In this document: positions 1-64,000 of the stretch, one piece after another
How the letters are laid out: the number at the start of each line of letters is the position of its first letter
How positions within the stretch are numbered: the stretch's first letter is position 1
NCBI RefSeq assembly: GCF_009793355.1
Contig: NZ_WTKP01000006.1
Coordinates: 186,001 to 250,000 of the forward strand
Length of the DNA stretch: 64,000 nucleotides
Direction: 5' to 3'
DNA from: Vreelandella zhuhanensis
GTDB lineage: Bacteria; Pseudomonadota; Gammaproteobacteria; Pseudomonadales; Halomonadaceae
Translations under genes and position numbers: made by a program
The notes under the pieces: generated by a model
What the model was told of the DNA's origin: nothing
What the model saw: only the letters and a program-made list of their open reading frames with translations
Databases searched by the model: none

Positions 1-10
1 CCTCTGAATT

Positions 11-74
11 CGTGAAGCCGGCGCCGACACTTGCCCGCTCAATGCAAGTGAGCATTTCAGGGGCCAGCTTCACG
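11..74. repeat. Nested inverted repeat upstream of the first operon
   Basis: The 12-base arms at 11-22 and 63-74 are inverted copies with one mismatch (CGTGAAGCCGGC against GCCAGCTTCACG). Inside them is a second 5-bp hairpin, GCTCA at 37-41 with TGAGC at 49-53. No T-run follows, so an intrinsic terminator is unlikely. It lies about 120 bases upstream of the methyltransferase start. An operator, an attachment remnant or an RNA structure in the leader are all possible; the sequence does not decide. Confidence 0.45.
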
Positions 75-194
75 GATTTAGGTTATCTATATGCTTGAAT
101 TCAGATCAGTGACATCACCTGACCAGGTGCGTATTCTCTAGGAATAAAGAATTACTGGCTCCACCAGAGTCATCACCTAGGGAGCACAGGTCGC

Positions 195-2936
195 ATGGCC
201 TTCGATCAGACCTACTGTATGGATACGCTCACCGCTGCGACACAGCCAGACGCTGTCAGCGATGAATTCATCTACGCCTTTCTCGATGCCTATGGGTTTC
301 CCAAGGCAACCATCACCCAGATTCGCAACGGTGGTCAGCGCAATGTGGCCAGCCGGAAGGACGACGGGCACGTAGCCCTGAAGAACTGGCTCTACTTTAT
401 GCCGGTGCGCCAAGGGGAGAGCGTCCACGAGGCGTTGCAGGTGCTGGTAGACGAAGATGAGCCACCTCGTCACAAGTGCCGCTTCCTGGTTGTCACGGAC
501 TACCGGGAGCTGACAGCACTCGATACCAAGACAGACGAGCGTCTGGAGGTCGTTTTTAGTGATCTTCCCACGCAATACCTCTTCTTCGCCCCAATGGCCG
601 GCCTGGAGCGCACCAAGCGCTTCGAGGAGGCGTCTGCTGACCTGAAGGCAGCTGCGAAGATGGGGCGGCTGTTTGATCGCTTGAAGGAGGTCAACGAGTT
701 CAGCACGCCCGAGCAGCTCCACTCGCTAAACGTTTTTCTGACTCGTCTATTGTTCTGCTACTTCGCCGAAGATACCGATATTTTTCCCAAGAACGCCTTC
801 ACCAAGGTCATCACCGAGGCCAGCGGTGAGAACGGCGAGGGGCTAACTGAGCTGCTCGCCCAGCTTTTCAGAGTAATGAACCAGCCGGAGAGCGAGCGTT
901 CGGCAGATCTGCCTGCCCACGTGGCGCAGTTCCCCTACGTTAACGGCGGTTTGTTCCGGGATGACCTGCCCGTGCCCGAGATTCGCGGCAAGGGTCGGCG
1001 GATGATGATCGAGTGCGGGCAGCTCGCCTGGGAGGCGGTGAATCCCGATATCTTCGGTTCGATGTTCCAGGCAGTCGTGGATGAAGAGAGTCGTGATGCG
1101 CTGGGTCAGCACTACACCTCAGTGCCCAATATTTTGAAACTGCTTCGCCCCTTGTTCCTCGACACGCTCTATGTGGAGTTGCACAAGGCGGAGGGCAACC
1201 GCAAGAAGCTAGAAGCGCTGCTGGAGCGGCTGACGAGGATTCGCGTGTTCGATCCGGCGATGGGGTCCGGCAACTTTCTGATCATCTCCTACAAGGAGCT
1301 GCGCCGCTTGGAGATGGCCGTGTTCCGGGCACTTCAGGACGTGTCCGGTCAGCAAGAGATGTTCATGAGCGGGATTCGGCTGAGCCAGTTCTATGGCATC
1401 GAGATTGCTGACTTTGCACATGAAGTGGCGCAGCTTTCGCTGTGGCTTGCTGAGCACCAGATGAATACGCTTTTTGCCGAAGAGTTTGGTCGTTCCGAGC
1501 CAATGCTTCCGCTCAAAGACTCAGCAAATCTTGTCCTTGGGAATAGTCTTCAGTTGGATTGGAATACTGTTTGCCTTAATGACGAGTTTGTCGAGACTTA
1601 TGTGTGCGGTAATCCACCTTATCGTGGTGCTAGTTATCGCTCGGATGAACAGAATGAAGATATAGATAAGGTGTTCTACGGCTTTAAAAAGCACCGCTAT
1701 CTTGACTATGTGGCTAGCTTTTTTTGGAAGGGCGCTCAGTATATACGAGAACATGGTAATTTAGCTTTTGTTTCGACTAACTCCATTTGCCAAGGTGAGC
1801 AGGTGGCGATGCTGTGGCCTTTCATTTTAGAGCTTGGTGTTGAAATCAACTTTGCTTACCAAACTTTCAATTGGAAGAATAGTGCACAGTCCAACGCTGG
1901 TGTGCATGTGATAATCATTGGGATTGCTAGGAATCCACGCGAAAAGCGCTTATACCAGTATTTAGGTGGCGAGTGGCGAATGCGGCTAGTAAATAATATC
2001 AGCCCTTTCCTCCTCGAAGGTTCCAATACAGTGGTTGCGAGCAGGAAGAAGCCTTTGGTTGGGTCTACTTTCATGGTTAATGGCAACAAACCTGTGGACG
2101 GTGGCCACCTTGTTTTAACGGAAGAAGAAAAAGAGAGTTTAATTTCGGAAGATCAGAGGGTAAAGCCGTGGGTTAAGCGGTTGATGGGCTCTCAAGATTT
2201 CTTGCAAGACTATAAACGCTGGTGTTTGTGGCTAGTAGGTGTAGACAAAGATGAGATTAATTCAGTAGCTGTCGTTCGGGAGCGTGTTGATTTAGTCAAA
2301 AAAATGCGCTGTGCTAGCAAAAAGGCTGATACACGAAGAATAGCAGAAACTCCTCACTTGTTTGGTCAAGTTCGGCAATTTAGTGAAGACGAATATATTT
2401 TAGTTCCAAGCGTGACTTCTGAGAGGAGGAGCTATGCTCCAGTTGGAATATTTAACCATTCTGTCATCACTACGAATCTAGTTCAGATGATTCCGGGTGG
2501 CACCCTTTACGAATTCGCCATCCTCTCCACCCAAATGCACATGGACTGGCTGCGTCTCGTGGGTGGTCGTCTCAAAAGCGACTACCGATATTCGGCCTCG
2601 CTGGTCTACAACACCTTCCCCTGGCCGGAAGCCTCCGACCGCCAGCGCCAAGAAATCGAGAAATTCGGGCGAGCCGTTATCCTCGCCCGTGCCGCCCATC
2701 CCGATAAGACGATGGCGCAGCTCTACGATCCCGACAAGATGCCCGATAACCTCTTGGAAGCCCACCAAGCATTGGACCGTGCCGTGGAAAGGCTCTACCG
2801 CGACCGTCCTTTCCGCGATACCGCTGAGCGCCAAGAGTATCTGCTGGCCCGCTACGAGGCGTTGATTGAGGCCGAGACAGCGTCAAAGCCAAGTCGAACC
2901 AAGAAATCTCGCAACGCTGTCATCAAGGAGGGCTAA
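195..2936 (+). CDS. MmeI-like (type IIL family) adenine-specific DNA methyltransferase, nuclease motif degenerate
   Basis: Class I SAM-dependent N6-adenine methyltransferase of the MmeI/type IIL architecture, 913 aa. The SAM-binding motif DPAMGSGNF lies about 40 percent into the chain and the catalytic motif CGNPPY follows at about residue 475. The C-terminal part, with SDYRYSASLVYNTFPWP, is the usual target-recognition and tail region. In MmeI the N-terminus carries a D...ExK nuclease core. Here the matching stretch (residues 1-140) keeps the fold-like VVTDYREL segment, but I see no ExK signature, so this subunit probably methylates only. The GGAG about ten bases before ATG 195 supports the start. 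The helicase starts 3 bases after the stop. Inferred role: host modification and sequence recognition for a restriction complex with the next two genes. Confidence 0.85.
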   Translation: MAFDQTYCMDTLTAATQPDAVSDEFIYAFLDAYGFPKATITQIRNGGQRNVASRKDDGHVALKNWLYFMPVRQGESVHEALQVLVDEDEPPRHKCRFLVVTDYRELTALDTKTDERLEVVFSDLPTQYLFFAPMAGLERTKRFEEASADLKAAAKMGRLFDRLKEVNEFSTPEQLHSLNVFLTRLLFCYFAEDTDIFPKNAFTKVITEASGENGEGLTELLAQLFRVMNQPESERSADLPAHVAQFPYVNGGLFRDDLPVPEIRGKGRRMMIECGQLAWEAVNPDIFGSMFQAVVDEESRDALGQHYTSVPNILKLLRPLFLDTLYVELHKAEGNRKKLEALLERLTRIRVFDPAMGSGNFLIISYKELRRLEMAVFRALQDVSGQQEMFMSGIRLSQFYGIEIADFAHEVAQLSLWLAEHQMNTLFAEEFGRSEPMLPLKDSANLVLGNSLQLDWNTVCLNDEFVETYVCGNPPYRGASYRSDEQNEDIDKVFYGFKKHRYLDYVASFFWKGAQYIREHGNLAFVSTNSICQGEQVAMLWPFILELGVEINFAYQTFNWKNSAQSNAGVHVIIIGIARNPREKRLYQYLGGEWRMRLVNNISPFLLEGSNTVVASRKKPLVGSTFMVNGNKPVDGGHLVLTEEEKESLISEDQRVKPWVKRLMGSQDFLQDYKRWCLWLVGVDKDEINSVAVVRERVDLVKKMRCASKKADTRRIAETPHLFGQVRQFSEDEYILVPSVTSERRSYAPVGIFNHSVITTNLVQMIPGGTLYEFAILSTQMHMDWLRLVGGRLKSDYRYSASLVYNTFPWPEASDRQRQEIEKFGRAVILARAAHPDKTMAQLYDPDKMPDNLLEAHQALDRAVERLYRDRPFRDTAERQEYLLARYEALIEAETASKPSRTKKSRNAVIKEG

Positions 2937-2939
2937 GGC

Positions 2940-5021
2940 ATGGCGGAACTGATCAAGGTCGAGTATGCCCAGACCGGCAAGAGCGCAAGTAGTGATGCGT
3001 TGGGGATGCGCGAGATGCAGGCGCGAGCCTACGAGAAGCGCGACAGCCAATATCTGCTGCTCAAGGCGCCTCCGGCGTCCGGTAAGTCGCGGGCACTGAT
3101 GTTCCTTGCTCTGCACAAACTGAACCATCTTGGGCTTCGTAAGGCCATCGTGGCGGTGCCTGAGATGTCTATTGGTGCGTCATTCAAGAACACTGATCTT
3201 ACTTCGCACGGCTTCCAATGGAATTGGCACGTCAATGATCACTATGACCTGTGTCGTGCCGGCAGTGACACTGGCAAGGTAGACACCTTCTGCCGCTTTT
3301 TAGCCGACCCGCAAAGTCGCACATTGGTTTGCACTCATGCCACGCTGCGCTACGCCTTCGCCAAGCTCAAATCATCGGATTTCGACGACTGTCTCTTGGC
3401 TATCGACGAGTTCCACCACGTCTCGGTAGACGAGGGTAACCGGCTCGGTGGGTTAATCGATAATGTGATGAACGGCTCTAACGCTCACATCGTCGCAATG
3501 ACGGGTAGCTACTTTCGTGGTGATGCTGCGCCCATACTGCTGCCAAACGATGAAGCCTGTTTTGACAAGGTGACCTACACCTATTACGAGCAGCTCAACG
3601 GCTATCGCCATCTGAAGTCTCTGGGGATTGGTTATCACTTCTATCAAGGCCGCTATCTCGACGCGATACGTGAGGTGCTGGACCCGGACAAGAAGACCAT
3701 CGTCCACATCCCTAACGTCAACAGCGGCGAGAGCACCAAGGACAAGTATGGCGAGGTCGACCACATCCTCGATGCGCTGGGCGACGTCGAAGTGCAGGAC
3801 AGTCAAACTGGCATCGTCACGGTGCGTCATCCTAGCGGAAATCTGCTCAAGGTCGCTGACCTGGTGACCGATACGCCCAACCGCCGACACGTGCAGGAGT
3901 ATCTGCGCAACGTCACCAAGCCTGAGGACGTCGACGTCATCATCGCCCTAGGCATGGCCAAGGAGGGCTTTGACTGGCCCTTCTGCGAACACGTGCTGAC
4001 CATCGGCTACCGCAACTCAATGACCGAGATCGTCCAGATCATCGGCCGTGCCACCCGTGACAGCGAAGGTAAGAGCCATGCGCAGTTCACCAACCTGATC
4101 GCTCAGCCTGACGCCGACGATGAAGACGTGAAGGTCAGCGTTAATAACCTGTTGAAGGCGATTACGGTCTCCTTGCTGATGGAGCAGGTTTTGGCTCCCA
4201 GCGTGTCGTTCAAGCCGCGCTCACGCATGACACCTGGCGAAAAGGCTGAACCTGGCACTGTGATCATCGAGGACACTCAGGCACCAGTCTCCAACAAGGT
4301 GATGGGTATCCTGGACTCCGGTGGTCAGGAGGACATTATCGCTGCCCTGCTACAGAAGCCAGAGGTGGCCACTGCTGCGGTGACGGATACCACCGAGCCT
4401 GAGGTCATCAACGAGGTGGAGCTGCCGAAAGTCATTGAACGTATGCACCCTGATCTAGATGAAGGCGAGCGTGAGTTACTGCGCGAGACCGTGCTGACCA
4501 CGATGGGGGCGCGAGCCACAGGGGGCCTGTTCAATGAAGACGACCTGCCTGAGGACGCTGTGATACACGAGCCAGAGGCGGTATATGACACTGATTCCGA
4601 TGGTGGGCCCGTTGATCCCGGTGCCGCGCCAGATGGTCGTGATTTGGACGGTGATATCGAGAGTGACGAGCCCAAGGGAAATCGTCAGTTCCTCAAGATC
4701 GGCGAGAAATTCGTTAACATCGAACACCTCAACATCGACCTGATCAACCAGATCAACCCCTTCCAAGGCGCCTACGAAATTTTGTCCAAGGCGCTGACCG
4801 CTCCAGTGCTCAAGACCATTCAGGACACCGTGGTCGGCAACCGCACACAAATGACTGAGGAAGAGGCAGTTGTCCTCTGGCCCAAGATCGTCGCATTCAC
4901 AAAAGAGAAGGGGCGCCCGCCATCGGTGCACAGCGATGACCACATGGAAATGCGCTATGCCGAGGCGCTGGCCTACATCCAACAGAAGAAACGCGAAAGG
5001 GCTCGGGGAGTATCGGCATGA
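2940..5021 (+). CDS. DExH-box superfamily 2 helicase, middle gene of the three-gene restriction-like operon
   Basis: SF2 helicase/translocase of 693 aa. Walker A is APPASGKS at residues 43-50, the DExH box is AIDEFHH at about 154-160, the motif III equivalent is AMTGSYF, and motif VI is QIIGRATRD. After the helicase core comes an acidic, low-complexity linker (roughly residues 420-590). A C-terminal helical module follows, containing FTKEKGRPPSVHS, which resembles a module in the downstream nuclease. A strong AAGGAGG lies before ATG 2940. The nuclease gene overlaps its stop by 4 bases (ATGA), so the two are probably translationally coupled. Inferred job: ATP-driven translocation or remodelling on unmodified DNA, like HsdR-type motors but without its own nuclease. 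Confidence 0.85.
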   Translation: MAELIKVEYAQTGKSASSDALGMREMQARAYEKRDSQYLLLKAPPASGKSRALMFLALHKLNHLGLRKAIVAVPEMSIGASFKNTDLTSHGFQWNWHVNDHYDLCRAGSDTGKVDTFCRFLADPQSRTLVCTHATLRYAFAKLKSSDFDDCLLAIDEFHHVSVDEGNRLGGLIDNVMNGSNAHIVAMTGSYFRGDAAPILLPNDEACFDKVTYTYYEQLNGYRHLKSLGIGYHFYQGRYLDAIREVLDPDKKTIVHIPNVNSGESTKDKYGEVDHILDALGDVEVQDSQTGIVTVRHPSGNLLKVADLVTDTPNRRHVQEYLRNVTKPEDVDVIIALGMAKEGFDWPFCEHVLTIGYRNSMTEIVQIIGRATRDSEGKSHAQFTNLIAQPDADDEDVKVSVNNLLKAITVSLLMEQVLAPSVSFKPRSRMTPGEKAEPGTVIIEDTQAPVSNKVMGILDSGGQEDIIAALLQKPEVATAAVTDTTEPEVINEVELPKVIERMHPDLDEGERELLRETVLTTMGARATGGLFNEDDLPEDAVIHEPEAVYDTDSDGGPVDPGAAPDGRDLDGDIESDEPKGNRQFLKIGEKFVNIEHLNIDLINQINPFQGAYEILSKALTAPVLKTIQDTVVGNRTQMTEEEAVVLWPKIVAFTKEKGRPPSVHSDDHMEMRYAEALAYIQQKKRERARGVSA

Positions 5022-6346
5022 TTCGAACTCGTCGTGAGCCGCCGAAGCGTCGCGCCCTGGAAGACATCTTTGCCGAACCTGACGAACTGGGTCTGCTGAG
5101 GGTCGCACCACCCAGGTCTTCAGCCCCCACCACTGATCAGCGCCTTATCGCCAGTCTCCAGAACATCGAGGCTTTTGTCCGGGAGCATGATCGTGAGCCA
5201 GAGAAGGACGCCGAGGACTTGTCTGAAGCCACGCTAGCCGCCCATTTATACGCTCTCAGAGGCGATCTGGGACGTGTCGAAGGGTTGGCAGAGTGGGACT
5301 CCCTCGGGCTTCTACGGGCCTTTGTGGGCGATTCGGGGGGCTTAGATCATGCCCAGCCATCCACAGACGCTGGAGTAGGGAAGAGCACTCAAAGGGAGTC
5401 GACGGAGACCACACCACCCACGACTGTGAAAGCACCCATATCGCCTGAAAACGTGACATCGCTTGACGATATCTGGGACAGCGACACTCTCGGGCTACTG
5501 AGCGGCGATGACGAGAGCGTAGAGTCGATCTTCGACCTGACTCATGTGCCCGAGACCAGCGTGCGGGACATGCCTGACGAAATCGCCCAGCGCACCCACT
5601 GTGATGATTTCTATCGTTTCGAGGGCCTATTCGACCAAGTTCGTGAGGAACTGCGGGAAGGCGAGGCCGAGGCGGTGCCATTTCAGAAGGAGTCGCAAAT
5701 CGATGAGGGCGACATGTTCGTCCTCAACGGCATGCTGTGTATCGCCGACCAGGTGGGGGAGGAGAGTGTCGGTGCAGGGCGCAAGTTCAACCCGCGCTTG
5801 AGAGTCGTGTTCGACAACGGCACCGAGTCCAATTTGTTGTTGCGCTCCCTCGCTAGGGCACTCTACAAGGACGAGACCGGGCGGCGCATTCTCCGTCCCG
5901 ACATCACCTTCGACTCGATGCAGGGCATTACTCATCACGATAAGCGCACAGGCGTTATCTATATTTTGCGCTCGCTGAGCCAAGATCCGGCGCTTGTAGG
6001 CATTCGTAATCTGCACAAGATTGGCTACACCGAGAAGGAGTTAGAAAAACGCATCACTGGGGCAGAACGGCAGCAGACCTACCTGGAAGCGCCGGTGAAG
6101 GTTGTAGCGTCATTCGACTGCTACAACCTCGACCCACGACGATTCGAGCATCTGGTGCATGCCATGCTTCACAACCAGCGCGTCAACGTCCTGCTGCACA
6201 GCCGAGATGGAGGCACCTACCGGCCTCGTGAGTGGTTCAACGTCGAGCTAGATGCTGCACGTGAGGTCGTAAAGAGTATCGTGGATGGAACAATTGCTCA
6301 GTATCGGATGGATAATACGATCGGGCGGTTGGTTCTGAAAGGCTGA
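5018..6346 (+). CDS. GIY-YIG family nuclease (T5orf172/Mug113-like C-terminal domain)
   Basis: 442-aa protein. The C-terminal half (about residues 300-400) matches the GIY-YIG fold as seen in T5orf172-type proteins: GVIYILRS as the GIY strand, HKIGYTE as the YIG-like strand followed by a conserved arginine (EKRI), and further on a glutamate-bearing helix (RRFEHLVHAML). The N-terminus holds short repeated LGLL motifs (DELGLL, DSLGLL, DTLGLL) and a FVREHDREPEKD module similar to the helicase C-terminus. The start overlaps the helicase stop (ATGA). As the only recognisable nuclease in the operon it is the likely DNA-cutting subunit. The LGLL repeats may be docking motifs; that is inference. Confidence 0.8.
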   Translation: MIRTRREPPKRRALEDIFAEPDELGLLRVAPPRSSAPTTDQRLIASLQNIEAFVREHDREPEKDAEDLSEATLAAHLYALRGDLGRVEGLAEWDSLGLLRAFVGDSGGLDHAQPSTDAGVGKSTQRESTETTPPTTVKAPISPENVTSLDDIWDSDTLGLLSGDDESVESIFDLTHVPETSVRDMPDEIAQRTHCDDFYRFEGLFDQVREELREGEAEAVPFQKESQIDEGDMFVLNGMLCIADQVGEESVGAGRKFNPRLRVVFDNGTESNLLLRSLARALYKDETGRRILRPDITFDSMQGITHHDKRTGVIYILRSLSQDPALVGIRNLHKIGYTEKELEKRITGAERQQTYLEAPVKVVASFDCYNLDPRRFEHLVHAMLHNQRVNVLLHSRDGGTYRPREWFNVELDAAREVVKSIVDGTIAQYRMDNTIGRLVLKG

Positions 6347-6353
6347 GACCCCG

Positions 6354-6632
6354 TGCTACTGGATCATCGATGATACGGCTATCCGTAAGAAGAGCCGACA
6401 TTCGGTGGGCGTCAGTCGACAGTATTGCGGGAAGATCGGCAAGCAAGACAACTGCCAGGCCGCTGTCAGCTTGTCGGTCGCCACAGAGCAGGCGAGCTTG
6501 TAGGTGGCGTGGCAGCTCTATTTGCCAACTTCTTGGGTGGATGACCCAGACCGCTGTCGTCGTGCCGGTGTACCCCCCGATGTGAGTTTTGCCACCAAGC
6601 CAGAGATTGCCTTGCAGCAGGTTCGCCAACCG
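6354..6632 (+). pseudogene. IS701-family transposase fragment
   Basis: Reading + from about 6357 gives a stretch typical of IS701-family DDE transposases, including WIIDDTAIRKK, HSVGVSRQYCG, KQDNCQAAVSLSVA and FATKPEIALQQVRQ. The frame has an in-frame TAG after EQASL (at about 6499), and neither N- nor C-terminal regions are present. It directly follows the nuclease gene, so an insertion or deletion event has trimmed this edge of the operon. Confidence 0.8.
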
Positions 6633-6798
6633 GACAACTAGGCTGCCAGAGGGGGCTACACCCACCCTGGCTGAGCTAGGCGAAAAGCGTGTGAAGGAAC
6701 GGAAGTAAGCATTTAGCATGTAAAAATGCTCAGAATGATGAGCACAAATAGTTTTCTGCTGGTAAGTTGAATTAGAAAATTACCGATTCTTTTCTTGC
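6633..6798. other. Short intergenic stretch after the IS701 relic
   Basis: With the transposase relic this makes a gap of about 450 bases between genes. The last 165 bases become AT-rich and run into the leader of the next gene. I see no RNA gene, terminator or further transposase similarity that I can support. Confidence 0.4.
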
Positions 6799-6810
6799 AT
6801 GGAGCGCAGG

Positions 6811-7431
6811 ATGCTGTCAACTCAGCCATCAAATAATGACCCATTACGCACTGTATTCGCGTATCGCGCCTTTGATCTACGTGATCGTTTCCCCCAGCCG
6901 CTGGAAACGTTTCGCCAGGCATTAGAGTGCTTACAAAGCGAAGATGCTTATTTACCAGATATGAGCGGCGAAATTGTGGCTTACCTCCGGGATGGCCGCG
7001 CACTTCACATTCCTGAGCATTTTTTTATCGGTCAAAGCGGCAACAGCAGCGCTGTGGTAGCTCCGCAAGAAAATGAACGCGTCTGCGATGCAGTGGACAC
7101 CTGGCTACGAGAAGCCCTGTTGCATGAAACGGATGCCTTGCAGAAAGCATCAACCGTCAGGCCTGCGAGGCTAAATAGTCTGCTAGATCAATGTGACCCC
7201 AACGCCCCCGAACCTGACGACATACAGGCATGGCGGGACATGCGCGATGTAGGGCGAGTAGCTATTGACTCACCCAGCAGGGAAGAAGTTTGGGAGACAG
7301 CGGTTAAAAAACTTGGCGAGGCTCAGGCACAGCGATGGATGAAAACGTCACATCCACAACTTGATAATAGAAGTCCCAATTTACGTGTCGAGGAAAGCCC
7401 GCAACGTGTTTATGAGCTTATTCTGCAATGA
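6811..7431 (+). CDS. Unknown protein with a Xre/MbcA/ParS-antitoxin-like C-terminus
   Basis: 206 aa from the ATG at 6811, which has GGAG 6 bases upstream; an in-frame ATG at 6799 would add four residues. The first 120 residues are unlike anything I recognise. The last 45 (GEAQAQRWMKTSHP, then RSPNLRVEES, then RVYELIL) resemble the toxin-binding domain of Xre/MbcA/ParS antitoxins (DUF2384), where a conserved W/L-N-x-P-x-L-x-G-x-x-P pattern is normal. In such systems a RES toxin follows, but none does here, so this is either an orphan or a different use of the domain. The DUF262 nuclease starts 230 bases downstream. Confidence 0.45.
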   Translation: MLSTQPSNNDPLRTVFAYRAFDLRDRFPQPLETFRQALECLQSEDAYLPDMSGEIVAYLRDGRALHIPEHFFIGQSGNSSAVVAPQENERVCDAVDTWLREALLHETDALQKASTVRPARLNSLLDQCDPNAPEPDDIQAWRDMRDVGRVAIDSPSREEVWETAVKKLGEAQAQRWMKTSHPQLDNRSPNLRVEESPQRVYELILQ

Positions 7432-7660
7432 CACGTGAAATGGCAGCTGACGACCCTGAGCGGTCATTCTTGGAAATGCAGCAGGAGCGCGAATTTCCAT
7501 ATGCATCCTAGTTTAAATTAGTATTCATCAGGATTAGAGGTTTACGAGGTTTTTGCAGGTCGCATTTGCTGGATAAACATACCAGCACATTTATCCAATC
7601 ATAGATCGCTCAGTTTGATACCTGTTATGTGCTTTCTAAATTCGAAAATAGGTCAACCTT

Positions 7661-9067
7661 ATGCCATTCAATCCTAGGCCTGAATACACAATTGTAAGTA
7701 CCGAGTTCGGGATAAAAGACTTTCACGATTACCGGGAGGACTTCGTTACTAGGCCTCCCTACCAGCGAAAGGCTGTCTGGGCTAAGAAGAAAAAGCAGTC
7801 TCTGTTGGATAGTCTGTTTCGCCGATATTACATACCAAAATTGGTTGTTCGTGAGGTTCGCCTTTCGGATACTACTGCTGTGAACGAAGTGATTGATGGT
7901 CAACAACGAATCACAACGGTTCAAGATTTCTTCGCCGGAGAATATCCTCTCCCGCGCTCTCTCGCTGACCTAGACCCGAACTTGCCGGGTAAGTATTACG
8001 ATGATCTCGATGTTTCAGTAAGAAAATTCATTGATAAATCACTCAAGTATCAAGCTGATATTATTAAAGACATCGATAGCCCTCATGACGTTAATCATCA
8101 AATCATTGCCACAGAAATATTCTGGCGACTCCAGCAAGGGGAAACGCTAAATTACATGGAAGTTGCACACGCGCAGCTATCAAGTTTGACGAGAAATTTT
8201 ATTGTCAAGTATGCGGATGATCAATCCTTTGACTACGAGCGTTATGAACCTATTGAAAAAAACCAAAATAAGCATTCATTCTTTAATCTGTTGAGCGTAG
8301 ACAACAATAGGATGAAGCATCTGCAATTCATGGCACGATTCTTGATGATCGAAACAGGCGGCGGTTACGCTGACCTAAGTGACAGAAAAATTGAGGAATT
8401 TATTAATGATCATAAACAGGCTGATGGAATAGGAAATCTGGCGTATGAATCCCAGGCAGAAGCCATCGCTGTTCTCAGAGTTCTTAATGTATTCCATGAG
8501 ATTTTTAAAAACGACCCGATGTTGGATGATGCCTCCGGCATAAAAGAGTTCTCGGTTGAATATTTTATAATATCTATTTACATGCTCGTACGTCATGTCA
8601 GCCGTCATTACGTGGTTGATTATTCTACCGGTGAAGTGATCAGAAATTTCATTTATTGGTTTCACAGGCGCTGGAAAAGCTACGATGAAACGGAGGATAT
8701 TGATCTACTTACGTTTAGTAATCATCGGCAGCAGGGTGAGAAAGATCTAGAAATCAGAGACATGATTCTTCGTCAAGTATTTTTTGATTACTTGGCTTCA
8801 CAGTCGCTGGAGATCGTTGCAAAAGATACGAAAAGAAGCTTTACGGAATTTGAAAGAATTTCCATTTATCGGAAGGGAAAAGGTCTCTGTCAGCAATGCT
8901 TGAGGGAAGGAAAGCCTGAAAAGGAAACTAGAGTCAGTTGGTCAAGGTATCAGGCGGACCATGTAATTCCGCATGCAAAAGGTGGTAAGACCGTTATAGA
9001 GAATGGTGAATTGCTTTGCTCATATCACAATCAGTCAAAGGGAGCATCTCTGGCTAATAGCACATAA
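7661..9067 (+). CDS. DUF262 (GmrS-like/ParB-fold) protein fused to an HNH endonuclease
   Basis: 468 aa. The N-terminal DUF262 domain shows RPPYQRKAVW at residues 31-40 and DGQQR at 79-83, the motifs of the GmrS-type NTPase/nuclease. A long helical middle follows. The last 65 residues are a zinc-linked HNH nuclease: the CQQC knuckle, ADHVIPHAKGG carrying the catalytic DH, and LLCSYHN as the closing N/H element. Classical GmrSD uses DUF1524 as the second nuclease; here an HNH takes that place. Known relatives are type IV-like restriction enzymes that act on modified DNA, so phage defence is the likely role. No specificity can be read from sequence. No clear Shine-Dalgarno stands before the ATG. 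Confidence 0.85.
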   Translation: MPFNPRPEYTIVSTEFGIKDFHDYREDFVTRPPYQRKAVWAKKKKQSLLDSLFRRYYIPKLVVREVRLSDTTAVNEVIDGQQRITTVQDFFAGEYPLPRSLADLDPNLPGKYYDDLDVSVRKFIDKSLKYQADIIKDIDSPHDVNHQIIATEIFWRLQQGETLNYMEVAHAQLSSLTRNFIVKYADDQSFDYERYEPIEKNQNKHSFFNLLSVDNNRMKHLQFMARFLMIETGGGYADLSDRKIEEFINDHKQADGIGNLAYESQAEAIAVLRVLNVFHEIFKNDPMLDDASGIKEFSVEYFIISIYMLVRHVSRHYVVDYSTGEVIRNFIYWFHRRWKSYDETEDIDLLTFSNHRQQGEKDLEIRDMILRQVFFDYLASQSLEIVAKDTKRSFTEFERISIYRKGKGLCQQCLREGKPEKETRVSWSRYQADHVIPHAKGGKTVIENGELLCSYHNQSKGASLANST

Positions 9068-9521
9068 CAAGGGGGTGTTGTCGGAGCACCTATCCTGAAC
9101 ATCCGCTTTTGGCCGAATCCGGCGAAAATAGAGGTCATTCTCTTTATACGCCATTCCCCGCTCTTCAGGGCACTTTGCAGATCACCCGTTTGGTTCAGCT
9201 TCCAGCGAGCATAAGGTCAGAAGCTCGACCGGAAGCTACCAGATATTCGGCAGTCCGGTACTCGAACACGCCTATAGGCTCGTTGTGAAACCAAGTTCGG
9301 GCATGAGTTCTAGAGCCGCAGAGTCGTTCGGGAGCCTCCAGCACTTCCGTTGTATTTTTTCATTGATGCTGGCATTTACCATGGTGTCATTTCTCGGGCT
9401 TTTACAAGATGCTGTATTGGAGGTTGCCTCATAATCGTCGAGTTAAAGAAATTGTGTTGATATAACATAGGTCATCCTTGATAATAGTCCATTAATATTT
9501 AAAACATGTGGAATGAATTAG
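9068..9521. other. Intergenic region, AT-rich promoter side of the mvaT-like gene
   Basis: About 450 bases with no supportable gene. It contains one copy of a degenerate interspersed motif (CTTTTGGCCGAATCC, around 9106-9120) seen several times in this island. The last 100 bases are AT-rich and probably hold the promoter of the downstream MvaT-family gene. A short open stretch on - around 9190-9290 matched nothing I can name. Confidence 0.4.
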
Positions 9522-9893
9522 ATGGCCTCAGTATTAAATGATTATATCAAAAAAGAACAGATGCTTAAGCAGCTGCAAGAAGAGTTGCAAGCGCTTGAGA
9601 GTAACAGCGAACTCAAGAAAGAGCTTGAATTCAAAGACAAATTACAAGCATTGATGACCGAACACGGAAAAGAAGCACGTGATGTGTGTGAAATTCTGGA
9701 TCCTTCATATCGAAATGCTTCAGTCAAAGATCCCAAAAGCGGTACAAGTGATCGTAAAAAGCGTGCATTGAAGGTCTACAAAAATCCCCACACAGGACAG
9801 GTGGTCGAAACGCGCGGTGGAAACCACAAAGTCATTCAGGAATGGAAAGCTGAATATGGTAATGAAGAAGTTATTAGCTGGATCGTAGAATAA
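9522..9893 (+). CDS. MvaT/MvaU-family H-NS-like nucleoid protein
   Basis: 123-aa xenogeneic silencer. The N-terminal half is a heptad-rich coiled coil for dimerisation (LNDYIKKEQMLKQLQEELQ onward), with ELKKELEFKDKLQALM typical of MvaT. The C-terminal DNA-binding part carries YKNPHTGQVVETRGGNHKVIQEWK, close to the MvaT consensus YKNPH-G-x-V-x-ETKGGNHK-x-L-x-x-W. Length matches the family (about 120-125 aa). MvaT proteins bind AT-rich DNA and silence foreign genes. A copy carried on an island full of AT-rich cargo suggests it tempers expression of its own neighbours. Family assignment is firm; the island-specific role is inference. Confidence 0.92.
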   Translation: MASVLNDYIKKEQMLKQLQEELQALESNSELKKELEFKDKLQALMTEHGKEARDVCEILDPSYRNASVKDPKSGTSDRKKRALKVYKNPHTGQVVETRGGNHKVIQEWKAEYGNEEVISWIVE

Positions 9894-10145
9894 CGAGCAT
9901 AAGCCAATATCAGCATGCGGTGGGAGTGGTTATCAATGTGCTTGAGAGCTGCTCCCTTGCAATTGTGCGAACGTAATGATGTCCTAGGATTGACCGGTAA
10001 CGACCCAAAGCGGACGCTACTGAAAAATGCGGCTGGCTCGTTTATCCGTGTTATGCAGCACGCGCGGCAATTTTTTTATACAGCCAAGCGACACTAAATA
10101 TTACGGTATTTTCTAATGCCTATTAAATCACGAAGGAAGTGGCTT

Positions 10146-10373
10146 ATGTTGAAAATTTCTGTTTTTGCAGGGTTATTCCTCACACTTTACGGATGTGCAT
10201 ACAGTATTAAAGATGTAGATGTGAGTAGCTTGGAACCAAGCTGTGTTCGGGAATGCTCATCCAATTACTCGTCGTGTGTTTCGCAGGGGAATCAAGTTGG
10301 CTTCAAAACAGAGACGCTTCGAGCATGTAGGGAATCCTACATTGTTTGCGCCAATACGTGTCCAGCCAAATAG
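10146..10373 (+). CDS. Small cysteine-rich lipoprotein
   Basis: 75 aa from the ATG at 10146, chosen because AAGGA lies 8 bases upstream and the resulting N-terminus is a proper lipoprotein signal. A short hydrophobic segment ends in the lipobox LYGC (cysteine 17). The mature part has a mirrored cysteine pattern, C-x3-C-x6-C followed later by C-x6-C-x3-C, suggesting a disulphide-stapled helical hairpin on the periplasmic face of a membrane. I do not recognise the family. An in-frame ATG at 10116 would bury the signal and is less likely. Confidence 0.6.
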   Translation: MLKISVFAGLFLTLYGCAYSIKDVDVSSLEPSCVRECSSNYSSCVSQGNQVGFKTETLRACRESYIVCANTCPAK

Positions 10374-10409
10374 TATTTAATAATTTCACTCAATATAACT
10401 GGAAAATAA

Positions 10410-11024
10410 ATGGCCTCCCGAACTTTTGAATTCTGCACACTTCAATTCTTTAACCAATGGTTGGAGAAAGAAGCTGGGTATTTTGAAGGGCTCGCATCTT
10501 TCGAAATCGACAAACAAAGGCAAGCTCTTTTAGGTGCTGGGGGACATTTTCGTGTTGCGCGAAACCTGCCCACTAAATATGAAGAATCTAGAAAATTAGA
10601 AAGGTATGAGCCAGTACTTGATATATTGAATAAATTGGGTCCCGTTACCCACAAGAATGTAACTAGTATCGTTTCTGATACGCAGCAACGCATTTCTTCC
10701 GAGTACGGAAATCGAAATGTTCTTTCATTAACAACAAAATTTATGTGGTTAAAGTTTCGTAGCCCTGTTCGTATCTACGATAGACAAGCGCGTATCGCCC
10801 TAGGCACCAAACCAGGTGATTTCGCTGCATTCAATGAAGCATTTTCATCCTGTTATGCCCGGTTTCAGGAGCAGATTGAACAAGCCTGCGGCAACCTTAG
10901 CAAGGTCATACCATATTCAGTCGAGCCAACAATGAAAGAGTATGAGCTTAGGAGCCTAGTTTCCACAAAGTGGTTTCAAGAGCGAATTTTAGATATTTAT
11001 CTTTGGAATCAGGGCAGTAAATAA
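10410..11024 (+). CDS. Hypothetical protein
   Basis: 204 aa of unknown family, with GGAAAA 6 bases before the ATG. It has no signal peptide or membrane segment and is predicted mostly helical and basic. A central KFMWLKFRSPVRIYDRQAR segment is the most motif-like part and might be a nucleic-acid-binding or catalytic core; that is a guess. It lies 36 bases after the lipoprotein gene in the same direction and could share its transcript. AT-rich codon use fits island cargo. Confidence 0.6.
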   Translation: MASRTFEFCTLQFFNQWLEKEAGYFEGLASFEIDKQRQALLGAGGHFRVARNLPTKYEESRKLERYEPVLDILNKLGPVTHKNVTSIVSDTQQRISSEYGNRNVLSLTTKFMWLKFRSPVRIYDRQARIALGTKPGDFAAFNEAFSSCYARFQEQIEQACGNLSKVIPYSVEPTMKEYELRSLVSTKWFQERILDIYLWNQGSK

Positions 11025-11640
11025 AAGGCCTAGGCGTAACGACGCTACTTTCAATTGAACATTCGGCTTCATTCCAAGACGTGCTGAAAGCGCTACATTA
11101 GCGCTCACTCTACGACAGCTTCTGGCCGGATGTCGCTGCTAGCGACCCAAAGAGGACATGGCAGAAAAGGTCTTCAGCACGCTCCTCTGCATTAACGGCT
11201 TTCGATAAAGCACTTAGCGCTAGAGGTTGATTTGTTTTCATTCATTCTTCATTGGGGTCATCACCAGCCGACATTTGGAGTATTATTCTGATTTTACTTG
11301 AAAGAAAATAGCAGCCAGTTTTTATTAACGAGGCTCTAAAACAGATTTTGAAAATTTCAATGGAAATTCATGGTAAAAAGAAAAATATCGCATATGCCCT
11401 TGGGGGTTTAACGATGCATCGAGGGCTGAGGAATAAAGAATGCTGAAAAAAATATTTCGTAGAATGCAAGTTTAATATTAAAAAACATGATTTAATATGT
11501 TCATGTTAAATGGTTTTTAGATTCATTCAGGTCTTGAGCTTAAGACCATGGTCTCAATGTGAAATAGTATCAATTTTTAAATGGATAACATAACCTGTAA
11601 GATTGTATATTTGATGTTGCAAATTAATCTGGGAGAATTT
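11025..11640. other. Long intergenic region
   Basis: About 615 bases. A degenerate interspersed motif (AGCGACCCAAAGAGGACAT) lies at 11141-11159, preceded by its inverted counterpart CTGGCCGGATGTCGCT. From 11220 on the sequence is very AT-rich, a likely promoter zone for the small gene at 11641. I see no supportable coding region or RNA. Confidence 0.4.
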
Positions 11641-11889
11641 ATGGCTACTTTTAATTGGTCACAGTCATTGTTGAGTCAGACAGTGGAAACACTGACAACA
11701 CAGGGAATGAACTTAGTGCCAACGCCTGATGGCCATGTGCATTTCAAGAGCCTGGACGGCAGGCATGGCAGCATGGATGTACTCTCACTGATGAGTGGAA
11801 AGTTTGAAATTACCGATAAGAAAACCTATGATGTTGAGCGCTTTTCTACACCAGAAGCAGTTATTGCTGCGGGTTGGGCACTTGATTAA
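11641..11889 (+). CDS. Small hypothetical protein
   Basis: 82 aa from the ATG at 11641, preferred because GGGAGAATTT lies directly before it; an in-frame ATG at 11581 lacks a ribosome site. The protein is soluble and acidic with no recognised domain. The order of strands and helices (VHFKSLDGRHG, MDVLSLM, FEITDKKTYDV, TPEAVIAAGWAL) suggests a compact alpha/beta fold. No partner gene is adjacent. Confidence 0.6.
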   Translation: MATFNWSQSLLSQTVETLTTQGMNLVPTPDGHVHFKSLDGRHGSMDVLSLMSGKFEITDKKTYDVERFSTPEAVIAAGWALD

Positions 11890-12196
11890 CTGCTGGCCAT
11901 CATGCAGGTCATCGATAGTGTGTTGAAGGTGTTTCCATTTTGATATCCGAACGCACTCAGATTAAGGTGGGGTATGTACCTTGGTCTCACGGAGGCAAAA
12001 TCTCAAGAATCCTGTTTGAAGAAGACCCTATGCGTACGTGCTGCAAGGAGAATGAAGAGGGTTCCGTGACATCAAAAGCCCCTTGTTTGGGTTGGGCTTC
12101 GTCATGCGCCCGTCTCGCCAGGGCAAACGGATAGAAATCTTGCTGCTCACAATGCGCAGTAGTAAGTTGTTAAAAACATGAATTAAGGAAGATATA

Positions 12197-12655
12197 GTGG
12201 ATCTTGAACCAATAATAAAATCCTATTATAAGCTGCTTCAATCGTTAGACTGGAGCGATGAAGTTTTAATCAGGGGGTTAAGGGAAGGGTTAAATAAATT
12301 TCCCTCAAATGCATTCTTGCGCATGAATCCCGAAAGCAAATACCTTTGCGGGGATTACTACTCGCCTTCTGCGCTGGAAAAAGTTCAATCTCGGAACTTT
12401 TCTGGTTTGATTTTTGAGCATATGGTTCCGAAAGCTAAATATATCCAGAAGCCGTGTGAACAAGCGGCACGAGAAGGCAGTTTAGACATTAATGAAATGA
12501 GAGAGCTTTTCCAAAAATATTGGAAAATTGCGGTTATCACTGTCGAGGAAAATTCTCGTTTAAAGGGGCATGCTATGCCTAAAGATTGGGATTTCGAAAA
12601 TATTTTTTCTCGTTATCAGGAATCTGGTATCGAACTTGTAAAAAATATTTCTTAA
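12197..12655 (+). CDS. Hypothetical protein, GTG start
   Basis: 152 aa beginning at GTG 12197, with AAGGAA eight bases upstream. AT-rich composition. It has no membrane segment. The middle (LIFEHMVPKAKYIQKPCEQA) has the look of a histidine-containing nuclease-like or binding motif, but I cannot assign a family. It stands alone between non-coding stretches, and the orphan antitoxin beyond it is on the other strand. Confidence 0.5.
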   Translation: MDLEPIIKSYYKLLQSLDWSDEVLIRGLREGLNKFPSNAFLRMNPESKYLCGDYYSPSALEKVQSRNFSGLIFEHMVPKAKYIQKPCEQAAREGSLDINEMRELFQKYWKIAVITVEENSRLKGHAMPKDWDFENIFSRYQESGIELVKNIS

Positions 12656-12813
12656 CGAGTCGCGGGAGGTGGACAGATTTGAGTCGCCGCTGTGCTTCGG
12701 CGTAAAATCAGAACCTTTCCAAGGTCCGCTATTGGCCGATATCTGCCAATGGAAAACGACCTTAGTCTGAGCGGTACATGCTTACGAAATGAGAAGTGTG
12801 TCGATCAGCCTCT

Positions 12814-13023
12814 TCATTCCGTCGGCGACTCTCTTCGCCGGAATGGTATATCCGGCATCTCTTGGGCAGTGCCCCCCAATGCAGCAAGGCGACGGGCAGC
12901 TTGTACGCGCACGTAGGTCTTTAAGGCTTCTTGAAAGATATCTGAAGGCTTACTTAAACCCGGCTCAGCAAACTCAAGCGCCTGTTCATACAAAGCATCA
13001 TTAATGGTGATAGTGGTTCGCAT
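12814..13023 (-). CDS. VapB-family ribbon-helix-helix antitoxin, orphan
   Basis: 69 aa. The N-terminal MRTTITINDALYEQALE is the ribbon-helix-helix strand and first helix of VapB antitoxins (DUF2191 type). The C-terminal tail is proline- and arginine-rich, as in toxin-wrapping segments. GAGGAA lies 7 bases before the ATG. In intact loci the VapC PIN-domain toxin follows immediately. Here 150 bases downstream on the same strand carry no PIN domain, so the toxin has been lost. It could still act as an anti-toxin against a VapC elsewhere. Confidence 0.8.
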   Translation of the reverse strand: MRTTITINDALYEQALEFAEPGLSKPSDIFQEALKTYVRVQAARRLAALGGTAQEMPDIPFRRRESPTE

Positions 13024-13361
13024 AATTAATTCCTCGCATCATTAATATCATAATGCGTCATTGTTTTATTTTCAGGAAGATTTGGCCACCTTTGGCCGTT
13101 ATCTGAAGGGCTGTAGTTGTCAAGTAAAACTGGCCGACGGCTTCTTTTTACTATTCGCCCAATCTGTGAAGCTAACCTCGGTGTCGCGCGCACCTAATAA
13201 TTAAAATTCGTCCAAGCCGACGCTGTTGCACGGCGTGGCTAATCTCAGGTGCTATATCAGTCGCTTATGATTATCTGCTTTTGGCCGATAGCTGCTTCTC
13301 CAAGCAGCAGAAAATAATACAAAGGGCCTTCGATACAAAGCCGGAGAGTACATTAACACAC
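13024..13361. other. Intergenic region with interspersed motif copies
   Basis: 338 bases without a gene. It holds two copies of the degenerate motif around TTTTGGCCGATAGCTGC (about 13080-13110 and 13277-13294). The bases next to 13023 are the antitoxin promoter region. Nothing else is supportable. Confidence 0.4.
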
Positions 13362-13721
13362 CTAGGTCAGATCCGTTCCTTGGCGCCGTCTATCTATTTC
13401 TGTGACACAGACTGCTGCATACTCTAACGCTTGAAGGATATCTTTGTCTTCAAGATAAGGATTGTCAGCAAGTAACTGCTCAGCCGAACTGCCGGAGGCT
13501 AGTTTTCTTACTATTGTAGAAATGGGCACTTGGCTGTTTTTAATACAGGCTTTTCCATTATAAATTGAAGGGTCAAAGGTTACCCGGTTGAAGCATGTGC
13601 CATGCATGGCTGCGCGTTTAAATGCCTGCTTGTAATAGCTTCTTCTTGCAAAATAAGCTAATAAAAATCCACCCAATAATAAAGGGGAGGCCACGATGAG
13701 CATTTCGAGTAGTTCATTCAT
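13362..13721 (-). CDS. DUF433 protein with an N-terminal membrane anchor
   Basis: 119 aa. Residues 6-25 form a hydrophobic transmembrane helix followed by basic residues. The rest matches DUF433: RVTFDPSIYNGKACIKNSQVPIS is the DP-x-x-x-GKP-x-I-x-G-T-R-x-P-V pattern, and LASGSSAEQLLADNPYL and DILQALEYAA follow as expected. DUF433 proteins are usually soluble HTH-like antitoxins of PIN-domain toxins; a membrane-anchored form is unusual. AAGGAGG stands 6 bases before the ATG. No toxin gene is adjacent. Confidence 0.75.
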   Translation of the reverse strand: MNELLEMLIVASPLLLGGFLLAYFARRSYYKQAFKRAAMHGTCFNRVTFDPSIYNGKACIKNSQVPISTIVRKLASGSSAEQLLADNPYLEDKDILQALEYAAVCVTEIDRRRQGTDLT

Positions 13722-13814
13722 AGGTAACCTCCTTGCAAACGTCGTGTATAGGCGAGACAGTCCATCGTTGGGGTCTGGCTCAGCCTCCTAAGCAGAAAGA
13801 GACTAGCCCATTGC

Positions 13815-13960
13815 TCATAAACGAACAAACTTCGAATAGGTTTTTTCAATTGTTTCAAGGGTTTCTTCGGTTACCTTCTCTTCCATCATCTCTCGATATA
13901 TTCAGATGGTATAGGCGACATATTGAAATTGGTAAGAGCAAAGGTGTTTTTCTCGCCCAT
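13815..13960 (-). CDS. Two tiny overlapping ORFs (24 and 23 aa)
   Basis: The first ORF runs from ATG at 13960 to TGA at 13886-13888 and is preceded by GGAGG (13965-13969), a strong ribosome site at close spacing. The second starts on the overlapping TGATG at 13886 and ends at 13815; it is highly charged (EEKVTEETLETIEKTYSKF). They precede the DUF433 gene on the same strand by about 95 bases. They may be leader peptides or the remains of one split gene. Only the ribosome site and the stop/start overlap support them. Confidence 0.3.
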
Positions 13961-14049
13961 GGATCCTCCGGGTAGGTTATTGCGACACTTAGTTCAGCGC
14001 TTGAGGTTTTGTCACATATACGCATCTATTCCCTGATGGCGGGCCAATG

Positions 14050-14658
14050 CTAACTCAAGAGTGAGGAGATTTTTTCGAGCGCACGTATCTTTCCTTTGAG
14101 GCTTGACTCCTGTCGGGCTGCTAGATGGTTGAGGGGAAGGATTAGCCGCTGCACGTCAGAAAATCTTCCATACGTATCATAGATATAACGCTCGCTTTCA
14201 TGCGCCTCTATCTCGCGTTTGAGCGCTTGCATCAGCTGAGTCAAATGCTCCCGATCCGTTTCAGTGATGCAGGGCGTCGCAATGGATGGCTTTTCCGGGA
14301 GCAGCCCTTTTGGCGGGCACTTAAGTTGTACATTTAGCTGTGTGGGCTTCTTGAGGACATGATAACGCTGATTGCGAGGTCGCTTTTCTTCATCAGCTTG
14401 CAGCCAACCCTCTCTGAGTAGACGCAAGACCTGAGCGTACAGATAGCGGCGTACAGATGAACGAGTTGCCTTGGGAACGATAGCATCGCCCAAATATATA
14501 TCTCTTAACTCTCTGATAGTAAGGGATTTACATTCTGAGTGGTTTAAGATTTCGTGGAGGTTTCTATCGAGGAGGAATGACTTGCTCACGGTATGCCCCA
14601 CCATAAATTTTAACGAATTGGAAGGTATTATAGTGCCTGCGAGCAATCGCAACAACAC
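14050..14658 (-). CDS. Hypothetical protein with a probable winged-helix domain
   Basis: Up to 202 aa. After about 25 residues comes a region with winged-helix character (LTIRELRDIYLGD, then SSVRRYLYAQVLRLLREGWLQ, then the wing EEKRPRNQRYHVL). The C-terminal third is helical with heptads (LTQLMQALKREIEAHESERYIY). The start is uncertain: TTG codons at 14658 and 14655 follow GGAG, while an ATG at 14604 lacks a ribosome site. It is divergent from the Xre gene at 14687, so the two may regulate each other from the shared 30-80 base region. Family unknown. Confidence 0.55.
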   Translation of the reverse strand: MLLRLLAGTIIPSNSLKFMVGHTVSKSFLLDRNLHEILNHSECKSLTIRELRDIYLGDAIVPKATRSSVRRYLYAQVLRLLREGWLQADEEKRPRNQRYHVLKKPTQLNVQLKCPPKGLLPEKPSIATPCITETDREHLTQLMQALKREIEAHESERYIYDTYGRFSDVQRLILPLNHLAARQESSLKGKIRALEKISSLLS

Positions 14659-14686
14659 TCCATAGTCTTTCTTAAGAGGAGAGCCT

Positions 14687-14920
14687 ATGGAAAAACTGTC
14701 GAAAGCTGTTGGAAATAGGATTCGTCAAGCGCGGGTTCAAAAGAGAATCAACCAAGATGAGTTGGCTTGGCGTGCGGGCCTGGAGCCGGCTTACATGGGA
14801 CGAATTGAGCGAGGACACGCGAATATAACTATCGAAAAGCTGTATCTTATTGCCAAGGAGCTAGAATGTACGCCGCACGATCTTCTGCCCCATCCTGAAG
14901 AAGTGTCCTGTTTTCAATAG
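14687..14920 (+). CDS. Xre-family HTH transcriptional regulator
   Basis: 77 aa, essentially one Cro/CI-type HTH domain. GNRIRQARVQKRINQDELAWRAGLEPAYMGRIERG contains helices 1-3 with the usual Q-x-x-L-A turn, and the ITIEKLYLIAKELECTPHDLL tail completes the five-helix fold. GAGGAG precedes the ATG. Small stand-alone Xre proteins of this type are common regulators in mobile elements and next to restriction genes. It is divergent from the winged-helix gene. Confidence 0.88.
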   Translation: MEKLSKAVGNRIRQARVQKRINQDELAWRAGLEPAYMGRIERGHANITIEKLYLIAKELECTPHDLLPHPEEVSCFQ

Positions 14921-14936
14921 CGTTCCTTGACTGTGT

Positions 14937-15060
14937 TTGGGCCTTATCGATATTGATGAGGTTATCGGGCTGACCCACAGCTTTGCTGCCACCTCGGCCA
15001 ACGTTGCCGATGTCACCATGCCAGGTCATCTAGTCCGGGAGGGGCAAGCAGGTAGACGGC
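14937..15060 (+). pseudogene. IS5-family transposase fragment
   Basis: The + frame at 14937 reads GLIDIDEVIGLTHSFAATSANVADVT, which matches the GVD-x-x-SGL-x-HS-x-x-x-T-x-ANV-x-DVT segment around the second catalytic region of IS5-group DDE transposases. Only about 40 codons survive, with no ends. Confidence 0.7.
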
Positions 15061-15426
15061 GACATAGAAGGATATCCCTAATTCCCAATGCTGCGTCGCT
15101 GCCAAGCGCGGTACCCTCAAGAAGATGAGTGACAGCCCATGAAAATCTGTGTCGGTGTCCGATAACTAAGTTGCTTTCGGGGCGTTGCCTGTCACGGTTC
15201 GGGCAGGTTCTGATGCTTTCTGGGCAGGGGTGGTCTGCTCATTCCGGCGTGGATGATCGGTCTGCTCACCGGCCTCTCGCTGGAACGCCCAGGTGCGATG
15301 CAGCGGGTGGCCGTCCGGGAAACGATCATTAGACGGCCAATCCGAACATTGTCCGAAAACAGGCTTGTTTGATGGGTTAGTGGACAATAAGATAGGCGGA
15401 CGGAATAACGGACAAAGGGGTGGCTA
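15061..15426. other. Region upstream of the serine resolvase with a candidate res site
   Basis: About 365 bases without a gene. The last 75 bases hold an inverted ATTGTCC (15348-15354) and GGACAAT (15382-15388), 37 bp from outer TGTCC to GGACA, followed by further GGACA-type half sites at 15398-15414. Paired half sites just upstream of a Tn3-type resolvase gene are where its res subsites are normally found, so this is a plausible recombination and autoregulatory site. Confidence 0.45.
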
Positions 15427-15990
15427 ATGGCACTGATCGGCTATGCGCGGGTCTCGACAGCGGAGCAGGACACTGCCTTGCAGACAGATGCGCTTCGTAA
15501 AGCGGGGTGCGAGCGAATCTTCGACGATACCGTCTCTGGGGCCAAAGCTGATCGACTAGGCCTGATGGCCGCCCTGGAGTTTCTACGCGACGGCGATGTG
15601 CTGGTGGTGTGGCGACTGGATCGGCTAGGGCGTTCGCTGCCGCATCTGATCGAGGTGGTCAGTGCCCTGGAGGCCCGTGGTGTCGGGTTTCAGTCACTGA
15701 CCGAAAACATCGATACCACTACGGCTGGTGGGCGGCTGATCTTTCATGTGTTCGGTGCCTTGGGGCAGTTCGAGCGCGACCTGATTCGTGATCGCACCAG
15801 GGCGGGGCTAGCCGCTGCCGCCGCTCGTGGTCGCAAAGGGGGACGCAAGCCCGTCGTCTCAGACGACAAATTGAAGCGGGCAAGGGATCATCTCGCCAAT
15901 GGGCTGAACGTCCGCGAGGCCGCCGCACGAATAAAGGTCAGCAAGACGACCCTCTACGCTGCCTTGAAGGCTAGCCAACCCGGTTCATGA
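15427..15990 (+). CDS. Tn3-type serine resolvase/invertase
   Basis: 187 aa, full length for the small serine recombinase family. The N-terminal catalytic domain has IGYARVSTAEQD with the nucleophilic serine, the DRLGRS arginine motif and FQSLTENIDTTTAGGRL. The E-helix FGALGQFERDLIRDRT follows, and the C-terminal HTH (NVREAAARIKVSKTTLYAAL) binds DNA. No intact Tn3 transposase is nearby, so it is an orphan of a decayed transposon or serves island multimer resolution. It is convergent with the RecD-like gene and overlaps its end by six bases. Confidence 0.93.
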   Translation: MALIGYARVSTAEQDTALQTDALRKAGCERIFDDTVSGAKADRLGLMAALEFLRDGDVLVVWRLDRLGRSLPHLIEVVSALEARGVGFQSLTENIDTTTAGGRLIFHVFGALGQFERDLIRDRTRAGLAAAAARGRKGGRKPVVSDDKLKRARDHLANGLNVREAAARIKVSKTTLYAALKASQPGS

Positions 15991-18204
15991 AATATCAGAT
16001 AGATCTTTGCGCAATGTGGTGGAGTTCTTCAAAAGCTCAGGCAGCGAAACATAACGGCGGGCAGCAAAGGCCTGGGCGAGAATGGCTGCGGCCGCAGCTT
16101 CCCGATTTCCGATCAGCACGACCTGATCCACCGCACGGGTGATCGCAGTATAGATCAATGCTTGGTCGAGCAAGCGGGACTGACGAATCGGCACGATGAC
16201 TCGCGAGAACTGTGAGCCCTGCGACTTGTGAACGGTGATGGCATAGGCGTGGCTGAGCGATTCAATCTGCGTCGTCTTCAGGGTGTACTCAATACCCTCG
16301 AAATCGACCCTACAGCAGTCACTCTCTGCATCTTCGACAGGTAACGCCTCAATGATCCGGCCCAAAGAGCCGTTGCGCAGCCCAAGGGGGTAGTCGTTCT
16401 TGGTGAAGATGACCAGATCACCAACCTTGAATGGCACGTGATCAAGTGACTTCGCGGGCACTACGCCGTGTTGCAAGTCGACGTAGCAAACTGGTGTGCC
16501 ATCACGCCGATAGCATTCATGTAAGCGCTGATTCAGCTGTTTAACACCGCCATGGCCGCTGCGCGTGGCAGAGAGAATCTGAACGCTGTTGTCGGCGCCA
16601 TTGCCGCCAAGCTCCTCGTAGAGCCTTGCTATAGCTTCATCGAGCGAATATTCTGAACATTCAATAAACGATACGCCGCTGCCTCGGCCTTGGTAGGCCG
16701 CGTACTCGGGAAGCGTATGCCCACGAACAGCCGAGGCAATAGGCAGAATACCGCTTGCATCTGACTGCCGCTTGACCACTTTCAGTTCCGTTTGCGCAAT
16801 GGCCGGGTGACCGGCGAGTGCGTGCAGCACAAGGCCAGGGCCAATGGGTGGGAGCTGACTTGGGTCGCCGACCAGAATCAGTCGTGTGCCTGACGGGATG
16901 TGGCGCAGGAGTCGATAGAAGAGAATGGCATCCACCATCGACACCTCATCGACGACGACCACCGCATCGCTGCCGAGCTGTTCTTCGGAAACCCGCGCAA
17001 AAAAGGCGGCAATCGTACAGCTGTCTCGCCCGGTGGCCTCCTGCATGCGTTGTGCTGCACGCCCCGCGAGAGCAATCTGGTAGATGGCCACGCCAGGCTG
17101 CACGGCCTCCAGCGCTTCGTAGAGAATCTTGAGCACCGTGGTCTTGCCGGTACCCGCGCCGCCTAGAATTAAGCTGAGAGGGGCGCTCACACTGCACAGC
17201 ACAGCTTGATGTTGCTCGGTAGAGAGCGCAAAGCCTTGGGCACGCTCATAATCGTTGATAGCCGCTTCTACTGCGTCGTGTTCGACCTCGCCAGCCATGA
17301 AGATTGACTGCTGTTGAGCCACTTCGCCAGCAGCTATACGCGAAAGGCGCTGGGCAATCTCAAGCTCGATCAGATAGGTGCCGGTCGGTTGGTAAAGGGC
17401 GTCCACATTGCGGTACTGACTGCTCCCGCCGACGGCCAACGCTTGCTCAGCCAGATCCGCGTCACCGAGCAGCGTCTTGAGGCGGCGTTTGACATCCTTT
17501 TCCGGCAGACAGGTGTGGCCCTCCTTGAGTCCTCGGTAAAGCGTTTCCTCAACCGCTGCCTCAAGTCGTCTCGGATCATCTTCGGTCACGCCAAACCGAC
17601 ACTGCGCCAAGGCATCCACCGTCTTCCAGCGCGCTTCAAAGCTGATCAGCGCATAGGGGTTGGCCTCGATCTTCTCTCGCGCCTTTTCGGCATAACAGTC
17701 GACAACCTTCTGGCCGATCCGTCGCGGCATGCCCACCTGGTCGAGCCAGGATAGCGTCTGCGTGACTTGGTGTTTCTCAAAGGCATGGCATAGCAGGTCC
17801 GCCGCCTCGGGGCTGACAACAGCGCTCAGAGCGTCTACGTCCTTCTGCTCGATGAGCGACACCAAATCAGGCCCGAAGCAGCCGTAGAGCTTCTGTGCCT
17901 TGACCTGGCCCACGCCTGGGATGTCCGGACACCCGGCTATCCAGGCGATGATATTTTTACCCGATGGCCGCAGCAGTTCGGCATGCGTCGCATCGATCTG
18001 CTGCTCTTGCTGGTAGGTGCTCAGCGCACCGCGCAACGCCCAGCGCTGGCCTTTGCCGGGGAAGGATGCGTCGGGGATAAGCGTCCAGCTACAGCGCGCA
18101 ACATACCGCCGACCTTTGGTATCGACACCGGCCATGATGACCCCGCCGCGTGCCCCTCGACTCAGGACGGACGTGATGGTCAGCTCGACAAAGAGATCCG
18201 TCAT
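15985..18204 (-). CDS. RecD2-like superfamily 1B DNA helicase, last gene of the integrase operon
   Basis: 739 aa. An N-terminal small beta domain comes first, then helix-hairpin-helix repeats (IIAWIAGCPDIPGVG at about 85-99). The helicase core has Walker A GGAGTGKTT at 348-356, Walker B VVVVDEVSMVD, motif III LVGDPSQLPPIGPG, and the C-terminal YAITVHKSQGSQF plus YTAITRA (motifs V and VI). This is the order of stand-alone RecD2 5'-3' helicases. The start overlaps the stop of the preceding small gene (ATGA). Placement at the end of a recombinase operon suggests it processes DNA during excision, transfer or repair of the island; that is inference. Confidence 0.85.
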   Translation of the reverse strand: MTDLFVELTITSVLSRGARGGVIMAGVDTKGRRYVARCSWTLIPDASFPGKGQRWALRGALSTYQQEQQIDATHAELLRPSGKNIIAWIAGCPDIPGVGQVKAQKLYGCFGPDLVSLIEQKDVDALSAVVSPEAADLLCHAFEKHQVTQTLSWLDQVGMPRRIGQKVVDCYAEKAREKIEANPYALISFEARWKTVDALAQCRFGVTEDDPRRLEAAVEETLYRGLKEGHTCLPEKDVKRRLKTLLGDADLAEQALAVGGSSQYRNVDALYQPTGTYLIELEIAQRLSRIAAGEVAQQQSIFMAGEVEHDAVEAAINDYERAQGFALSTEQHQAVLCSVSAPLSLILGGAGTGKTTVLKILYEALEAVQPGVAIYQIALAGRAAQRMQEATGRDSCTIAAFFARVSEEQLGSDAVVVVDEVSMVDAILFYRLLRHIPSGTRLILVGDPSQLPPIGPGLVLHALAGHPAIAQTELKVVKRQSDASGILPIASAVRGHTLPEYAAYQGRGSGVSFIECSEYSLDEAIARLYEELGGNGADNSVQILSATRSGHGGVKQLNQRLHECYRRDGTPVCYVDLQHGVVPAKSLDHVPFKVGDLVIFTKNDYPLGLRNGSLGRIIEALPVEDAESDCCRVDFEGIEYTLKTTQIESLSHAYAITVHKSQGSQFSRVIVPIRQSRLLDQALIYTAITRAVDQVVLIGNREAAAAAILAQAFAARRYVSLPELLKNSTTLRKDLSDIS

Positions 18205-18656
18205 GGCCGCACCATACGACCCGTCTGGGCGAGGTGATCATCGACCATTCGGTAGCGCTTGAGCTGCTCACGCAGCTCCAACACCTCTGCGCGTAGAGCG
18301 GCATTCTGTTCTTCGAGCGCCTTCACGCGTTGCTCGCTGCGGTTGTTGATCGTGATAATGCGCCGATCTACCGACGATGAGGCCGCCTCATCTTGCGTTT
18401 GCGGCGACTTCTCCCTCTTGCCGGGGGAAAGGATATTCTCTGCATTCAGACGCGCTTCCAGCGCCTCCAAGGCGGTTTTCACCGCTGGGTTCTGGCGCAG
18501 CACGGATTTGGCAAAGCCGCACTCGGCGGCGACCTCGGTGCGGTTGAGCTGGCCTTGACGGATGTAGTCGGCCCAGTCGCCAGCGACCTGTCGTTCTGCG
18601 GCCCAGGCCTCGAACTTGGCTATGTTTTCTGCGGCACGCGCTTGCCCGTTTGCCAT
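18201..18656 (-). CDS. Small HTH and coiled-coil accessory protein of the integrase operon
   Basis: 151 aa. The N-terminal half includes QGQLNRTEVAAECGFAKSVL, a helix-turn-helix-like stretch, ending in RQNPAVKTALEALE. The C-terminal half is a leucine-zipper-like coiled coil (RVKALEEQNAALRAEVLELREQL). AAGGAGACTAAG before the ATG is an ideal ribosome site. It starts 18 bases after the preceding gene and overlaps the helicase start by 4. Probably a DNA-binding accessory factor for the recombinases, as TnpC is in Tn554; I cannot name the family with certainty. Confidence 0.6.
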   Translation of the reverse strand: MANGQARAAENIAKFEAWAAERQVAGDWADYIRQGQLNRTEVAAECGFAKSVLRQNPAVKTALEALEARLNAENILSPGKREKSPQTQDEAASSSVDRRIITINNRSEQRVKALEEQNAALRAEVLELREQLKRYRMVDDHLAQTGRMVRP

Positions 18657-18674
18657 CTTAGTCTCCTTCTTGGC

Positions 18675-19085
18675 CTAGTCACGGCGAACCTTGGGTAGTG
18701 GCGCCATTAGCTTCTGCTGAGACAGACCGGCAATGCTGGCGTGGTAGATGAATCGCTGGGCGACTTCAGCCATCTTTTCTAGCTCGGACCTGAGCGCGTC
18801 ATTCTCTTGCTGTAGCCGCGCAATCTTCTTCATCGCATCCGGCATACTTTGGGGCCTTGGAGCGCCCTCGGCCTTGGCGATTGCGTCCTTTCGCTGCTTC
18901 TTCTTGGCTAGGTAGGCGTTCTTCAGTATTAGCTTACCGGAGAGTGCTTGGCGGGTCGGTGCATAGCCCAGGATGCTTTTCGAGGCGGTGCAGATGTTAT
19001 CCCAGTTAAACGCCTCTTCCTGCGGCCAATCACGAATCATTTTTGCCATCTTATTGAGCTGTGAGTCGGTAATCGCCTTAGGCAT
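18675..19085 (-). CDS. Small coiled-coil accessory protein (TnpC-like position)
   Basis: 136 aa. The basic N-terminal domain (DWPQEEAFNWDNICTASKSI, then YAPTRQALSGKL) could bind DNA. Residues 85-112 form a coiled coil (MKKIARLQQENDALRSELEKM). The gene overlaps the end of the third recombinase by 8 bases (ATGCCTAA), so it is translationally coupled to it. In Tn554 a 125-aa TnpC with similar build follows two tyrosine recombinases and affects efficiency and orientation of insertion; the analogy rests on position and build only. Confidence 0.6.
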   Translation of the reverse strand: MPKAITDSQLNKMAKMIRDWPQEEAFNWDNICTASKSILGYAPTRQALSGKLILKNAYLAKKKQRKDAIAKAEGAPRPQSMPDAMKKIARLQQENDALRSELEKMAEVAQRFIYHASIAGLSQQKLMAPLPKVRRD

Positions 19086-21147
19086 CGTCTGGCTTCCTCA
19101 GTAGATCAAGGCAGGCCAGCAGCTCGTTGCCATACTCGATGCCCAAATCTTTCCTGTCCAGCAGCTTGACGCCCGCCGCTGCGGCCTTGTCCTCGACAAG
19201 CACCTGCTCATGGCTAAAGTCGGTGCTGTCTGCTAACTCGATCGGGCTACCATCGGGGATGTCCGCGTCGTTAAGGATATTTAGAAGCTGGGTCAGGCGT
19301 CCGATCTGCGGCTCTGCCACCTGCATCCAGCGCGAGGCGGCTCGTTCGCCGTTGTCGACAGCCGCCTTGGCTGCGTTGAGCGTCCGAACTAAGTGCTCTC
19401 GGTCTTTGACCACGGCGTCAACTGCCAGCCTGTCCCCTTTGCACATCAGTAACTCTGAGCAGTTGAGGCAGTCAGCGAAGCGGTTGCACGGCCCCGCGCG
19501 CCAGGATCGACGGCACAGCCCGTAGCGGCTCCTATGGAATGGCCCCTGGCTGTGAATCTCAGCTTCTTCGTCGGTGATTGGCTCCTTGTGGGTCTGCTCT
19601 TGCAGCATTCCTAGCAGGGCGGCGCCCTTGTTTGCCGCTTCCTGCGGGTCATCGTTCAGGTAGGTGAGCGTTTGTTTGGCGGAGGCCCGGCTGCTCCAAG
19701 TGGTGATCGTATCGATAGATACGCCGCTGCGCCGTGCAAGGCGGTTGAGCAGATGGCGCAGGCTGTGCGACTTGAGCTTCATTGCCTCATAGCCATGTCG
19801 GGTGAAAAAGCACAACAACTTAGCGCGCTTCCCAGAGGGTGCCGCCAGGCGCACCTTAAAATATTGCATCTTGAACGGGGCCAGCAGGACGGGGCTTGTG
19901 CTGCTACGAATACCAAACTGGAAGCGGCGAAAGCATAGTAATGACTCCGACATTTTGAGCGGCTTCTTACTCCTGCTGTCGACGGGTTCCTGATAGGGGA
20001 AGTGAGGATTCAGCTGGCGATGCTCAGCAAGAACGAGTTGCCAAAGGGAATCAAGCGTGAAGCCGGTAAGGGAGTAACTGCCAGTGTGCCTATGGATAAA
20101 GGTTGCACAGCTTTTCCGGTTTAGTAACCCTAGCGCCGCTGCCACCTGATCCCGCGTTAGCTCTTGATGATCGGAAACGTCCGGGCAGTTCTCGTGGCGA
20201 TAGAACTTGGTTGGATTGCCTTCCATGTAGTGGGCCAGCTGGCGGCCCTCTTCTGTGATGTGTTGTAGCCGCTCCACAGCCACAACGGCGTTAGGCGCCA
20301 TGGTGGCAGGAATTGCCTTGGGAACGAACTCCTTGATCTTCGGTGTCCAGTAGTTGAGGTGGTGCTGAATTTTGCCGTCCTTATCGGTTCCCTCGCGAAG
20401 GCAATCAACCCGCAGCCTTAGGGTCTCGCCTATGCGCATTGGTACGCTCAGCAAGAGACAAGTGATACTGGTGACCATCGTATCTACGTCTTCAAGCACT
20501 TGCGTGTGGCCACGCCCGAAGACCTCGGCGATTGCAAGCAGGGCATCCTGATCAGGAAGCTTGGCAGCTTTTATCTTTGCATCCGCGTAGCCGCCGTTGG
20601 CAAAGTCGTATGAGGCCGTGCCGACGTAGGGGTTCGCCCAGTAGTGTGCGCTGCTAGTCACGATGAAGAAGTCGGCGAGCGTTTTTAAAATGTTCAGCAG
20701 CTCACCGGCGATGAACTGTCGCCGTTTTTCCGGCCGTAGTTCAGCCATCGCGTGATCAAAATGGCGCTGATCTACCCTAGTGATATCGGGAATGCCGATG
20801 TCCTGTCTGAGCACCATTTCCAGGAAGCGCAAGGCTGACATTTCCCGATGGATGTTTTTGTGCGGTTTAAGCGTGTGGCGGTAACGTAGATAGGCCTTGG
20901 CGAATTCGACAAACGCCGGATGCATCAGTTGATGCTGTTCAGGCGTCTTTGTTGGATGCAGGGTACGGTGCTCATGATTGGTGAACCTTATGCTCTTGTT
21001 TAGTACGGGCCATCGGTTGCTTTCCCAGGAGAAACCAGTCTGGTCGTCCCAAAGGGTTAGGTGATCCCTGGATAGCGTGATCAGGTTTTGTAGGTTTTTC
21101 TGTGCCGTCAACTCTTTCTTAGGTGTGAATTGGATGATCTGTGCCAT
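19078..21147 (-). CDS. Large tyrosine recombinase (third of three), cysteine-rich C-terminus
   Basis: 689 aa from the ATG at 21147, chosen because it overlaps the previous stop as TAATG; an upstream in-frame ATG at 21183 is inside that gene. Catalytic-domain features: VPMRIGETLRLRVDCL (box I arginine), HSLRHLLNRLARRSGV (H-x-x-R box), and TYLNDDP near the end of the domain with the candidate nucleophilic tyrosine. The C-terminal extension has a cysteine cluster (CRRSWRAGPCNRFADCLNC, then MCKGD) that could bind zinc, as in Tn554 TnpB-type recombinases. Follows the second recombinase directly. Confidence 0.82.
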   Translation of the reverse strand: MAQIIQFTPKKELTAQKNLQNLITLSRDHLTLWDDQTGFSWESNRWPVLNKSIRFTNHEHRTLHPTKTPEQHQLMHPAFVEFAKAYLRYRHTLKPHKNIHREMSALRFLEMVLRQDIGIPDITRVDQRHFDHAMAELRPEKRRQFIAGELLNILKTLADFFIVTSSAHYWANPYVGTASYDFANGGYADAKIKAAKLPDQDALLAIAEVFGRGHTQVLEDVDTMVTSITCLLLSVPMRIGETLRLRVDCLREGTDKDGKIQHHLNYWTPKIKEFVPKAIPATMAPNAVVAVERLQHITEEGRQLAHYMEGNPTKFYRHENCPDVSDHQELTRDQVAAALGLLNRKSCATFIHRHTGSYSLTGFTLDSLWQLVLAEHRQLNPHFPYQEPVDSRSKKPLKMSESLLCFRRFQFGIRSSTSPVLLAPFKMQYFKVRLAAPSGKRAKLLCFFTRHGYEAMKLKSHSLRHLLNRLARRSGVSIDTITTWSSRASAKQTLTYLNDDPQEAANKGAALLGMLQEQTHKEPITDEEAEIHSQGPFHRSRYGLCRRSWRAGPCNRFADCLNCSELLMCKGDRLAVDAVVKDREHLVRTLNAAKAAVDNGERAASRWMQVAEPQIGRLTQLLNILNDADIPDGSPIELADSTDFSHEQVLVEDKAAAAGVKLLDRKDLGIEYGNELLACLDLLRKPDDA

Positions 21148-22778
21148 TAGACAATCCCCAACTCTCTCTTGCGGGCGTTGCATCGGTCGATGCAGTTCTT
21201 CACCGCGAGGATATCGGCTGAGAGGTCAATGGGCACAAGTAAATCTCTTGCCCCACCAATTCGCAACGCCTGGTTCTCTTCTTCCTGCCTAATCTTCAGC
21301 GCTTCAAGCACTTCTTTGTGTGGGGCGGACACCAACGGTTCGAAATGGCGGCAGCGGTAGCAGGGGATCGGTACAGAGGTGGTGGCACAAAAGCTGTGCT
21401 TGCCGCAATTGCCGACGTTTTTTAGTTCGCCGTTCTTGGCAAATTCAAGGCGGCTTATCGGGTCGTTGCTGCGACTGGCTTGCTCTTCGCTATCGATTAG
21501 TTTACCAGCGAAGGCCATCGCCAGCGGCATCAGAGTCGGTGCCATCGCTTCGTCAAGTTTACGAGCATCTTCGGCTGGGTCGTTGTAGTACGCCCGAAGG
21601 CTTTTCTCGTTCGTATGTCCCAGCCAATGTGAGAGCACGTGTAGGAGCACACCTTTACGAGCCAGTTGGCGAGCACGGGTGTGCCGGAGTCGTGTTGCAC
21701 TAACGACGAGTGGCCGACCGGTGCGGTGGCTAAGGGGTGGTTCGATATCTCGATGTGAATTAGGCGTCCAGGCTAGGATCTGTGAAATCCTAAGGGGTCT
21801 CATATGGAATAGGTGATGGTCGAGATTACTGCGCCAATCAACACGATATTGACTTGTCAGTTCGTATTTAGCTCTTTCTATGCGGCCAGCGGACGCAAAT
21901 ACCGGCAGCTTCTGAAGCTCCGAGTCGGATAGATGAATATCAAGCTGAAACTCGACCATTGCTTGGATCTCATTACGCTGAATCTCGAACAGGTTCCAGA
22001 GGTGGCCTGGAAGAGGGTGGTGCTCGAACTTGCTGTCGCGAAATCCGGTTTCGGCGCCCATGTCCTTGCCGCCAGGAAAGCTTACCACTGGCCCGCTCAG
22101 GCCCGAGCTATCGTCAGAGGCAGCGTTTCGGACGTCTTGGAACTTTAGGTGGGCAATCTGTATTGGGCGACGTGCGTACTGCATTGAGAGCAGCGTTATG
22201 AGAGTACGGCTCGTTGAGAATAGACCGTCCTCGTAGTTGCGCCAGACGCTGGCAAGCAGCGCCTCGTATTCCTCATCGCTCAGCCAGCTTTTCTCAGGGT
22301 CGTCTGACAACACATTATTGCTATAGACTGCACGGCTCTTTATTTTTATAAGGAGTTGTAGGGCCTCATCGCTGATCGCTTGTGGGTTGCGGGCTTTCCA
22401 AAAAACAAAGAATCTCTTGATAGTTCCGATATTGAGTACGAATAACGGGACTTTCAAGGTTTGCGCAACCCAAGATGTATCGAAGGCGCTCACGGGAAAG
22501 TGCTTCAGAGATTTACTAATCGCACACATGAGGCTAACAAACCCTGTTTGCGCATAGTCACCCTTAGCCGAAAAATCAAGCGCCGCCTGCTTAAATGACT
22601 CTTTTTGGGCGAGGTCAAACTTCGAAAGCGCCTTTGTCATATTCACGCCCCCGTATCCGATTCGGCGAAATGTATCCTGCTCCCAAATGAAATCCGAAGA
22701 CGGTCTTTCAGGGCGTTGTGTTCGCAGAAGCTCGGCGTCGGTGTTGGGACTTTCTTCCTGTGCTGGATTCTTGGCCAT
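21147..22778 (-). CDS. Tyrosine recombinase (second of three)
   Basis: 543 aa. The catalytic C-terminal region contains ARRPIQIAHLKFQDV (box I), SATRLRHTRARQLARKG (R-x-x-H box II) and LSHWLGHTNEKSLRAYY (the conserved GH, then the tyrosine nucleophile). After this comes a short cysteine-containing tail (FCATTSVPIPCYRCRHFEP), like that of its larger neighbour. It starts 5 bases after the first recombinase and its TAA overlaps the ATG of the third. Full catalytic set, so probably active. Confidence 0.85.
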   Translation of the reverse strand: MAKNPAQEESPNTDAELLRTQRPERPSSDFIWEQDTFRRIGYGGVNMTKALSKFDLAQKESFKQAALDFSAKGDYAQTGFVSLMCAISKSLKHFPVSAFDTSWVAQTLKVPLFVLNIGTIKRFFVFWKARNPQAISDEALQLLIKIKSRAVYSNNVLSDDPEKSWLSDEEYEALLASVWRNYEDGLFSTSRTLITLLSMQYARRPIQIAHLKFQDVRNAASDDSSGLSGPVVSFPGGKDMGAETGFRDSKFEHHPLPGHLWNLFEIQRNEIQAMVEFQLDIHLSDSELQKLPVFASAGRIERAKYELTSQYRVDWRSNLDHHLFHMRPLRISQILAWTPNSHRDIEPPLSHRTGRPLVVSATRLRHTRARQLARKGVLLHVLSHWLGHTNEKSLRAYYNDPAEDARKLDEAMAPTLMPLAMAFAGKLIDSEEQASRSNDPISRLEFAKNGELKNVGNCGKHSFCATTSVPIPCYRCRHFEPLVSAPHKEVLEALKIRQEEENQALRIGGARDLLVPIDLSADILAVKNCIDRCNARKRELGIV

Positions 22779-22783
22779 TTTTA

Positions 22784-22960
22784 TTACCCCTTTATGGTGT
22801 CCGACGCGATACGACTACCGACCTCTTTGGCTTGCTCTTGGATGTATCGTTGGTTATTGAGCAAAGACATATTACCCCGCTTCTCACTGTCTGACGCGAT
22901 ACGCCTACCGACCTCGTTGGTCTGCTCTTGAATGTGTCGTTGGTTGTAGAGCAAAGACAT
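22784..22960 (-). repeat. 90-bp tandem duplication in the first recombinase gene
   Basis: Two diverged copies of a 90-bp unit (22871-22960 and about 22784-22870). Both encode MSLL-x-NQR-x-IQEQ-x-x-EVG-x-RIASD. The duplication is in frame and extends the protein C-terminus. Confidence 0.85.
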
Positions 22961-24058
22961 GGCAGAATTGGGCGCCCAGCCCATCAGCATTCCGCGAATG
23001 GCGCGTTCGGTTTCAAAATCCCCCCCCTCCTTGTCCGCCTCTTGTGAGAACCTGTAGTTCCAGTCGTGGCGAAGCAGGTGAGGGTGCAGCGACTCCAGTG
23101 CAGGAAATGCCTCTTTTAGCTTGTTTAGCGCAGAGTTAAATCCGGTTTCGGTAACTGGCTTGCTTTGAAAGCGCCCTGCGCGGTGGTTAACGAACAGGAA
23201 ATCACTATCAGTACAGGGTCGCCAGTGATCCCGGTAAGCCATAAGCTGCTGCTCAGCTTCAGCAGAAATGCTCACGCTACGCCCAAGGGTCTTCGCAACC
23301 GGCTGTCTCACCCGAGAGTCGAACGCGTCGTGGTGGTTGCGCTCGATCTGTAACTGGGCGCTTTCGCCACCGATAGCTTCTACAAAATTGCTGAGCTTAA
23401 AGCTCAGCAGCTCGCCACGACGCATGCCTGTCTCATAGAGGATTCGCAGCATGATGACGTTCCTCATACGAGGTCCCTTGTCAGCATTTTTCTGCACCCC
23501 TTGGAGCGGATCTGCGAACAGCTCAAGCAATGCTTCCGTTGTCTCATTCGGTAGTCGCATGGCGAGGATACGCTGATTATTGGCTGATTTTGACCCGCGC
23601 TTGCGTGCGACCGCTGACATTAGGGCGTTGTGCTGCTGATCGATAGCGGCTTCGACATCAGCGTTTATGCCGGTGATTACCTCGTTCGTTAGCCAACGCA
23701 AGTACTTGGCCGTGCACACAATGTACGTGTTGGCCTTGTGGCGGCTGATGACCTCTCCATTGCGGCCTTTGCGGCTAGCGGAAAGGTGCCTTACCAAGCC
23801 ATCGATTTCGAACTGGCGCAGGAATTCTCGGCGCTGGAAGCGCGCCACCAGATCAATTTGCTGATTTGCCTCCCACTCACACAAACGCTTGATCGCCTCT
23901 AGATACACTTTTTGCGTCTCATGGGTAACACAAGGGCGTACCGAACGGGCGATGTAAGCTGTTGGATAGTACAGTGGGAAGCCGCCTGTCTCTGCATCGT
24001 AGATCTGCGAGAAGCGCTCGCCATCGGCGGCTATGAAATGTTTTATTGTATAGGCCAT
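22784..24058 (-). CDS. Tyrosine recombinase (first of three) with a duplicated C-terminal tail
   Basis: 424 aa, first gene of the operon. Box I is YETGMRRGELLSFKLS. Box II is HPHLLRHDWNYRF. GWAPNSAMSLLYNQRHI carries W in place of the second histidine and the likely nucleophilic tyrosine. The last 60 residues are two diverged copies of a 30-residue unit beginning MSLL. The first copy has the tyrosine (SLLYNQ); the second has asparagine there (SLLNNQ). The gene ends 120 bases from dnaQ, so the recombinase end of the island lies next to core DNA. The upstream region is AT-rich and presumably carries the operon promoter and an attachment site. Confidence 0.85.
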   Translation of the reverse strand: MAYTIKHFIAADGERFSQIYDAETGGFPLYYPTAYIARSVRPCVTHETQKVYLEAIKRLCEWEANQQIDLVARFQRREFLRQFEIDGLVRHLSASRKGRNGEVISRHKANTYIVCTAKYLRWLTNEVITGINADVEAAIDQQHNALMSAVARKRGSKSANNQRILAMRLPNETTEALLELFADPLQGVQKNADKGPRMRNVIMLRILYETGMRRGELLSFKLSNFVEAIGGESAQLQIERNHHDAFDSRVRQPVAKTLGRSVSISAEAEQQLMAYRDHWRPCTDSDFLFVNHRAGRFQSKPVTETGFNSALNKLKEAFPALESLHPHLLRHDWNYRFSQEADKEGGDFETERAIRGMLMGWAPNSAMSLLYNQRHIQEQTNEVGRRIASDSEKRGNMSLLNNQRYIQEQAKEVGSRIASDTIKG

Positions 24059-24181
24059 GTTTACATAATAGACTAGTGTGAAAGGAATGGAAGTCGCGAT
24101 TACACTTTTTTACGAGCAAGGCGCGGCTATAGGTGATGTTTATGGTTTATAAAACAATAGCTTGCATAAGAGGCGCGTGTT

Positions 24182-24940
24182 ATGAGTAGACACTTTTCAG
24201 GTTACCGTACCGTAATACTTGACACAGAAACCACCGGCATTGACCCGCGGTCCGGCCATCGTTTGGTGGAAATCGGGGCGGTAGAAATGGTCAATCGGCG
24301 CTTCACTGGCCGAACGTATCATCAGTACATCAATCCCCAGCGTGATATCGGCCCGGAAGTGGTGGCGGTGCACGGCATCACCAATGAAAAGGTAGCCAAT
24401 GAACCGGTATTCGCTGACGTTGCCGAGGCGTTTCTGGATTTCATTCGTGGTGCGGAACTGGTCATTCATAACGCGCCTTTTGACGTAGGCTTCATCGATC
24501 ATGAGTTTACCCTGCTAAGCCAACGTCCTGGTGCGCCGGCACTAGGCTTGGTAGCGCAGCACTGTGGCGTGCTGGATACCCTCGTCATGGCTCGCCAGAA
24601 GCACCCTGGGCAGCGCAATAGCCTGGATGCCTTGTGCAAACGCTATGACATCGATAATGGGCACCGGGTCTTGCACGGCGCGCTGTTGGATGCCGAGATT
24701 CTCGCCGATGTCTATCTGGCGATGACCGGTGGGCAAACCGCACTGACGCTTGAAGCGAGTACCGCCGCGCAGCAGGCGCCCGTCACCGCAGCCAACCAAG
24801 GGCTTGCCATTGAGCGTTTGAGTATTCCTGCCGGGCAGCTTCGCGTGATACGTCCAACGCAGCATGAGCAGGCTGCGCATCTGGCTAAATGCGATACCAA
24901 CGGGATTGATTGGCCGAAAACCGAGCTCCGCGATGCTTAA
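24182..24940 (+). CDS. dnaQ: DNA polymerase III epsilon subunit (3'-5' proofreading exonuclease)
   Basis: 252 aa. DnaQ-type exonuclease: Exo I is VILDTETTGIDP with the DxE pair, Exo II is VIHNAPFDVGFID, and Exo III-epsilon is HGALLDAEILADVY with the H-x5-D metal-binding set. The C-terminal tail, lacking catalytic residues, would contact the alpha subunit. Length fits the family (about 240-250 aa). It provides proofreading in the replicative polymerase core. The last 8 bases overlap the nudC start (ATGCTTAA), so the two are co-translated. The island recombinase operon diverges from a point 120 bases upstream, so the normal dnaQ promoter may have been replaced by island DNA. Confidence 0.95.
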   Translation: MSRHFSGYRTVILDTETTGIDPRSGHRLVEIGAVEMVNRRFTGRTYHQYINPQRDIGPEVVAVHGITNEKVANEPVFADVAEAFLDFIRGAELVIHNAPFDVGFIDHEFTLLSQRPGAPALGLVAQHCGVLDTLVMARQKHPGQRNSLDALCKRYDIDNGHRVLHGALLDAEILADVYLAMTGGQTALTLEASTAAQQAPVTAANQGLAIERLSIPAGQLRVIRPTQHEQAAHLAKCDTNGIDWPKTELRDA

Positions 24941-25739
24941 ACGCATTATCCCCAGTCTGGAAACGCACGGACGCGTGATCCGGCTTGCCCGAGGGAAGGT
25001 CGCTCCCGCTTTTGTACCAGAAAATGAAAACCTGCCGTTTTCTCCCTTGCAGCCGGCACAGCCATGGACGCCTACGCTGCAACCGTTATGCTACTGGCAT
25101 GACGAACCTGTTGCACTGAGTCTGGAAGATGCGCCGGGAGACGACTGGATTGATGGACGGCGTTGGTTGGCGCAACTGCCCGAGTCCTGGTTCGGGTTGG
25201 TTTCCACTGCCCTGCAGGTCGCTGCCTGGCTGGAAAATCATCGCTTTTGCGGGCGCTGTGGCGAGCCTTCAAACAAGCTGGAGGCGGAATTTGCCATGCA
25301 TTGCTACGCATGCGGGCATCGTAATTATCCGCGGATTTCCCCTTGTATCATCACCTTGGTGACTTGTGGCGAGGCAATGCTACTGGCACGCAGTCCGCGT
25401 TTTCAAGCGGGGCGCTATTCCACGTTGGCGGGTTTTATCGAGCCAGGCGAGGCGGCTGAAGAAGCCGTGCACCGGGAAGTGTACGAAGAAGTGGGGATAT
25501 ATATTGATCAGGTTCGCTATTACCGTAGCCAGGCATGGCCGTTTCCGCATTCTTTGATGCTGGGCTATTTCGCTGAAGCGACCACACGAAGAATCCGTAT
25601 TGATGGCGTCGAAATCAGCGATGCTGCCTGGTTTTCCCCTCGGCAATTGCCTATTTTACCCCCCATCTTTTCGATTTCCCGGGAATTGATCGAAGTTCAT
25701 CTCAATCGGTGGGCAGATAATACAGAGCTACAAAAGTAG
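24933..25739 (+). CDS. nudC: NADH pyrophosphatase NudC (Nudix hydrolase; NAD-cap decapping)
   Basis: 268 aa from the ATG at 24933; a longer in-frame start at 24864 lies inside dnaQ. The four-cysteine zinc ribbon is CGRCGEPSN and CYACGHRNYPR. The Nudix box is GFIEPGEAAEEAVHREVYEE, and just after it comes the family-specific SQAWPFPHS (consensus SQPWPFPxS). NudC hydrolyses NADH to NMNH and AMP and removes NAD caps from RNA. The overlap with dnaQ suggests one transcript. Confidence 0.95.
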   Translation: MLKRIIPSLETHGRVIRLARGKVAPAFVPENENLPFSPLQPAQPWTPTLQPLCYWHDEPVALSLEDAPGDDWIDGRRWLAQLPESWFGLVSTALQVAAWLENHRFCGRCGEPSNKLEAEFAMHCYACGHRNYPRISPCIITLVTCGEAMLLARSPRFQAGRYSTLAGFIEPGEAAEEAVHREVYEEVGIYIDQVRYYRSQAWPFPHSLMLGYFAEATTRRIRIDGVEISDAAWFSPRQLPILPPIFSISRELIEVHLNRWADNTELQK

Positions 25740-25757
25740 CCCTGCTCCGCGCAGGGC
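25739..25757. terminator. Bidirectional hairpin between nudC and the SCP2 gene
   Basis: GCCCTGC (25739-25745) and GCAGGGC (25751-25757) form a 7-bp GC-rich stem with a 5-base loop directly at the nudC stop, followed by a T-rich stretch. It sits between two convergent genes, so it could stop both transcripts. Confidence 0.55.
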
Positions 25758-25781
25758 ATGTTTTCGCTTTCAACGACTCTC

Positions 25782-26093
25782 TCACTCGGAGGGAAAAAGC
25801 TGGGTAAGCTGAGTGGCCAGCATGACATTGCCGGTTGCCTTGAGCTTGCCAGTCATGAACGCGGTCATGCCGTTGACATCACCACTCATGATACCTTTGA
25901 GCGTGTCGGTGCTAAGGCGCAGGCTGACCGAAGGGTCTTCGTGTTCGCCTTCGTTAATATCCAAGGTACCGTCCTTGACTACCAGATAATGGCTGTCGGC
26001 ATCGGTAAAATGAAACTGAAAAACCTCATCCATATTGGCGGCGGCTTGCGGATTGAAGCGAGCTTGCAATTTTTCCAGGGTGTTGGTTGACAT
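25782..26093 (-). CDS. SCP2 sterol-binding-domain protein
   Basis: 103 aa from the ATG at 26093; an in-frame upstream ATG at 26135 is less likely because the shorter form is standard. The chain matches the SCP2 fold found in small bacterial lipid carriers: VFQFHFTDADSHYLVVKDGTLDI, then DPSVSLRLSTDTLKGIMSG, then AFMTGKLKATGNVMLATQL. Such proteins bind fatty acyl or other hydrophobic ligands in the cytoplasm. It is convergent with nudC and divergent from sohB. The specific ligand cannot be read. Confidence 0.9.
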   Translation of the reverse strand: MSTNTLEKLQARFNPQAAANMDEVFQFHFTDADSHYLVVKDGTLDINEGEHEDPSVSLRLSTDTLKGIMSGDVNGMTAFMTGKLKATGNVMLATQLTQLFPSE

Positions 26094-26264
26094 CGTTACA
26101 CTCTCTATCTGTCTGGTAGTTTTAGTGGGGAGCACCGATAGGCGGTGACAGGGGCTTGTGCGAGGTTATTTCAAACATTCGTTTCAATCAAGCGCTCTGA
26201 GGTAATATCGTTAAGTGAAGCATGCAGTTGCGGCTTTTACACAGGCTCGCCAAAGGAGAAGAGC

Positions 26265-27308
26265 ATGAATGAATGGGCGGTTGATATAGGTACTTTCGTT
26301 GTTCAGGTAATTATCGTGGTGATGTTAGTGGGGGGAGGACTATTGCTCCTGCTGCGGTCACGTCATGAATCCAGTGAACAGCTGACATTGCACATCGAAA
26401 CGCTCAATGATCAGCGTCGCTACCGTCGACGTCGGTTGGCAATCGCAGCTACCTCGCTTTCCCAGCGCAAAAGCTTGATCAAGTCATTTCGCCGGGACGA
26501 TAAGGCCAAACAAAAAGGCAAAGGCGACGCCGCCAAGGGAGCTGAACCCGCCAGGGTGTGGGTGCTGGATTTTCATGGCGATCTCAAAGCCTCGGCGACG
26601 GAGCATTTTGCCGAAGAAATCTCAGCCGTGCTGGATGTCGCCGAACGCCACGATGAAGTGGTGATACGCCTGGAATCGGGGGGAGGGCTCGTGCACGCCT
26701 ACGGTTTGGCTGCTGCCCAGATGGATCGCTTACGCGAAGCCGGCCTCAAGACGGTGGTATGTGTGGACAAGGTCGCGGCCAGCGGGGGATATCTGATGGC
26801 ATGTACGGCCAGTGAGGTACGTGCTGCTCCCTTTGCGGTGCTGGGCTCAATCGGTGTAGTGGCTCAAGTACCCAATATTCATCGTTTGCTCAAGCGCCAT
26901 GACATCGATGTGGAATTGCTGACCGCAGGCAAGTACAAGCGTACCTTGACGATCATTGGGGAGAATACCCAAGAAGGCCGGGAAAAGTTTATTGAAGACC
27001 TGGAGGATACCCATCGGCTGTTCAAGGAATACGTCGCCAAGCGGCGTCCATCCATGGACATTGAATCGGTGGCAACCGGCGAGATCTGGTATGGAAGCGA
27101 AGCGGTGGGTAAGGGTCTGATCGATGCGCTGGGGACCAGCGAAGCTTATCTGGTCGAGCGCATGCAAGCCTCGCGTGTGCTGTCGGTGAAGCTTGAACCA
27201 CCCAAGACCATGAGCAACAGGCTGGGGCTGGCTATCTCGACCGCAGCAGAGAGCGTCTTGCTCAAGGGTATGGGATTGCTGGAGGCGAGCCGTTGGCACA
27301 AGCAATGA
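26265..27308 (+). CDS. sohB: SohB-like inner-membrane serine peptidase (S49 family)
   Basis: 347 aa from the ATG at 26265 (AAGGAGAA 4 bases upstream); the longer in-frame start at 26145 has no ribosome site. A transmembrane helix lies at residues 10-30. The S49 domain follows: VVIRLESGGGLVHAYGLAA, KVAASGGYLMAC with the nucleophilic serine, AVLGSIGVVAQVPN, and YKRTLTIIGENT with the catalytic lysine. The EIWYGSEAVGKGLIDALG segment is typical of SppA/SohB. The protein is predicted to face the periplasm and degrade membrane or signal-peptide fragments. Confidence 0.93.
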   Translation: MNEWAVDIGTFVVQVIIVVMLVGGGLLLLLRSRHESSEQLTLHIETLNDQRRYRRRRLAIAATSLSQRKSLIKSFRRDDKAKQKGKGDAAKGAEPARVWVLDFHGDLKASATEHFAEEISAVLDVAERHDEVVIRLESGGGLVHAYGLAAAQMDRLREAGLKTVVCVDKVAASGGYLMACTASEVRAAPFAVLGSIGVVAQVPNIHRLLKRHDIDVELLTAGKYKRTLTIIGENTQEGREKFIEDLEDTHRLFKEYVAKRRPSMDIESVATGEIWYGSEAVGKGLIDALGTSEAYLVERMQASRVLSVKLEPPKTMSNRLGLAISTAAESVLLKGMGLLEASRWHKQ

Positions 27309-27366
27309 GCCAGGCTGTTAATCGGCATTGCCCAGGCTAACCTAACGCTGTGTCGGTCTGTATGCG

Positions 27367-27690
27367 CTATTCCGCCGCATAATGCTGCGCCAATGCCTCC
27401 AGGATGGCATTGGCGCTTTGGCTGGTCAGCGAATAAAAGATGGTTTGGGATTCTCGGCGCGTGGTGACCAGACCATCATTGCGCAAGATGGCCAGATGCT
27501 GCGAAAGCGCCGACTGGCTCAAGGCCAGCTGTTGATTGATCTGGGTGACCGATAATTCCTGGTTCGCCAGTAGGCACAATATCTGTAGACGTTTCTCATT
27601 GGCCATTGCCTTGAGCAGGCGAGTCCCCTGAGCAATGGCGTGCCCGTCTTGTTGCAGCAGGCGCGAAGCGGCGTTGGTTGAAGAGGGCAT
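27367..27690 (-). CDS. ArsR/SmtB-family winged-helix regulator
   Basis: 107 aa. LLKAMANEKRLQILCLL is the first helix set. LSVTQINQQLALSQSALSQHLAILRNDGLV is the HTH, and TTRRESQTIFYSLTSQSA is the wing. A single cysteine (C-L-L after RLQI) sits where sulphide-responsive BigR/SqrR-type members have their first sensing cysteine, but no second one is seen, so the signal is unclear. It is divergent from prpE across a 295-base gap rich in AT. It may control itself or neighbouring genes. Confidence 0.88.
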   Translation of the reverse strand: MPSSTNAASRLLQQDGHAIAQGTRLLKAMANEKRLQILCLLANQELSVTQINQQLALSQSALSQHLAILRNDGLVTTRRESQTIFYSLTSQSANAILEALAQHYAAE

Positions 27691-27985
27691 GACGATCTCC
27701 CAGCCTATGGAATAATGACCCGAGGCATGGCGTAAGTGGTTGAGGAACCAGCGCTTATCGCGTGGATTACATTTTTATCAATTATGCTTTAATGATCAAT
27801 AATTTAATCTGCTATGTCCAAGCGATTGTTTAACGATGTATCAATGGTGTGAGTTTTTTTGATGTCGACAATCCTGCTTGGCTACTTGCCCCTTTAGTCG
27901 CTTTTTAGCCCATAGTATGAAGGTAAAGCGGCTGTTTTCTTTCTAGACTGTCAACAATCATTGCCATCTGGAAGACAAGCTACCC

Positions 27986-29896
27986 ATGAGCCGCTATCAA
28001 CAAGAATTTACTCGTTCCATTGAGCAGCCAGAAACGTTCTGGGCAGAACAGGCGAAACGCATTCCCTGGTTCACGCCTCCGTCCACCATCCTTTCCTATG
28101 ATGACCAGCAGCATGCTCGCTGGTTTGCCGATGGAGAAATGAATATCTGCCATGCGGCTCTCGATCATCATGTGGATCAAGGCCGTGGCGATCAGGCTGC
28201 CATCTATTGGGATTCTCCCGTCACCCAAAGCAAGAAGGTCATCAGCTACCGTGAAATGCGCGATCAAGTAGCTCATTTTGCCGGTGCGCTAAAAAATCTG
28301 GGCGTTGAAAAAGGTGATCGCGTCATCATTTACATGCCCATGGTGCCTGAGGCGCTGGTAGCCATGTATGCCTGTGCTCGGCTCGGGGCAGTGCATTCGG
28401 TGGTGTTCGGCGGTTTTGCGCCGCACGAGCTTGCGATACGTATTGACGATGCCAAGCCTAAGGTGGTGATAGCGGCTTCCTGTGGGGTTGAAGTCAATAA
28501 GGTATTGCCTTACAAGCCAATCATTGACGACGCCATCAAGCAGAGCACCCATCAACCGTCAGCCTGTGTGATCTTTCAACGTGACCAGGGTGTCGCTGAA
28601 TTGGGACCGAAAGACCATGACTGGGCTGAGCTGGTAAAAGCCGCCGACTTTACCGATTGCGTCCCGGTCATGGGTACCGACCCGCTGTACATTCTTTACA
28701 CCTCGGGCACGACGGGCAAGCCCAAAGGGGTGGTGCGCGATACTGCCGGCTACGCGGTAGCGCTTGCATATTCGATGGAAGCGATCTATGACATGGCGCC
28801 CGGTGAGGTCTTTTTCTCCGCGTCGGACGTCGGCTGGGTGGTGGGGCATTCCTATATCGTTTATGCCCCTTTGCTGCGGGGTTGCACCACGGTGGTTTAC
28901 GAAGGCAAACCGGTAAAGACCCCGGATGCCGGAGCGTTCTGGCGCTTGATCGAGGAATACAAGGTCAAGAGCTTTTTCACCGCACCCACCGCGTTTCGTG
29001 CCATCAAGAAAGAAGACCCGGATGCCAAGCTGCTTGAGCAATACGATATCAGTAGCATGAAGGCTTTATACCTGGCGGGTGAGCGATTGGATCCACCGAC
29101 ATTCCATTGGCTGGATGATCTGCTGGATGTGCCAGTCATCGACCATTGGTGGCAAACCGAAACCGGCTGGCCGATTGCCGCCAATCCACGCGGCATCGAA
29201 GCCATGCCTACCAAGGCCGGTTCCGCCACGGTGCCGGTGCCCGGGTTCAACGTTCAGATCCTCGACCGTGAAGCCGAGCAGGCCGAGCCCATGACCCAGG
29301 GCAGTGTGGTGATCAAACAGCCGCTGCCACCCGGTTGCCTGGTCGGTGTGTGGGGAGATCCCCAGCGCTTCCATAGCGCTTACATGGCAGCGTTCCCAGG
29401 TTACTATCTGACCGGTGACGGTGGTTTTTTCGATGAAGACGGGTACTTGTTCATCATGGGGCGTACCGATGATGTGATCAACATTGCCGGTCATCGCTTG
29501 TCGACCGGTGAAATGGAAGAAGTGGTCGGCGCCCATCCGGCGGTAGCGGAATGCGCGGTAATTGGCATTCATGATGAACTGAAAGGGCAGTTGCCTGTCG
29601 GGCTGGTGATTCCCAAGGATGGTTTCGATGGCGATGAGGCGGCGCTGGAAAAGGAATTGATCGCCTTGGTGCGGGATCAGATCGGACCGATTGCTTGCTT
29701 CAAGCAAGTGCTGGTGGTCAACCGTTTGCCCAAGACGCGTTCGGGCAAGATTCTGCGTAAATTGCTGCGCAATATCGCCGATGGCAAGGAGTATGGCCTG
29801 CCTTCTACCATTGACGACCCGTCGAGCTTACAGGATGTGCATGACGCCATGCGTGAGCGTGACGTAGGTTCCTCCACCAAGGCGCAGCCCATCTGA
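27986..29896 (+). CDS. prpE: Propionyl-CoA synthetase
   Basis: 636-aa acyl-CoA synthetase of the ANL superfamily. YTSGTTGKPKGVVRDTAGYA is the phosphate-binding loop plus the RD-x-x-GYAVAL extension that marks PrpE/ACSS3 rather than Acs. HWWQTETGWPI and the hinge YLTGDGGFFDEDGYLFIMGR follow, and TRSGKILRKLLRNI carries the catalytic lysine. It activates propionate (and acetate less well) to the CoA thioester through an acyl-adenylate. No methylcitrate-cycle genes are adjacent here. An intrinsic terminator follows at 29990. Confidence 0.92.
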   Translation: MSRYQQEFTRSIEQPETFWAEQAKRIPWFTPPSTILSYDDQQHARWFADGEMNICHAALDHHVDQGRGDQAAIYWDSPVTQSKKVISYREMRDQVAHFAGALKNLGVEKGDRVIIYMPMVPEALVAMYACARLGAVHSVVFGGFAPHELAIRIDDAKPKVVIAASCGVEVNKVLPYKPIIDDAIKQSTHQPSACVIFQRDQGVAELGPKDHDWAELVKAADFTDCVPVMGTDPLYILYTSGTTGKPKGVVRDTAGYAVALAYSMEAIYDMAPGEVFFSASDVGWVVGHSYIVYAPLLRGCTTVVYEGKPVKTPDAGAFWRLIEEYKVKSFFTAPTAFRAIKKEDPDAKLLEQYDISSMKALYLAGERLDPPTFHWLDDLLDVPVIDHWWQTETGWPIAANPRGIEAMPTKAGSATVPVPGFNVQILDREAEQAEPMTQGSVVIKQPLPPGCLVGVWGDPQRFHSAYMAAFPGYYLTGDGGFFDEDGYLFIMGRTDDVINIAGHRLSTGEMEEVVGAHPAVAECAVIGIHDELKGQLPVGLVIPKDGFDGDEAALEKELIALVRDQIGPIACFKQVLVVNRLPKTRSGKILRKLLRNIADGKEYGLPSTIDDPSSLQDVHDAMRERDVGSSTKAQPI

Positions 29897-29989
29897 TCGC
29901 TTAAGGCGCGATGTGATTGTTCAAGGCCTAGATAGCCTTCGGGCCGAGAGTTCTATAGTCTTTTGCGCCAAGCTATCATCTTCTACCCC

Positions 29990-30018
29990 AAGCCACCTCT
30001 GCGGCGGTGGCTTTCTTT
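29990..30018 (+). terminator. Intrinsic terminator after prpE
   Basis: AAGCCACC (29990-29997) pairs perfectly with GGTGGCTT (30006-30013), giving an 8-bp stem with an 8-base loop, followed by TCTTTC. It lies about 95 bases after the prpE stop. Confidence 0.7.
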
Positions 30019-30093
30019 CGTCGATCGCTTGCGTATAATGCCAGCGCATCAAGCCGTCTTGGTTGTGTTGTAGTGCAACAAGTCGCCCTGTGT

Positions 30094-30137
30094 CAGGAGG
30101 GTTCCCTCACCCCTCTGTTGTTGTTCAAAAAGGATAA
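30094..30137 (+). promoter_or_regulatory. Candidate preQ1-I riboswitch in the leader of the queuosine-precursor transporter
   Basis: Stem P1 can form between GAGGG (30097-30101) and CCCTC (30111-30115). The loop TTCCCTCAC matches the UUCC-containing L1 of preQ1-I aptamers. A 3' A-rich tail AAAAAGGATAA (30127-30137) can place its GGA (30132-30134) against loop TCC (30103-30105) to form the H-type pseudoknot. The same AAGGA is the ribosome site of the ATG at 30144, so ligand binding would hide it and lower translation. Class I preQ1 riboswitches are known upstream of YhhQ/COG1738 transporters. Fold and gene context agree; the match was made by eye. Confidence 0.6.
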
Positions 30138-30143
30138 CCTACC

Positions 30144-30815
30144 ATGTTTGTTTTATCTGAAACGCAGCGCCGCCGTTGTCTCGCCCTGATGGTCACCTTC
30201 CATATTTTGGTGATCGCAGCGAGTAATTATCTCGTGCAGTTACCTTTTACCTTGTTCGGGTTACATACCACCTGGGGCGCGTTCAGCTTTCCCTTCATTT
30301 TTCTGGCCACTGACTTGACTGTGCGGCTGTTTGGCAAGGAAGCCGCACGAGCGACTATCATGCGGGTGATGCTGCCTGCACTGTTTGTGTCTTACGTGGT
30401 GTCGGTCGTTTTTCCTCGCGGCAGCTTCGTGGGTATCGAGGCCTTGGGGGAGTGGAATCTTTTCGTGGCACGTATCGCCCTGGCCAGTTTCATGGCCTAT
30501 GTGCTGGGCCAGCTGCTGGATGTCCGGGTGTTCGATCGCTTGCGCCACTTGGCGTGGTGGGTCGCGCCAGCCTTTTCCACGGTGTTGGGTAATCTTGCGG
30601 ATACCTTCGCTTTTTTCTCCATGGCCTTTTACAACAGCCCCGACCCGTTCATGGCTGCCAACTGGGTTGAAATCGCCGTGGTGGATTACGTGATTAAACT
30701 GGGTATCAGCCTGCTGTTCTTCTTGCCGCTTTACGGCATCTTGTTGGCGTGGCTTTCTCGACGGCTGGTTACGTTGACGGGGAATCAGGATGTTGCGCCG
30801 CTTGCAGCTCGCTGA
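30144..30815 (+). CDS. yhhQ: Queuosine precursor transporter (YhhQ/COG1738 family)
   Basis: 223 aa, integral membrane protein with about six hydrophobic segments. Family features include the opening LVTFHILVIAASNY, FPFIFLATDLTVRLFGKEAARATIMRVM, and AFSTVLGNLADTFAFFSMAFY near the fourth to fifth helix. In E. coli YhhQ takes up 7-cyano-7-deazaguanine and 7-aminomethyl-7-deazaguanine for queuosine salvage in tRNA. The candidate preQ1 riboswitch directly before the start supports this substrate. Confidence 0.92.
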   Translation: MFVLSETQRRRCLALMVTFHILVIAASNYLVQLPFTLFGLHTTWGAFSFPFIFLATDLTVRLFGKEAARATIMRVMLPALFVSYVVSVVFPRGSFVGIEALGEWNLFVARIALASFMAYVLGQLLDVRVFDRLRHLAWWVAPAFSTVLGNLADTFAFFSMAFYNSPDPFMAANWVEIAVVDYVIKLGISLLFFLPLYGILLAWLSRRLVTLTGNQDVAPLAAR

Positions 30816-30850
30816 CGGGCCATCGTTATAACCCAATGAAAGGAGTCAAG

Positions 30851-31675
30851 ATGTCACGCCAAGACTCAGCGCTTTCCCTGCATTATCTGGATTCAGGGGA
30901 GCCGGAAGGAAATACACAGAACACCTTGCCGTTAGTGGTCGTCCACGGCCTTCTGGGAAGTGCCGACAACTGGCGTTCACATCTCAAGGTCTGGCAGGCG
31001 TCTCGCCGAGTGATCGCGGTTGACCTGCGCAATCACGGCCGTTCGCCGCATGCCAAGGGAATGAGCTACCAGGAGATGAGCGGGGATGTGCTGGCGCTGT
31101 TGGATCAGCTAGGGATCGAGCAAGCCCATCTTCTCGGGCATTCCATGGGCGGAAAGGTGGTGATCAGCGTGGCACGCTTGGCACCCCAGCGGGTGGCGTC
31201 CTTGCTGGTAGCGGACATTGCACCGGTAGCCTATTCGCATGGCCATGACAGGGTGTTCGCCGGTTTGCGTCGTCTTGAAGCGGGCAAGCCCAAGAATCGT
31301 CGCGAAGCGGATGAGCTTCTGGCCGAGCATGTCGAAGAGCGAGCCGTGCGTCTGTTTCTAGCCACCAATCTGGTGCGCAATGATGAGGAAGGTGCTCTTA
31401 CCTTGCGTATTGGGCTTGATGAGATAATCGAGGGCTATCCGGATCTCATGCAGTTGCCGGCAGGAAATCAGCCTTACGAGGGGCCGACCCTGATACTGCG
31501 AGGTGCTAATTCCGATTATGTCACTGACGAGATGCTGCCAGCGACCCGCGAGATGCTGCCCCGTACGAGAGTAGTGACACTCAAGAACGCTGGCCATTGG
31601 TTGCATGCCGAACAGTCCGAAGCGTTTCAGGAAGCCGTGCGAGTATTTCTGGCGGCGCAATCTGACAGTGCCTGA
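30851..31675 (+). CDS. ybfF: Alpha/beta hydrolase, YbfF-like esterase
   Basis: 274 aa from the ATG at 30851, with AAGGAG 6 bases upstream; an in-frame start at 30749 would overlap the transporter gene. Typical alpha/beta hydrolase: oxyanion-hole HGLLGSADNW, nucleophile elbow GHSMGGKV, and catalytic histidine in AGHWLHAEQ. The string VIAVDLRNHGRSPHA is characteristic of YbfF/PE10-type short-chain acyl esterases. Cytoplasmic. It lies 35 bases after the transporter and may share its mRNA. Confidence 0.88.
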   Translation: MSRQDSALSLHYLDSGEPEGNTQNTLPLVVVHGLLGSADNWRSHLKVWQASRRVIAVDLRNHGRSPHAKGMSYQEMSGDVLALLDQLGIEQAHLLGHSMGGKVVISVARLAPQRVASLLVADIAPVAYSHGHDRVFAGLRRLEAGKPKNRREADELLAEHVEERAVRLFLATNLVRNDEEGALTLRIGLDEIIEGYPDLMQLPAGNQPYEGPTLILRGANSDYVTDEMLPATREMLPRTRVVTLKNAGHWLHAEQSEAFQEAVRVFLAAQSDSA

Positions 31676-31689
31676 TTGCGCCGGTTCGA

Positions 31690-33081
31690 TCACGCAAGCT
31701 CGACCACGTCGAGTTGATGTTGTTGGCTGTCGCGCAGAAAGCGATTGAGAATACGGTAGCTGTCGACATCAAATTGCGGAGTAGCCACTTGAAGGCGTCT
31801 TGCGGCCTCAAGGGTGAGGGCGCTGCCCAAGTAACGCCAGTGTTCCACGACATGCCAACCACCGGTCTTACTGGCAGGGTGATGCTCACCGATGGCAATG
31901 CGTCCTTGCCAAGGCCATGCCTGGAGCTGCAAGCGTGCCATGGCCTCCCGGGCACGCCGACTATGCTGGGGTAACGATTCCACGCCGGTGCAAGCGCCGC
32001 AACACTTGCCCAGCTGATTGGCAAAACAGCGCCCCCGGCCTTTTTCCAGCCCTATCACCTGAGGGCACAATCGCTCCTCATCGACAATCTGTTTCAGTGC
32101 GGCGCGGGCTTTCCTGGCACTGCGGAACAGGCCATACAGCACCGGGCCTGACACCTGATTGAGTTGTGTTTCATTGCTTAGTTGTGGCTGAGGCGATTTG
32201 TCCGGCCAATACCAACTGTACAGGTTGCCTTGGCGTCGCAATTGGCGGTTCATGATGGGCATCAATTCCTTGATCAAGTGGGCTTCGCGTAGCTGAGCCC
32301 CCAGGTCACCGCTGGCTTCTTCCCATTCGATATGTTGCACCTGCTGCGCCAGGCGCATCTCCTTGTCATCCTGATGATCGCGCTGGAAATGCCCCAGCAC
32401 CCGGCTGCGTAGATTGACGCTCTTGCCCACGTAAAGCGGTAAGCGATTATGACCGTACAGGAGGTATACGCCGGGTAAGGAGGGGATGTCGTTGAGCAGA
32501 TCAGGCTTCAGGTGAACGGGTAAGCTTCTATTTTTGCGTTCGGTTTCCAGCAGTGAAGCCAAGGTATCGTCGGGTAGGGTGGCGTGCCAGTGTTGCCAGA
32601 GTTTCCATAGCGCTTGGGCATCGGCCTCGGCACGGTGACGCAAGGCATGGGGAATTCCATGCTGCTTGAGCAGCGCGCCCAGATTGTGCTCAGGTTGTTG
32701 CGGAGCCAGGCGGCGAGACAAGCGCAGAGTACAGATCACCTCGGCCCGATAGGCAATACCGGCACGCTTGAATTCGTTACGCAGAAAACTGTGATCAAAG
32801 CGTGCATTATGCGCGACTAGTCGAGCCTCGCCGAGCCACTCCTGAAGGGCCGAAGCGATATCGCCAAACCTCGGGGCCTCCGCCAGCAACGTATCGGTAA
32901 TGCCGGTTAATTCGGCAATAGCGGCAGGGACCCGGCATTCCGGGTAAATCAAGCTGCTCCAGCGGGCCACCTCTCGGCCATCCACGACTTTCAGCGCCGC
33001 GATTTCGGTGATTCTATCTCGGGTGCTACGAGTGCCGGTGGTTTCCAGGTCGATAAATACCAAAGGTTCGGTCGCTGGCAT
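31690..33081 (-). CDS. DnaQ-like exonuclease fused to a UvrC-type GIY-YIG nuclease (Cho-like)
   Basis: 463 aa. Residues 1-170 are a DEDDh exonuclease: FIDLETTGTRS (DxE), LVAHNARFDHSFL and HRAEADAQAL (H-x4-D). Residues 195-290 are the GIY-YIG domain of the UvrC/Cho type (LPGVYLLYGHNRLPLYVGKS, then LRSRVLGHFQ). The C-terminal third resembles the remainder of such proteins, with CCGAC. E. coli has the GIY part alone as Cho, which makes 3' incisions in repair; the exonuclease fusion is a known arrangement in other bacteria. Convergent with the esterase gene. Confidence 0.9.
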   Translation of the reverse strand: MPATEPLVFIDLETTGTRSTRDRITEIAALKVVDGREVARWSSLIYPECRVPAAIAELTGITDTLLAEAPRFGDIASALQEWLGEARLVAHNARFDHSFLRNEFKRAGIAYRAEVICTLRLSRRLAPQQPEHNLGALLKQHGIPHALRHRAEADAQALWKLWQHWHATLPDDTLASLLETERKNRSLPVHLKPDLLNDIPSLPGVYLLYGHNRLPLYVGKSVNLRSRVLGHFQRDHQDDKEMRLAQQVQHIEWEEASGDLGAQLREAHLIKELMPIMNRQLRRQGNLYSWYWPDKSPQPQLSNETQLNQVSGPVLYGLFRSARKARAALKQIVDEERLCPQVIGLEKGRGRCFANQLGKCCGACTGVESLPQHSRRAREAMARLQLQAWPWQGRIAIGEHHPASKTGGWHVVEHWRYLGSALTLEAARRLQVATPQFDVDSYRILNRFLRDSQQHQLDVVELA

Positions 33082-33105
33082 TGCTCAAGTATCGCCTCAA
33101 GAAAA

Positions 33106-34233
33106 TCAACGTGAATGGGGGTCAATGGCCAGGCGTTCCACCGAATAAGGGGTATCGATCTGGCCTCTTTGATGAAGGAATGCCTCGAAACCGGCATAGC
33201 GCCGATAATCCAGAGCGGCCGGGCGCAAAGTCATGCGCCGCAAGATATCATTCCATGCGCCTTGATTGATCTCATTATCCAGGATGGGCTGTGCTTGAAC
33301 CATCAATTGCCATGCCTCGTCCGGGTGTTCGATTATCCACTGGCTGGCATTTTCCAGCGCCGTCACCAAGCGCGATATGACGTCACGATCACGGTGCATT
33401 TTCTCGCTGTTGGCTAACAGAATCAATCCATCATAGTGAGGGATGTCGAGCTTTCCCGTACGTAGCACGGTGGTGGCGACGCCGTCATTGGCCAGCTGGG
33501 GTGGGAGAAAGTGAAAGAAACCATCCGCCACGGCATCCACGCGTTGTTCGCGTAAGGCATCGGCCGCATCGTAATGCAGGTTTTCCGGGGGATTTTCGGA
33601 AACCAAGGGCGTTGCCGGTATCAGCTGAGAAAGAACCATCGCGCGGCTATCCTGCGTAGCGAAACCGTAATGCAATGCAGCAAATTCTTCGCTATTTTCC
33701 GGTGGCTGGTCGCCAGCGATGATGACCGCCGTCATGGGGGTTTCAATCAAGGTGGCAATACGCACAAGCGGCGCCCCTTTATGCACCTGCAGGTGCAATT
33801 GAGGTTGCCGGCTCAAGGCGAAGTCCACTTCACCGGCGGCCAGTAACTTGGTGGGCACCGAAGGATCGGCAGGCGTCGAAAGCGTTACCTGCAGCCCCTG
33901 TAAGCTGAAGAAATCACGTGCCTGCGCTATCACCAAGGCGGCATGCTGGGGGCTTAAATACCAGTCGAGCATGATGTCGATCATCTTGACCGGTGGCGGC
34001 TCTAATGGGGCTGGTGGGGTGAAAGCCATCTCGGGGACTTCAGGTTCTTCCTCAATGGAAGGGGAGAACAGAAAAAAAGGAACCTCGACTTGGCTATCCA
34101 GGGTGAGGGGGGCAGCAGGTGCCTCGGCGGGAGTAGCCTCATCGGTTTGCTCGGCTAGCGCTGCCGACAGCGGGTAAGCGAGTGTCGCGACCAGGCTCAG
34201 CAGGATAATTCCCAAAGGAAGGCGTCCAGGCAT
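33106..34233 (-). CDS. NMT1/ThiY/SsuA-like periplasmic substrate-binding protein
   Basis: 375 aa. Signal peptide of about 27 residues (LGIILLSLVATLAYPLSAALA), then a proline- and glutamate-rich spacer (to about residue 85), then the binding domain. MLDWYLSPQHAALVIAQARDFF is the opening of THI5/NMT1-type proteins (W-x-x-x-x-x-H-x-x-x-x-A-x-x-x-G/DFF), and DFALSRQPQLHLQVHKGAPLV follows. Relatives bind hydroxymethylpyrimidine, sulfonates or nitrates for ABC import. No permease or ATPase gene is adjacent, and the long spacer is unusual. Confidence 0.85.
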   Translation of the reverse strand: MPGRLPLGIILLSLVATLAYPLSAALAEQTDEATPAEAPAAPLTLDSQVEVPFFLFSPSIEEEPEVPEMAFTPPAPLEPPPVKMIDIMLDWYLSPQHAALVIAQARDFFSLQGLQVTLSTPADPSVPTKLLAAGEVDFALSRQPQLHLQVHKGAPLVRIATLIETPMTAVIIAGDQPPENSEEFAALHYGFATQDSRAMVLSQLIPATPLVSENPPENLHYDAADALREQRVDAVADGFFHFLPPQLANDGVATTVLRTGKLDIPHYDGLILLANSEKMHRDRDVISRLVTALENASQWIIEHPDEAWQLMVQAQPILDNEINQGAWNDILRRMTLRPAALDYRRYAGFEAFLHQRGQIDTPYSVERLAIDPHSR

Positions 34234-34399
34234 GGGGGCTTGGCTCCAAGGTGGTTGTTACCTTGGAGTGTATCCGCTTGCGAAACGCCCTGACCAGCGC
34301 AACATAACACCTTCTTATTAAACCGCTTAACGTCGGCGTCGGTAAATTACGCGGGGCATGCGATAATGACTGCCTCGATGCATAGAGGGATCAGGCGCG

Positions 34400-36106
34400 A
34401 TGGAGGCAATCAATACGCTTTTCTTGGTAAGCGGCTTTTTGTTGGCGCTCAGTATTCTGGCCAGCCGTTTATCTTCGATCATGGGAGTACCTCTGCTGCT
34501 GATCTTTCTGGCGCTGGGTATGCTGGCGGGAGAGGAAGGCCTGCTGGGGCTTCAATTCGACGATTACTCCTTAGCGTTTGTCATCGGGCATCTGGCACTG
34601 GCCATGATCCTGCTCGATGGTGGCTTGCGTACGCGCTTGAAAACGTTCCGTGTAGGCTTCAAGCCGGCGCTAACGCTTGCCACGCTTGGGGTGTTCATCA
34701 CAAGCGGCCTTGTGGGCTTGATTGCCACCTGGATTTTCGATCTCACGCTGATCGAGGGCTTTCTGGTTGGCGCGATCGTCGGCTCCACGGATGCCGCAGC
34801 GGTGTTTTCCATGCTCAGCGGCCGCGGGGTCAATCTCAACGAAAGGGTGGGGGCTACCCTGGAAATCGAGTCGGGTACCAACGACCCGATGGCAATTTTT
34901 CTGACGGTCATGCTGGTGGAACTCCTGGTGGGTGATATCGGCGGCCCCTTGGAAACGCTCGGTTTTCTGCTCATGCAATTTGGTCTGGGCCTGGTAATCG
35001 GCTTGGGTGGCGGTTGGTTGAGTGCCAAGTTGTTGCGTTGGCTGGACCTGGCGCCTGGTCTCTATGCCATGCTCGCCTTGGGGTTGGGTTTCAGTGTCTT
35101 CGGCCTGACCAGTGTGTTCGGCGGCAGTGGCTTTCTGGCGATATACCTTGCTGGTTTGATGATCGGCAATCAGCCGGGACGCCATCTCAATTTCATTCTT
35201 CCGGTACATGATGGCCTGGCCTGGCTGAGTCAAATCGGTCTGTTTCTCGTGTTAGGACTTTTGGTGACGCCCAGCGAGCTGTGGGAATATGCGTTGCCAG
35301 CGTCGCTGGTGGCGTTGGCACTAATTTTTGTCGCTCGGCCCTTGGCGGTTCTGATTACCATCAAGCCTTTTTTCAAGTTCCGCTGGCGTGAAACCTTCTT
35401 TATCGCCTGGGTGGGGTTGCGTGGCGCAGTCCCCATTGTATTGGCGATTTTTCCGCTCATCGGCGGCGTGGAAAATGCTTCGCTCTACTTCAATGTCGCC
35501 TTTGCCGTGGTGCTGATGTCGCTGCTGATACAGGGGGGATCGTTAACCCTGGTGGCTCGCTGGTTACGGGTGGAGGTGCCGATCGGCGTGACACCCAATC
35601 GACGCGGCCCCTTGGGCATCCTGCCCGAAAACGACTATGAAATGTTCGTCTATGAAGTGGAAAACAAGGACCTGGAAGAGGTGCCGATTCGCTTGCTGCG
35701 GTTTCCTTCCGGGGCCTTGATCTCGGCGCTGTTCCGTAATCATGCGATGCTACACCCCAAGGGCAGTACCCGCTTGCATGCGGGAGATGTGATTTGTGTG
35801 ATTGGCCGTACGGAAGACTTGCCGGCCCTGAACCGCTTGTTCAATGGCGACTCCAAGCTGAAGCAGGAGCGCGCCTTCTTCGGGACTTTTACTCTCGATG
35901 GTTCGGCGTTGATGCAAGACGTCGCCCAGGCATACGGGCTCACTCTCAGCCCCGGGGAGCACGATATGACCTTGGATGAGTTTGTGTCGCTTCGAGTCGG
36001 TGGCCACCCGGTAGTGGGGGATGATGTTGATTGGCACGGAATTCACTGGGTAGTCAGTGAGATGGAAGGAGGCAAGATCACCCGCGTGGGCCTGCGTCTT
36101 TATTAA
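34400..36106 (+). CDS. cvrA: CvrA/NhaP2-type cation:proton antiporter
   Basis: 568 aa. Twelve or so transmembrane segments of the CPA1 family occupy the first 390 residues. VGAIVGSTDAAAVFSML and ESGTNDPMAIFLTV hold the conserved ion-translocation aspartates. A cytoplasmic TrkA_C-like domain (about 405-490, LRLHAGDVICVIGR-type strand pattern) and a CorC/transporter-associated end follow. NhaP2/CvrA proteins exchange K+ or Na+ for H+ and protect against high cytoplasmic K+. The ATG at 34400 follows AGAGGGA at suitable spacing. Confidence 0.92.
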   Translation: MEAINTLFLVSGFLLALSILASRLSSIMGVPLLLIFLALGMLAGEEGLLGLQFDDYSLAFVIGHLALAMILLDGGLRTRLKTFRVGFKPALTLATLGVFITSGLVGLIATWIFDLTLIEGFLVGAIVGSTDAAAVFSMLSGRGVNLNERVGATLEIESGTNDPMAIFLTVMLVELLVGDIGGPLETLGFLLMQFGLGLVIGLGGGWLSAKLLRWLDLAPGLYAMLALGLGFSVFGLTSVFGGSGFLAIYLAGLMIGNQPGRHLNFILPVHDGLAWLSQIGLFLVLGLLVTPSELWEYALPASLVALALIFVARPLAVLITIKPFFKFRWRETFFIAWVGLRGAVPIVLAIFPLIGGVENASLYFNVAFAVVLMSLLIQGGSLTLVARWLRVEVPIGVTPNRRGPLGILPENDYEMFVYEVENKDLEEVPIRLLRFPSGALISALFRNHAMLHPKGSTRLHAGDVICVIGRTEDLPALNRLFNGDSKLKQERAFFGTFTLDGSALMQDVAQAYGLTLSPGEHDMTLDEFVSLRVGGHPVVGDDVDWHGIHWVVSEMEGGKITRVGLRLY

Positions 36107-36154
36107 CCCCATTGACTCACGGAAAAATCCTGATATTATATGCACCACCAAGTC

Positions 36155-36245
36155 GGAGGGATGGCAGAGCGGTTGAATGCACCGGTCTTGAAAACCGGCG
36201 TAGGCTAATAACCTACCCAGGGTTCGAATCCCTGTCCCTCCGCCA
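36155..36245 (+). tRNA. tRNA-Ser (anticodon UGA)
   Basis: Acceptor GGAGGGA (36155-36161) pairs with TCCCTCC (36235-36241); discriminator G and encoded CCA end at 36245. The anticodon stem CCGGT/ACCGG encloses CTTGAAA, giving UGA. A long variable arm (GTAGGCTAATAACCTAC) is typical of serine tRNAs, and the T loop is GGTTCGAATCC. Its 3' end is the attachment site of island B and is kept intact by the left copy of the 19-bp repeat. Confidence 0.97.
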
Positions 36246-36247
36246 GT
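36229..36247 (+). repeat. Left attachment site (attL) of the tRNA-Ser island
   Basis: The 19-bp sequence TCCCTGTCCCTCCGCCAGT covers the tRNA T-arm/acceptor 3' end and recurs exactly at 49912-49930. Homology stops on both sides, as expected for the core of tyrosine-integrase recombination. Confidence 0.9.
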
Positions 36248-36309
36248 ACAACAGAAAGGCCATGTTTCAGAGTCTAATCAAAGGCTTACGAGACATGGCC
36301 TTTTGCTTA

Positions 36310-36332
36310 TTTACCACATGTATTTACCACAT
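36310..36332 (+). repeat. Left arm-type integrase-binding repeats
   Basis: Two copies of TTTACCACATG (the second ending in ACAT) start 13 bp apart at 36310 and 36323. The same pair with the same spacing lies next to the right attachment site (49827-49850). Their position inside both ends marks them as probable arm sites of the integrase at 48515-49804. Confidence 0.7.
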
Positions 36333-36427
36333 CCCTGTAAGCTAATTTCTTGATCCACGGCTAATGCTCTGTGTCCAATGTTACTTTACACTTATAATCT
36401 CTCAATAGATTTAGGTGGGATTTATAT

Positions 36428-36535
36428 ATGGAAATTGAGGATTTATACCGTGACAGTGTGGCGATAGAGAAGCTGAGTGGTGAAACTCTTGGGCCGGTGA
36501 AGGCCTTAGTTCTGAAGGGAAAAATTTATGGATAG
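36428..36535 (+). CDS. 35-aa ORF overlapping the Abi gene start
   Basis: ATG at 36428 to TAG at 36533-36535. The peptide begins MEIEDLYRDSVAIEKLSG and ends GKIYG. The end overlaps the abortive-infection gene start by 8 bases (ATGGATAG), which suggests translational coupling. A GGTGGGA stretch lies about nine bases before the ATG. Whether the peptide is a functional partner, for example a small antitoxin or leader, cannot be told from sequence. Confidence 0.5.
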   Translation: MEIEDLYRDSVAIEKLSGETLGPVKALVLKGKIYG

Positions 36536-37271
36536 ACATTTCCTGTTAGAACAGGCTGAATCAATGCAGAATATGATGGTGGATCGTGCTACGGGAGGTA
36601 TGCCTTCTGACTTTGAATATGCCAAGGTTCGATCAAGCCTATTGTCTGATGCTGGCATAACGCCGCTTGTACCTCAGATGGTGAAAACTTGCCGATCCAC
36701 AGGTCAGTTTTGGGCTTCTATCAAAAAAATCGACCAATATGAACCGCGAAGGCAATATATCTGGAATGAGTTTAGGCTGCTTCTAGACAAGTTAGAAGAG
36801 GTTGGATCACCGTCAGACTCGGCTATCGGTGAAACCCTGGAGAAGTTCGACTCTGCCCATGTACATGCTGCGTGGCAAAAAACCCTAGATCGAAGAACTT
36901 CAGACCCTGAAGGCGCTATTACCATGGCAAAGTCTTTGGTCGAGAGCGTTTGCAAACACATCATTGAACAAGTTGAGGGACAGGAATACACGGGTAAAAG
37001 CGATGATCTGCCCGCCTTGTACCGAAAAGCATCGCTCGCACTTAACCTTTCGCCAGAACAACACATGGAAGAGACCTTCAAGCGCATTCTTGGCGGTTGC
37101 TCCAACATCGTGACTGGTCTTGGAGAGTTGCGTAACAAGGTTGGGGATGCCCACGGCCAAGGCCCACGGCCAATCAAACCGAAACCTCGACATGCTGAAT
37201 TAGCGGTTAATCTTGCTGGAACAATGGCTGCTTTCCTAATAGCTACTCTTGAGGCTCGACCCCATCCCTGA
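36528..37271 (+). CDS. Abortive infection family protein (Abi_C domain)
   Basis: 247 aa. The C-terminal 120 residues match the Abi_C family: DPEGAITMAKSLVESVCKHI, then DDLPALYRKASLALNLSP, then FKRILGGCSNIVTGLGELRN and GDAHG. These resemble HEPN-like helical RNase folds, with R-N-x-x-G-D-x-H as the candidate active site. Such proteins confer phage resistance by harming the infected host cell. AAGGGA lies upstream of the ATG. It is convergent with, and overlaps by 29 bases, the FRG gene, so expression of one may affect the other. Confidence 0.85.
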   Translation: MDRHFLLEQAESMQNMMVDRATGGMPSDFEYAKVRSSLLSDAGITPLVPQMVKTCRSTGQFWASIKKIDQYEPRRQYIWNEFRLLLDKLEEVGSPSDSAIGETLEKFDSAHVHAAWQKTLDRRTSDPEGAITMAKSLVESVCKHIIEQVEGQEYTGKSDDLPALYRKASLALNLSPEQHMEETFKRILGGCSNIVTGLGELRNKVGDAHGQGPRPIKPKPRHAELAVNLAGTMAAFLIATLEARPHP

Positions 37272-38130
37272 TCTCTTGGTCTAAATCTTCAAGCAACATG
37301 GCTTCAGTCGCGTTTTTCGCCGCACCGTCATAGCCAGGAAAAAGGGTTGCAATTGTTACTCCCAGTCTTTCAAGATGTTGCATTAATCCCTTTGCTTCTG
37401 AAAGAGGGAGAAGATGCCGTTTAAGATAAGTATGGGATAATTCGTGGTTATTTATATCGAGGCTATCTAATTCAAACCCTTTTATGAACGTGAACATGCC
37501 CTTTTGGGCTGCTAGGTTCTTACTGGTTGAGCCAGGAGCTTTTCTGATTCTGAATGTATTCTTAAAAGAACCTGCTGCATTGCTGTCAAGCTCAACAATG
37601 CTCACCATCCAGGTTGATAGGTCTGCTTCGTTGCCTTGTCTGACTCGTTCGTTTAAAGCCTGGGAGACAGCGAAGTAGCAAGCAACCAAAGGAGAGCTAG
37701 TCCAATCCAAGAGCCGCGTAGGTACACCGTGATGCTGGGCTTGTGCCAGAAACCGGAAGACAGAATCTTGATCTGTGGGCCATAAGCTTGGGAATTTAAA
37801 TAGATCAACGTTTCGACCTTGGCTGTTTTGACCTGTTGGCTCCATAAGGAAGTTCCTAAGCTCGTTGCTATCGCCAGCGACTTGAAGCCCAGCATCGTCA
37901 CAGGCATTTACGAACCAAGACAGGTATGCAATTTCCTTAAATGTTTTTGAGTTCCCACCATAGATAGCTTCTAGTTTTCTAGAGGCTTTGGCTCTAACTA
38001 TGGACGGACTAAGTGTATGGTGATGGTGGCCAAGTCCCCTATAAATAAGCCCAGGACGTTGATCAGACACGAAATGCTGAAGAAGGCTCGATGCGGTAAG
38101 GTGCAGATTGTCCTTTGATTCATCCCACAT
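37243..38130 (-). CDS. FRG-domain protein
   Basis: 295 aa. Near the N-terminus LIYRGLGHHHHTLSPSIVR carries the F/Y-R-G motif that names the family, and further on FLAQAQHHGVPTRLLDWTSSPLVACYFA is the second conserved block. The rest (NLAAQKGMFTFI, then HTYLKRHLLPL) fits FRG proteins, which occur mostly in prophages and defence islands and resemble ADP-ribosyltransferase-like folds. Target unknown. It faces the Abi_C gene tail to tail with a 29-base overlap, so the two are likely cargo of the same defence locus. Confidence 0.85.
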   Translation of the reverse strand: MWDESKDNLHLTASSLLQHFVSDQRPGLIYRGLGHHHHTLSPSIVRAKASRKLEAIYGGNSKTFKEIAYLSWFVNACDDAGLQVAGDSNELRNFLMEPTGQNSQGRNVDLFKFPSLWPTDQDSVFRFLAQAQHHGVPTRLLDWTSSPLVACYFAVSQALNERVRQGNEADLSTWMVSIVELDSNAAGSFKNTFRIRKAPGSTSKNLAAQKGMFTFIKGFELDSLDINNHELSHTYLKRHLLPLSEAKGLMQHLERLGVTIATLFPGYDGAAKNATEAMLLEDLDQEIRDGVEPQE

Positions 38131-38264
38131 AGTTTATGCCAGCCTTTTAAAAGAAAAATAACAGTTTACCGTCCCGCTTTCCTAATGATCCAAAAAAATT
38201 ACCCCTCCACTAATGAATGATTATAACTAAAATTCATCGGAAATGTTTTTTTAATAGCTATTAT

Positions 38265-38837
38265 TTATGAATAGCAATTAGCTGACCGACAGGCTCGCTT
38301 CACTGAGGCCGGAGAGATACTGAAGTGTATGGCTGTAGCTTTGATGCTGGCGCTGTTATCCTTACGCCACTGAGATACATCCTCATCATTGATAACCTTC
38401 TCCCTACCTAGAGCCTTACCTTCAGCCTTGGCTCTCTTGATACCCTGCATCTGACGTTCCTTGATATTGGATCGTTCAAGCTCAGCCATAGCAGACAGCA
38501 TGGTTAGCATTGCTTTACCCATCGGTGTACTCATGTCAAAGCCTTCACGGAGCGACAGGACAGCTACTCCCTTGGAGTTAAGCTTCTCGACTGTCTCTAG
38601 TACATCAACAGTGTTCCGTCCTAGTCTGTCGATTGCATAGACGATGACAGTGTCTCCCTCTCTGACATAGTTCAATAGCTCACCAAGTCCTTTCCTATCC
38701 TGTGCCTTTATCAGCCCAGAGGTAGCCTCATCGACAAACCAACGGTCTACCTTGTGGCGCTCCAAGATGGTAGCTCGCTGTGTATTGGTGGACTGATCCT
38801 CAGTACTGACCCGAACGTAAGCAATGGTGGCTGACAT
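38265..38837 (-). CDS. Serine recombinase (resolvase/invertase family)
   Basis: 190 aa from the ATG at 38837 (MSATIAYVRVSTEDQ); an upstream in-frame start at 38861 is possible. Catalytic features are IAYVRVSTEDQS with the serine, AIDRLGRNTVDVLETVEKL, and MLTMLSAMAELERSNIKERQ as the E-helix. The C-terminal HTH (VSQWRKDNSASIKATAIHFS, then ISPASVKRACR) has a sequence also found twice in the gene at 39738. It may resolve multimers or invert a segment of the island. Confidence 0.92.
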   Translation of the reverse strand: MSATIAYVRVSTEDQSTNTQRATILERHKVDRWFVDEATSGLIKAQDRKGLGELLNYVREGDTVIVYAIDRLGRNTVDVLETVEKLNSKGVAVLSLREGFDMSTPMGKAMLTMLSAMAELERSNIKERQMQGIKRAKAEGKALGREKVINDEDVSQWRKDNSASIKATAIHFSISPASVKRACRSANCYS

Positions 38838-38861
38838 ATCGGTTGCTCCTTTTATCATCAT

Positions 38862-39267
38862 GGTGGCTCATTGAGTATGGCTCATAATGTAGAGAATGGC
38901 TCATTAAATATCAACACAAATGATCCACTCTATAAGAGGAGACAGTGAGTAGCTCACAGGGTACACCTTATGAGCCAAGCGTTAGAGGATAGACAGGCAG
39001 TCAGTCAGAGAGACACAGGTAGCCAGTCAGACAGAGAGACAGGTAGGGTAGGTAGGTAAAGGATTAGATAGGGGTAGGGTAGGTAATAAAAAGATCATCT
39101 CATGAATACCCTAGGCTCTCACATCAAGGCGGGCCATGGGGAATTTGACCTGCATATTATACATAAATACTTGCTCAGATTTTTGTGATGAAATAATCTC
39201 CTTAAAGATATCCCCTGTCAGTTCCCCTCAGGCTCACCCTCAGTCACTCTCTCAGGCTCTCTCACAG
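38862..39267. other. Low-complexity intergenic region
   Basis: About 400 bases without a gene. The part from 38975 to 39090 is built of repeated short words (CAGTCAGTCAGAGAGACA, then GGTAGGGTAGGTAGGTA and similar), purine-rich on +. No terminator or RNA fold I can support. The upstream promoter of the serine recombinase must lie near 38840-38900, where GTGGCTCAT/ATGGCTCAT repeats occur. Confidence 0.45.
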
Positions 39268-39651
39268 CTACTCCTGTACTAACAGGTAGAACAGGGCGAT
39301 GGCTGCCTCTAACGCCTCTGTGCCTTCTCTGAAGGAGTCTGGGACGGATGCCCACCCTGGCCCATTCTGTCTGGATAACCTCAGGCTCAGGATAGAGCTA
39401 CGTCCAGCACAAGTTTTCTTATGGAATGTATTAGGGTCGAACTTCTTTATCTCAAGCATAACGTCAAGGGACAACACTAAGTTGTAGTCGATCAGATATA
39501 CAGGAGAGCCAATCCTACAGATTATCTTATAGAGTTCCTCTATCTTGTCTTGAGGTGACTCTCCTTGGATTTCACTGAGGTCTCTCAGGACTGTTCCTTC
39601 TACTGGCTTTACTAATGATTCTATTGCTGGCGCTTGGGTCATCGTCATCAT
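39268..39651 (-). CDS. Hypothetical protein
   Basis: 127 aa of unknown family. Mostly helical and soluble. SPQDKIEELYKIICRIG and EALEAAIALFYLLVQE look like helix-rich ends flanking a basic middle (KTCAGRSSILSLRLSRQN). Codon use and orientation match the neighbouring genes from 38265 to 43214, which appear to form one leftward module of the island. No motif gives a function. Confidence 0.5.
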   Translation of the reverse strand: MMTMTQAPAIESLVKPVEGTVLRDLSEIQGESPQDKIEELYKIICRIGSPVYLIDYNLVLSLDVMLEIKKFDPNTFHKKTCAGRSSILSLRLSRQNGPGWASVPDSFREGTEALEAAIALFYLLVQE

Positions 39652-39737
39652 AGTTATTCACCTCTCTCTCTATCTATTTACTTTTTACATATGAATGAAT
39701 GCACGGGGAGGACAGGAGAAACTCACCACCACAGAGA

Positions 39738-40280
39738 TTATCCTAGGTAGGCTCCATACTCCCGACAGGCTCTCACCACTGTAGACTGACTCACTCCAAA
39801 TGTTTTGGCAGTCACACTTGAGCTTGCCTTGTGAGTCTTGCGATAGTCAGCGATAGCCTTCCAGTCAGCCCGGAAAGAGGCTCCCCCAGACGGCACAGGA
39901 GATTTATAGGATAGACCTGCTTTACTCCAGATCATCTGAACAGACCGTGGATTGACTCCGAAGTGTTCAGCAGTCATCCGTTTAGACGCCTTGTTATCCA
40001 GACGCCACTTGATAACTTCCTCATGGTCAACCTTGCGCTTACGTCCCAACTTAATCTTTGCCTTATCGTTAGTAGCGCCAGCAGCAGCGCCAGTGTTAGT
40101 TTCTGCATTATCATTAAGAAGGGTATTATTCATTTCTCTCACTCCTTTTTCTATTGTATTGGTGATGGTTGTGTGTTGTGTGTATGTTTTTTCTTTGTTG
40201 TCAGTAGAGACTAGCGTTGCCCAGCAGATAGGAGACCACAAGGCTCCCATGAGAATGACAGTCCAAACAGTTCCACTCAT
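39738..40280 (-). CDS. Double-HTH protein made of two resolvase-type DNA-binding domains
   Basis: 180 aa from the ATG at 40280, which overlaps the previous stop (TGATG). A second start at 40133 has a strong AAGGAG and would give 131 aa without the hydrophobic N-terminus. The useful part is two copies of an HTH: VIKWRLDNKASKRMTAEHFG plus VNPRSVQMIW, and AIADYRKTHKASSSVTAKTFG plus VSQSTVVRACR. Both resemble the C-terminal domain of the serine recombinase at 38265. No catalytic domain is present, so it may compete for or organise recombinase sites, or repress. Start unresolved. Confidence 0.7.
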   Translation of the reverse strand: MSGTVWTVILMGALWSPICWATLVSTDNKEKTYTQHTTITNTIEKGVREMNNTLLNDNAETNTGAAAGATNDKAKIKLGRKRKVDHEEVIKWRLDNKASKRMTAEHFGVNPRSVQMIWSKAGLSYKSPVPSGGASFRADWKAIADYRKTHKASSSVTAKTFGVSQSTVVRACREYGAYLG

Positions 40281-41134
40281 CAGACTGCCTCCTTATCTAG
40301 GGCATACCCTATTAGGTATCTGTCAGGATTAATCTTGTTTGCATGGACAGTACAGATCATATCCTGTATCTGTTTCCTGTCAGTTATTCCTGACTGAATC
40401 AAGGAGGAAGCAAACTGGAGAGCATCACGGTATACCTTTAGGTCATCCCTGTTGAGAACGTCACGGATACCCTTTCCCTTAGTCCCTGCAATCTTATTCA
40501 AGGCCTCACGCCATTCACTGGAAGGCAGTCCTGTTACGACCTCAGTTACCATCCCCTTGAGGAAACGTTCAGTATCGTGTGCAAACAGCTTAGAGCCGGT
40601 CTTAGAGATGACGCTGTGATAAACGCTTTTGTCTATTTCAGTGAGATGCTCAGTTCTGATAGGCCGGTAACGTTCCATCCTTAACACGCATTCTTCCATA
40701 TCAAGGAAGTACTGACGAATCTCATAGCCTTCTAGTGTACGGGCTTGCATGGCAAGGTGAGCAGCGAAGTCTCGGGAAACCTGATAGTTAATCTTGGGTC
40801 TCCCTTTTGTCTGCTCATAGAACTGGACAATCTCAGTGCTGAAATCTTTCGGACTTTTTAGGGCAAAAGTTTCTTGGGCCATCATTGGCTTGATATAATC
40901 CTCAGCCCACTTGCGAAACTCTCTGTGAGGCTTGCCGATTCTTTCCCATAGCTTCCGGGCATTAACTTGTGGTGCCTGTCTGTCTTCTACTAGAGGCAGA
41001 ACACGGCGAACCTTCAGCATCCTGTCAGCTTGTTCTTCAGTGAACTCTAAGGCTGACACTAGGGTCTTCCTAGGAGCATGGTTTATGTCAATAATAATGG
41101 AACGTCCATCTCGTAGGGTTTTCTTGTTGCTCAT
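40280..41134 (-). CDS. AntA/AntB-type phage antirepressor
   Basis: 284 aa from the ATG at 41134, which has AAGGAA upstream; the longer frame adds 13 residues from 41173. The AntA/AntB region reads PQVNARKLWERIGKPHREF, KWAEDYI, GRPKINYQVSRDFAAHLAMQ, ARTLEGYEIRQYFLDMEE. The C-terminal half is a separate helical domain. Antirepressors of this kind counter phage-type repressors and control induction or immunity. It overlaps the double-HTH gene by one base (TGATG), so the two are co-translated. Confidence 0.82.
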   Translation of the reverse strand: MSNKKTLRDGRSIIIDINHAPRKTLVSALEFTEEQADRMLKVRRVLPLVEDRQAPQVNARKLWERIGKPHREFRKWAEDYIKPMMAQETFALKSPKDFSTEIVQFYEQTKGRPKINYQVSRDFAAHLAMQARTLEGYEIRQYFLDMEECVLRMERYRPIRTEHLTEIDKSVYHSVISKTGSKLFAHDTERFLKGMVTEVVTGLPSSEWREALNKIAGTKGKGIRDVLNRDDLKVYRDALQFASSLIQSGITDRKQIQDMICTVHANKINPDRYLIGYALDKEAV

Positions 41135-41352
41135 GATCGTTGGTTCCTTACTTGAAAGCACACCATCCCGCAAAGCGCATTCCCCCTTGGCTCACCGAAC
41201 ACCCCAACGATTAGGGCAGCCAGGGAGCAGAGAAGGATGATGCACTTTCAGGTATGGGCTCGGGTGAGTGTTAGGTCAGCTTTATATGCGTATTAGCTGT
41301 GCGACGGAGGAGAAGCTCTGTGTGAAGGAGTATAGCAGCAGGATGGGTCTCG

Positions 41353-41832
41353 TTAATCTGCCCACGCTTCTCTCGGTAGGAAGTTGACAGGGGAAATCCC
41401 AAGTTCTTCTAGGTCGAACTGGTCACACGGTGAGAAGTCCACAACAATACCCTCGAAGACTTCCTGAGGTGTGATCGTATGGGTCACGGTAGGATCATTA
41501 ATATCATCAATGACCGTCTCTACTGCCAGCTCCAAGGCAGCCACATAACGTATGTAGTCACCAGCGTTATCAGTGGAAAGCGGATGGATGCCATGCTTGA
41601 ACATGCGAAGGTTCATAGGATCGAAAGCTATATCGTGAACTGCGGTCAAGACGACAGCCTGAAGGTTACCTGCGGGGTAAGCGTGGTAGGAGAGTGTGGC
41701 TCTCGCTTTAAGAATGCGGTGGTATCCCTCTTTAAAAATGAGACGGTCGTGCGCTGAGGTTTCCTCTGTAATGATCCGCTTGACCGGAAGGAGGTTCATT
41801 GGGCCATCGTTGTTTAGGGTGATATCGATCAA
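41353..41832 (-). CDS. Hypothetical protein
   Basis: 159 aa of unknown family, acidic. Strand-rich middle (HRILKARATLSYHAYPAGNLQAVVLTAVHDI) and acidic C-terminus (VVDFSPCDQFDLEELGISPVN). AGGAGA lies before the ATG at 41832. It belongs to the same leftward module. No motif for function; a structural or regulatory role in the element is possible. Confidence 0.5.
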   Translation of the reverse strand: MIDITLNNDGPMNLLPVKRIITEETSAHDRLIFKEGYHRILKARATLSYHAYPAGNLQAVVLTAVHDIAFDPMNLRMFKHGIHPLSTDNAGDYIRYVAALELAVETVIDDINDPTVTHTITPQEVFEGIVVDFSPCDQFDLEELGISPVNFLPREAWAD

Positions 41833-42428
41833 GGTAGTTCTCCTGTGAGCGTTAGTGGACGCCTATGTGCTGGCGCTGTAGCGGATGTTTATAGGGGAAG
41901 GTTCACGACATTGGATGCCTGTTCTTCCCAAGGTGAGGGGGAACTAGTTTTTCTAATATAAGGGGGCATGGATGATTACACTCCCGACCGTGTAACCGAG
42001 GGAGGAAACTGAAGGAGGTTCAAGAGTATTCGGACTAGCAAGCGAGACACACCATCCTAAGGCTTCCGGTCGGTCTAGCCTGTCGAGTGTTCTACTGTTA
42101 GCTGAACCGTGGGGTGACTGATGGAGATGACTGGAAGTTCTCGATGGAGAGAATAACCAATGTAGTCAGCCCCAACGAGCGAAGCGGCTCACTGGTTCCT
42201 TCTTCAAGATATCTGTCAGAGGCAGCTCATAGAGAGAGCCTTACGGTGGGAGTGACAGCCTGTCTTGAAGATCACTCATATAGAGAGGTCTTCTTTCGTG
42301 GGCTTCGCACCACTGTTGAGAAACCCCTACCGATAATGGCTTTCTAGGTTGTCGTCTGATTCATCTTCAAGTGACCCTATATACTGCGTCGGTTAGAAAT
42401 CTGTTATAACCCATTGATCATGAGGTCT
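41833..42428. other. Non-coding segment with a strong imperfect hairpin
   Basis: About 600 bases without a convincing gene. The arm TCTTCAAGATATCTGTCA (42201-42218) is inverted as TGACAGCCTGTCTTGAAGA (42253-42271). Its loop can form a further stem (GGCAGCTC with GAGAGAGCC). A short ORF runs through part of it (42114-42347, +) but has no ribosome site. This may be a small RNA, a regulatory leader or replication/transfer DNA. Confidence 0.4.
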
Positions 42429-43214
42429 TTATAAGAGACACCTTGTTTGAATCCAGTCATCAAGATGGTCTTCTAGGGCTACTTCAATGGACTCTATCGT
42501 TTCCCCTTGTGGTCCTACCGGATCACCTAGGGCGTCTTGTGCATCCTCCGTCATCAATGACCGTGCCAAGAATGGTAGTGCAATCTCACAAGCCTTGACG
42601 TACTTCTGTGCCTGGCGGTCTCCCACATCGAGAAGCTCCTTGACTTCCTTTGTGGTGATAACGTCAAGCTCTTGGAGGATGACATACAGGCTGATCTTGT
42701 TGAGCGGTATGTTCCGTTCTTTTTGGTTGTGGTGATCCAGGTTCGCTGTTCCAGACAGAATATCTGAGGCAGGACAGCCGATAGCATCGACAGATCGTCC
42801 TTGCATGGCTGATCGTGCGGTATTCTCGATACGCTTCTCTCGATTGCTACCCTTGCGTGTGGATGTGGATGTGGATGTGGATGTGGAAGAAGAAGAACAG
42901 GAAGCCTTTTCGTATGGCTCAGCATTAGCATTGGACTGGGCGCGGAGCTTGGCTGTTCGACCTCTACCTAACCGTTTCGTCAGGTTCGGCATCTCGTCAA
43001 TCGGGTAGAGTGATCCTCTGCCTGGACGAGCGGATAGCCACGCACTATGGGGCAGCTTATCGATCTCTCGGAGGCTTCTCTCGTATCGTTCCTTGAGGAT
43101 CAGCCCACGGGCTACCATTTCTTCAGAGCCCGACATCACGCTTCTAGCAATCATCTCAACATCGGAGCGGGTAGGAGTGGCATTGGCCCGAGCAGTTGCG
43201 GTATATATGGTCAT
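42429..43214 (-). CDS. Hypothetical protein with a serine/threonine repeat and a C-terminal HTH-like segment
   Basis: 261 aa. The N-terminal third is basic and helical. Residues about 109-119 are alternating S-T, encoded by the GGATGT microsatellite. Near the C-terminus, VITTKEVKELLDVGDRQAQKYVKAC has helix-turn-helix character, and an acidic tail ends the chain. It could be a DNA-binding protein of the island, for example a replication or packaging factor, but no family is recognised. The start at 43214 is adjacent to the structured region 43231-43420, which could be its regulatory or binding DNA. Confidence 0.5.
   Translation of the reverse strand: MTIYTATARANATPTRSDVEMIARSVMSGSEEMVARGLILKERYERSLREIDKLPHSAWLSARPGRGSLYPIDEMPNLTKRLGRGRTAKLRAQSNANAEPYEKASCSSSSTSTSTSTSTRKGSNREKRIENTARSAMQGRSVDAIGCPASDILSGTANLDHHNQKERNIPLNKISLYVILQELDVITTKEVKELLDVGDRQAQKYVKACEIALPFLARSLMTEDAQDALGDPVGPQGETIESIEVALEDHLDDWIQTRCLL
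42857..42890. repeat. GGATGT hexanucleotide microsatellite inside a gene
   Basis: The unit GGATGT is repeated about five times. Because the unit is 6 bp, gain or loss of a copy changes only the number of S-T pairs in the encoded protein and keeps the frame. Confidence 0.8.
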
Positions 43215-43230
43215 GACGTATGTCCCTTAG

Positions 43231-43420
43231 AAGTAGAGCCACCCACCAGCGAGCCCATCGCAAGCCATAGGCACAGGACTACCTGACTGGGCTTACGAGG
43301 GCCCTGTCCTGCGCTTGGCGCGCATCAGCCGAGCACACCACAAGCCCGTGGGCACAGGACTTTCCAATCGGGCCTATGACAAGGCCCAATCCTGTGCTTG
43401 ACTAGTGAGCGGCTCTACTT
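43231..43420. repeat. Tandem pair of related hairpins inside a perfect 10-bp inverted repeat
   Basis: The outer arms AAGTAGAGCC (43231-43240) and GGCTCTACTT (43411-43420) are perfect inverted copies. Between them are two related units about 80 bp apart (43261-43317 and 43341-43400). Each folds as CAAGC...GCTTG, then GCACAGGAC with GTCCTGCGC or ATCCTGTGC, then GGGC(C/T) with GGCCC. Differences between the units keep or only mildly change pairing (C-G against T-G in the inner stem). Possible structured RNA or replication origin; no known family matched by eye. Confidence 0.7.
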
Positions 43421-43884
43421 GTGAGAGGTTGGATGGATGTGGTGATGAAGAACCCCTGTGCCCATTCAGGCATTCGCCTTGGTACGTTCGCTAGCGCTAC
43501 GGTGCGAATTTCACGTGCGGGCGTTCTTCGAACTGCGGTGTGGTAAAGAAGACGCTTCTTCTCTATAAGTGAGGGTTAAAATAAAAATTTATCGGATCAA
43601 GAAGTTATGATAATGATAGTTAATCGATTCAATGGTAGGGCTCTGAGGGGAGGGTAGGGAGCTAGTGAGGTAAGCCTCGTGCACGCTGGAGGAAGATGGT
43701 GAGCCTACGAGATGACCTCGTATGGCTCTGTGAGGGCTTTTTGGGGTTAGGCGGCTGGCTTTCTTGTGGAGCATGGAAGTCGTTTGAGAGCCGTTCAGGG
43801 CGGCAAAGGGAGAAGAACGTGTATCGTACTTGGATTCCCATTCCCGGAGGCTCCAAAGTTTGAGTGGATGGAGTCATAAGCACG
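43421..43884. other. Non-coding stretch
   Basis: About 460 bases between the hairpin pair and the IS3 relic. Short ORFs exist on both strands but lack ribosome sites and recognisable content. A small palindromic region lies near 43480-43520 (GTTCGCTAGCGCTACGGTGCGAA). Nothing more can be supported. Confidence 0.35.
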
Positions 43885-44072
43885 GCGAAGCGATATTTCC
43901 CTGAGATACTTCAGAGGGCAATTTGGTTAGTCTTCGCCCACGAGGCTGATTGCTTCTCCCAGCGGGCAGCTATTGGTGCTATTACCCCAAGTTCGACTGT
44001 GCCCTCGAAACCTTCGTGCTCTGGGTGCGACAGGCCGTGCGTGCGCCAAACGAGAGCGTCATCACGGGCTGA
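43885..44072 (+). pseudogene. IS3-family OrfA fragment with a frameshift
   Basis: The first frame reads YFPEILQRAIWLVFAHEADC and SQRAAIGAI, matching the IS3 OrfA start (Y-x-x-E-x-x-x-RAV-x-LV-x-EH). After a frameshift the second frame reads CALETFVLWVRQAVRAPNES to TGA at 44072, matching the HTH end of OrfA (C-x-x-ETL-x-x-WVRQ-x-E). No OrfB follows. Confidence 0.7.
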
Positions 44073-44352
44073 TCATTGAAATCTAGCGTGTCTGGGAAAA
44101 GAACTTTGAAGTTTTGGTAACCGTATAAGGTCCGAGAGGCTATTCCAGCGATCCACCGCCCAAAACAATTTCGTTATCAAGGCCACGTGCTGCAAAATAG
44201 GTCATCGCTGTTTCTGTTGCCCTGCTAAGGATATTCAGTTTGATTCTTTTCACCGAGTCTAAGACATGTAAACTATTTGAAAATTTTAATTTATAATGAT
44301 GTGGTATTTTCCGAATTTACAGCCAGTAAACATCACTCGAGGAGTAAGCTAC
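44073..44352. other. Intergenic, AT-rich promoter region
   Basis: 280 bases with no gene; the last 80 are strongly AT-rich and precede a small regulator-like gene with AGGAG at 44341. No other structure seen. Confidence 0.35.
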
Positions 44353-44571
44353 ATGGTGCACGCTAGATATAATTCTCTTCCGGCTAGGCCTGAGTATGTA
44401 GAAAAAGTAAAAAAATGCTTGATCAAGAAAAATGGAAGAACTGAGCAATCTATTGCGAAAGCTACAGGGTTGACAAAGACACAGGCTTTGTGTGCTATTG
44501 ATGCGATGGTAGCTAAGAATGAGATTCTTGTCGAAGGGAAGCCGAAGAAGTTCTTTCTTGTAGAAGAATAA
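44353..44571 (+). CDS. Small winged-helix-like protein, possible controller of the restriction locus
   Basis: 72 aa from the ATG at 44353, with AGGAG nine bases upstream; an in-frame start at 44296 has no ribosome site. The chain YVEKVKKCLIKKNGRTEQSI, ATGLTKTQALCAIDAMVAKN, EILVEGKPKKFFLVEE fits a single winged-helix domain with an HTH and a C-terminal wing. It converges on the endonuclease gene. It might regulate the adjacent restriction-modification genes as a controller protein, but it is not of the classical Xre-like C-protein type. Confidence 0.6.
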   Translation: MVHARYNSLPARPEYVEKVKKCLIKKNGRTEQSIAKATGLTKTQALCAIDAMVAKNEILVEGKPKKFFLVEE

Positions 44572-44577
44572 ATGTAA

Positions 44578-44600
44578 GCCTGTCCTCCATTTGGACAGGC
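44578..44600. terminator. Bidirectional hairpin between convergent genes
   Basis: GCCTGTCC (44578-44585) pairs with GGACAGGC (44593-44600), an 8-bp stem with a 7-base loop, flanked by AT-rich sequence on both sides. It separates the + regulator and the - endonuclease gene. Confidence 0.6.
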
Positions 44601-44607
44601 CTAAATA

Positions 44608-46248
44608 TTACTTAAGCTTTATATAGCCTTGCTTGCAGAGCCAATCTAGGTCTTCCGTCACGTCGCTGAAGCTAACCCAAACTCCCTCATGCTCTTCATC
44701 TATGGCTTCTCCTAAGCTGGAAAGTTCTAATCCATAGTATGGGCCGAAGCCAGGGATAAGAATTGCTCCATTGATAGAGCTGCTGCTAAATTCTGAAGAG
44801 CTATTAGCAATTATATCTAATAATAGATAACGCCTACTTATAAGGTGTCTATCGCTATCAATTATATCCAAGCTGTTATCATCTCGAAGCTTCAATATTT
44901 TTTTATTAATATGTCTTTCTATATTTCTCTCCACCTCTTGTTCTAAATAACCATCTTCCATTAAATATTCTTTTACGGATTTTTCACTCTGGTCTTTTAT
45001 GGATAATATGGCATGTTCTATTTCAAGCAAAGTTAAGAACCCTATGTCTTGAATTTCACGTCTAAGACGAATGGGAGAGCTCTTGATTTGAAAAAAGGAC
45101 TTTGTATCTTCCATCTGTAAAAGTTTTTTTAGGTCTCCAAATAATGAGGCGGCATACCCTGCACCATCAACATATTCAATAAATCTTGGCCTAGGTGAGC
45201 CAGACCACTGTGTTTCCAAAAGGCGAGTTGCGTTATTTCTAGATGTGGAAGTCTGGTCTACGTTTTTATGCGATACGCTGCCTGAGTCACCAGCATAGAA
45301 CTGAGATTGAATAAATATTCTAGGTGTCCATCCAGGTGTCCGAAATGGAAGAACGAAATCAAAGGCCCTAGTCTTTTTATCTATTTTTGCTTTTTTGTCT
45401 GATTCCTGATTGGCTTCAGAAATCTCATTCTCTTCTAATATTTTTCCTGCCTCAAAATCGAGAACAACATCGGTAATATTAAAATCAATATCACGCAACA
45501 GCCCCCATTCTTCCATTTTTTCTCTTAGTATCTCCTCTGGTTCATGCCCACCAGAAGCAGAAACAGAGCCTCTGACTTGGAAAGACACAAGCGGTGCCAG
45601 TAGTGCATCAGGATTCTGGCCATCCTCCTTCAGATGGTGGTAACTGTACACAATGCTTTGAAGTTGTTGTTTGTGTTCTGGGTCAGATAGTACAAAACTT
45701 ATAAATTGGCTAAGAAGTAGCTTAGCTATCTTAGTTTGCTTCTCATTAGTTTCATGAACTAGAAGTGCTGCAATTGTTGCATTAAATGTTTCAGATTTTA
45801 TTACTCTTGGTATCTCACTGTCAGTAAAAACAGTTCTACCTCGGTTACGTCTTTTTTTTGGAATACTCTGCCAGTCTAATTGGTTCTTTAAGTGTAAAGG
45901 AAACTGGCATTTGAAATTATTGTCAGACTTACCGGTCACCATAAACAAAGTAGCAGCTAGCGCATCTAACAAAAAAAGAGCATTATTTTCAGCCCCTGTT
46001 GTTGAAGTGTTTTTCAATACGAATTCAATGTATTTTGATGATATTATTTCTGAGTAAGGGCTGGATTGTAGCTCAGTTGGGGTCTTGCTTCCTAATATCT
46101 TCTCTAGAGCATCTATTGCTATAGAGATACGACTTAATTCGCTTTTAAAGCGTTCAGTGTCTTTTATTTCAGATAGCTTTGGTGTAATCCAAATGTCGAA
46201 TTCTTTTAGCCAAGCATCTAGCAATAGATCTGGATATGGTAAACGCAC
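44608..46248 (-). CDS. Probable type II restriction endonuclease (unknown family), partner of the C5-methyltransferase
   Basis: 546 aa, GTG start overlapping the methyltransferase stop (TAGTG). I do not recognise the family. The segment TRAFDFVLPFRTPGWTPRIF followed by IQSQFYAGDSGSVSHKN has the layout of a PD-(D/E)xK nuclease core: D...(strand)...Q-x-Q, then a basic helix. The final proposed catalytic residues are unproven. Coupling to a cytosine methyltransferase is the main reason for the call. Very AT-rich, in keeping with transfer. Other possibilities are a non-nuclease defence partner. Confidence 0.65.
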   Translation of the reverse strand: MRLPYPDLLLDAWLKEFDIWITPKLSEIKDTERFKSELSRISIAIDALEKILGSKTPTELQSSPYSEIISSKYIEFVLKNTSTTGAENNALFLLDALAATLFMVTGKSDNNFKCQFPLHLKNQLDWQSIPKKRRNRGRTVFTDSEIPRVIKSETFNATIAALLVHETNEKQTKIAKLLLSQFISFVLSDPEHKQQLQSIVYSYHHLKEDGQNPDALLAPLVSFQVRGSVSASGGHEPEEILREKMEEWGLLRDIDFNITDVVLDFEAGKILEENEISEANQESDKKAKIDKKTRAFDFVLPFRTPGWTPRIFIQSQFYAGDSGSVSHKNVDQTSTSRNNATRLLETQWSGSPRPRFIEYVDGAGYAASLFGDLKKLLQMEDTKSFFQIKSSPIRLRREIQDIGFLTLLEIEHAILSIKDQSEKSVKEYLMEDGYLEQEVERNIERHINKKILKLRDDNSLDIIDSDRHLISRRYLLLDIIANSSSEFSSSSINGAILIPGFGPYYGLELSSLGEAIDEEHEGVWVSFSDVTEDLDWLCKQGYIKLK

Positions 46249-47579
46249 TATGCTGCCCTTACTTTGTCTTTTCGTAAATAATCGAGAGTTGCCTTTGCAA
46301 TTTTCTCGCTCAGGATAGGGGGGACTGAGTTTCCGACTAATCTGTATCCCGCAAGAAGTTCTTTCTTTGTTTCGTTAAGAGAAAAATTAAAGCTATCATC
46401 AAAACCCTGAAGTCTGGCACACTCTCTCAAGGTAAACGGGCGATTTTCTTCAGGGTGTAAGAAGTATCTAGGGTTATGAAAATTTGTTAATATAGTTGGG
46501 GATGGCTTGTCCCATAACGGGCGTTTGAAAAGCCCAGAGCAGAACATAGCTCCTTTTAAATCATAGCCGCCATCTTTTTCTTTTAGATAACCGGCATTTA
46601 GCAGTCCTTCAATTTCACCGCTAGTTACACTGAATCCCGATAATTCCTCAATCGCGCTTAAGGGTAGCGGGTTTCCGTTTGGTATAGAACCAAATTTTTT
46701 ATGGCGTCGGTTTCGGGATATTGTTTCTAATATTTTTACTTGATTAGACGTGACACAACCGAATGCTTCTGGTATTTCCCATGTGTAAACCGAAGCTTCT
46801 GAATGCCTTACGTTACAAAGCTTCTGGCCTTGACTAATTTTTTCAAATATATAATTGTATTTCTCTGGCCATGAATCTATGATTTTATGATCAGAAGCTT
46901 GCCCGTTCAGCTCTACCAAATCTGAAATGGAGTCGCGAATTGTTTTCGCCTTTTGAAGAGTAGCAGGATTGGGGTGGTCCTCTCCAAAAAGGGAGCCAAC
47001 AACTTTTATGGAAAATTCTCCATTTCTTATTGGAGAGTCATGAGTGGGGGTAGGCCAATAAAAAATTTGAGATGAAGTATTTTTCGTACCTACAAAAAAT
47101 ATACGTCTTCTATGTTGAGGCACCCCATATGCAACAGCATCTAATATTGATACTTCTACGTGGTAACCGATTCTGGAAAAATCATCAACAATAGACTTGA
47201 CATACTTCCCCCCGAAATTTTGCTTCAGCCCATCAACATTTTCTGCAATAAACATTTCAGGACTTAGCGCCTCTACAGCAGACTTCATTTCATAATATAA
47301 AGTATTTCTATGGTCACCATGTTTTTTAGGACCAGCTTTGGAAAAGCCTTGGCAGGGGAAACCTCCAAGAATTAAATCGCATTTGCCAATTGCGCTTATA
47401 TCACTATGGAATTCCTCACTTGTGACATCACGCACAAAGGCATTCTCATCAACATTCTTCTTATATATGTTAATGCTTTCTTTATCGTTATCAGCAGCAT
47501 AGACTAGGTTGAAGCCTAGGTTTTTGAAACCTATGTCTAGGCCGCCACAACCGCTAAAAAGGCTAACAACTTTGTACAT
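46248..47579 (-). CDS. DNA (cytosine-5) methyltransferase
   Basis: 443 aa. All C5 motifs are present in order: I is FSGCGGLDIGFKNLG; IV is GGFPCQGFSKAGPKK with the catalytic cysteine; VI is ENVDGL; VIII is HRRRIFFVG. Between VIII and IX lies a variable target-recognition region, and motif X is YRLVGNSVPP. The final part RECARLQGFDDSF is motif IX. It modifies cytosine in a recognition site that cannot be read here. It overlaps the downstream endonuclease start by one base. AT-rich gene. Confidence 0.93.
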   Translation of the reverse strand: MYKVVSLFSGCGGLDIGFKNLGFNLVYAADNDKESINIYKKNVDENAFVRDVTSEEFHSDISAIGKCDLILGGFPCQGFSKAGPKKHGDHRNTLYYEMKSAVEALSPEMFIAENVDGLKQNFGGKYVKSIVDDFSRIGYHVEVSILDAVAYGVPQHRRRIFFVGTKNTSSQIFYWPTPTHDSPIRNGEFSIKVVGSLFGEDHPNPATLQKAKTIRDSISDLVELNGQASDHKIIDSWPEKYNYIFEKISQGQKLCNVRHSEASVYTWEIPEAFGCVTSNQVKILETISRNRRHKKFGSIPNGNPLPLSAIEELSGFSVTSGEIEGLLNAGYLKEKDGGYDLKGAMFCSGLFKRPLWDKPSPTILTNFHNPRYFLHPEENRPFTLRECARLQGFDDSFNFSLNETKKELLAGYRLVGNSVPPILSEKIAKATLDYLRKDKVRAA

Positions 47580-48514
47580 TTCTAATAGCCTATAAGATTA
47601 AATATCTTCTCATTATCTTATAATTTAACCTAGTTGTCAAAGAGAATTATTTTAAAGGGAGTGAGTTAGGTTAATAATAATAAAATAAAATTTTTGTGCT
47701 TTTTGGGCCGGACACTGTTTTTATTAACCTGAATCCGTGAGCCTTTTCGGAAAAGTCTTTAAAAATCAGCAAGATAAGTAATTTTTTGCTTCACCCAAAA
47801 TGCTGTGTATTTATTATTTAAATATTTGTTATTACAGGGTTTTCTATGAGACGCTCACGGATGCAGGATTAATAACCTTGGTGTATCTATATATTAAATA
47901 CCTGATGGTTAAGGGTATGCTATACAGGTGCCATTCCAGATATGCTTTTTTCGGGAAATTGCTATAAAATTTTCTGTCACTGTGATAGCTTGCAACCTTT
48001 TTATATGCCTATTAACACAGCTATGGGATGTTACTAGGCACCTCCTTAAGATAGTGAGCTATCAACAAAAGGGAGTGTAAGTCTCTTCTTTCTTGCCTTT
48101 CCTTAATTTTTGTCTTTAAAATAATTCTGTGTGCGGCAATTAGCATCCTACGTAACACGCAAGAGCGAGGGCTTCCATGCAGAGCCTCAAGCCGTATCGT
48201 CTCCATAGTCTCCAGTATCATCTTAAAGGTTGGTCCCTGATTATAGACTTGTTGACGGTAGTAATTCTCCGCTCATGCCTGTAATCCACACGATGACCGG
48301 TTCACTCACTCCTGTGTTCTCCATAATAGTGATGGCGGTAGCTCTGAAGGAGTAAAAGCCGAGCTTGCCGCAACTCCTGACAATGGTTTTCTTCGATAGT
48401 CAAGCGAACCATTGTGATAACTTCGGACCTTCTTACCGTCGCTTCGTGTCGATGCCACGGTTTCGGGGAATAGACATATGCATCCAAAATAAGCTATGAA
48501 AGTGAATAATTTAT
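47580..48514. other. Intergenic region between the methyltransferase and the integrase
   Basis: About 930 bases, mostly AT-rich. It contains the inverted-repeat element at 47718-47877. Two short ORFs on - (48021-48221 and 48302-48487) have no ribosome sites and no recognisable content. The 80 bases before 47580 on - side probably hold the methyltransferase promoter. I see no excisionase gene. Confidence 0.4.
47718..47877. repeat. MITE-like element with terminal inverted repeats
   Basis: The left end TTATTAACCTGAATCCGTGAGC (47718 onward) and the inverted right end (GCTCACGGATGCAGGATTAATAA, ending about 47877) match over about 20 of 22 positions. The 160-bp interior has no coding content and is AT-rich. 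No clear target duplication flanks it. This could be a nonautonomous insertion sequence derivative or a large hairpin. Confidence 0.5.
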
Positions 48515-49804
48515 CTATATTTTCGGGTACTTGAGTAATTGAATCGCCTTAAACTTACTATCCAGCGAATGTCCTCCAGAATAAAGCCCATACGTAATGC
48601 GCGGCTTCTCATGACCAACGATGTCTGCTGTGAGGTTCTCCGATACTCCTGCATCTTCGAGCAGAGTCACCACTGTCTTGCGGATAGAGTGGAAGACGTA
48701 GGAAGAGCCGAAGCCGTGTCGGACTTTGAGCCGACCAAAGCGTTTGCCGATAGCGTTGGACCTGTCACCGTACTTATTGAAGGTGAGCCCTGATAGTAGG
48801 TAGCCATCTTTGGATTCGGCTAACAGGCGTTTTACTGTGGACTTCAGCTCGCGGTGAACGGGAATCTCTCGAATCCCTGCATTGGTCTTGCTGTCGGTGA
48901 TTCTCAGCCTGTCCGGTGAGCTGTCGCCTGTGCGTAGCGAGCAAAGTTCTTCTATTCTGGCTCCCGTGTACATGCCCAGGTCAATAAGGTCCACTAACGA
49001 TTCATCGCCATCATCCATGGCAGCACGGCGGAGCCTGACCACATCGATTGGCTCGAAGGCGGACCATCCTTTCGATCCGTTACGGTTTTTGCTGGCGGTG
49101 GCCCGTTCTTGTCGCTGGACGAAAGAGGGCAGTTTGAAAGGCTCACGATCCGCAGGGGCCTTGCCAATCTCTTGCAGGTGATGCCAGACGCTTCGAGCTG
49201 CTGAGAAGCAACGCTTGACGGAGGACACGCCATAGCCATGACCATCTTGATCTTTAGGTAACATGAGTGTCTTAGCCCATTCCCTGACACTCTCTAGGTC
49301 GATGGCCTCAATGATCTCGAAGTGTGTTGCCATCCGCTTGGCATCCTTCTCCATCTGCTCGGCTGTCTTCGGCTTGAGGTGGAGATTATCGCTCCAGTCT
49401 TTCAGCTCTGGGGCTATAGGCGTCTGCTCTCCGAGAGCAATCCTAGCGAGCTGCTGTGCATCCTCAGGGTATCCTTGAGCATCCAGCTTCTCGGCTTTCT
49501 CGATAATAACCCCGGCAAGAGCCTCATATTGGTCGCGGTCGTTGCGCCTGAGGGCTTCAAGCTCTTGTCGATACTCCAGCACCCCGTCGAGAAATGACCC
49601 CTCTGCCTCTTCACCTCCCTGTGCTTTGGCGATCTGGTCTTTCCACTGAGCAACTAGAGCATAGGCCCTTGATTGAGCTATCCGTTTGTCAGCGGTTCCG
49701 GTGCTCTTCACAAAGCGAATCTTTCCGTTCAGCTTGGGGCGTACTTCCTTGGGTATGGTCAGCACTGCGTACCAGCGGTTAGCGCGTCTCTCCAAGTGAC
49801 TCAT
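48515..49804 (-). CDS. Tyrosine integrase of the tRNA-Ser island
   Basis: 429 aa from the ATG at 49804 (MSHLERRANRW); the longer frame from 49834 would run through the arm repeats. The N-terminal NRWYAVLTIPKEVRPKLNG is the arm-binding DUF6538-like domain. The core-binding domain lies in the middle. Catalytic residues are in YTGARIEELCSL (R), FHSIRKTVVTLLEDAG (H-x-x-R), DIVGHEK (H) and YGLYSGG (Y). It should integrate and excise the element at the tRNA-Ser 3' end. Arm-type repeats overlap its start region, so self-repression is likely. Confidence 0.93.
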   Translation of the reverse strand: MSHLERRANRWYAVLTIPKEVRPKLNGKIRFVKSTGTADKRIAQSRAYALVAQWKDQIAKAQGGEEAEGSFLDGVLEYRQELEALRRNDRDQYEALAGVIIEKAEKLDAQGYPEDAQQLARIALGEQTPIAPELKDWSDNLHLKPKTAEQMEKDAKRMATHFEIIEAIDLESVREWAKTLMLPKDQDGHGYGVSSVKRCFSAARSVWHHLQEIGKAPADREPFKLPSFVQRQERATASKNRNGSKGWSAFEPIDVVRLRRAAMDDGDESLVDLIDLGMYTGARIEELCSLRTGDSSPDRLRITDSKTNAGIREIPVHRELKSTVKRLLAESKDGYLLSGLTFNKYGDRSNAIGKRFGRLKVRHGFGSSYVFHSIRKTVVTLLEDAGVSENLTADIVGHEKPRITYGLYSGGHSLDSKFKAIQLLKYPKI

Positions 49805-49826
49805 AATGTGGCGTCCTGATGTGGTG

Positions 49827-49850
49827 TTTACCACATGAATTTACCACATG
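49827..49850 (+). repeat. Right arm-type integrase-binding repeats
   Basis: TTTACCACATG at 49827-49837 and 49840-49850, spaced 13 bp as at the left end. They lie directly upstream of the integrase start. Confidence 0.75.
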
Positions 49851-49911
49851 AAAACGCTGTAAAGTACTGTTGAGTATATGGATCAACCACTTAAATGTCT
49901 GAGGCGGAATG

Positions 49912-49930
49912 TCCCTGTCCCTCCGCCAGT
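49912..49930 (+). repeat. Right attachment site (attR) of the tRNA-Ser island
   Basis: TCCCTGTCCCTCCGCCAGT, identical to 36229-36247. The tRNA copy upstream of this point lacks the rest of the gene, so it is the displaced 3' end of tRNA-Ser. Confidence 0.9.
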
Positions 49931-49940
49931 TATTACGATT

Positions 49941-49967
49941 AAGCCGCTGATTTCAGCGGCTTTTTTT
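49941..49967 (+). terminator. Intrinsic terminator (original tRNA-Ser terminator)
   Basis: AGCCGCTGA (49942-49950) and TCAGCGGCT (49953-49961) form a 9-bp stem followed by a T-run. It follows the right att copy by about ten bases, just where the tRNA gene terminator would sit before integration. Confidence 0.85.
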
Positions 49968-50698
49968 ATGTCTGTAAGTTTTTGCCCCACACTCTGACCC
50001 ACACTTTTGAATTGGCCTTCACTGAAACGCACAGGATGGTGTTGGACAGCTCTCCCTAGGCCTCTTCTTAGGCCAGCACCTGACACCCCTTTGTCGTCTC
50101 AGTTGAGACAGCTTGGTTGGAGCGGACATCCTGATAAGTCTCTCACTGCTATTGCCAGAGTCTATCGTGTGGACGGGTCCGCCATTGGGCTGGCGATATG
50201 GCTGCCAAAAAAACAGACCATGGTGTTGCAGCTTCAAGTTACTGGCCGCCATCCGCTGGCCTGCGTGAAGCACGGCATACCCATCTTGCTGCGTGAGGAC
50301 AGGGGCTTCGACAGCCAGGCGCACCTGGCTTTGCTCGAGCGGCAGGCCTTTCTGACGCGGGCCGCCGATCGCGATGGCCAGCTGCTGCTCGAACCTGAGT
50401 ATGAGCTGGGTCGGGCAGGCCATTGGACGCATGACGGTGTTGAACAGCCTGCGACGTCGCCTGCGCTATCCGCGAGGAACGCCAAGCTGATCGCCTGTCG
50501 GACAACGCCACCAAGCAGAGGGTGATGGTCACCAGCGGCCAGCATCACCGAGCCCGACGGATAGAAATGCATGAAAAAACGGGGCATCGTCGCCGGCCGA
50601 CGCAGCAATGGTCGGCCATAGCGAGCATGCGTTCGGCGATTGAGACGGGATCGGAGGTCAAAAAATGCTCGCTGGTGGTGATAGGGAAAGTGTCGGCG
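49968..50698. other. Unrecognised stretch between attR and the IS3 relic
   Basis: About 730 bases. Near 49980-50010 are CCCCACAC and CCCACAC repeats (TGCCCCACACTCTGACCCACAC), reminiscent of arm sites of a second, lost integrase. The rest holds an open frame on + (50007-50525) whose product I do not recognise, with no ribosome site. Probably decayed mobile DNA. Confidence 0.35.
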
Positions 50699-51541
50699 CC
50701 GGCTGTTCGAAGAGAACTGGTCGATTACCTCAAGCAGACTTATGGCACGAGCGCTTGCAGAGCTTGCCGAATCGCTGGCATCAGTGACTCCGTGTATCGG
50801 TACTGCCCGGACACAGCCCGGGATACTCCTGTAATCCAGGCGCTTCAGGCAACGGTGGAGCGATACCCTGCGTACGGCTTCAGCAAGCTATTCAAGATTC
50901 TGCGACGCTGGTGCCATCCGTGGAACCACAAGCGCGTTTACTGATTGTACTGCGCACTGAACCTGAACAAACGACGGCGGGGAAAGAGGCGGCTACCGAG
51001 CCGCAACCCCGAGCCCTTGGCCGTGCCGACGTCGGCTAACCATTGCTGGTCTATCGACTTTATGAGCGACAGCCTGTTCTGCGGCCGTTGGTTCCGGATC
51101 TTCAATGTGGTGGATGACTTTAACCGGGAAGCTCTCGCCATCGAGATTGACCTGAACCTGCCAGCGCAGCGGGTGATCCGTGTACTGGAACGCATCAGCG
51201 CTTGGCGCGGCTATCCCACAAAGCTACGGATGGATAACGGCCCGGAGTTCATCTCTCTCGCGCTTGCGAGCTGGGCTGAAGAACAGGGCGTCATGCTGGA
51301 ATTTATCAAGCCCGGAACACCGACCCAGAACTCCTATGTCGAACGTTTCAACCGCACCTACCGAGACGAGATCCTGAACATGTACGTCTTCAGAAACCTG
51401 ATGGAGGTGCGGGAGCTAACAGAGAAATGGATGAAGGAATATAACGACGAGCGGCCCCATGACTCACTGAATGACCTGACGCCTTGGGAATACCTGACGA
51501 AACACAACCAGTTGGAAAACTCTAATCAGCAGTGCAACTAA
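50699..51541 (+). pseudogene. IS3-family transposase OrfB with an in-frame stop
   Basis: The frame reads AVRRELVDYLKQTYGTSACRA and YPAYGFSKLFKILRRW. It then stops at TGA 50942-50944 (in HKRVY-stop-LYCALNLNKRRRGKRR), where relatives carry an arginine codon. The rest is the DDE core: WSIDFMSDSLF (first D), LRMDNGPEFIS (second D), TPTQNSYVERFNRTYRDE (E), ending LNDLTPWEYL. The OrfA part is missing upstream. One base change from CGA to TGA would account for the stop, so decay is recent in this part. Confidence 0.9.
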
Positions 51542-51671
51542 AATCGGGAGCTTTACACTCGCCTTCCAATAAGGCCAGGTCAACACAATTTTTCAAAATT
51601 GGGGTTCAATGGAGTCAGCTCTGCATTTATTATGGATTATGGCCGGATAGGCAGCCAACCAGGGGAACAGG

Positions 51672-52661
51672 GTGACCTTTACACGCAAGCCGCAAGCGTC
51701 CGCCGCAGAGCCCGCGTCTATCGCGTCCCAAGGGAGCGAGAGACAGGCACCAACAACCGTCTCGGCCCCAATGCCTCCACTGATGGATGTTGTCCATCTA
51801 AAGAGCATGATAAACGCAACCTTGCCGGAGCTTCTGCCAGCTCAAGAAACATCGCCCACGCATCTGCATCAAGCCATGCATTACGCCTTATTGGCTCCAG
51901 GCAAGCGCTTGCGCCCGCTTCTCACGCTTCTGGCTGCGAACATGGTCACTGACAGTCACACCTATCGCATGGCCTGCGTATCGGAACTAGTGCATACCGC
52001 TTCGCTGATTCTCGACGACCTGCCCTGCATGGACGATGCGACTATGCGCCGCGATCGCCCCTGCACGCACGTACGCTTTTCCGAAAGCACAGCCATTCTT
52101 GCATCAACAAACTTCCTCAACCTCGCATACGGCGTTATCGCCAATTGCCCCAACGTGGATGCTTCCACCAAAGTCGCCGTGAGCGCTCATCTCTGTCATG
52201 TCATTGGTTCTATGGGATTAGTTGGCGGGCAAATCGCTGATTTACAAAATCAGCCCGTTGGCGCCAAGAGCGCAATCGAGCAACTCTATCACCAGAAAAC
52301 AGGTTGCCTGTTTGAGTTTGCTGTCGTCACCGGTGCACGCCTCAGGGGGCTGGATGCAGAAGCGATAGATGCATTGACGCGCTTTGCCCGTGCCTTTGGT
52401 CTGCTGTTTCAGCTTTACGATGATATGCTGGACCATAGCACCTTTGCACAAGAGACCGGCAAGGACGTGCAGCAGGATGCGGCGAAAATCACTTTGCTTT
52501 CTCTTTACACACCGGAAGAAGTTCGCGGCGCATTGAACAACGCGCAAGCACTGGCAAGAGAGCAATTGCGTAGAGCAGGACACGACGAATCCTTACTCGC
52601 AGCGTTCGTGGAACAACAGTTCGTTGCCTTCGACGGTGCGGCGCAAAGGCTTGGGGTTTAG
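51672..52661 (+). CDS. crtE: Geranylgeranyl diphosphate synthase
   Basis: 329 aa from GTG 51672, with AGGGGA just upstream; the first 55 residues are poorly conserved. Polyprenyl-synthase motifs: GKRLRPLLTLLA, the first aspartate-rich motif DDLPCMDDATMRRDRPCTH, GGQIADLQ, and the second LYDDMLDH. The first aspartate motif has the two-residue insertion typical of bacterial GGPP synthases. It condenses IPP units onto FPP or shorter prenyl diphosphates to give C20 GGPP, the precursor of phytoene. An ABC transporter pair follows 9 bases later, then crtZ. Confidence 0.92.
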   Translation: MTFTRKPQASAAEPASIASQGSERQAPTTVSAPMPPLMDVVHLKSMINATLPELLPAQETSPTHLHQAMHYALLAPGKRLRPLLTLLAANMVTDSHTYRMACVSELVHTASLILDDLPCMDDATMRRDRPCTHVRFSESTAILASTNFLNLAYGVIANCPNVDASTKVAVSAHLCHVIGSMGLVGGQIADLQNQPVGAKSAIEQLYHQKTGCLFEFAVVTGARLRGLDAEAIDALTRFARAFGLLFQLYDDMLDHSTFAQETGKDVQQDAAKITLLSLYTPEEVRGALNNAQALAREQLRRAGHDESLLAAFVEQQFVAFDGAAQRLGV

Positions 52662-52670
52662 ACTTGGCCA

Positions 52671-53639
52671 ATGACCGCGACGGCAGCAGCACTCACCATT
52701 GATCAACTAGGGGTAGTCTACGGCAGCCACATCGCCTTGGACGATGTATCTTTACAGGTACGCCCAGGTGAAATATTCGGTGTCCTTGGGCCTAACGGTG
52801 CAGGAAAGTCGACACTGTTGCGCGCGATTACCGGCAAGCTGCGCCCCACCTCTGGGCAAATATTGATTGCAGAAAAAGCGCTTTCCCCGGGTAAGGCCTA
52901 TCAGCATTCCATCGGCTTCGCACCCCAGTTCCTGGGTTTATACCGGTACCTGACAGGGCGGGAGAACCTGGAGTTTTTCGCGCGCTGCACAGGTGTCAGT
53001 CGCTACCAGGTACCCGCACGCGTCAGCCAAGCGCTGGAAGAAATCGAGCTGACAGACAAAGCCCATGTGCGGGTGGACCAAATGTCCGGTGGTATGCAAC
53101 GGCGCTTACACTTGGCAGCCACCCTGGTTTCACACCCTTCTCTACTCGTGCTGGACGAACCCACGGCCGGGGTCGACCAGGGTGTGCGCATGTCAATCCA
53201 CGCCCTTATTCGCCGCCGCGCCGAGCAAGGTGCGGCCGTGGTAATCGTTACTCATGAGTTAGATGAAGCTGAAGCGCTTTGCCACCGCGTAGCCCTTCTT
53301 CATCAAGGTCGGCTGAAAGCCTTGGCGGAGCCCCAGACGTTAGTACAGGAAACCTTCGGCAACAGTCAGCTATTCGTAGTGCGTACGGCTCACATGCTCC
53401 CCCCGGCACTCCAAGAGCGGCTGCAGGAGATCGGCTTTCACCGTGATAGTGATGAGAGCAGTGAATGGTGGCTACAAAGTGACCTACCGCTGGACATGTT
53501 GATCGATCACCTCTACCGCGGCTTGGGCGGAGCACGTGATGCAATTGCCGAGGTCTCGGTACGCCGGCCCGGATTGAAAGACGTGATGCAGCACTTTACC
53601 GGTGCCCGAACCGATTCTGCGGCGGAGCCGGTGTCATGA
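52671..53639 (+). CDS. ABC transporter ATP-binding protein (ABC-2 exporter type)
   Basis: 322 aa. Walker A is GPNGAGKST at about residues 43-51. The Q-loop lies in GFAPQFLGLYRYLTG, the signature is MSGGMQRRLHLA, Walker B is LLVLDEPTAGVD, and the H-loop is VIVTHEL. The C-terminal region fits DrrA/NodI-type exporters. It sits 9 bases after crtE and overlaps the permease gene by 4 bases (ATGA). Carotenoid clusters do not usually contain such genes, so a link to export of glycosylated carotenoids, other lipids, or to an unrelated cargo is possible. Confidence 0.92.
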   Translation: MTATAAALTIDQLGVVYGSHIALDDVSLQVRPGEIFGVLGPNGAGKSTLLRAITGKLRPTSGQILIAEKALSPGKAYQHSIGFAPQFLGLYRYLTGRENLEFFARCTGVSRYQVPARVSQALEEIELTDKAHVRVDQMSGGMQRRLHLAATLVSHPSLLVLDEPTAGVDQGVRMSIHALIRRRAEQGAAVVIVTHELDEAEALCHRVALLHQGRLKALAEPQTLVQETFGNSQLFVVRTAHMLPPALQERLQEIGFHRDSDESSEWWLQSDLPLDMLIDHLYRGLGGARDAIAEVSVRRPGLKDVMQHFTGARTDSAAEPVS

Positions 53640-54844
53640 GCGCAATTTTCCGAGTGATGGCCTTGGGCTTGTGGCGTGACCGCGGCGCGCTACTCTTGGC
53701 ATTTGCTTTGCCCAGCTTGGTATTCGCCATATTTGCCAGCATCTTCTCCGGCGCCACGGAAGGCGACTTGTACTTGCGGGTTGGCCTTGTGGTCGAAACC
53801 GAAGATCCGGTATTGCAAGACTTTGCGCAGTACCTGACACAAACCGAAGACCTGGAGATTACGGCTCTGCCCGATGCGAGCCGTGCTCAACTACTGGAAC
53901 AGGTGCGACAAGGCAATTTCGACACAGCGGTGATCATTCACGGGCAACTAGACACTGACAATAGTCCGCTGTTCACCATCGTCAGCGAACCCACCCGTGA
54001 AATTGCCGCTCTATCTTTACAAGGCTGGCTGCGACAAAGGCTGGCCGCACAACAACCACAGGTTCTTGTGCAACGTCTCGCGCAACGCACAGAAGTATTC
54101 GTTGGCGGCTTCTCGCCCGAACAACAGGCGAGCTTGGACGCCGCTTTAGGAGCAATGGCCCAAGAACCGGACAACGCGGCAGCCGAAGACGCGCTTATTG
54201 AGTTGCAGCCCGTTTATGGCCAGGCGCCGGCGTCTATATCTGGGCTTGGCGGTATTGCTTACTATGCCGGTGCCACCACTATTTTGTTCTTGTTATTGTC
54301 CTCCGTGAGCGCGGGCATGGTCAGTTTGGAAGAGCGCGAAAACGGCATCTCGGAACGCCTCCTGCTGAGCAAAGTCGCGCGTTCCCGGTTACTATTGGGA
54401 CGGTTTTTGTTTTTGTTAAGTCTGGGATTTTTGCAGGCTAGCGCTATATTCTTAGTTGCAAGGTTCGGGTTTGGGCTAGAGATAGAGAGCGCTTTGGCGC
54501 AAGTCATTGTCATGGCACTTGCCTGCGCCGCCGCTAGTGCTGGGCTGGCACTTTTACTCCTGTCGCTGTGTCGAACGACTCAACAAGCGACTGCATTTTC
54601 TTCGTTTTTTGTGCTCGTTATTTCCGTCCTCGGCGGCTCAATGGTGCCACGTTTCATGATGCCTGACTGGCTACAGACGGTGAGCTTGTTCACCCCAAAT
54701 GCCTGGGCTATTGAAGGTTTTTACGGGGCGTTGATCCGCGGCGACAGCTGGGCTCAGTTAGCCCAGCCCAGCGGCATCTTGGCTGCCGTGGCACTAGTGT
54801 GCCTGCTTTTAGCAGCCCTACCCTTATTCAAGACGCCCACCTAA
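53636..54844 (+). CDS. ABC-2 type transporter permease
   Basis: 402 aa. One transmembrane segment near the N-terminus (ALLLAFALPSLVFAIFASIF) is followed by a large extracytoplasmic domain (about residues 40-190) and then five hydrophobic segments from residue 205 on. GMVSLEERENGISERLLLSK is the coupling-loop E-R-E-x-G motif of ABC-2 permeases, and VSLFTPNAWAIEGFYG is the family ending. It pairs with the upstream ATPase to form a half- or full-size exporter. Substrate unknown. Confidence 0.92.
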   Translation: MSAIFRVMALGLWRDRGALLLAFALPSLVFAIFASIFSGATEGDLYLRVGLVVETEDPVLQDFAQYLTQTEDLEITALPDASRAQLLEQVRQGNFDTAVIIHGQLDTDNSPLFTIVSEPTREIAALSLQGWLRQRLAAQQPQVLVQRLAQRTEVFVGGFSPEQQASLDAALGAMAQEPDNAAAEDALIELQPVYGQAPASISGLGGIAYYAGATTILFLLLSSVSAGMVSLEERENGISERLLLSKVARSRLLLGRFLFLLSLGFLQASAIFLVARFGFGLEIESALAQVIVMALACAAASAGLALLLLSLCRTTQQATAFSSFFVLVISVLGGSMVPRFMMPDWLQTVSLFTPNAWAIEGFYGALIRGDSWAQLAQPSGILAAVALVCLLLAALPLFKTPT

Positions 54845-54862
54845 GATAGGTTGTAACGTTGG

Positions 54863-55077
54863 ATGGATTGGTTCTGGACACCCGTGCTTGTGACAGCGGC
54901 TTTCTTGGGCATGCTTGACCGACACTGGCCGATTCGCTGGCAGCCGAAGAGCGGCTACTTGCAGCGTCTGGTCCAATCTCACCGAATGCATCATGCCGTG
55001 CGTACTCGAAGATGAAGGTACGTGAAGGTCGCAAGTTTCGGTCCGCCGGGACGTTGCGTCGAATGCTTGAGGAGTAA
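54863..55077 (+). pseudogene. Degraded crtZ-like relic
   Basis: The ORF 54863-55015 reads DRHWPIRWQPKSGYLQRLVQ then SHRMHHAV. This matches the C-terminal crtZ part of the next gene (HQRWPFRHVPRKGYLKRLYQ then AHRMHHAV). After its stop, another frame (55021-55077) continues with REGRKFRSAGTLRRMLEE, like the end of crtZ (KGREG...). The N-terminal half with the first histidine motifs is missing. It directly precedes the intact crtZ. Confidence 0.75.
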
Positions 55078-55082
55078 CTGCC

Positions 55083-55595
55083 ATGACGCTGCTGGTCAAT
55101 ACATTGATCGTGCTTGCCACGGTGGCCGGCATGGAGGCCTTTGCCTGGTACGCGCACAAGTACATCATGCACGGCTGGGGTTGGGGGTGGCACCGCTCCC
55201 ATCACGAGCCGCGACGGGGCTGGTTCGAGAAGAACGACCTTTACGCGGTGGTCTTCGCCGGCATCGCGATCCTGCTGATCGCTCTGGGTAACGCGGGCGC
55301 GTATCCGCTGCAGTGGATAGGCGCCGGCATGACGCTGTACGGAGCGCTCTATTTTCTCGCTCACGATGGGCTGGTGCACCAGCGCTGGCCGTTTCGCCAC
55401 GTGCCGCGCAAAGGGTACCTGAAACGGCTGTACCAGGCCCATCGCATGCATCATGCGGTAAAGGGTCGAGAAGGCTGCGTATCCTTCGGTTTTCTGGTGG
55501 CGCCCCCCATCAGTACCTTGAAGCGCCAACTGCGGGAAAAGCACGGCGGTCCCGTGAAGAAGGCCGCTACACTGGACGCTGCCAGAGACCGCTAG
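55083..55595 (+). CDS. crtZ: Beta-carotene 3-hydroxylase
   Basis: 170 aa, four hydrophobic helices and the diiron histidine motifs of the fatty-acid-hydroxylase superfamily: HKYIMHGWGWGWHRSHHEP near residues 20-40, HDGLVH further on, and HRMHHA near 120-126. It converts beta-carotene to beta-cryptoxanthin and zeaxanthin at the membrane. GGAG lies before the ATG. It converges on crtB, overlapping its 3' end by 29 bases. Confidence 0.95.
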   Translation: MTLLVNTLIVLATVAGMEAFAWYAHKYIMHGWGWGWHRSHHEPRRGWFEKNDLYAVVFAGIAILLIALGNAGAYPLQWIGAGMTLYGALYFLAHDGLVHQRWPFRHVPRKGYLKRLYQAHRMHHAVKGREGCVSFGFLVAPPISTLKRQLREKHGGPVKKAATLDAARDR

Positions 55596-56493
55596 ATCTT
55601 GGCGCCGGCCTTTGCCAGCGGGAGGCCATCGACTGAGCGAGTCCCTGACCCAGCAAGCGCGCCTTGTCCGCCTTGCCGGTCGAGATGCGCGCGTCCCAGG
55701 CCCGAGCACCGTGCGCCTTTACCTTGATCCCGATTTCCCGATAGACGCCGCGGGCGGTGGCGATAGCCCAGGCGCAGCGAGGTGGCAAGGCCGTCAATCC
55801 ACCACGGGCGGAGTCATAGTAGGGTTCCGCCAGATCGATCAGTTGGCGGGCCAGGCCTGCCAGGGCCTCACGATGCCTCGGCGCGGTCATCTCCTGGCGT
55901 GGAATGCCGGCTTGCTCCAGCCACTGTGCCGGCAGATAGCAGCGACCGATCTGTGCATCCTCGATGATGTCCCGGGCGATATTGGTCAACTGAAAGGCCA
56001 GCCCTAGGTCGCAGGCGCGATCCAGGGCCGCCTCATTCTTCGCGCCCATGATCCAGGCCATCATGATGCCCACCACACCGGCCACGTGATAGCAGTAGCT
56101 CAGGGTGTCGTCGAGGGTGACATAGCGCCGCTGTGCCACGTCCATGGCGAAGCCGTCCAGGTGAGCCAGGGGATAGCGCTCAGGAATCCCGTGGCCGAGC
56201 GCAACCTCCTGAAAGGCGGCGAAGGCCGGGCTTTGCATGGGCTCCCCGGCATAGGCGCGATGCGTCAAGTGTCGCAGCTCGTTCAGGCGCGTCTCGCTGC
56301 TTTCATCCGTGGTTTCCTGTGCACGAAAGCCCAGCTGCTGGTCGTCGATCACGTCGTCGCAGTGGCGGCACCAGGCATAAAGCATCAGGGCGCTGCGCCG
56401 AGTGGCCGGATCGAACAGCTTGGCGGCAGTGGCGAAACTCTTGGAGCCCGCGGCGATCGTCTGCGCGGCATGCTGCCCCAGCTTATCGGTCAT
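55567..56493 (-). CDS. crtB: Phytoene synthase
   Basis: 308 aa. Squalene/phytoene-synthase signature: the first DxxxD is CRHCDDVIDDQ, and the second region is GLAFQLTNIARDIIEDAQIGRCYLP with the DxxxD in ARDIIED. It joins two GGPP molecules head-to-head to form 15-cis phytoene. It overlaps crtI by 11 bases and is the last gene of the five-gene - operon. High GC unlike the crtE side. Confidence 0.95.
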   Translation of the reverse strand: MTDKLGQHAAQTIAAGSKSFATAAKLFDPATRRSALMLYAWCRHCDDVIDDQQLGFRAQETTDESSETRLNELRHLTHRAYAGEPMQSPAFAAFQEVALGHGIPERYPLAHLDGFAMDVAQRRYVTLDDTLSYCYHVAGVVGIMMAWIMGAKNEAALDRACDLGLAFQLTNIARDIIEDAQIGRCYLPAQWLEQAGIPRQEMTAPRHREALAGLARQLIDLAEPYYDSARGGLTALPPRCAWAIATARGVYREIGIKVKAHGARAWDARISTGKADKARLLGQGLAQSMASRWQRPAPRSSGLWQRPV

Positions 56494-57976
56494 CGAGTCG
56501 CTCCAGCATCAGGCCCGCGGTGGCCTTGGCGGAACCGATAACGCCGGGCACCCCGGCGCCGGGATGGGTGCCGGCCCCCACGAGATAGAGATTGTTGATC
56601 CTGGCATCCCGGTTATGGGGCCGGAACCAGGCGCTCTGGGTGAGAATCGGCTCCAGGGAGAAGGCGGAACCCAGGTGGGCGTTGAGCTCCTCGCGAAAAT
56701 CCAGGGGAGTGAAGTGCCGGCAGGTCACCAGGTGCTCCTGTAGCCCGGGTATATAGTGGCGCTCCAGATAGTCGAGGATGCGGTCGCGGTATATCGGCCC
56801 CTGGGTTTCCCAGTCGATGTTCGCCTTGCCCAGGTGCGGCACCGGCGCCAGGACATAGTGAGCGCTACAGCCTTCCGGTGCCAGGCTCGGGTCGGTGACG
56901 CAGGGGGAGTGCAGGTAGAGGGAGAAATCCTCCGCCAGGGTGTCCGCGTTGAAGATCTCGTCGATCAACTCCCTGTAGCGGGGGCCGAAGCACACCGTAT
57001 GGTGCTCCAGGCCTTGCGGTGGCCTATCCAGGCCAAAATAGATCACGAACAGCGACATGCTGAAGCGCTTGCGGCCCAGGGTCCTGCCTTGGCGGGCGCC
57101 GCGGGAATGCCCGCTCAACAGCTTGCTGTAGGTATGCATCACGTCCGCGTTGGAGGCCAGTGCATCCGTCGGAACATGCCGGCCATCCGTCAGGGTGACG
57201 CCGTTGACCCGATCCCCCGCGGTCTCGATGCTTGCCACTTCCGCGTTGAGTTCGAGGGTGCCGCCGAGGTCCTCGAACAGCTGGACCAGGCCCTGCACCA
57301 GGGCGCCCGTGCCGCCCCGGGGAAACCATACGCCCCACTCCCGCTCCAGGGCATGGATCAGGGTATAGATGGAAGAAGTGGCGAAAGGATTGCCCCCCAC
57401 CAGTAGGGAATGAAACGAGAAGGCCTGGCGCAGGTGCGGGTCCTCGATGAATTTCGAGACCATGGAGTAGACGCTGCGCCAGGCCTGAAGCTTCGCCAGC
57501 TGCGGCCCGGCGGCGAGCATGTCGCGAAAGGCCAGAAAGGGCACGGCGCCGAGCTTGCGATAGCCCTCCTGGAACACCGCCTGCGAATAGCTCAGGAAGT
57601 GCCGATAGCCCTCCACATCACGGGGATTGCGCTCGGCGATCTGTCGCTCCAGGGCGGCCTGATCGTTGACGTAATCGAAGGCAGGGGCATCTTCCCAGCA
57701 TAGCCGGTAGAAGGGCGTGACCGGCAGCAGTTCGACATAATCCGCCAGGTGCTTGTCCGACAGTCGAAAGAGCTCTTCCAGGGCGGAGGGGTCGGTAATC
57801 ACCGTGGGACCGGCATCGAAGGTGAACCCTTGGTCTTCATAGACATAGGCGCGGCCACCGGGCTTGTCGCGTTTTTCCAGCAGGGTGGTCCGGTAGCCGC
57901 CGGCCTGCAGGCGAATCGCCAGGGCCAGGCCGCCGAAGCCGGCGCCAATCACCAGGGCACGTTGAGACTGGGTCAT
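56483..57976 (-). CDS. crtI: Phytoene desaturase (lycopene-forming)
   Basis: 497 aa. The N-terminal FAD-binding dinucleotide motif is VIGAGFGGLALAIRLQAGG, followed by LEKRDKPGGRAYVYEDQGF. The C-terminal FAD-associated motif is NLYLVGAGTHPGAGVPGVIG, the CrtI hallmark. It performs the four desaturations of phytoene to lycopene. Length is standard. It overlaps crtY by 4 bases (ATGA) and crtB by 11, so all are co-translated. Confidence 0.96.
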   Translation of the reverse strand: MTQSQRALVIGAGFGGLALAIRLQAGGYRTTLLEKRDKPGGRAYVYEDQGFTFDAGPTVITDPSALEELFRLSDKHLADYVELLPVTPFYRLCWEDAPAFDYVNDQAALERQIAERNPRDVEGYRHFLSYSQAVFQEGYRKLGAVPFLAFRDMLAAGPQLAKLQAWRSVYSMVSKFIEDPHLRQAFSFHSLLVGGNPFATSSIYTLIHALEREWGVWFPRGGTGALVQGLVQLFEDLGGTLELNAEVASIETAGDRVNGVTLTDGRHVPTDALASNADVMHTYSKLLSGHSRGARQGRTLGRKRFSMSLFVIYFGLDRPPQGLEHHTVCFGPRYRELIDEIFNADTLAEDFSLYLHSPCVTDPSLAPEGCSAHYVLAPVPHLGKANIDWETQGPIYRDRILDYLERHYIPGLQEHLVTCRHFTPLDFREELNAHLGSAFSLEPILTQSAWFRPHNRDARINNLYLVGAGTHPGAGVPGVIGSAKATAGLMLERLDDR

Positions 57977-59163
57977 GAGCGTATTCCGAAGGAGGTGGAT
58001 GCGATCTTTTGCGGTGAATTCAGCCGCACCGCCCTGAGCGCTTCGCTAAGCGGCACGGGCGGCTTGCCCATCAGGATGCGCGCCTTGTCGGCACGGGTCA
58101 GGCGTCCGGCGTAGAAGCGTTCGATCAGCGGTTCTGACAGGCCGTAGAAGCGCTGCATGACCTGCCAGCGCCGCTCCGGGCGGCCCGCCAGAAACAGCAT
58201 GCGATTGAGCAGGCGAAAGTAGCCCTGGCGCCGCCATTCACGGGCGGCGAAGGCATGGATGGCCTGGAACAGCGACTCCGCATCGAGATTTCCAAGCTCG
58301 GCGATACGTTCCGCCAGACCCATGGCCTGGGGCAGGGAGTAGCCGGTGGTGGGGTGGAACAGACCGGCGCGCAGGCCACTTCGCGGCTGGCCCTGGGCGT
58401 TCTGCCAGAAGGCATCGAAATCGCCCGCCAGGATGATCGGCAGCACGCCGCTCTCCTCACGCAGGGTGTCGACGATCCGCCAGTCGCGATCCCGCGCATA
58501 GGCTTCGATATGCTCTTGCAATTGGGCCGGGTCCGCCTCCGGGCGGTCCACGTAGTGGGTATCCTCGATCAGCAGGGTATCGTGGCTGAAGGGCAGCAGG
58601 TAGACGAAGCGGTAGCCGTCCTGCTGGGGCACGCTGGCGTCCATGATGACCGGTTCTTCCAGGCCGTGGGGCTTGCCCAGGCGCACTTCCCGCCCGAGAA
58701 ATGCCTGATAGCCCAGGGTCAGATGAGCGCTGTCGGCGGGGCCCCGGCCGTCGATCACCGCGTTCGCGTGCAGCACCCGACCATCCTCGAGTTCCACGCG
58801 ATCCGGGGAAAGGCGGGCCACGCGCGTGTCGACCCACAGGCTGTCACCCAAGGCCTCTTTCAGAACGCGGGCGAAATCCCGGGAGAAGATGCTGGCATAG
58901 CCCCCGTTCAACAGGCGCTCGCGGTGCGGGAAGATCACCCGGTGCCGCGGCCAGCGACGGCCCACCAGGGGCGCCAGCCAGGCATGCTGGGCTTCGGAGA
59001 GATCGCCATCGTGAAACGACCAGGTGTGATGACCACCGGGGCGGCTTTCGCTTTCCAGCATCAGCAGTCGCAACCCTGGCCGCGCCTGTATCAGGCGCAG
59101 GGCGATCAGGCCGTTGGCCAAGCCGCCCCCCACCAGTATCAGGTCATGGCCCGGCGCGTTCAT
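57973..59163 (-). CDS. crtY: Lycopene beta-cyclase
   Basis: 396 aa from the ATG at 59163 ([20 protein letters not shown]); the open frame upstream to 59865 is the shadow of crtX. The N-terminal dinucleotide-binding motif is VGGGLANGLIALRL. Conserved cyclase segments are SRPGGHHTWSFHDGDL and VIDGRGPADS, plus RFVYLLPFSHDTLLIEDTHY. It cyclises both ends of lycopene to beta-carotene. It overlaps the crtX end by 4 bases. Confidence 0.95.
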   Translation of the reverse strand: MNAPGHDLILVGGGLANGLIALRLIQARPGLRLLMLESESRPGGHHTWSFHDGDLSEAQHAWLAPLVGRRWPRHRVIFPHRERLLNGGYASIFSRDFARVLKEALGDSLWVDTRVARLSPDRVELEDGRVLHANAVIDGRGPADSAHLTLGYQAFLGREVRLGKPHGLEEPVIMDASVPQQDGYRFVYLLPFSHDTLLIEDTHYVDRPEADPAQLQEHIEAYARDRDWRIVDTLREESGVLPIILAGDFDAFWQNAQGQPRSGLRAGLFHPTTGYSLPQAMGLAERIAELGNLDAESLFQAIHAFAAREWRRQGYFRLLNRMLFLAGRPERRWQVMQRFYGLSEPLIERFYAGRLTRADKARILMGKPPVPLSEALRAVRLNSPQKIASTSFGIRS

Positions 59164-60464
59164 GAGTAATACCCCGCAGCCAGCGACCGGCGCGGCAGAG
59201 GCCGCGGCGCGTCGACAACTTTCTCCACGATATCCGCCGCCCGGGGCGTGCCCCCGGCGGTCCTGATCTCGCCGCTCAGGCGCGCCAAAGGACGCGCGAA
59301 GCGTGAGTCGGACAGGAGCGTCTCGAGCCGGTCGCTCAAGGCGCGCGTGCCGGTGAAGCGCGCCGAGGCCTTGAGTCCCACGCTGGCGTGCACCACACGC
59401 GCCGCCACACCGGGCTGATCGAAGGCCAGCGGCAGAATGAGGAGCGGCGTATGGGCAAGCAGGGCGTCCATCGTCGTGTTCAGGCCGCCGTGGGAAACCA
59501 CCACGTTGGCCCGGGCCAGCGCGGCGCGCTGAGGCACGAAAGCTCGCACCCAGGTCGCGCCTTCCCGCTCGAGGGCTCGCTCCTGAGCGCGATCCAGGCC
59601 GCCGCAGTGAACCAGCAATGACTGCACCTCGAGCCGACGGCAGGCCCGGGCGATACGCCGAAACAGCGGGAAGCGGTGGCCCTGCAGGGTGCCGAGGGAG
59701 ACGAAGACCAGCGGGCGGTCCCGGGCGACGGGAATCTCCAGGGCGGATTCCCTCTCTGCCACCCCACGCAGCGGCCCCACGTGATGGAAGTGTTCCGGCA
59801 GGGCGCGGCGGGGAAAGTCGAAACCGCTCACCGTCTGGCTGATCTGGGCGTAAGGGGAGAGGCATTCGTGCAGGCCTTCCCGGACCGGCAGGCCGAAGCC
59901 GGCCGCGTGGCGCGCGACGACGCGACGATGGGGCGCCATCAGGTCGTCGTAGACCCGTTCGCTGCCGGCGTAGACCCAGCGGTCCCGGGGGGTGTCGCGC
60001 AGCGTCATGGGCATGACCGGCAGCGGCAGCCCGGGTTCGCGGTTGATCGGCAGGGCGCAGGCCACGGACACATAGGGCAGGCCGAGGGCTTCTCCCAGAA
60101 GCCCGCCGGCGGCCTCCATCTGATCGCAGAGCAGGGCATCGATCCCGAGTCCCTCGAGCACGCGGGGCGCTTCCCGGCAGAGCATGTCGGTGGTGCGGCC
60201 CATGTCCTGAATCAACCGCCTGAGTCCCAGCGGACCACCGGGGCTGGCGGCCAGGCGCAGGGTCTTGTCCAGAGAGCCCGGGGGATGGCTGACCTCCCCC
60301 AGCGCCTGAAAGCCGACCCGCGGGTCCCGCAGCCAGCGCACGGCATCCGCCTGGTGCAGAAAGGTCACTCGGTGTCCCCGCCCGATCAGTTCACAGGCCA
60401 GTGCCTCCAGGGCGTGGAAATGGCTCGGCAGGGAAGGCGCGATGACGGCGATATGCTTAGCCAT
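59160..60464 (-). CDS. crtX: Zeaxanthin glucosyltransferase
   Basis: 434 aa from the ATG at 60464 ([19 protein letters not shown]), which overlaps the idi stop by 8 bases (ATGGCTAA); a longer frame from 60521 is not needed. GT1-type fold. The C-terminal nucleotide-sugar region is [20 protein letters not shown], then [20 protein letters not shown] with the conserved D and Q. It adds glucose from UDP-glucose to the zeaxanthin hydroxyls to give zeaxanthin glucosides. Operon position matches Pantoea-type clusters. Confidence 0.92.
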
Positions 60465-61509
60465 AGGGCTCTTCCAGGGGGACGCCGCGCTCATCCAGCA
60501 GCACCGCCGCACGCAAGGCACGCAGATCGGCGCTGCCGGTACAGAAACAGGCGATACGCAGCTGCTGGATGACCACCTCGAAGTGCTCGATCACCGCCTG
60601 ACTGGATTTGGTGGCACTCTCGAGCACCGCCGCGGCCTGGCCCACCAGGTCTGCGCCCAGGCGTATTGCCTTGGCGGCGTCCACCCCATCGCGAATGCCG
60701 CCGGAAGCGATCAGCGGCGTCTCCGGCAGGGTCTGGCGCACCGCCCGAATGGCCTGGGCGGTGGGGGTGCCCCAGCCGGCGAAGGCCATGGCGACCCGGC
60801 GCTGAGTCGCGCGTTCCGCCTCCACCGCCGCCCAGCTGGTGCCGCCGGCGCCGGCCACGTCGATCATCGCCACGCCTTCTTCCACCAGCGCCCGGGCCAC
60901 GTCGGGGGAGATACCCGCGCCCACTTCCTTGACCACCACCGGCACCTCGAGCGACGTGACCAGCGTGCCGATGGCCTGACGCACGCCACGCCAGTCCCGG
61001 TCGCCGCCCTGTTGCACCGCCTCCTGCAGGGGGTTGAGATGGACGATCAATGCATCCGCCTCGATCATCTCCACCGCCCGGCGCGCCCAGTCGATCCCCC
61101 GGGGCTCCCTTAGCTGACCCGCGCCGATATTGCCAAGCAGGGCGATATCCGGGGCGATGCGTCGTAACTGCTTAGTCAGGCCATGATCGCTGCCAGACTG
61201 CAGGGCGACTCGCTGGGAGCCGATGGCCAGGGCGATACCCAGGTGTTGGGCGGCTTCTGCCAGGTGATGATTGATCGTTTTGGCCCGTTCGGCACCGCCG
61301 GTCATGGAACTGATCAACAGCGGCGCGCTCACTGGTTTATGGAAAAGTCGTGTGCTTAGATCAATATCGTCCAGGTGCAGCTGTGGCAAGGCGCAATGGG
61401 CGAAGCGATAGTCGGCGAATCCCGTAAGGGTCGGAGCAGTAGCCCGACGAGCGTCCAGAACGATGTCGAGATGATCATTCTTGCGTTTCACCAAACCCTC
61501 ATCGGTCAT
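60457..61509 (-). CDS. fni: Isopentenyl-diphosphate delta-isomerase, type 2 (FMN-dependent)
   Basis: 350 aa. Type 2 Idi features: [14 protein letters not shown] at the N-terminus, [73 protein letters not shown] and [20 protein letters not shown] (FMN phosphate loop). It interconverts IPP and DMAPP to supply crtE. It is the first gene of the - operon; the 50 bases upstream (61510-61560) should hold its promoter. Confidence 0.95.
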
Positions 61510-61747
61510 GTCGCGCTCCCGCTGGAAAATACATTGGATTACCGTTGTATAGGTTAATATCGAACGAGGCTACGCATCAGACCGCCAAGCGGAAAACCGG
61601 GACAGATTTATTTTCGACTGCTGCCAATTTAAAATTTCAAAATCTTCAAGCGAGCCATCGCCGGTTTCGCTCGTCTCAAATCCGGCTGAATCGGTTAATT
61701 TCTGCGGTTCTCTTTTTGCCGTGCCTGTCCTGGCAAATCCTCGAGAT

Positions 61748-62370
61748 TCAGAATACGTAGATTGCCCCAACACCTACTTCCGCTTCGTAATCGCTGCGCG
61801 CAATTGGGCTATCCCTAACATCGCTACTAAAACGCTCGTATAGCGCCTCGCCAAAAACCTGCCATTTCTCACTGACAAAATAACGGAAGGTATAGTTTAG
61901 CCCGATAGAGCGAAAGCCACCGTCGAGATCGGTTTCATCTAGCCCAGAATTAGCTGCCTGTTTTGAGTCTATACCAATATCTCTATTAGCATAATCGCTA
62001 TCGGGATAAACCAAAACAAGACCCAGTTCTGACCCCGTACCATCTGTTTGATCACCGAAACGACGCCCAGCCCCAAAAATAACAAGGTTCCCGTCATCGC
62101 TAGTAATAAGTCGCCCATCTAGCCAATAACGCCAGTCCGAATCAAATGCACGACGCGCCTGCAAAACGAGTTCAGTGCTCGCGTCGACATCACCAAGACC
62201 ATCCAAACGACCGTCCTCGGAATCACTCTCTTCACGGCCCTCTTCGAAAGGGAAAGCCACAGCCGCGTCAAAAAGTCAGGTTTCAGATCGAAGTCCTCGC
62301 CAGCCTAGCGCCGCACCCGCCCAATAGTAGATACCATCTCCGTTTCGCCATTGCACTGCGCCAGCAGGAT
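61748..62370 (-). pseudogene. MipA/OmpV-family outer-membrane protein, broken
   Basis: The C-terminal part (from 62260 down) reads as a MipA/OmpV beta-barrel end: VLVYPDSDYANRDIGID, FRSIGLNYTFRYFVSEKWQ, FGEALYERFSSDVRDSPIAR, and the terminal GVGAIYVF ending in F. Upstream on the same frame GVNPAGAVQWRNGDGIYYWAG and ALGWRGLRSET lead to a TGA at 62276-62278. The N-terminal signal peptide and the first strands are missing. MipA-type proteins are scaffold or osmotic-stress outer-membrane proteins. Confidence 0.75.
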
Positions 62371-62539
62371 TGACCCCTGAATTCAAGCAATATCAGCCGA
62401 GGCTCTTTGGGAAACGCTAATTTCATAAGTGCGGACAGTTACAGAGATTTATCAAAGCCTCTGGGTGACTTTCTGGCCTTTCCGAGCCGCATATCTTAGG
62501 TTATTCGGGGGTGGAGCCACCATCGAGAAGGAAAGTGCA

Positions 62540-63625
62540 ATGCTAAAAACTTTGGAAGAGGGTTTACAGGCCTGGATGTTGCCGGGCATTTTGGCGTTGC
62601 TTGCCGTGATAGCCAGTTACACCCTCTACCGGCTGACGCTAGCGGTAATCAGGCACTTTTCGAAACGGCGAACCGTCCCCCGGCTGTTTCTGGACGCGGC
62701 TGCCAAGGCGCTGGGCTTGGTCACCAGCCTGCTGGTACTCAGGGCTACGCTCAATGGCGCTCCGGATGACCTGCTGCTCTTGGCGCCGGTGAAACAGATG
62801 GTCACATTGCTACTGATTCTGTCCCTGACGTGGGCAGCGGTTCGCCTGACCTCAGTCATTGGCGACGTTATCGTGTTGCTGAATCCGGTATTGGAAGGAC
62901 AGTGGAAACGGGCCCGCAAAGTAGAGACACAGACACGCTTCCTGGTCCGTTGTCTGAATGTCCTCGTTATCATCGTGGGCATTGGTGCCGCGCTGATGAC
63001 CTTCGAGCCGGTACAGAAAGTGGGCGCCAGTCTGCTGGCGTCCGCAGGTGTTGGCGGCATTGTTCTGGGTTTTGCTGCACGGCCGGTACTCAGTAACCTG
63101 TTGTCGGGCATTCAGATTGCGCTCACCCAGCCGTTCCGCATTGATGATGTACTATACGTGCAGGGCGAGTGGTGCTGGGTCGAGGAAGTGACCGCAACCT
63201 ATGTAGTCCTGCGGGTGTGGGACCAGCGTCGGCTTATAGTACCGTTGCAGTGGTTTATCGAGAACCCTTTCCAGAACTGGTCGCGGAATACGACGGATTT
63301 GCAGGGCACGGTCTTTATCTGGGTTGATTACACCATGCCCATCGAGCCACTGCGCCAGGAGTTCTCGCGCTTGCTGGATACGATGAAGCAGTGGGATGGC
63401 AAGGTGGCGACTGTTCAGATTACCGACTCCAATGAGCAGGCGCTACAGGTCCGCTTCCTTATGAGTGCACCTAACTCCAGCCAGAACTGGGATCTACGAT
63501 GCGCTATCCGTGAGGGGCTGGTGACATTTATACAGCAGCATTACCCCTCGCAACTGCCCCGCCTTCGCGCGCGATTGGTGGATACTTCTCCAGAGTTTGA
63601 GGGCAACGCCAACCAACCTGGATGA
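62540..63625 (+). CDS. Small-conductance mechanosensitive channel, MscS family
   Basis: 361 aa from the ATG at 62540, which has AAGGAAA 7 bases upstream; an in-frame ATG at 62429 is less likely. Four or more membrane helices (PGILALLAVIASYTLYRL, MVTLLLILSLTWAAV, CLNVLVIIVGIGAALM, and the pore helix) are followed by the beta domain. The pore-lining region is GASLLASAGVGGIVLGFAA and the beta-domain start is SGIQIALTQPFRIDDV. The channel releases solutes on hypo-osmotic shock, fitting a halophile. No partner genes. Confidence 0.9.
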   Translation: MLKTLEEGLQAWMLPGILALLAVIASYTLYRLTLAVIRHFSKRRTVPRLFLDAAAKALGLVTSLLVLRATLNGAPDDLLLLAPVKQMVTLLLILSLTWAAVRLTSVIGDVIVLLNPVLEGQWKRARKVETQTRFLVRCLNVLVIIVGIGAALMTFEPVQKVGASLLASAGVGGIVLGFAARPVLSNLLSGIQIALTQPFRIDDVLYVQGEWCWVEEVTATYVVLRVWDQRRLIVPLQWFIENPFQNWSRNTTDLQGTVFIWVDYTMPIEPLRQEFSRLLDTMKQWDGKVATVQITDSNEQALQVRFLMSAPNSSQNWDLRCAIREGLVTFIQQHYPSQLPRLRARLVDTSPEFEGNANQPG

Positions 63626-64000
63626 CCTTCAAAGAGAACCGCCTGAGGTATCTAGGCTTGGTCGCCGACTCCAATCTGACAACCGAAAAAAAGCCGTAGT
63701 GCTGTCACCGGACTTTGAATCGCCCCGAGATTTGTAGACACCACCTGATCTTATAATTGTGGTGTAAGGGGATCGCCTGAGGAGACAATTAAAGTGTTTA
63801 GATAAGATTTTCTAATAATGAGCCATTACATCAGATTTAACTAATTGGCTGCTTTTGGCTGGGTGGAAAAGTGACTGGTCATCAGTTGCTGGGTCACGAT
63901 CAACAGAACGACTAGACCGTAAAGAAAAGGCACTCAGGACGGAGGAGGCGCCGTCCAGAGGACAGCAAGACTGAGCCCTAAAAGTATGAGACCAATCGAC
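63626..64000. other. Non-coding end of the window
   Basis: 375 bases after the channel gene. No gene, RNA or clear terminator can be supported; the sequence is cut by the window end. Confidence 0.4.

Follow-up and report, generated by a model that had tools for sequence, protein, structure and literature searches.

A three-gene locus of Vreelandella zhuhanensis that fits the described OspHL35III set of MmeI-like methyltransferase, translocase and GIY-YIG endonuclease

By published description, three neighbouring genes in the 64,000-nucleotide stretch of Vreelandella zhuhanensis DNA analysed here (the window) are a member of the already described OspHL35III-like set. They are likely to form a restriction-modification system of the OspHL35III kind (type IIG-like), ATP-dependent and guided by the methyltransferase, and the three proteins (Table 1) probably work jointly against foreign DNA.

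Table 1. Genes and protein regions of the locus, in window positions
Feature	Positions	Strand	Remarks
MmeI-type adenine methyltransferase (DnmA/YeeA-like), MmeI_N domain without D..ExK	195-2936	+	913 aa ORF
Fast-diverging methyltransferase region, residues 481-760, overlapping MmeI_TRD (609-812)	1635-2474	+	from identity to nearest relative
SF2 DExH helicase/translocase (YeeB-like)	2940-5021	+	693 aa ORF
Helicase C-terminal helical hairpin, about residues 643-686	4866-4997	+	profile kinship to nuclease N-terminal hairpin; helices 640-657 and 668-692
T5orf172/MUG113 GIY-YIG nuclease (YeeC-like)	5018-6346	+	442 aa ORF
Nuclease N-terminal helical hairpin, about residues 43-86	5144-5275	+	profile kinship to helicase C-terminus; helices 39-57 and 68-82
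GIY-YIG catalytic domain, nuclease residues 309-424	5942-6289	+	

The three genes and their products

A sequence-only reading of the window had proposed three tightly coupled genes, with an MmeI-type methyltransferase whose motor and GIY-YIG nuclease are separate chains; Pfam domains, motifs and open reading frames agree with this. The methyltransferase and helicase genes are separated by 3 bases and the helicase and nuclease genes overlap at ATGA, both junctions and all three frames being recovered in place. A search of the genome from which the window comes gives one match per protein. Promoter-like sites at the locus occur at chance level (3 versus 2.9 expected), and terminator-like sites number 8 (shuffled mean 5.5, sd 2.2).

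The methyltransferase exceeds the Pfam cut-offs for all five MmeI domains (MmeI_N, MmeI_hel, MmeI_Mtase, MmeI_TRD and MmeI_C) and matches the PADLOC model REase_MTase_IIG (987 bits) and the MmeI structure 5hr4 (654 bits). Its SAM motif (FDPAMGSGNFL, residues 352-362) and NPPY (473-476) are complete, as first read. In the helicase, Helicase_C scores slightly over its Pfam cut-off and DEAD under it, and the Pfam scan finds no nuclease domain. The motifs GKS (48-50), DEFHH (156-160), TGS (188-190) and QxxGRxxR (366-373) are present, and the motif positions checked are conserved in 49 of 49 relative rows. Its best solved relative by sequence is LlaBIII, a type ISP enzyme (E 0.0015), which also comes first among the Foldseek matches of the helicase model, though the margin is small and the TM-scores are low. 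The nuclease is well over the cut-offs for MUG113 and T5orf172, both of GIY-YIG type, and carries the residues G312, Y315, K334-I335-G336, R345, E377 and E405; the second motif thus reads KIG, not YIG. Seven of its active-site positions are conserved in all 73 relative rows. The C-terminal hairpin of the helicase and the N-terminal hairpin of the nuclease align in hhalign with a probability of 95% (P 4e-8), against 0.2% for a control region.

Relation to described restriction systems

OspHL35III, the prototype for several hundred entries in REBASE, consists of a methyltransferase/recognition protein, a translocase and a GIY-YIG endonuclease (PMC4752239, S4 Fig legend, panel C). According to the available part of that source, it resembles the window trio in having three separate proteins and an MmeI-like methyltransferase without the N-terminal endonuclease motif, and no difference appears when the two are likened by published description, not by sequence. 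The window accordingly holds an MmeI-like methyltransferase/TRD protein that lacks this motif, a separate predicted translocase and a separate GIY-YIG endonuclease. The B. subtilis DnmA(YeeA)-YeeB-YeeC locus agrees, by description in the available parts of PMC9973331 and PMC7261158, in gene order, protein families and the missing motif. In the window too, the helicase is the first and the T5orf172/GIY-YIG protein the second gene downstream of the methyltransferase, and B. subtilis, used as a control genome, gives matches for PF20473 and PF20466. The sequence-only reading had matched the trio to no named system. Since OspHL35III is already catalogued, this statement falls: on the accessible descriptions, both OspHL35III (PMC4752239) and dnmA-yeeB-yeeC (PMC9973331, PMC7261158) fit.

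Other systems share parts of this design. Type IIL enzymes (MmeI) resemble the window methyltransferase in the five Pfam domains and the 5hr4 match listed above. However, MmeI carries its own nuclease in the same chain (D70, E80 and K82 in the available part of PMC4833311), and the type IIL combination of a D..ExK endonuclease and a methyltransferase in one chain is not found in the window. AchA6III likewise pairs an MmeI-like methyltransferase without PD-ExK with a separate restriction gene, but there the nuclease, a PLD-family protein, forms one chain with the translocase (PMC4752239, S4 Fig legend, panel B). CglI/NgoAVII systems also have a methyltransferase, a separate nuclease and a separate SF2 ATPase; their methyltransferase is, however, a C5 enzyme and their nuclease a PLD protein with a B3 domain (PMC4267653, in the part available), neither of which is present in the trio by Pfam.

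The sequence-only reading had also named DISARM, BREX, type I and type ISP systems for comparison, and the trio differs from all four. Type I systems similarly link specificity to methyltransferase and motor but use an HsdS subunit and an HsdR protein that fuses motor and nuclease, whereas in the trio the TRD lies inside the methyltransferase, motor and nuclease are separate chains, and the helicase has no fused nuclease domain by Pfam. Type ISP enzymes combine motor, nuclease, TRD and methyltransferase in a single polypeptide, where the window has three ORFs. Judged on the three trio proteins only, the DISARM partners DrmA, DrmB and DrmC are missing: in PADLOC the methyltransferase scores 120 bits for DrmMI versus 987 for REase_MTase_IIG, and 17.6 bits for DrmD (best 25 of 33 families), and no Drm model hits the helicase or the nuclease at E values up to 1. 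The trio does not qualify as BREX either, as the methyltransferase matches PglX at about 27 bits, where the curated cut-offs are 500 and 900. A BREX-like exclusion, blocking foreign DNA without cutting it, could appeal to this weak similarity; given the low score and the presence of a nuclease with conserved motifs in the trio, it is most improbable.

Conservation of the trio and distribution of D..ExK

A scan of genome contigs with the helicase confirmed 523 places, of which the best 80 were retained, so that the scan favours close relatives. Co-occurrence, on which the sequence-only reading had staked its grouping of the genes, is usual: among these best 80 of 523, the nuclease adjoins the helicase in 79 loci (within 100 nt in 78), the sole locus without it (L082) ending at a contig edge, and the methyltransferase lies upstream on the same strand in 71, with L061 carrying it downstream. 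Five loci of this set (L035, L047, L056, L083 and L105) have a split or short helicase, nuclease or methyltransferase. In the window's family, 27 genomes have a helicase match above 790 bits, and in all 27 the contig that carries it also gives a strong MmeI_TRD match (hand count). The trio family is widespread, conjugative plasmids and E. coli included. In relatives of the trio, guest genes (Fic, AlbA_2, DUF1016, Bro-N) sit between the modification and motor genes, as they do in type I loci.

The window methyltransferase was also first read as lacking an N-terminal D...ExK nuclease, and alignment supports this: D..ExK is missing from the place where helicase-less relatives carry it. With an ExK pattern defined after the alignment had been inspected, D..ExK is found in 0 of 78 trio methyltransferases versus 15 of 18 that stand without a helicase. 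The 78 are those remaining once short or edge-cut sequences were left out. The helicase-less proteins are top-scoring matches from the window's class and family only; 12 of the 16 loci fetched in a first set were counted, leaving out pieces shorter than 780 aa (L160, L161, L164 and L174), and L242 of the second set, broken in many frames, was left out of the count. Two additional trios outside the 78 (L244 and L245) also lack the pattern. Presence and absence form a single split, not many, on a quickly built tree with some long branches that leaves out the second locus set (L242-L245 among others). Because the contrast is confined to one clade, it counts as one event.

Divergence of the recognition region and mode of action

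Divergence of the kind expected for specificity is concentrated in the methyltransferase. Between the window and its nearest relative (L028), methyltransferase region 481-760 is 47% identical, compared with 63% for the nuclease N-terminal hairpin and 84-96% for the remaining regions, and of the eight regions compared it has the lowest identity in 12 of 13 close pairs (helicase core identity given as at least 0.90), which share members and are thus not independent. Specificity therefore seems, from sequence comparison, to be located in this region. Since it diverges most in 12 of the 13 pairs, helicase and nuclease accommodate altered specificity, which is what restriction guided by the methyltransferase would predict. 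The nuclease middle domain is also diverged in some pairs (L040/L099, 0.59; L097/L104, 0.56) and the L076/L086 pair has its recognition region in common; both observations count against a methyltransferase-guided reading. Helicase and nuclease could instead be an endonuclease that reads the site itself, the methyltransferase merely protecting, as in CglI/NgoAVII. The three activities are the same, and in CglI the R and N proteins, given ATP, suffice to cut DNA when the methyltransferase is absent (PMC4267653, available part). This is nevertheless very unlikely, given the CglI domains that Pfam does not show in the trio and the low identity of the recognition region against that of the folded nuclease domains (L028/window, 0.47 versus 0.96 and 0.90; L076/L090, 0.52 versus 0.96 and 0.93).

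In the OspHL35III-like reading, the single recognition domain of the methyltransferase would read a short non-palindromic site and the enzyme would methylate an adenine there, marking self DNA. On unmethylated foreign DNA, it may act as the site-recognition subunit that recruits or loads the helicase, which would move along or remodel DNA at the expense of ATP, and the GIY-YIG protein would cut. Methylation, complex formation, ATP use and cleavage are thus predicted for the window copy, and the nuclease role of the N-terminal domain in single-chain MmeI would have passed to the separate GIY-YIG chain.

In favour of restriction, deletion of dnmA and yeeB homologues made Vibrio crassostreae more sensitive to certain phage subclades, though not to all (another study, related in the available part of PMC9973331). 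The B. subtilis locus is published as restriction-inactive and was compared with the window by description: in the available parts of PMC9973331 and PMC7261158, it neither restricts plasmid uptake nor protects against any of three phages, phage genomes do not avoid its motif, and the locus is described by the authors as a relic. These phenotypes count against a restriction reading. The methyltransferase might accordingly work alone as an orphan epigenetic regulator, with helicase and nuclease as inactive passengers, as proposed for DnmA. The B. subtilis deletions without phage or transformation phenotype (same sources) and an eroded trio in the window's family (genome G485, locus L243) speak for this, but the window's three frames are all open and the active-site columns of nuclease and helicase are conserved in the rows given above. 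That this conservation extends across phyla speaks against a family inactive throughout, although the window copy could still be inactive; on balance, such a relic is unlikely.

The trio family was listed in 2016, and in the literature searched, with partial coverage, no biochemistry of a trio-type helicase or nuclease, its restriction half, was found. The divergence of the recognition region offers a direct test of methyltransferase-guided cutting. More speculatively, and with considerable doubt, the family might represent a class of ATP-dependent restriction enzymes that cut with a GIY-YIG protein: a single, freely exchanged recognition domain of the methyltransferase would reprogram marking and cutting together, motor and nuclease would dock via their related hairpins, and what was once the nuclease domain of the methyltransferase would act as docking platform. 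PADLOC has a strong model for the methyltransferase only, named as a type IIG restriction enzyme-methyltransferase; defence catalogues may thus under-call trios in which the methyltransferase lacks a nuclease motif and the nuclease is another gene.

Organization and conservation of the three-gene cassette

The three genes (see table) are as tightly coupled as the sequence-only reading had described, with a 3-base gap between the methyltransferase and helicase genes and an ATGA overlap between the helicase and nuclease genes. Protein 1 matches five of five MmeI Pfam domains and scores 654 bits against MmeI itself. Protein 2 has the complete motifs of an SF2 helicase and weak, general matches in Pfam, and protein 3 carries a T5orf172/MUG113 GIY-YIG domain at its C-terminal end (Pfam). 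Each of the three proteins is matched once in the window's own genome. The N-terminal half of the nuclease also repeats a short motif ending in LGLL (residues 16-27, 94-99 and 151-161); the searched LGLL-ending pattern occurs in at least two copies in 34 of 73 relatives vs 0.05% of shuffles.

Genes of the trio, in window coordinates
Feature	Position	Strand	Basis
Methyltransferase gene	195-2936	+	ORF
Helicase gene	2940-5021	+	ORF
Nuclease gene	5018-6346	+	ORF

The trio is real and conserved. A species-genome scan with a helicase alignment confirmed 523 places, and the best 80 were kept. In 79 of these the nuclease lies beside the helicase, 78 times at a distance of no more than 100 nt. The methyltransferase precedes the helicase on the same strand in 71 loci and follows it in L061; the eight remaining loci have 0 to 2.4 kb of contig ahead of the helicase. 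Among the hosts of these loci are Pseudomonadota, Bacteroidota, Bacillota, Actinomycetota, Campylobacterota and Planctomycetota, and one methanogen bin. The helicase is matched in 14 of 274 sampled genomes of the window's class, ten of them strongly (over 400 bits); nine of these ten also have the nuclease, and the tenth (G257) is cut by a contig end. Two class genomes match the nuclease but have no strong match to the helicase: G079, where the match begins at a contig end, and G233, where the pieces lie on two contigs. Within the window's family, 32 of 275 genomes have a helicase match, 27 exceeding 790 bits, and by hand count each of these 27 also carries a strong MmeI_TRD match on the contig of its helicase. 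An eroded trio split into many frames (L243, in G485) and a broken MmeI-type gene (L242, in G539) were also seen in this family. Among 72,556 plasmid records, 263 have a helicase match, 103 of them covering at least 80% of its length; the full trio is annotated in four of five plasmids opened, and the fifth record (L004) begins inside the methyltransferase frame. DNA matches to window 195-4190 were found in 92 of 5,426 E. coli genomes, none exceeding 80% of that segment, and all three genomes opened have the trio in the same order.

The methyltransferase-helicase gap in the 71 loci (of the best 80 of 523) is at most 100 nt in 44, 100-1000 nt in 7 and >1000 nt in 20; it exceeds 300 nt in 26 of the 80. 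In relatives (L034-L107), guest genes are frequent at this junction. Eight of ten chosen gap genes have Pfam matches: AlbA_2, Abi_C, DUF4268, Bro-N, Fic (twice), AAA_13 and DUF1016/YhcG.

Genomic surroundings

Since a gene that we read as RNase HI (L175) lies directly upstream of the window and one presumably for an epsilon-type exonuclease lies at 24182, the cassette may lie at the edge of inserted DNA. The far end of the stretch that begins with the trio (15985-24058, minus strand) holds what we take to be a RecD2-like helicase and several recombinase-like genes; of two of the latter scanned against Pfam, one has a Phage_integrase match below cut-off and the other has no match.

Downstream of the trio, 7661-9067 (plus strand) encodes a protein with GmrSD_N (DUF262) and HNH domains, which is a candidate for type IV-like restriction. 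Convergent Abi_C and FRG-domain genes lie behind a tRNA-Ser gene at 36528-38130, and an Abi_C protein is also found inside the trio of relative L037. In the segment 44608-47579 (minus strand), the gene for a C5 cytosine methyltransferase (46248-47579) is immediately followed by one for a 546-aa protein that matches no Pfam family and may be the partner restriction enzyme. From translations, we take 51672-61509 to be a carotenoid pathway (prenyl synthase, phytoene synthase, desaturase, cyclase, glycosyltransferase, isomerase).

Cleavage, possible contacts and specificity

MmeI cleaves through D70, E80 and K82 (PMC4833311). The sequence-only reading found no N-terminal D..ExK nuclease in the methyltransferase, and this holds for the methyltransferases of trios: in an alignment of 90 methyltransferases the pattern occurs in 0 of 78 from trios vs 10 of 12 without helicase. 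The two helicase-free exceptions are L150, whose 6.6 kb contig belongs to G233 (a genome with nuclease pieces elsewhere) and which groups among trios on the tree, and L163, whose N-terminus is missing. Six further methyltransferases without adjacent helicase were taken from five genomes in the window's family, and five of the six have the pattern (15 of 18 for both sets combined); for the exception, L236, the contig stops 2.0 kb past the methyltransferase. One of the five genomes, G414, carries part of a helicase on a different contig. In the tree built from the first 90, the ten proteins with ExK fall into one clade together with L163, so that the contrast represents a single evolutionary change, and the Fisher p for the comparison within these 90 overstates it.

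Profile comparison relates the C-terminal helices of the helicase to the N-terminal helices of the nuclease (probability 95%, P 4e-8); longer stretches gave 79% and one control region 0.2%. AlphaFold2 models both ends as helical hairpins (mean pLDDT of the two models 82.6 and 71.8), which may form a shared docking module.

The nearest relative is L028, from Halomonas lysinitropha. Its identity to the window trio is 90% in methyltransferase residues 1-440 but 47% in residues 481-760, 90% in the helicase core, and, in the nuclease, 96% in the middle domain, 90% in the GIY-YIG domain and 63% in the N-terminal hairpin. Methyltransferase residues 481-760 are the least conserved of eight regions in 12 of 13 close pairs (helicase core printed as at least 0.90), the exception being L076/L086 at 0.96; over 119 pairs with cores of 78-99.5%, their median is 0.46 vs 0.57 to 0.81 for other regions. 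With divergence so concentrated, specificity appears, from these protein comparisons, to change in the methyltransferase, with motor and nuclease following. Against a simple picture, the nuclease middle domain diverges too in several pairs (L040/L099 0.59, L097/L104 0.56). Alternatively, helicase and nuclease might recognize the site themselves, as in CglI, whose nuclease has a DNA-binding domain of its own (PMC4267653); a change of specificity in the methyltransferase, as it appears here, speaks more for an enzyme that the methyltransferase guides.

Relation to known systems

The sequence-only reading could not match the design to a named system, a claim that does not stand against published descriptions. 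OspHL35III, with the three-protein set of the window trio, is named as prototype for several hundred members in REBASE that share this set (PMC4752239). In dnmA-yeeB-yeeC, a conserved helicase gene and a T5orf172 gene lie downstream of the methyltransferase gene, and DnmA methylates GACGAG; in B. subtilis, however, no restriction and no protection against phages was observed, and phage genomes show no avoidance of the site (PMC9973331, PMC7261158). Vibrio crassostreae without its dnmA and yeeB homologues is reported to have become more sensitive to certain phage subclades but not to the rest (related in PMC9973331). The system is therefore of a known kind, whose restriction half has barely been tested in the literature consulted, and the window trio is most likely a restriction-modification system.
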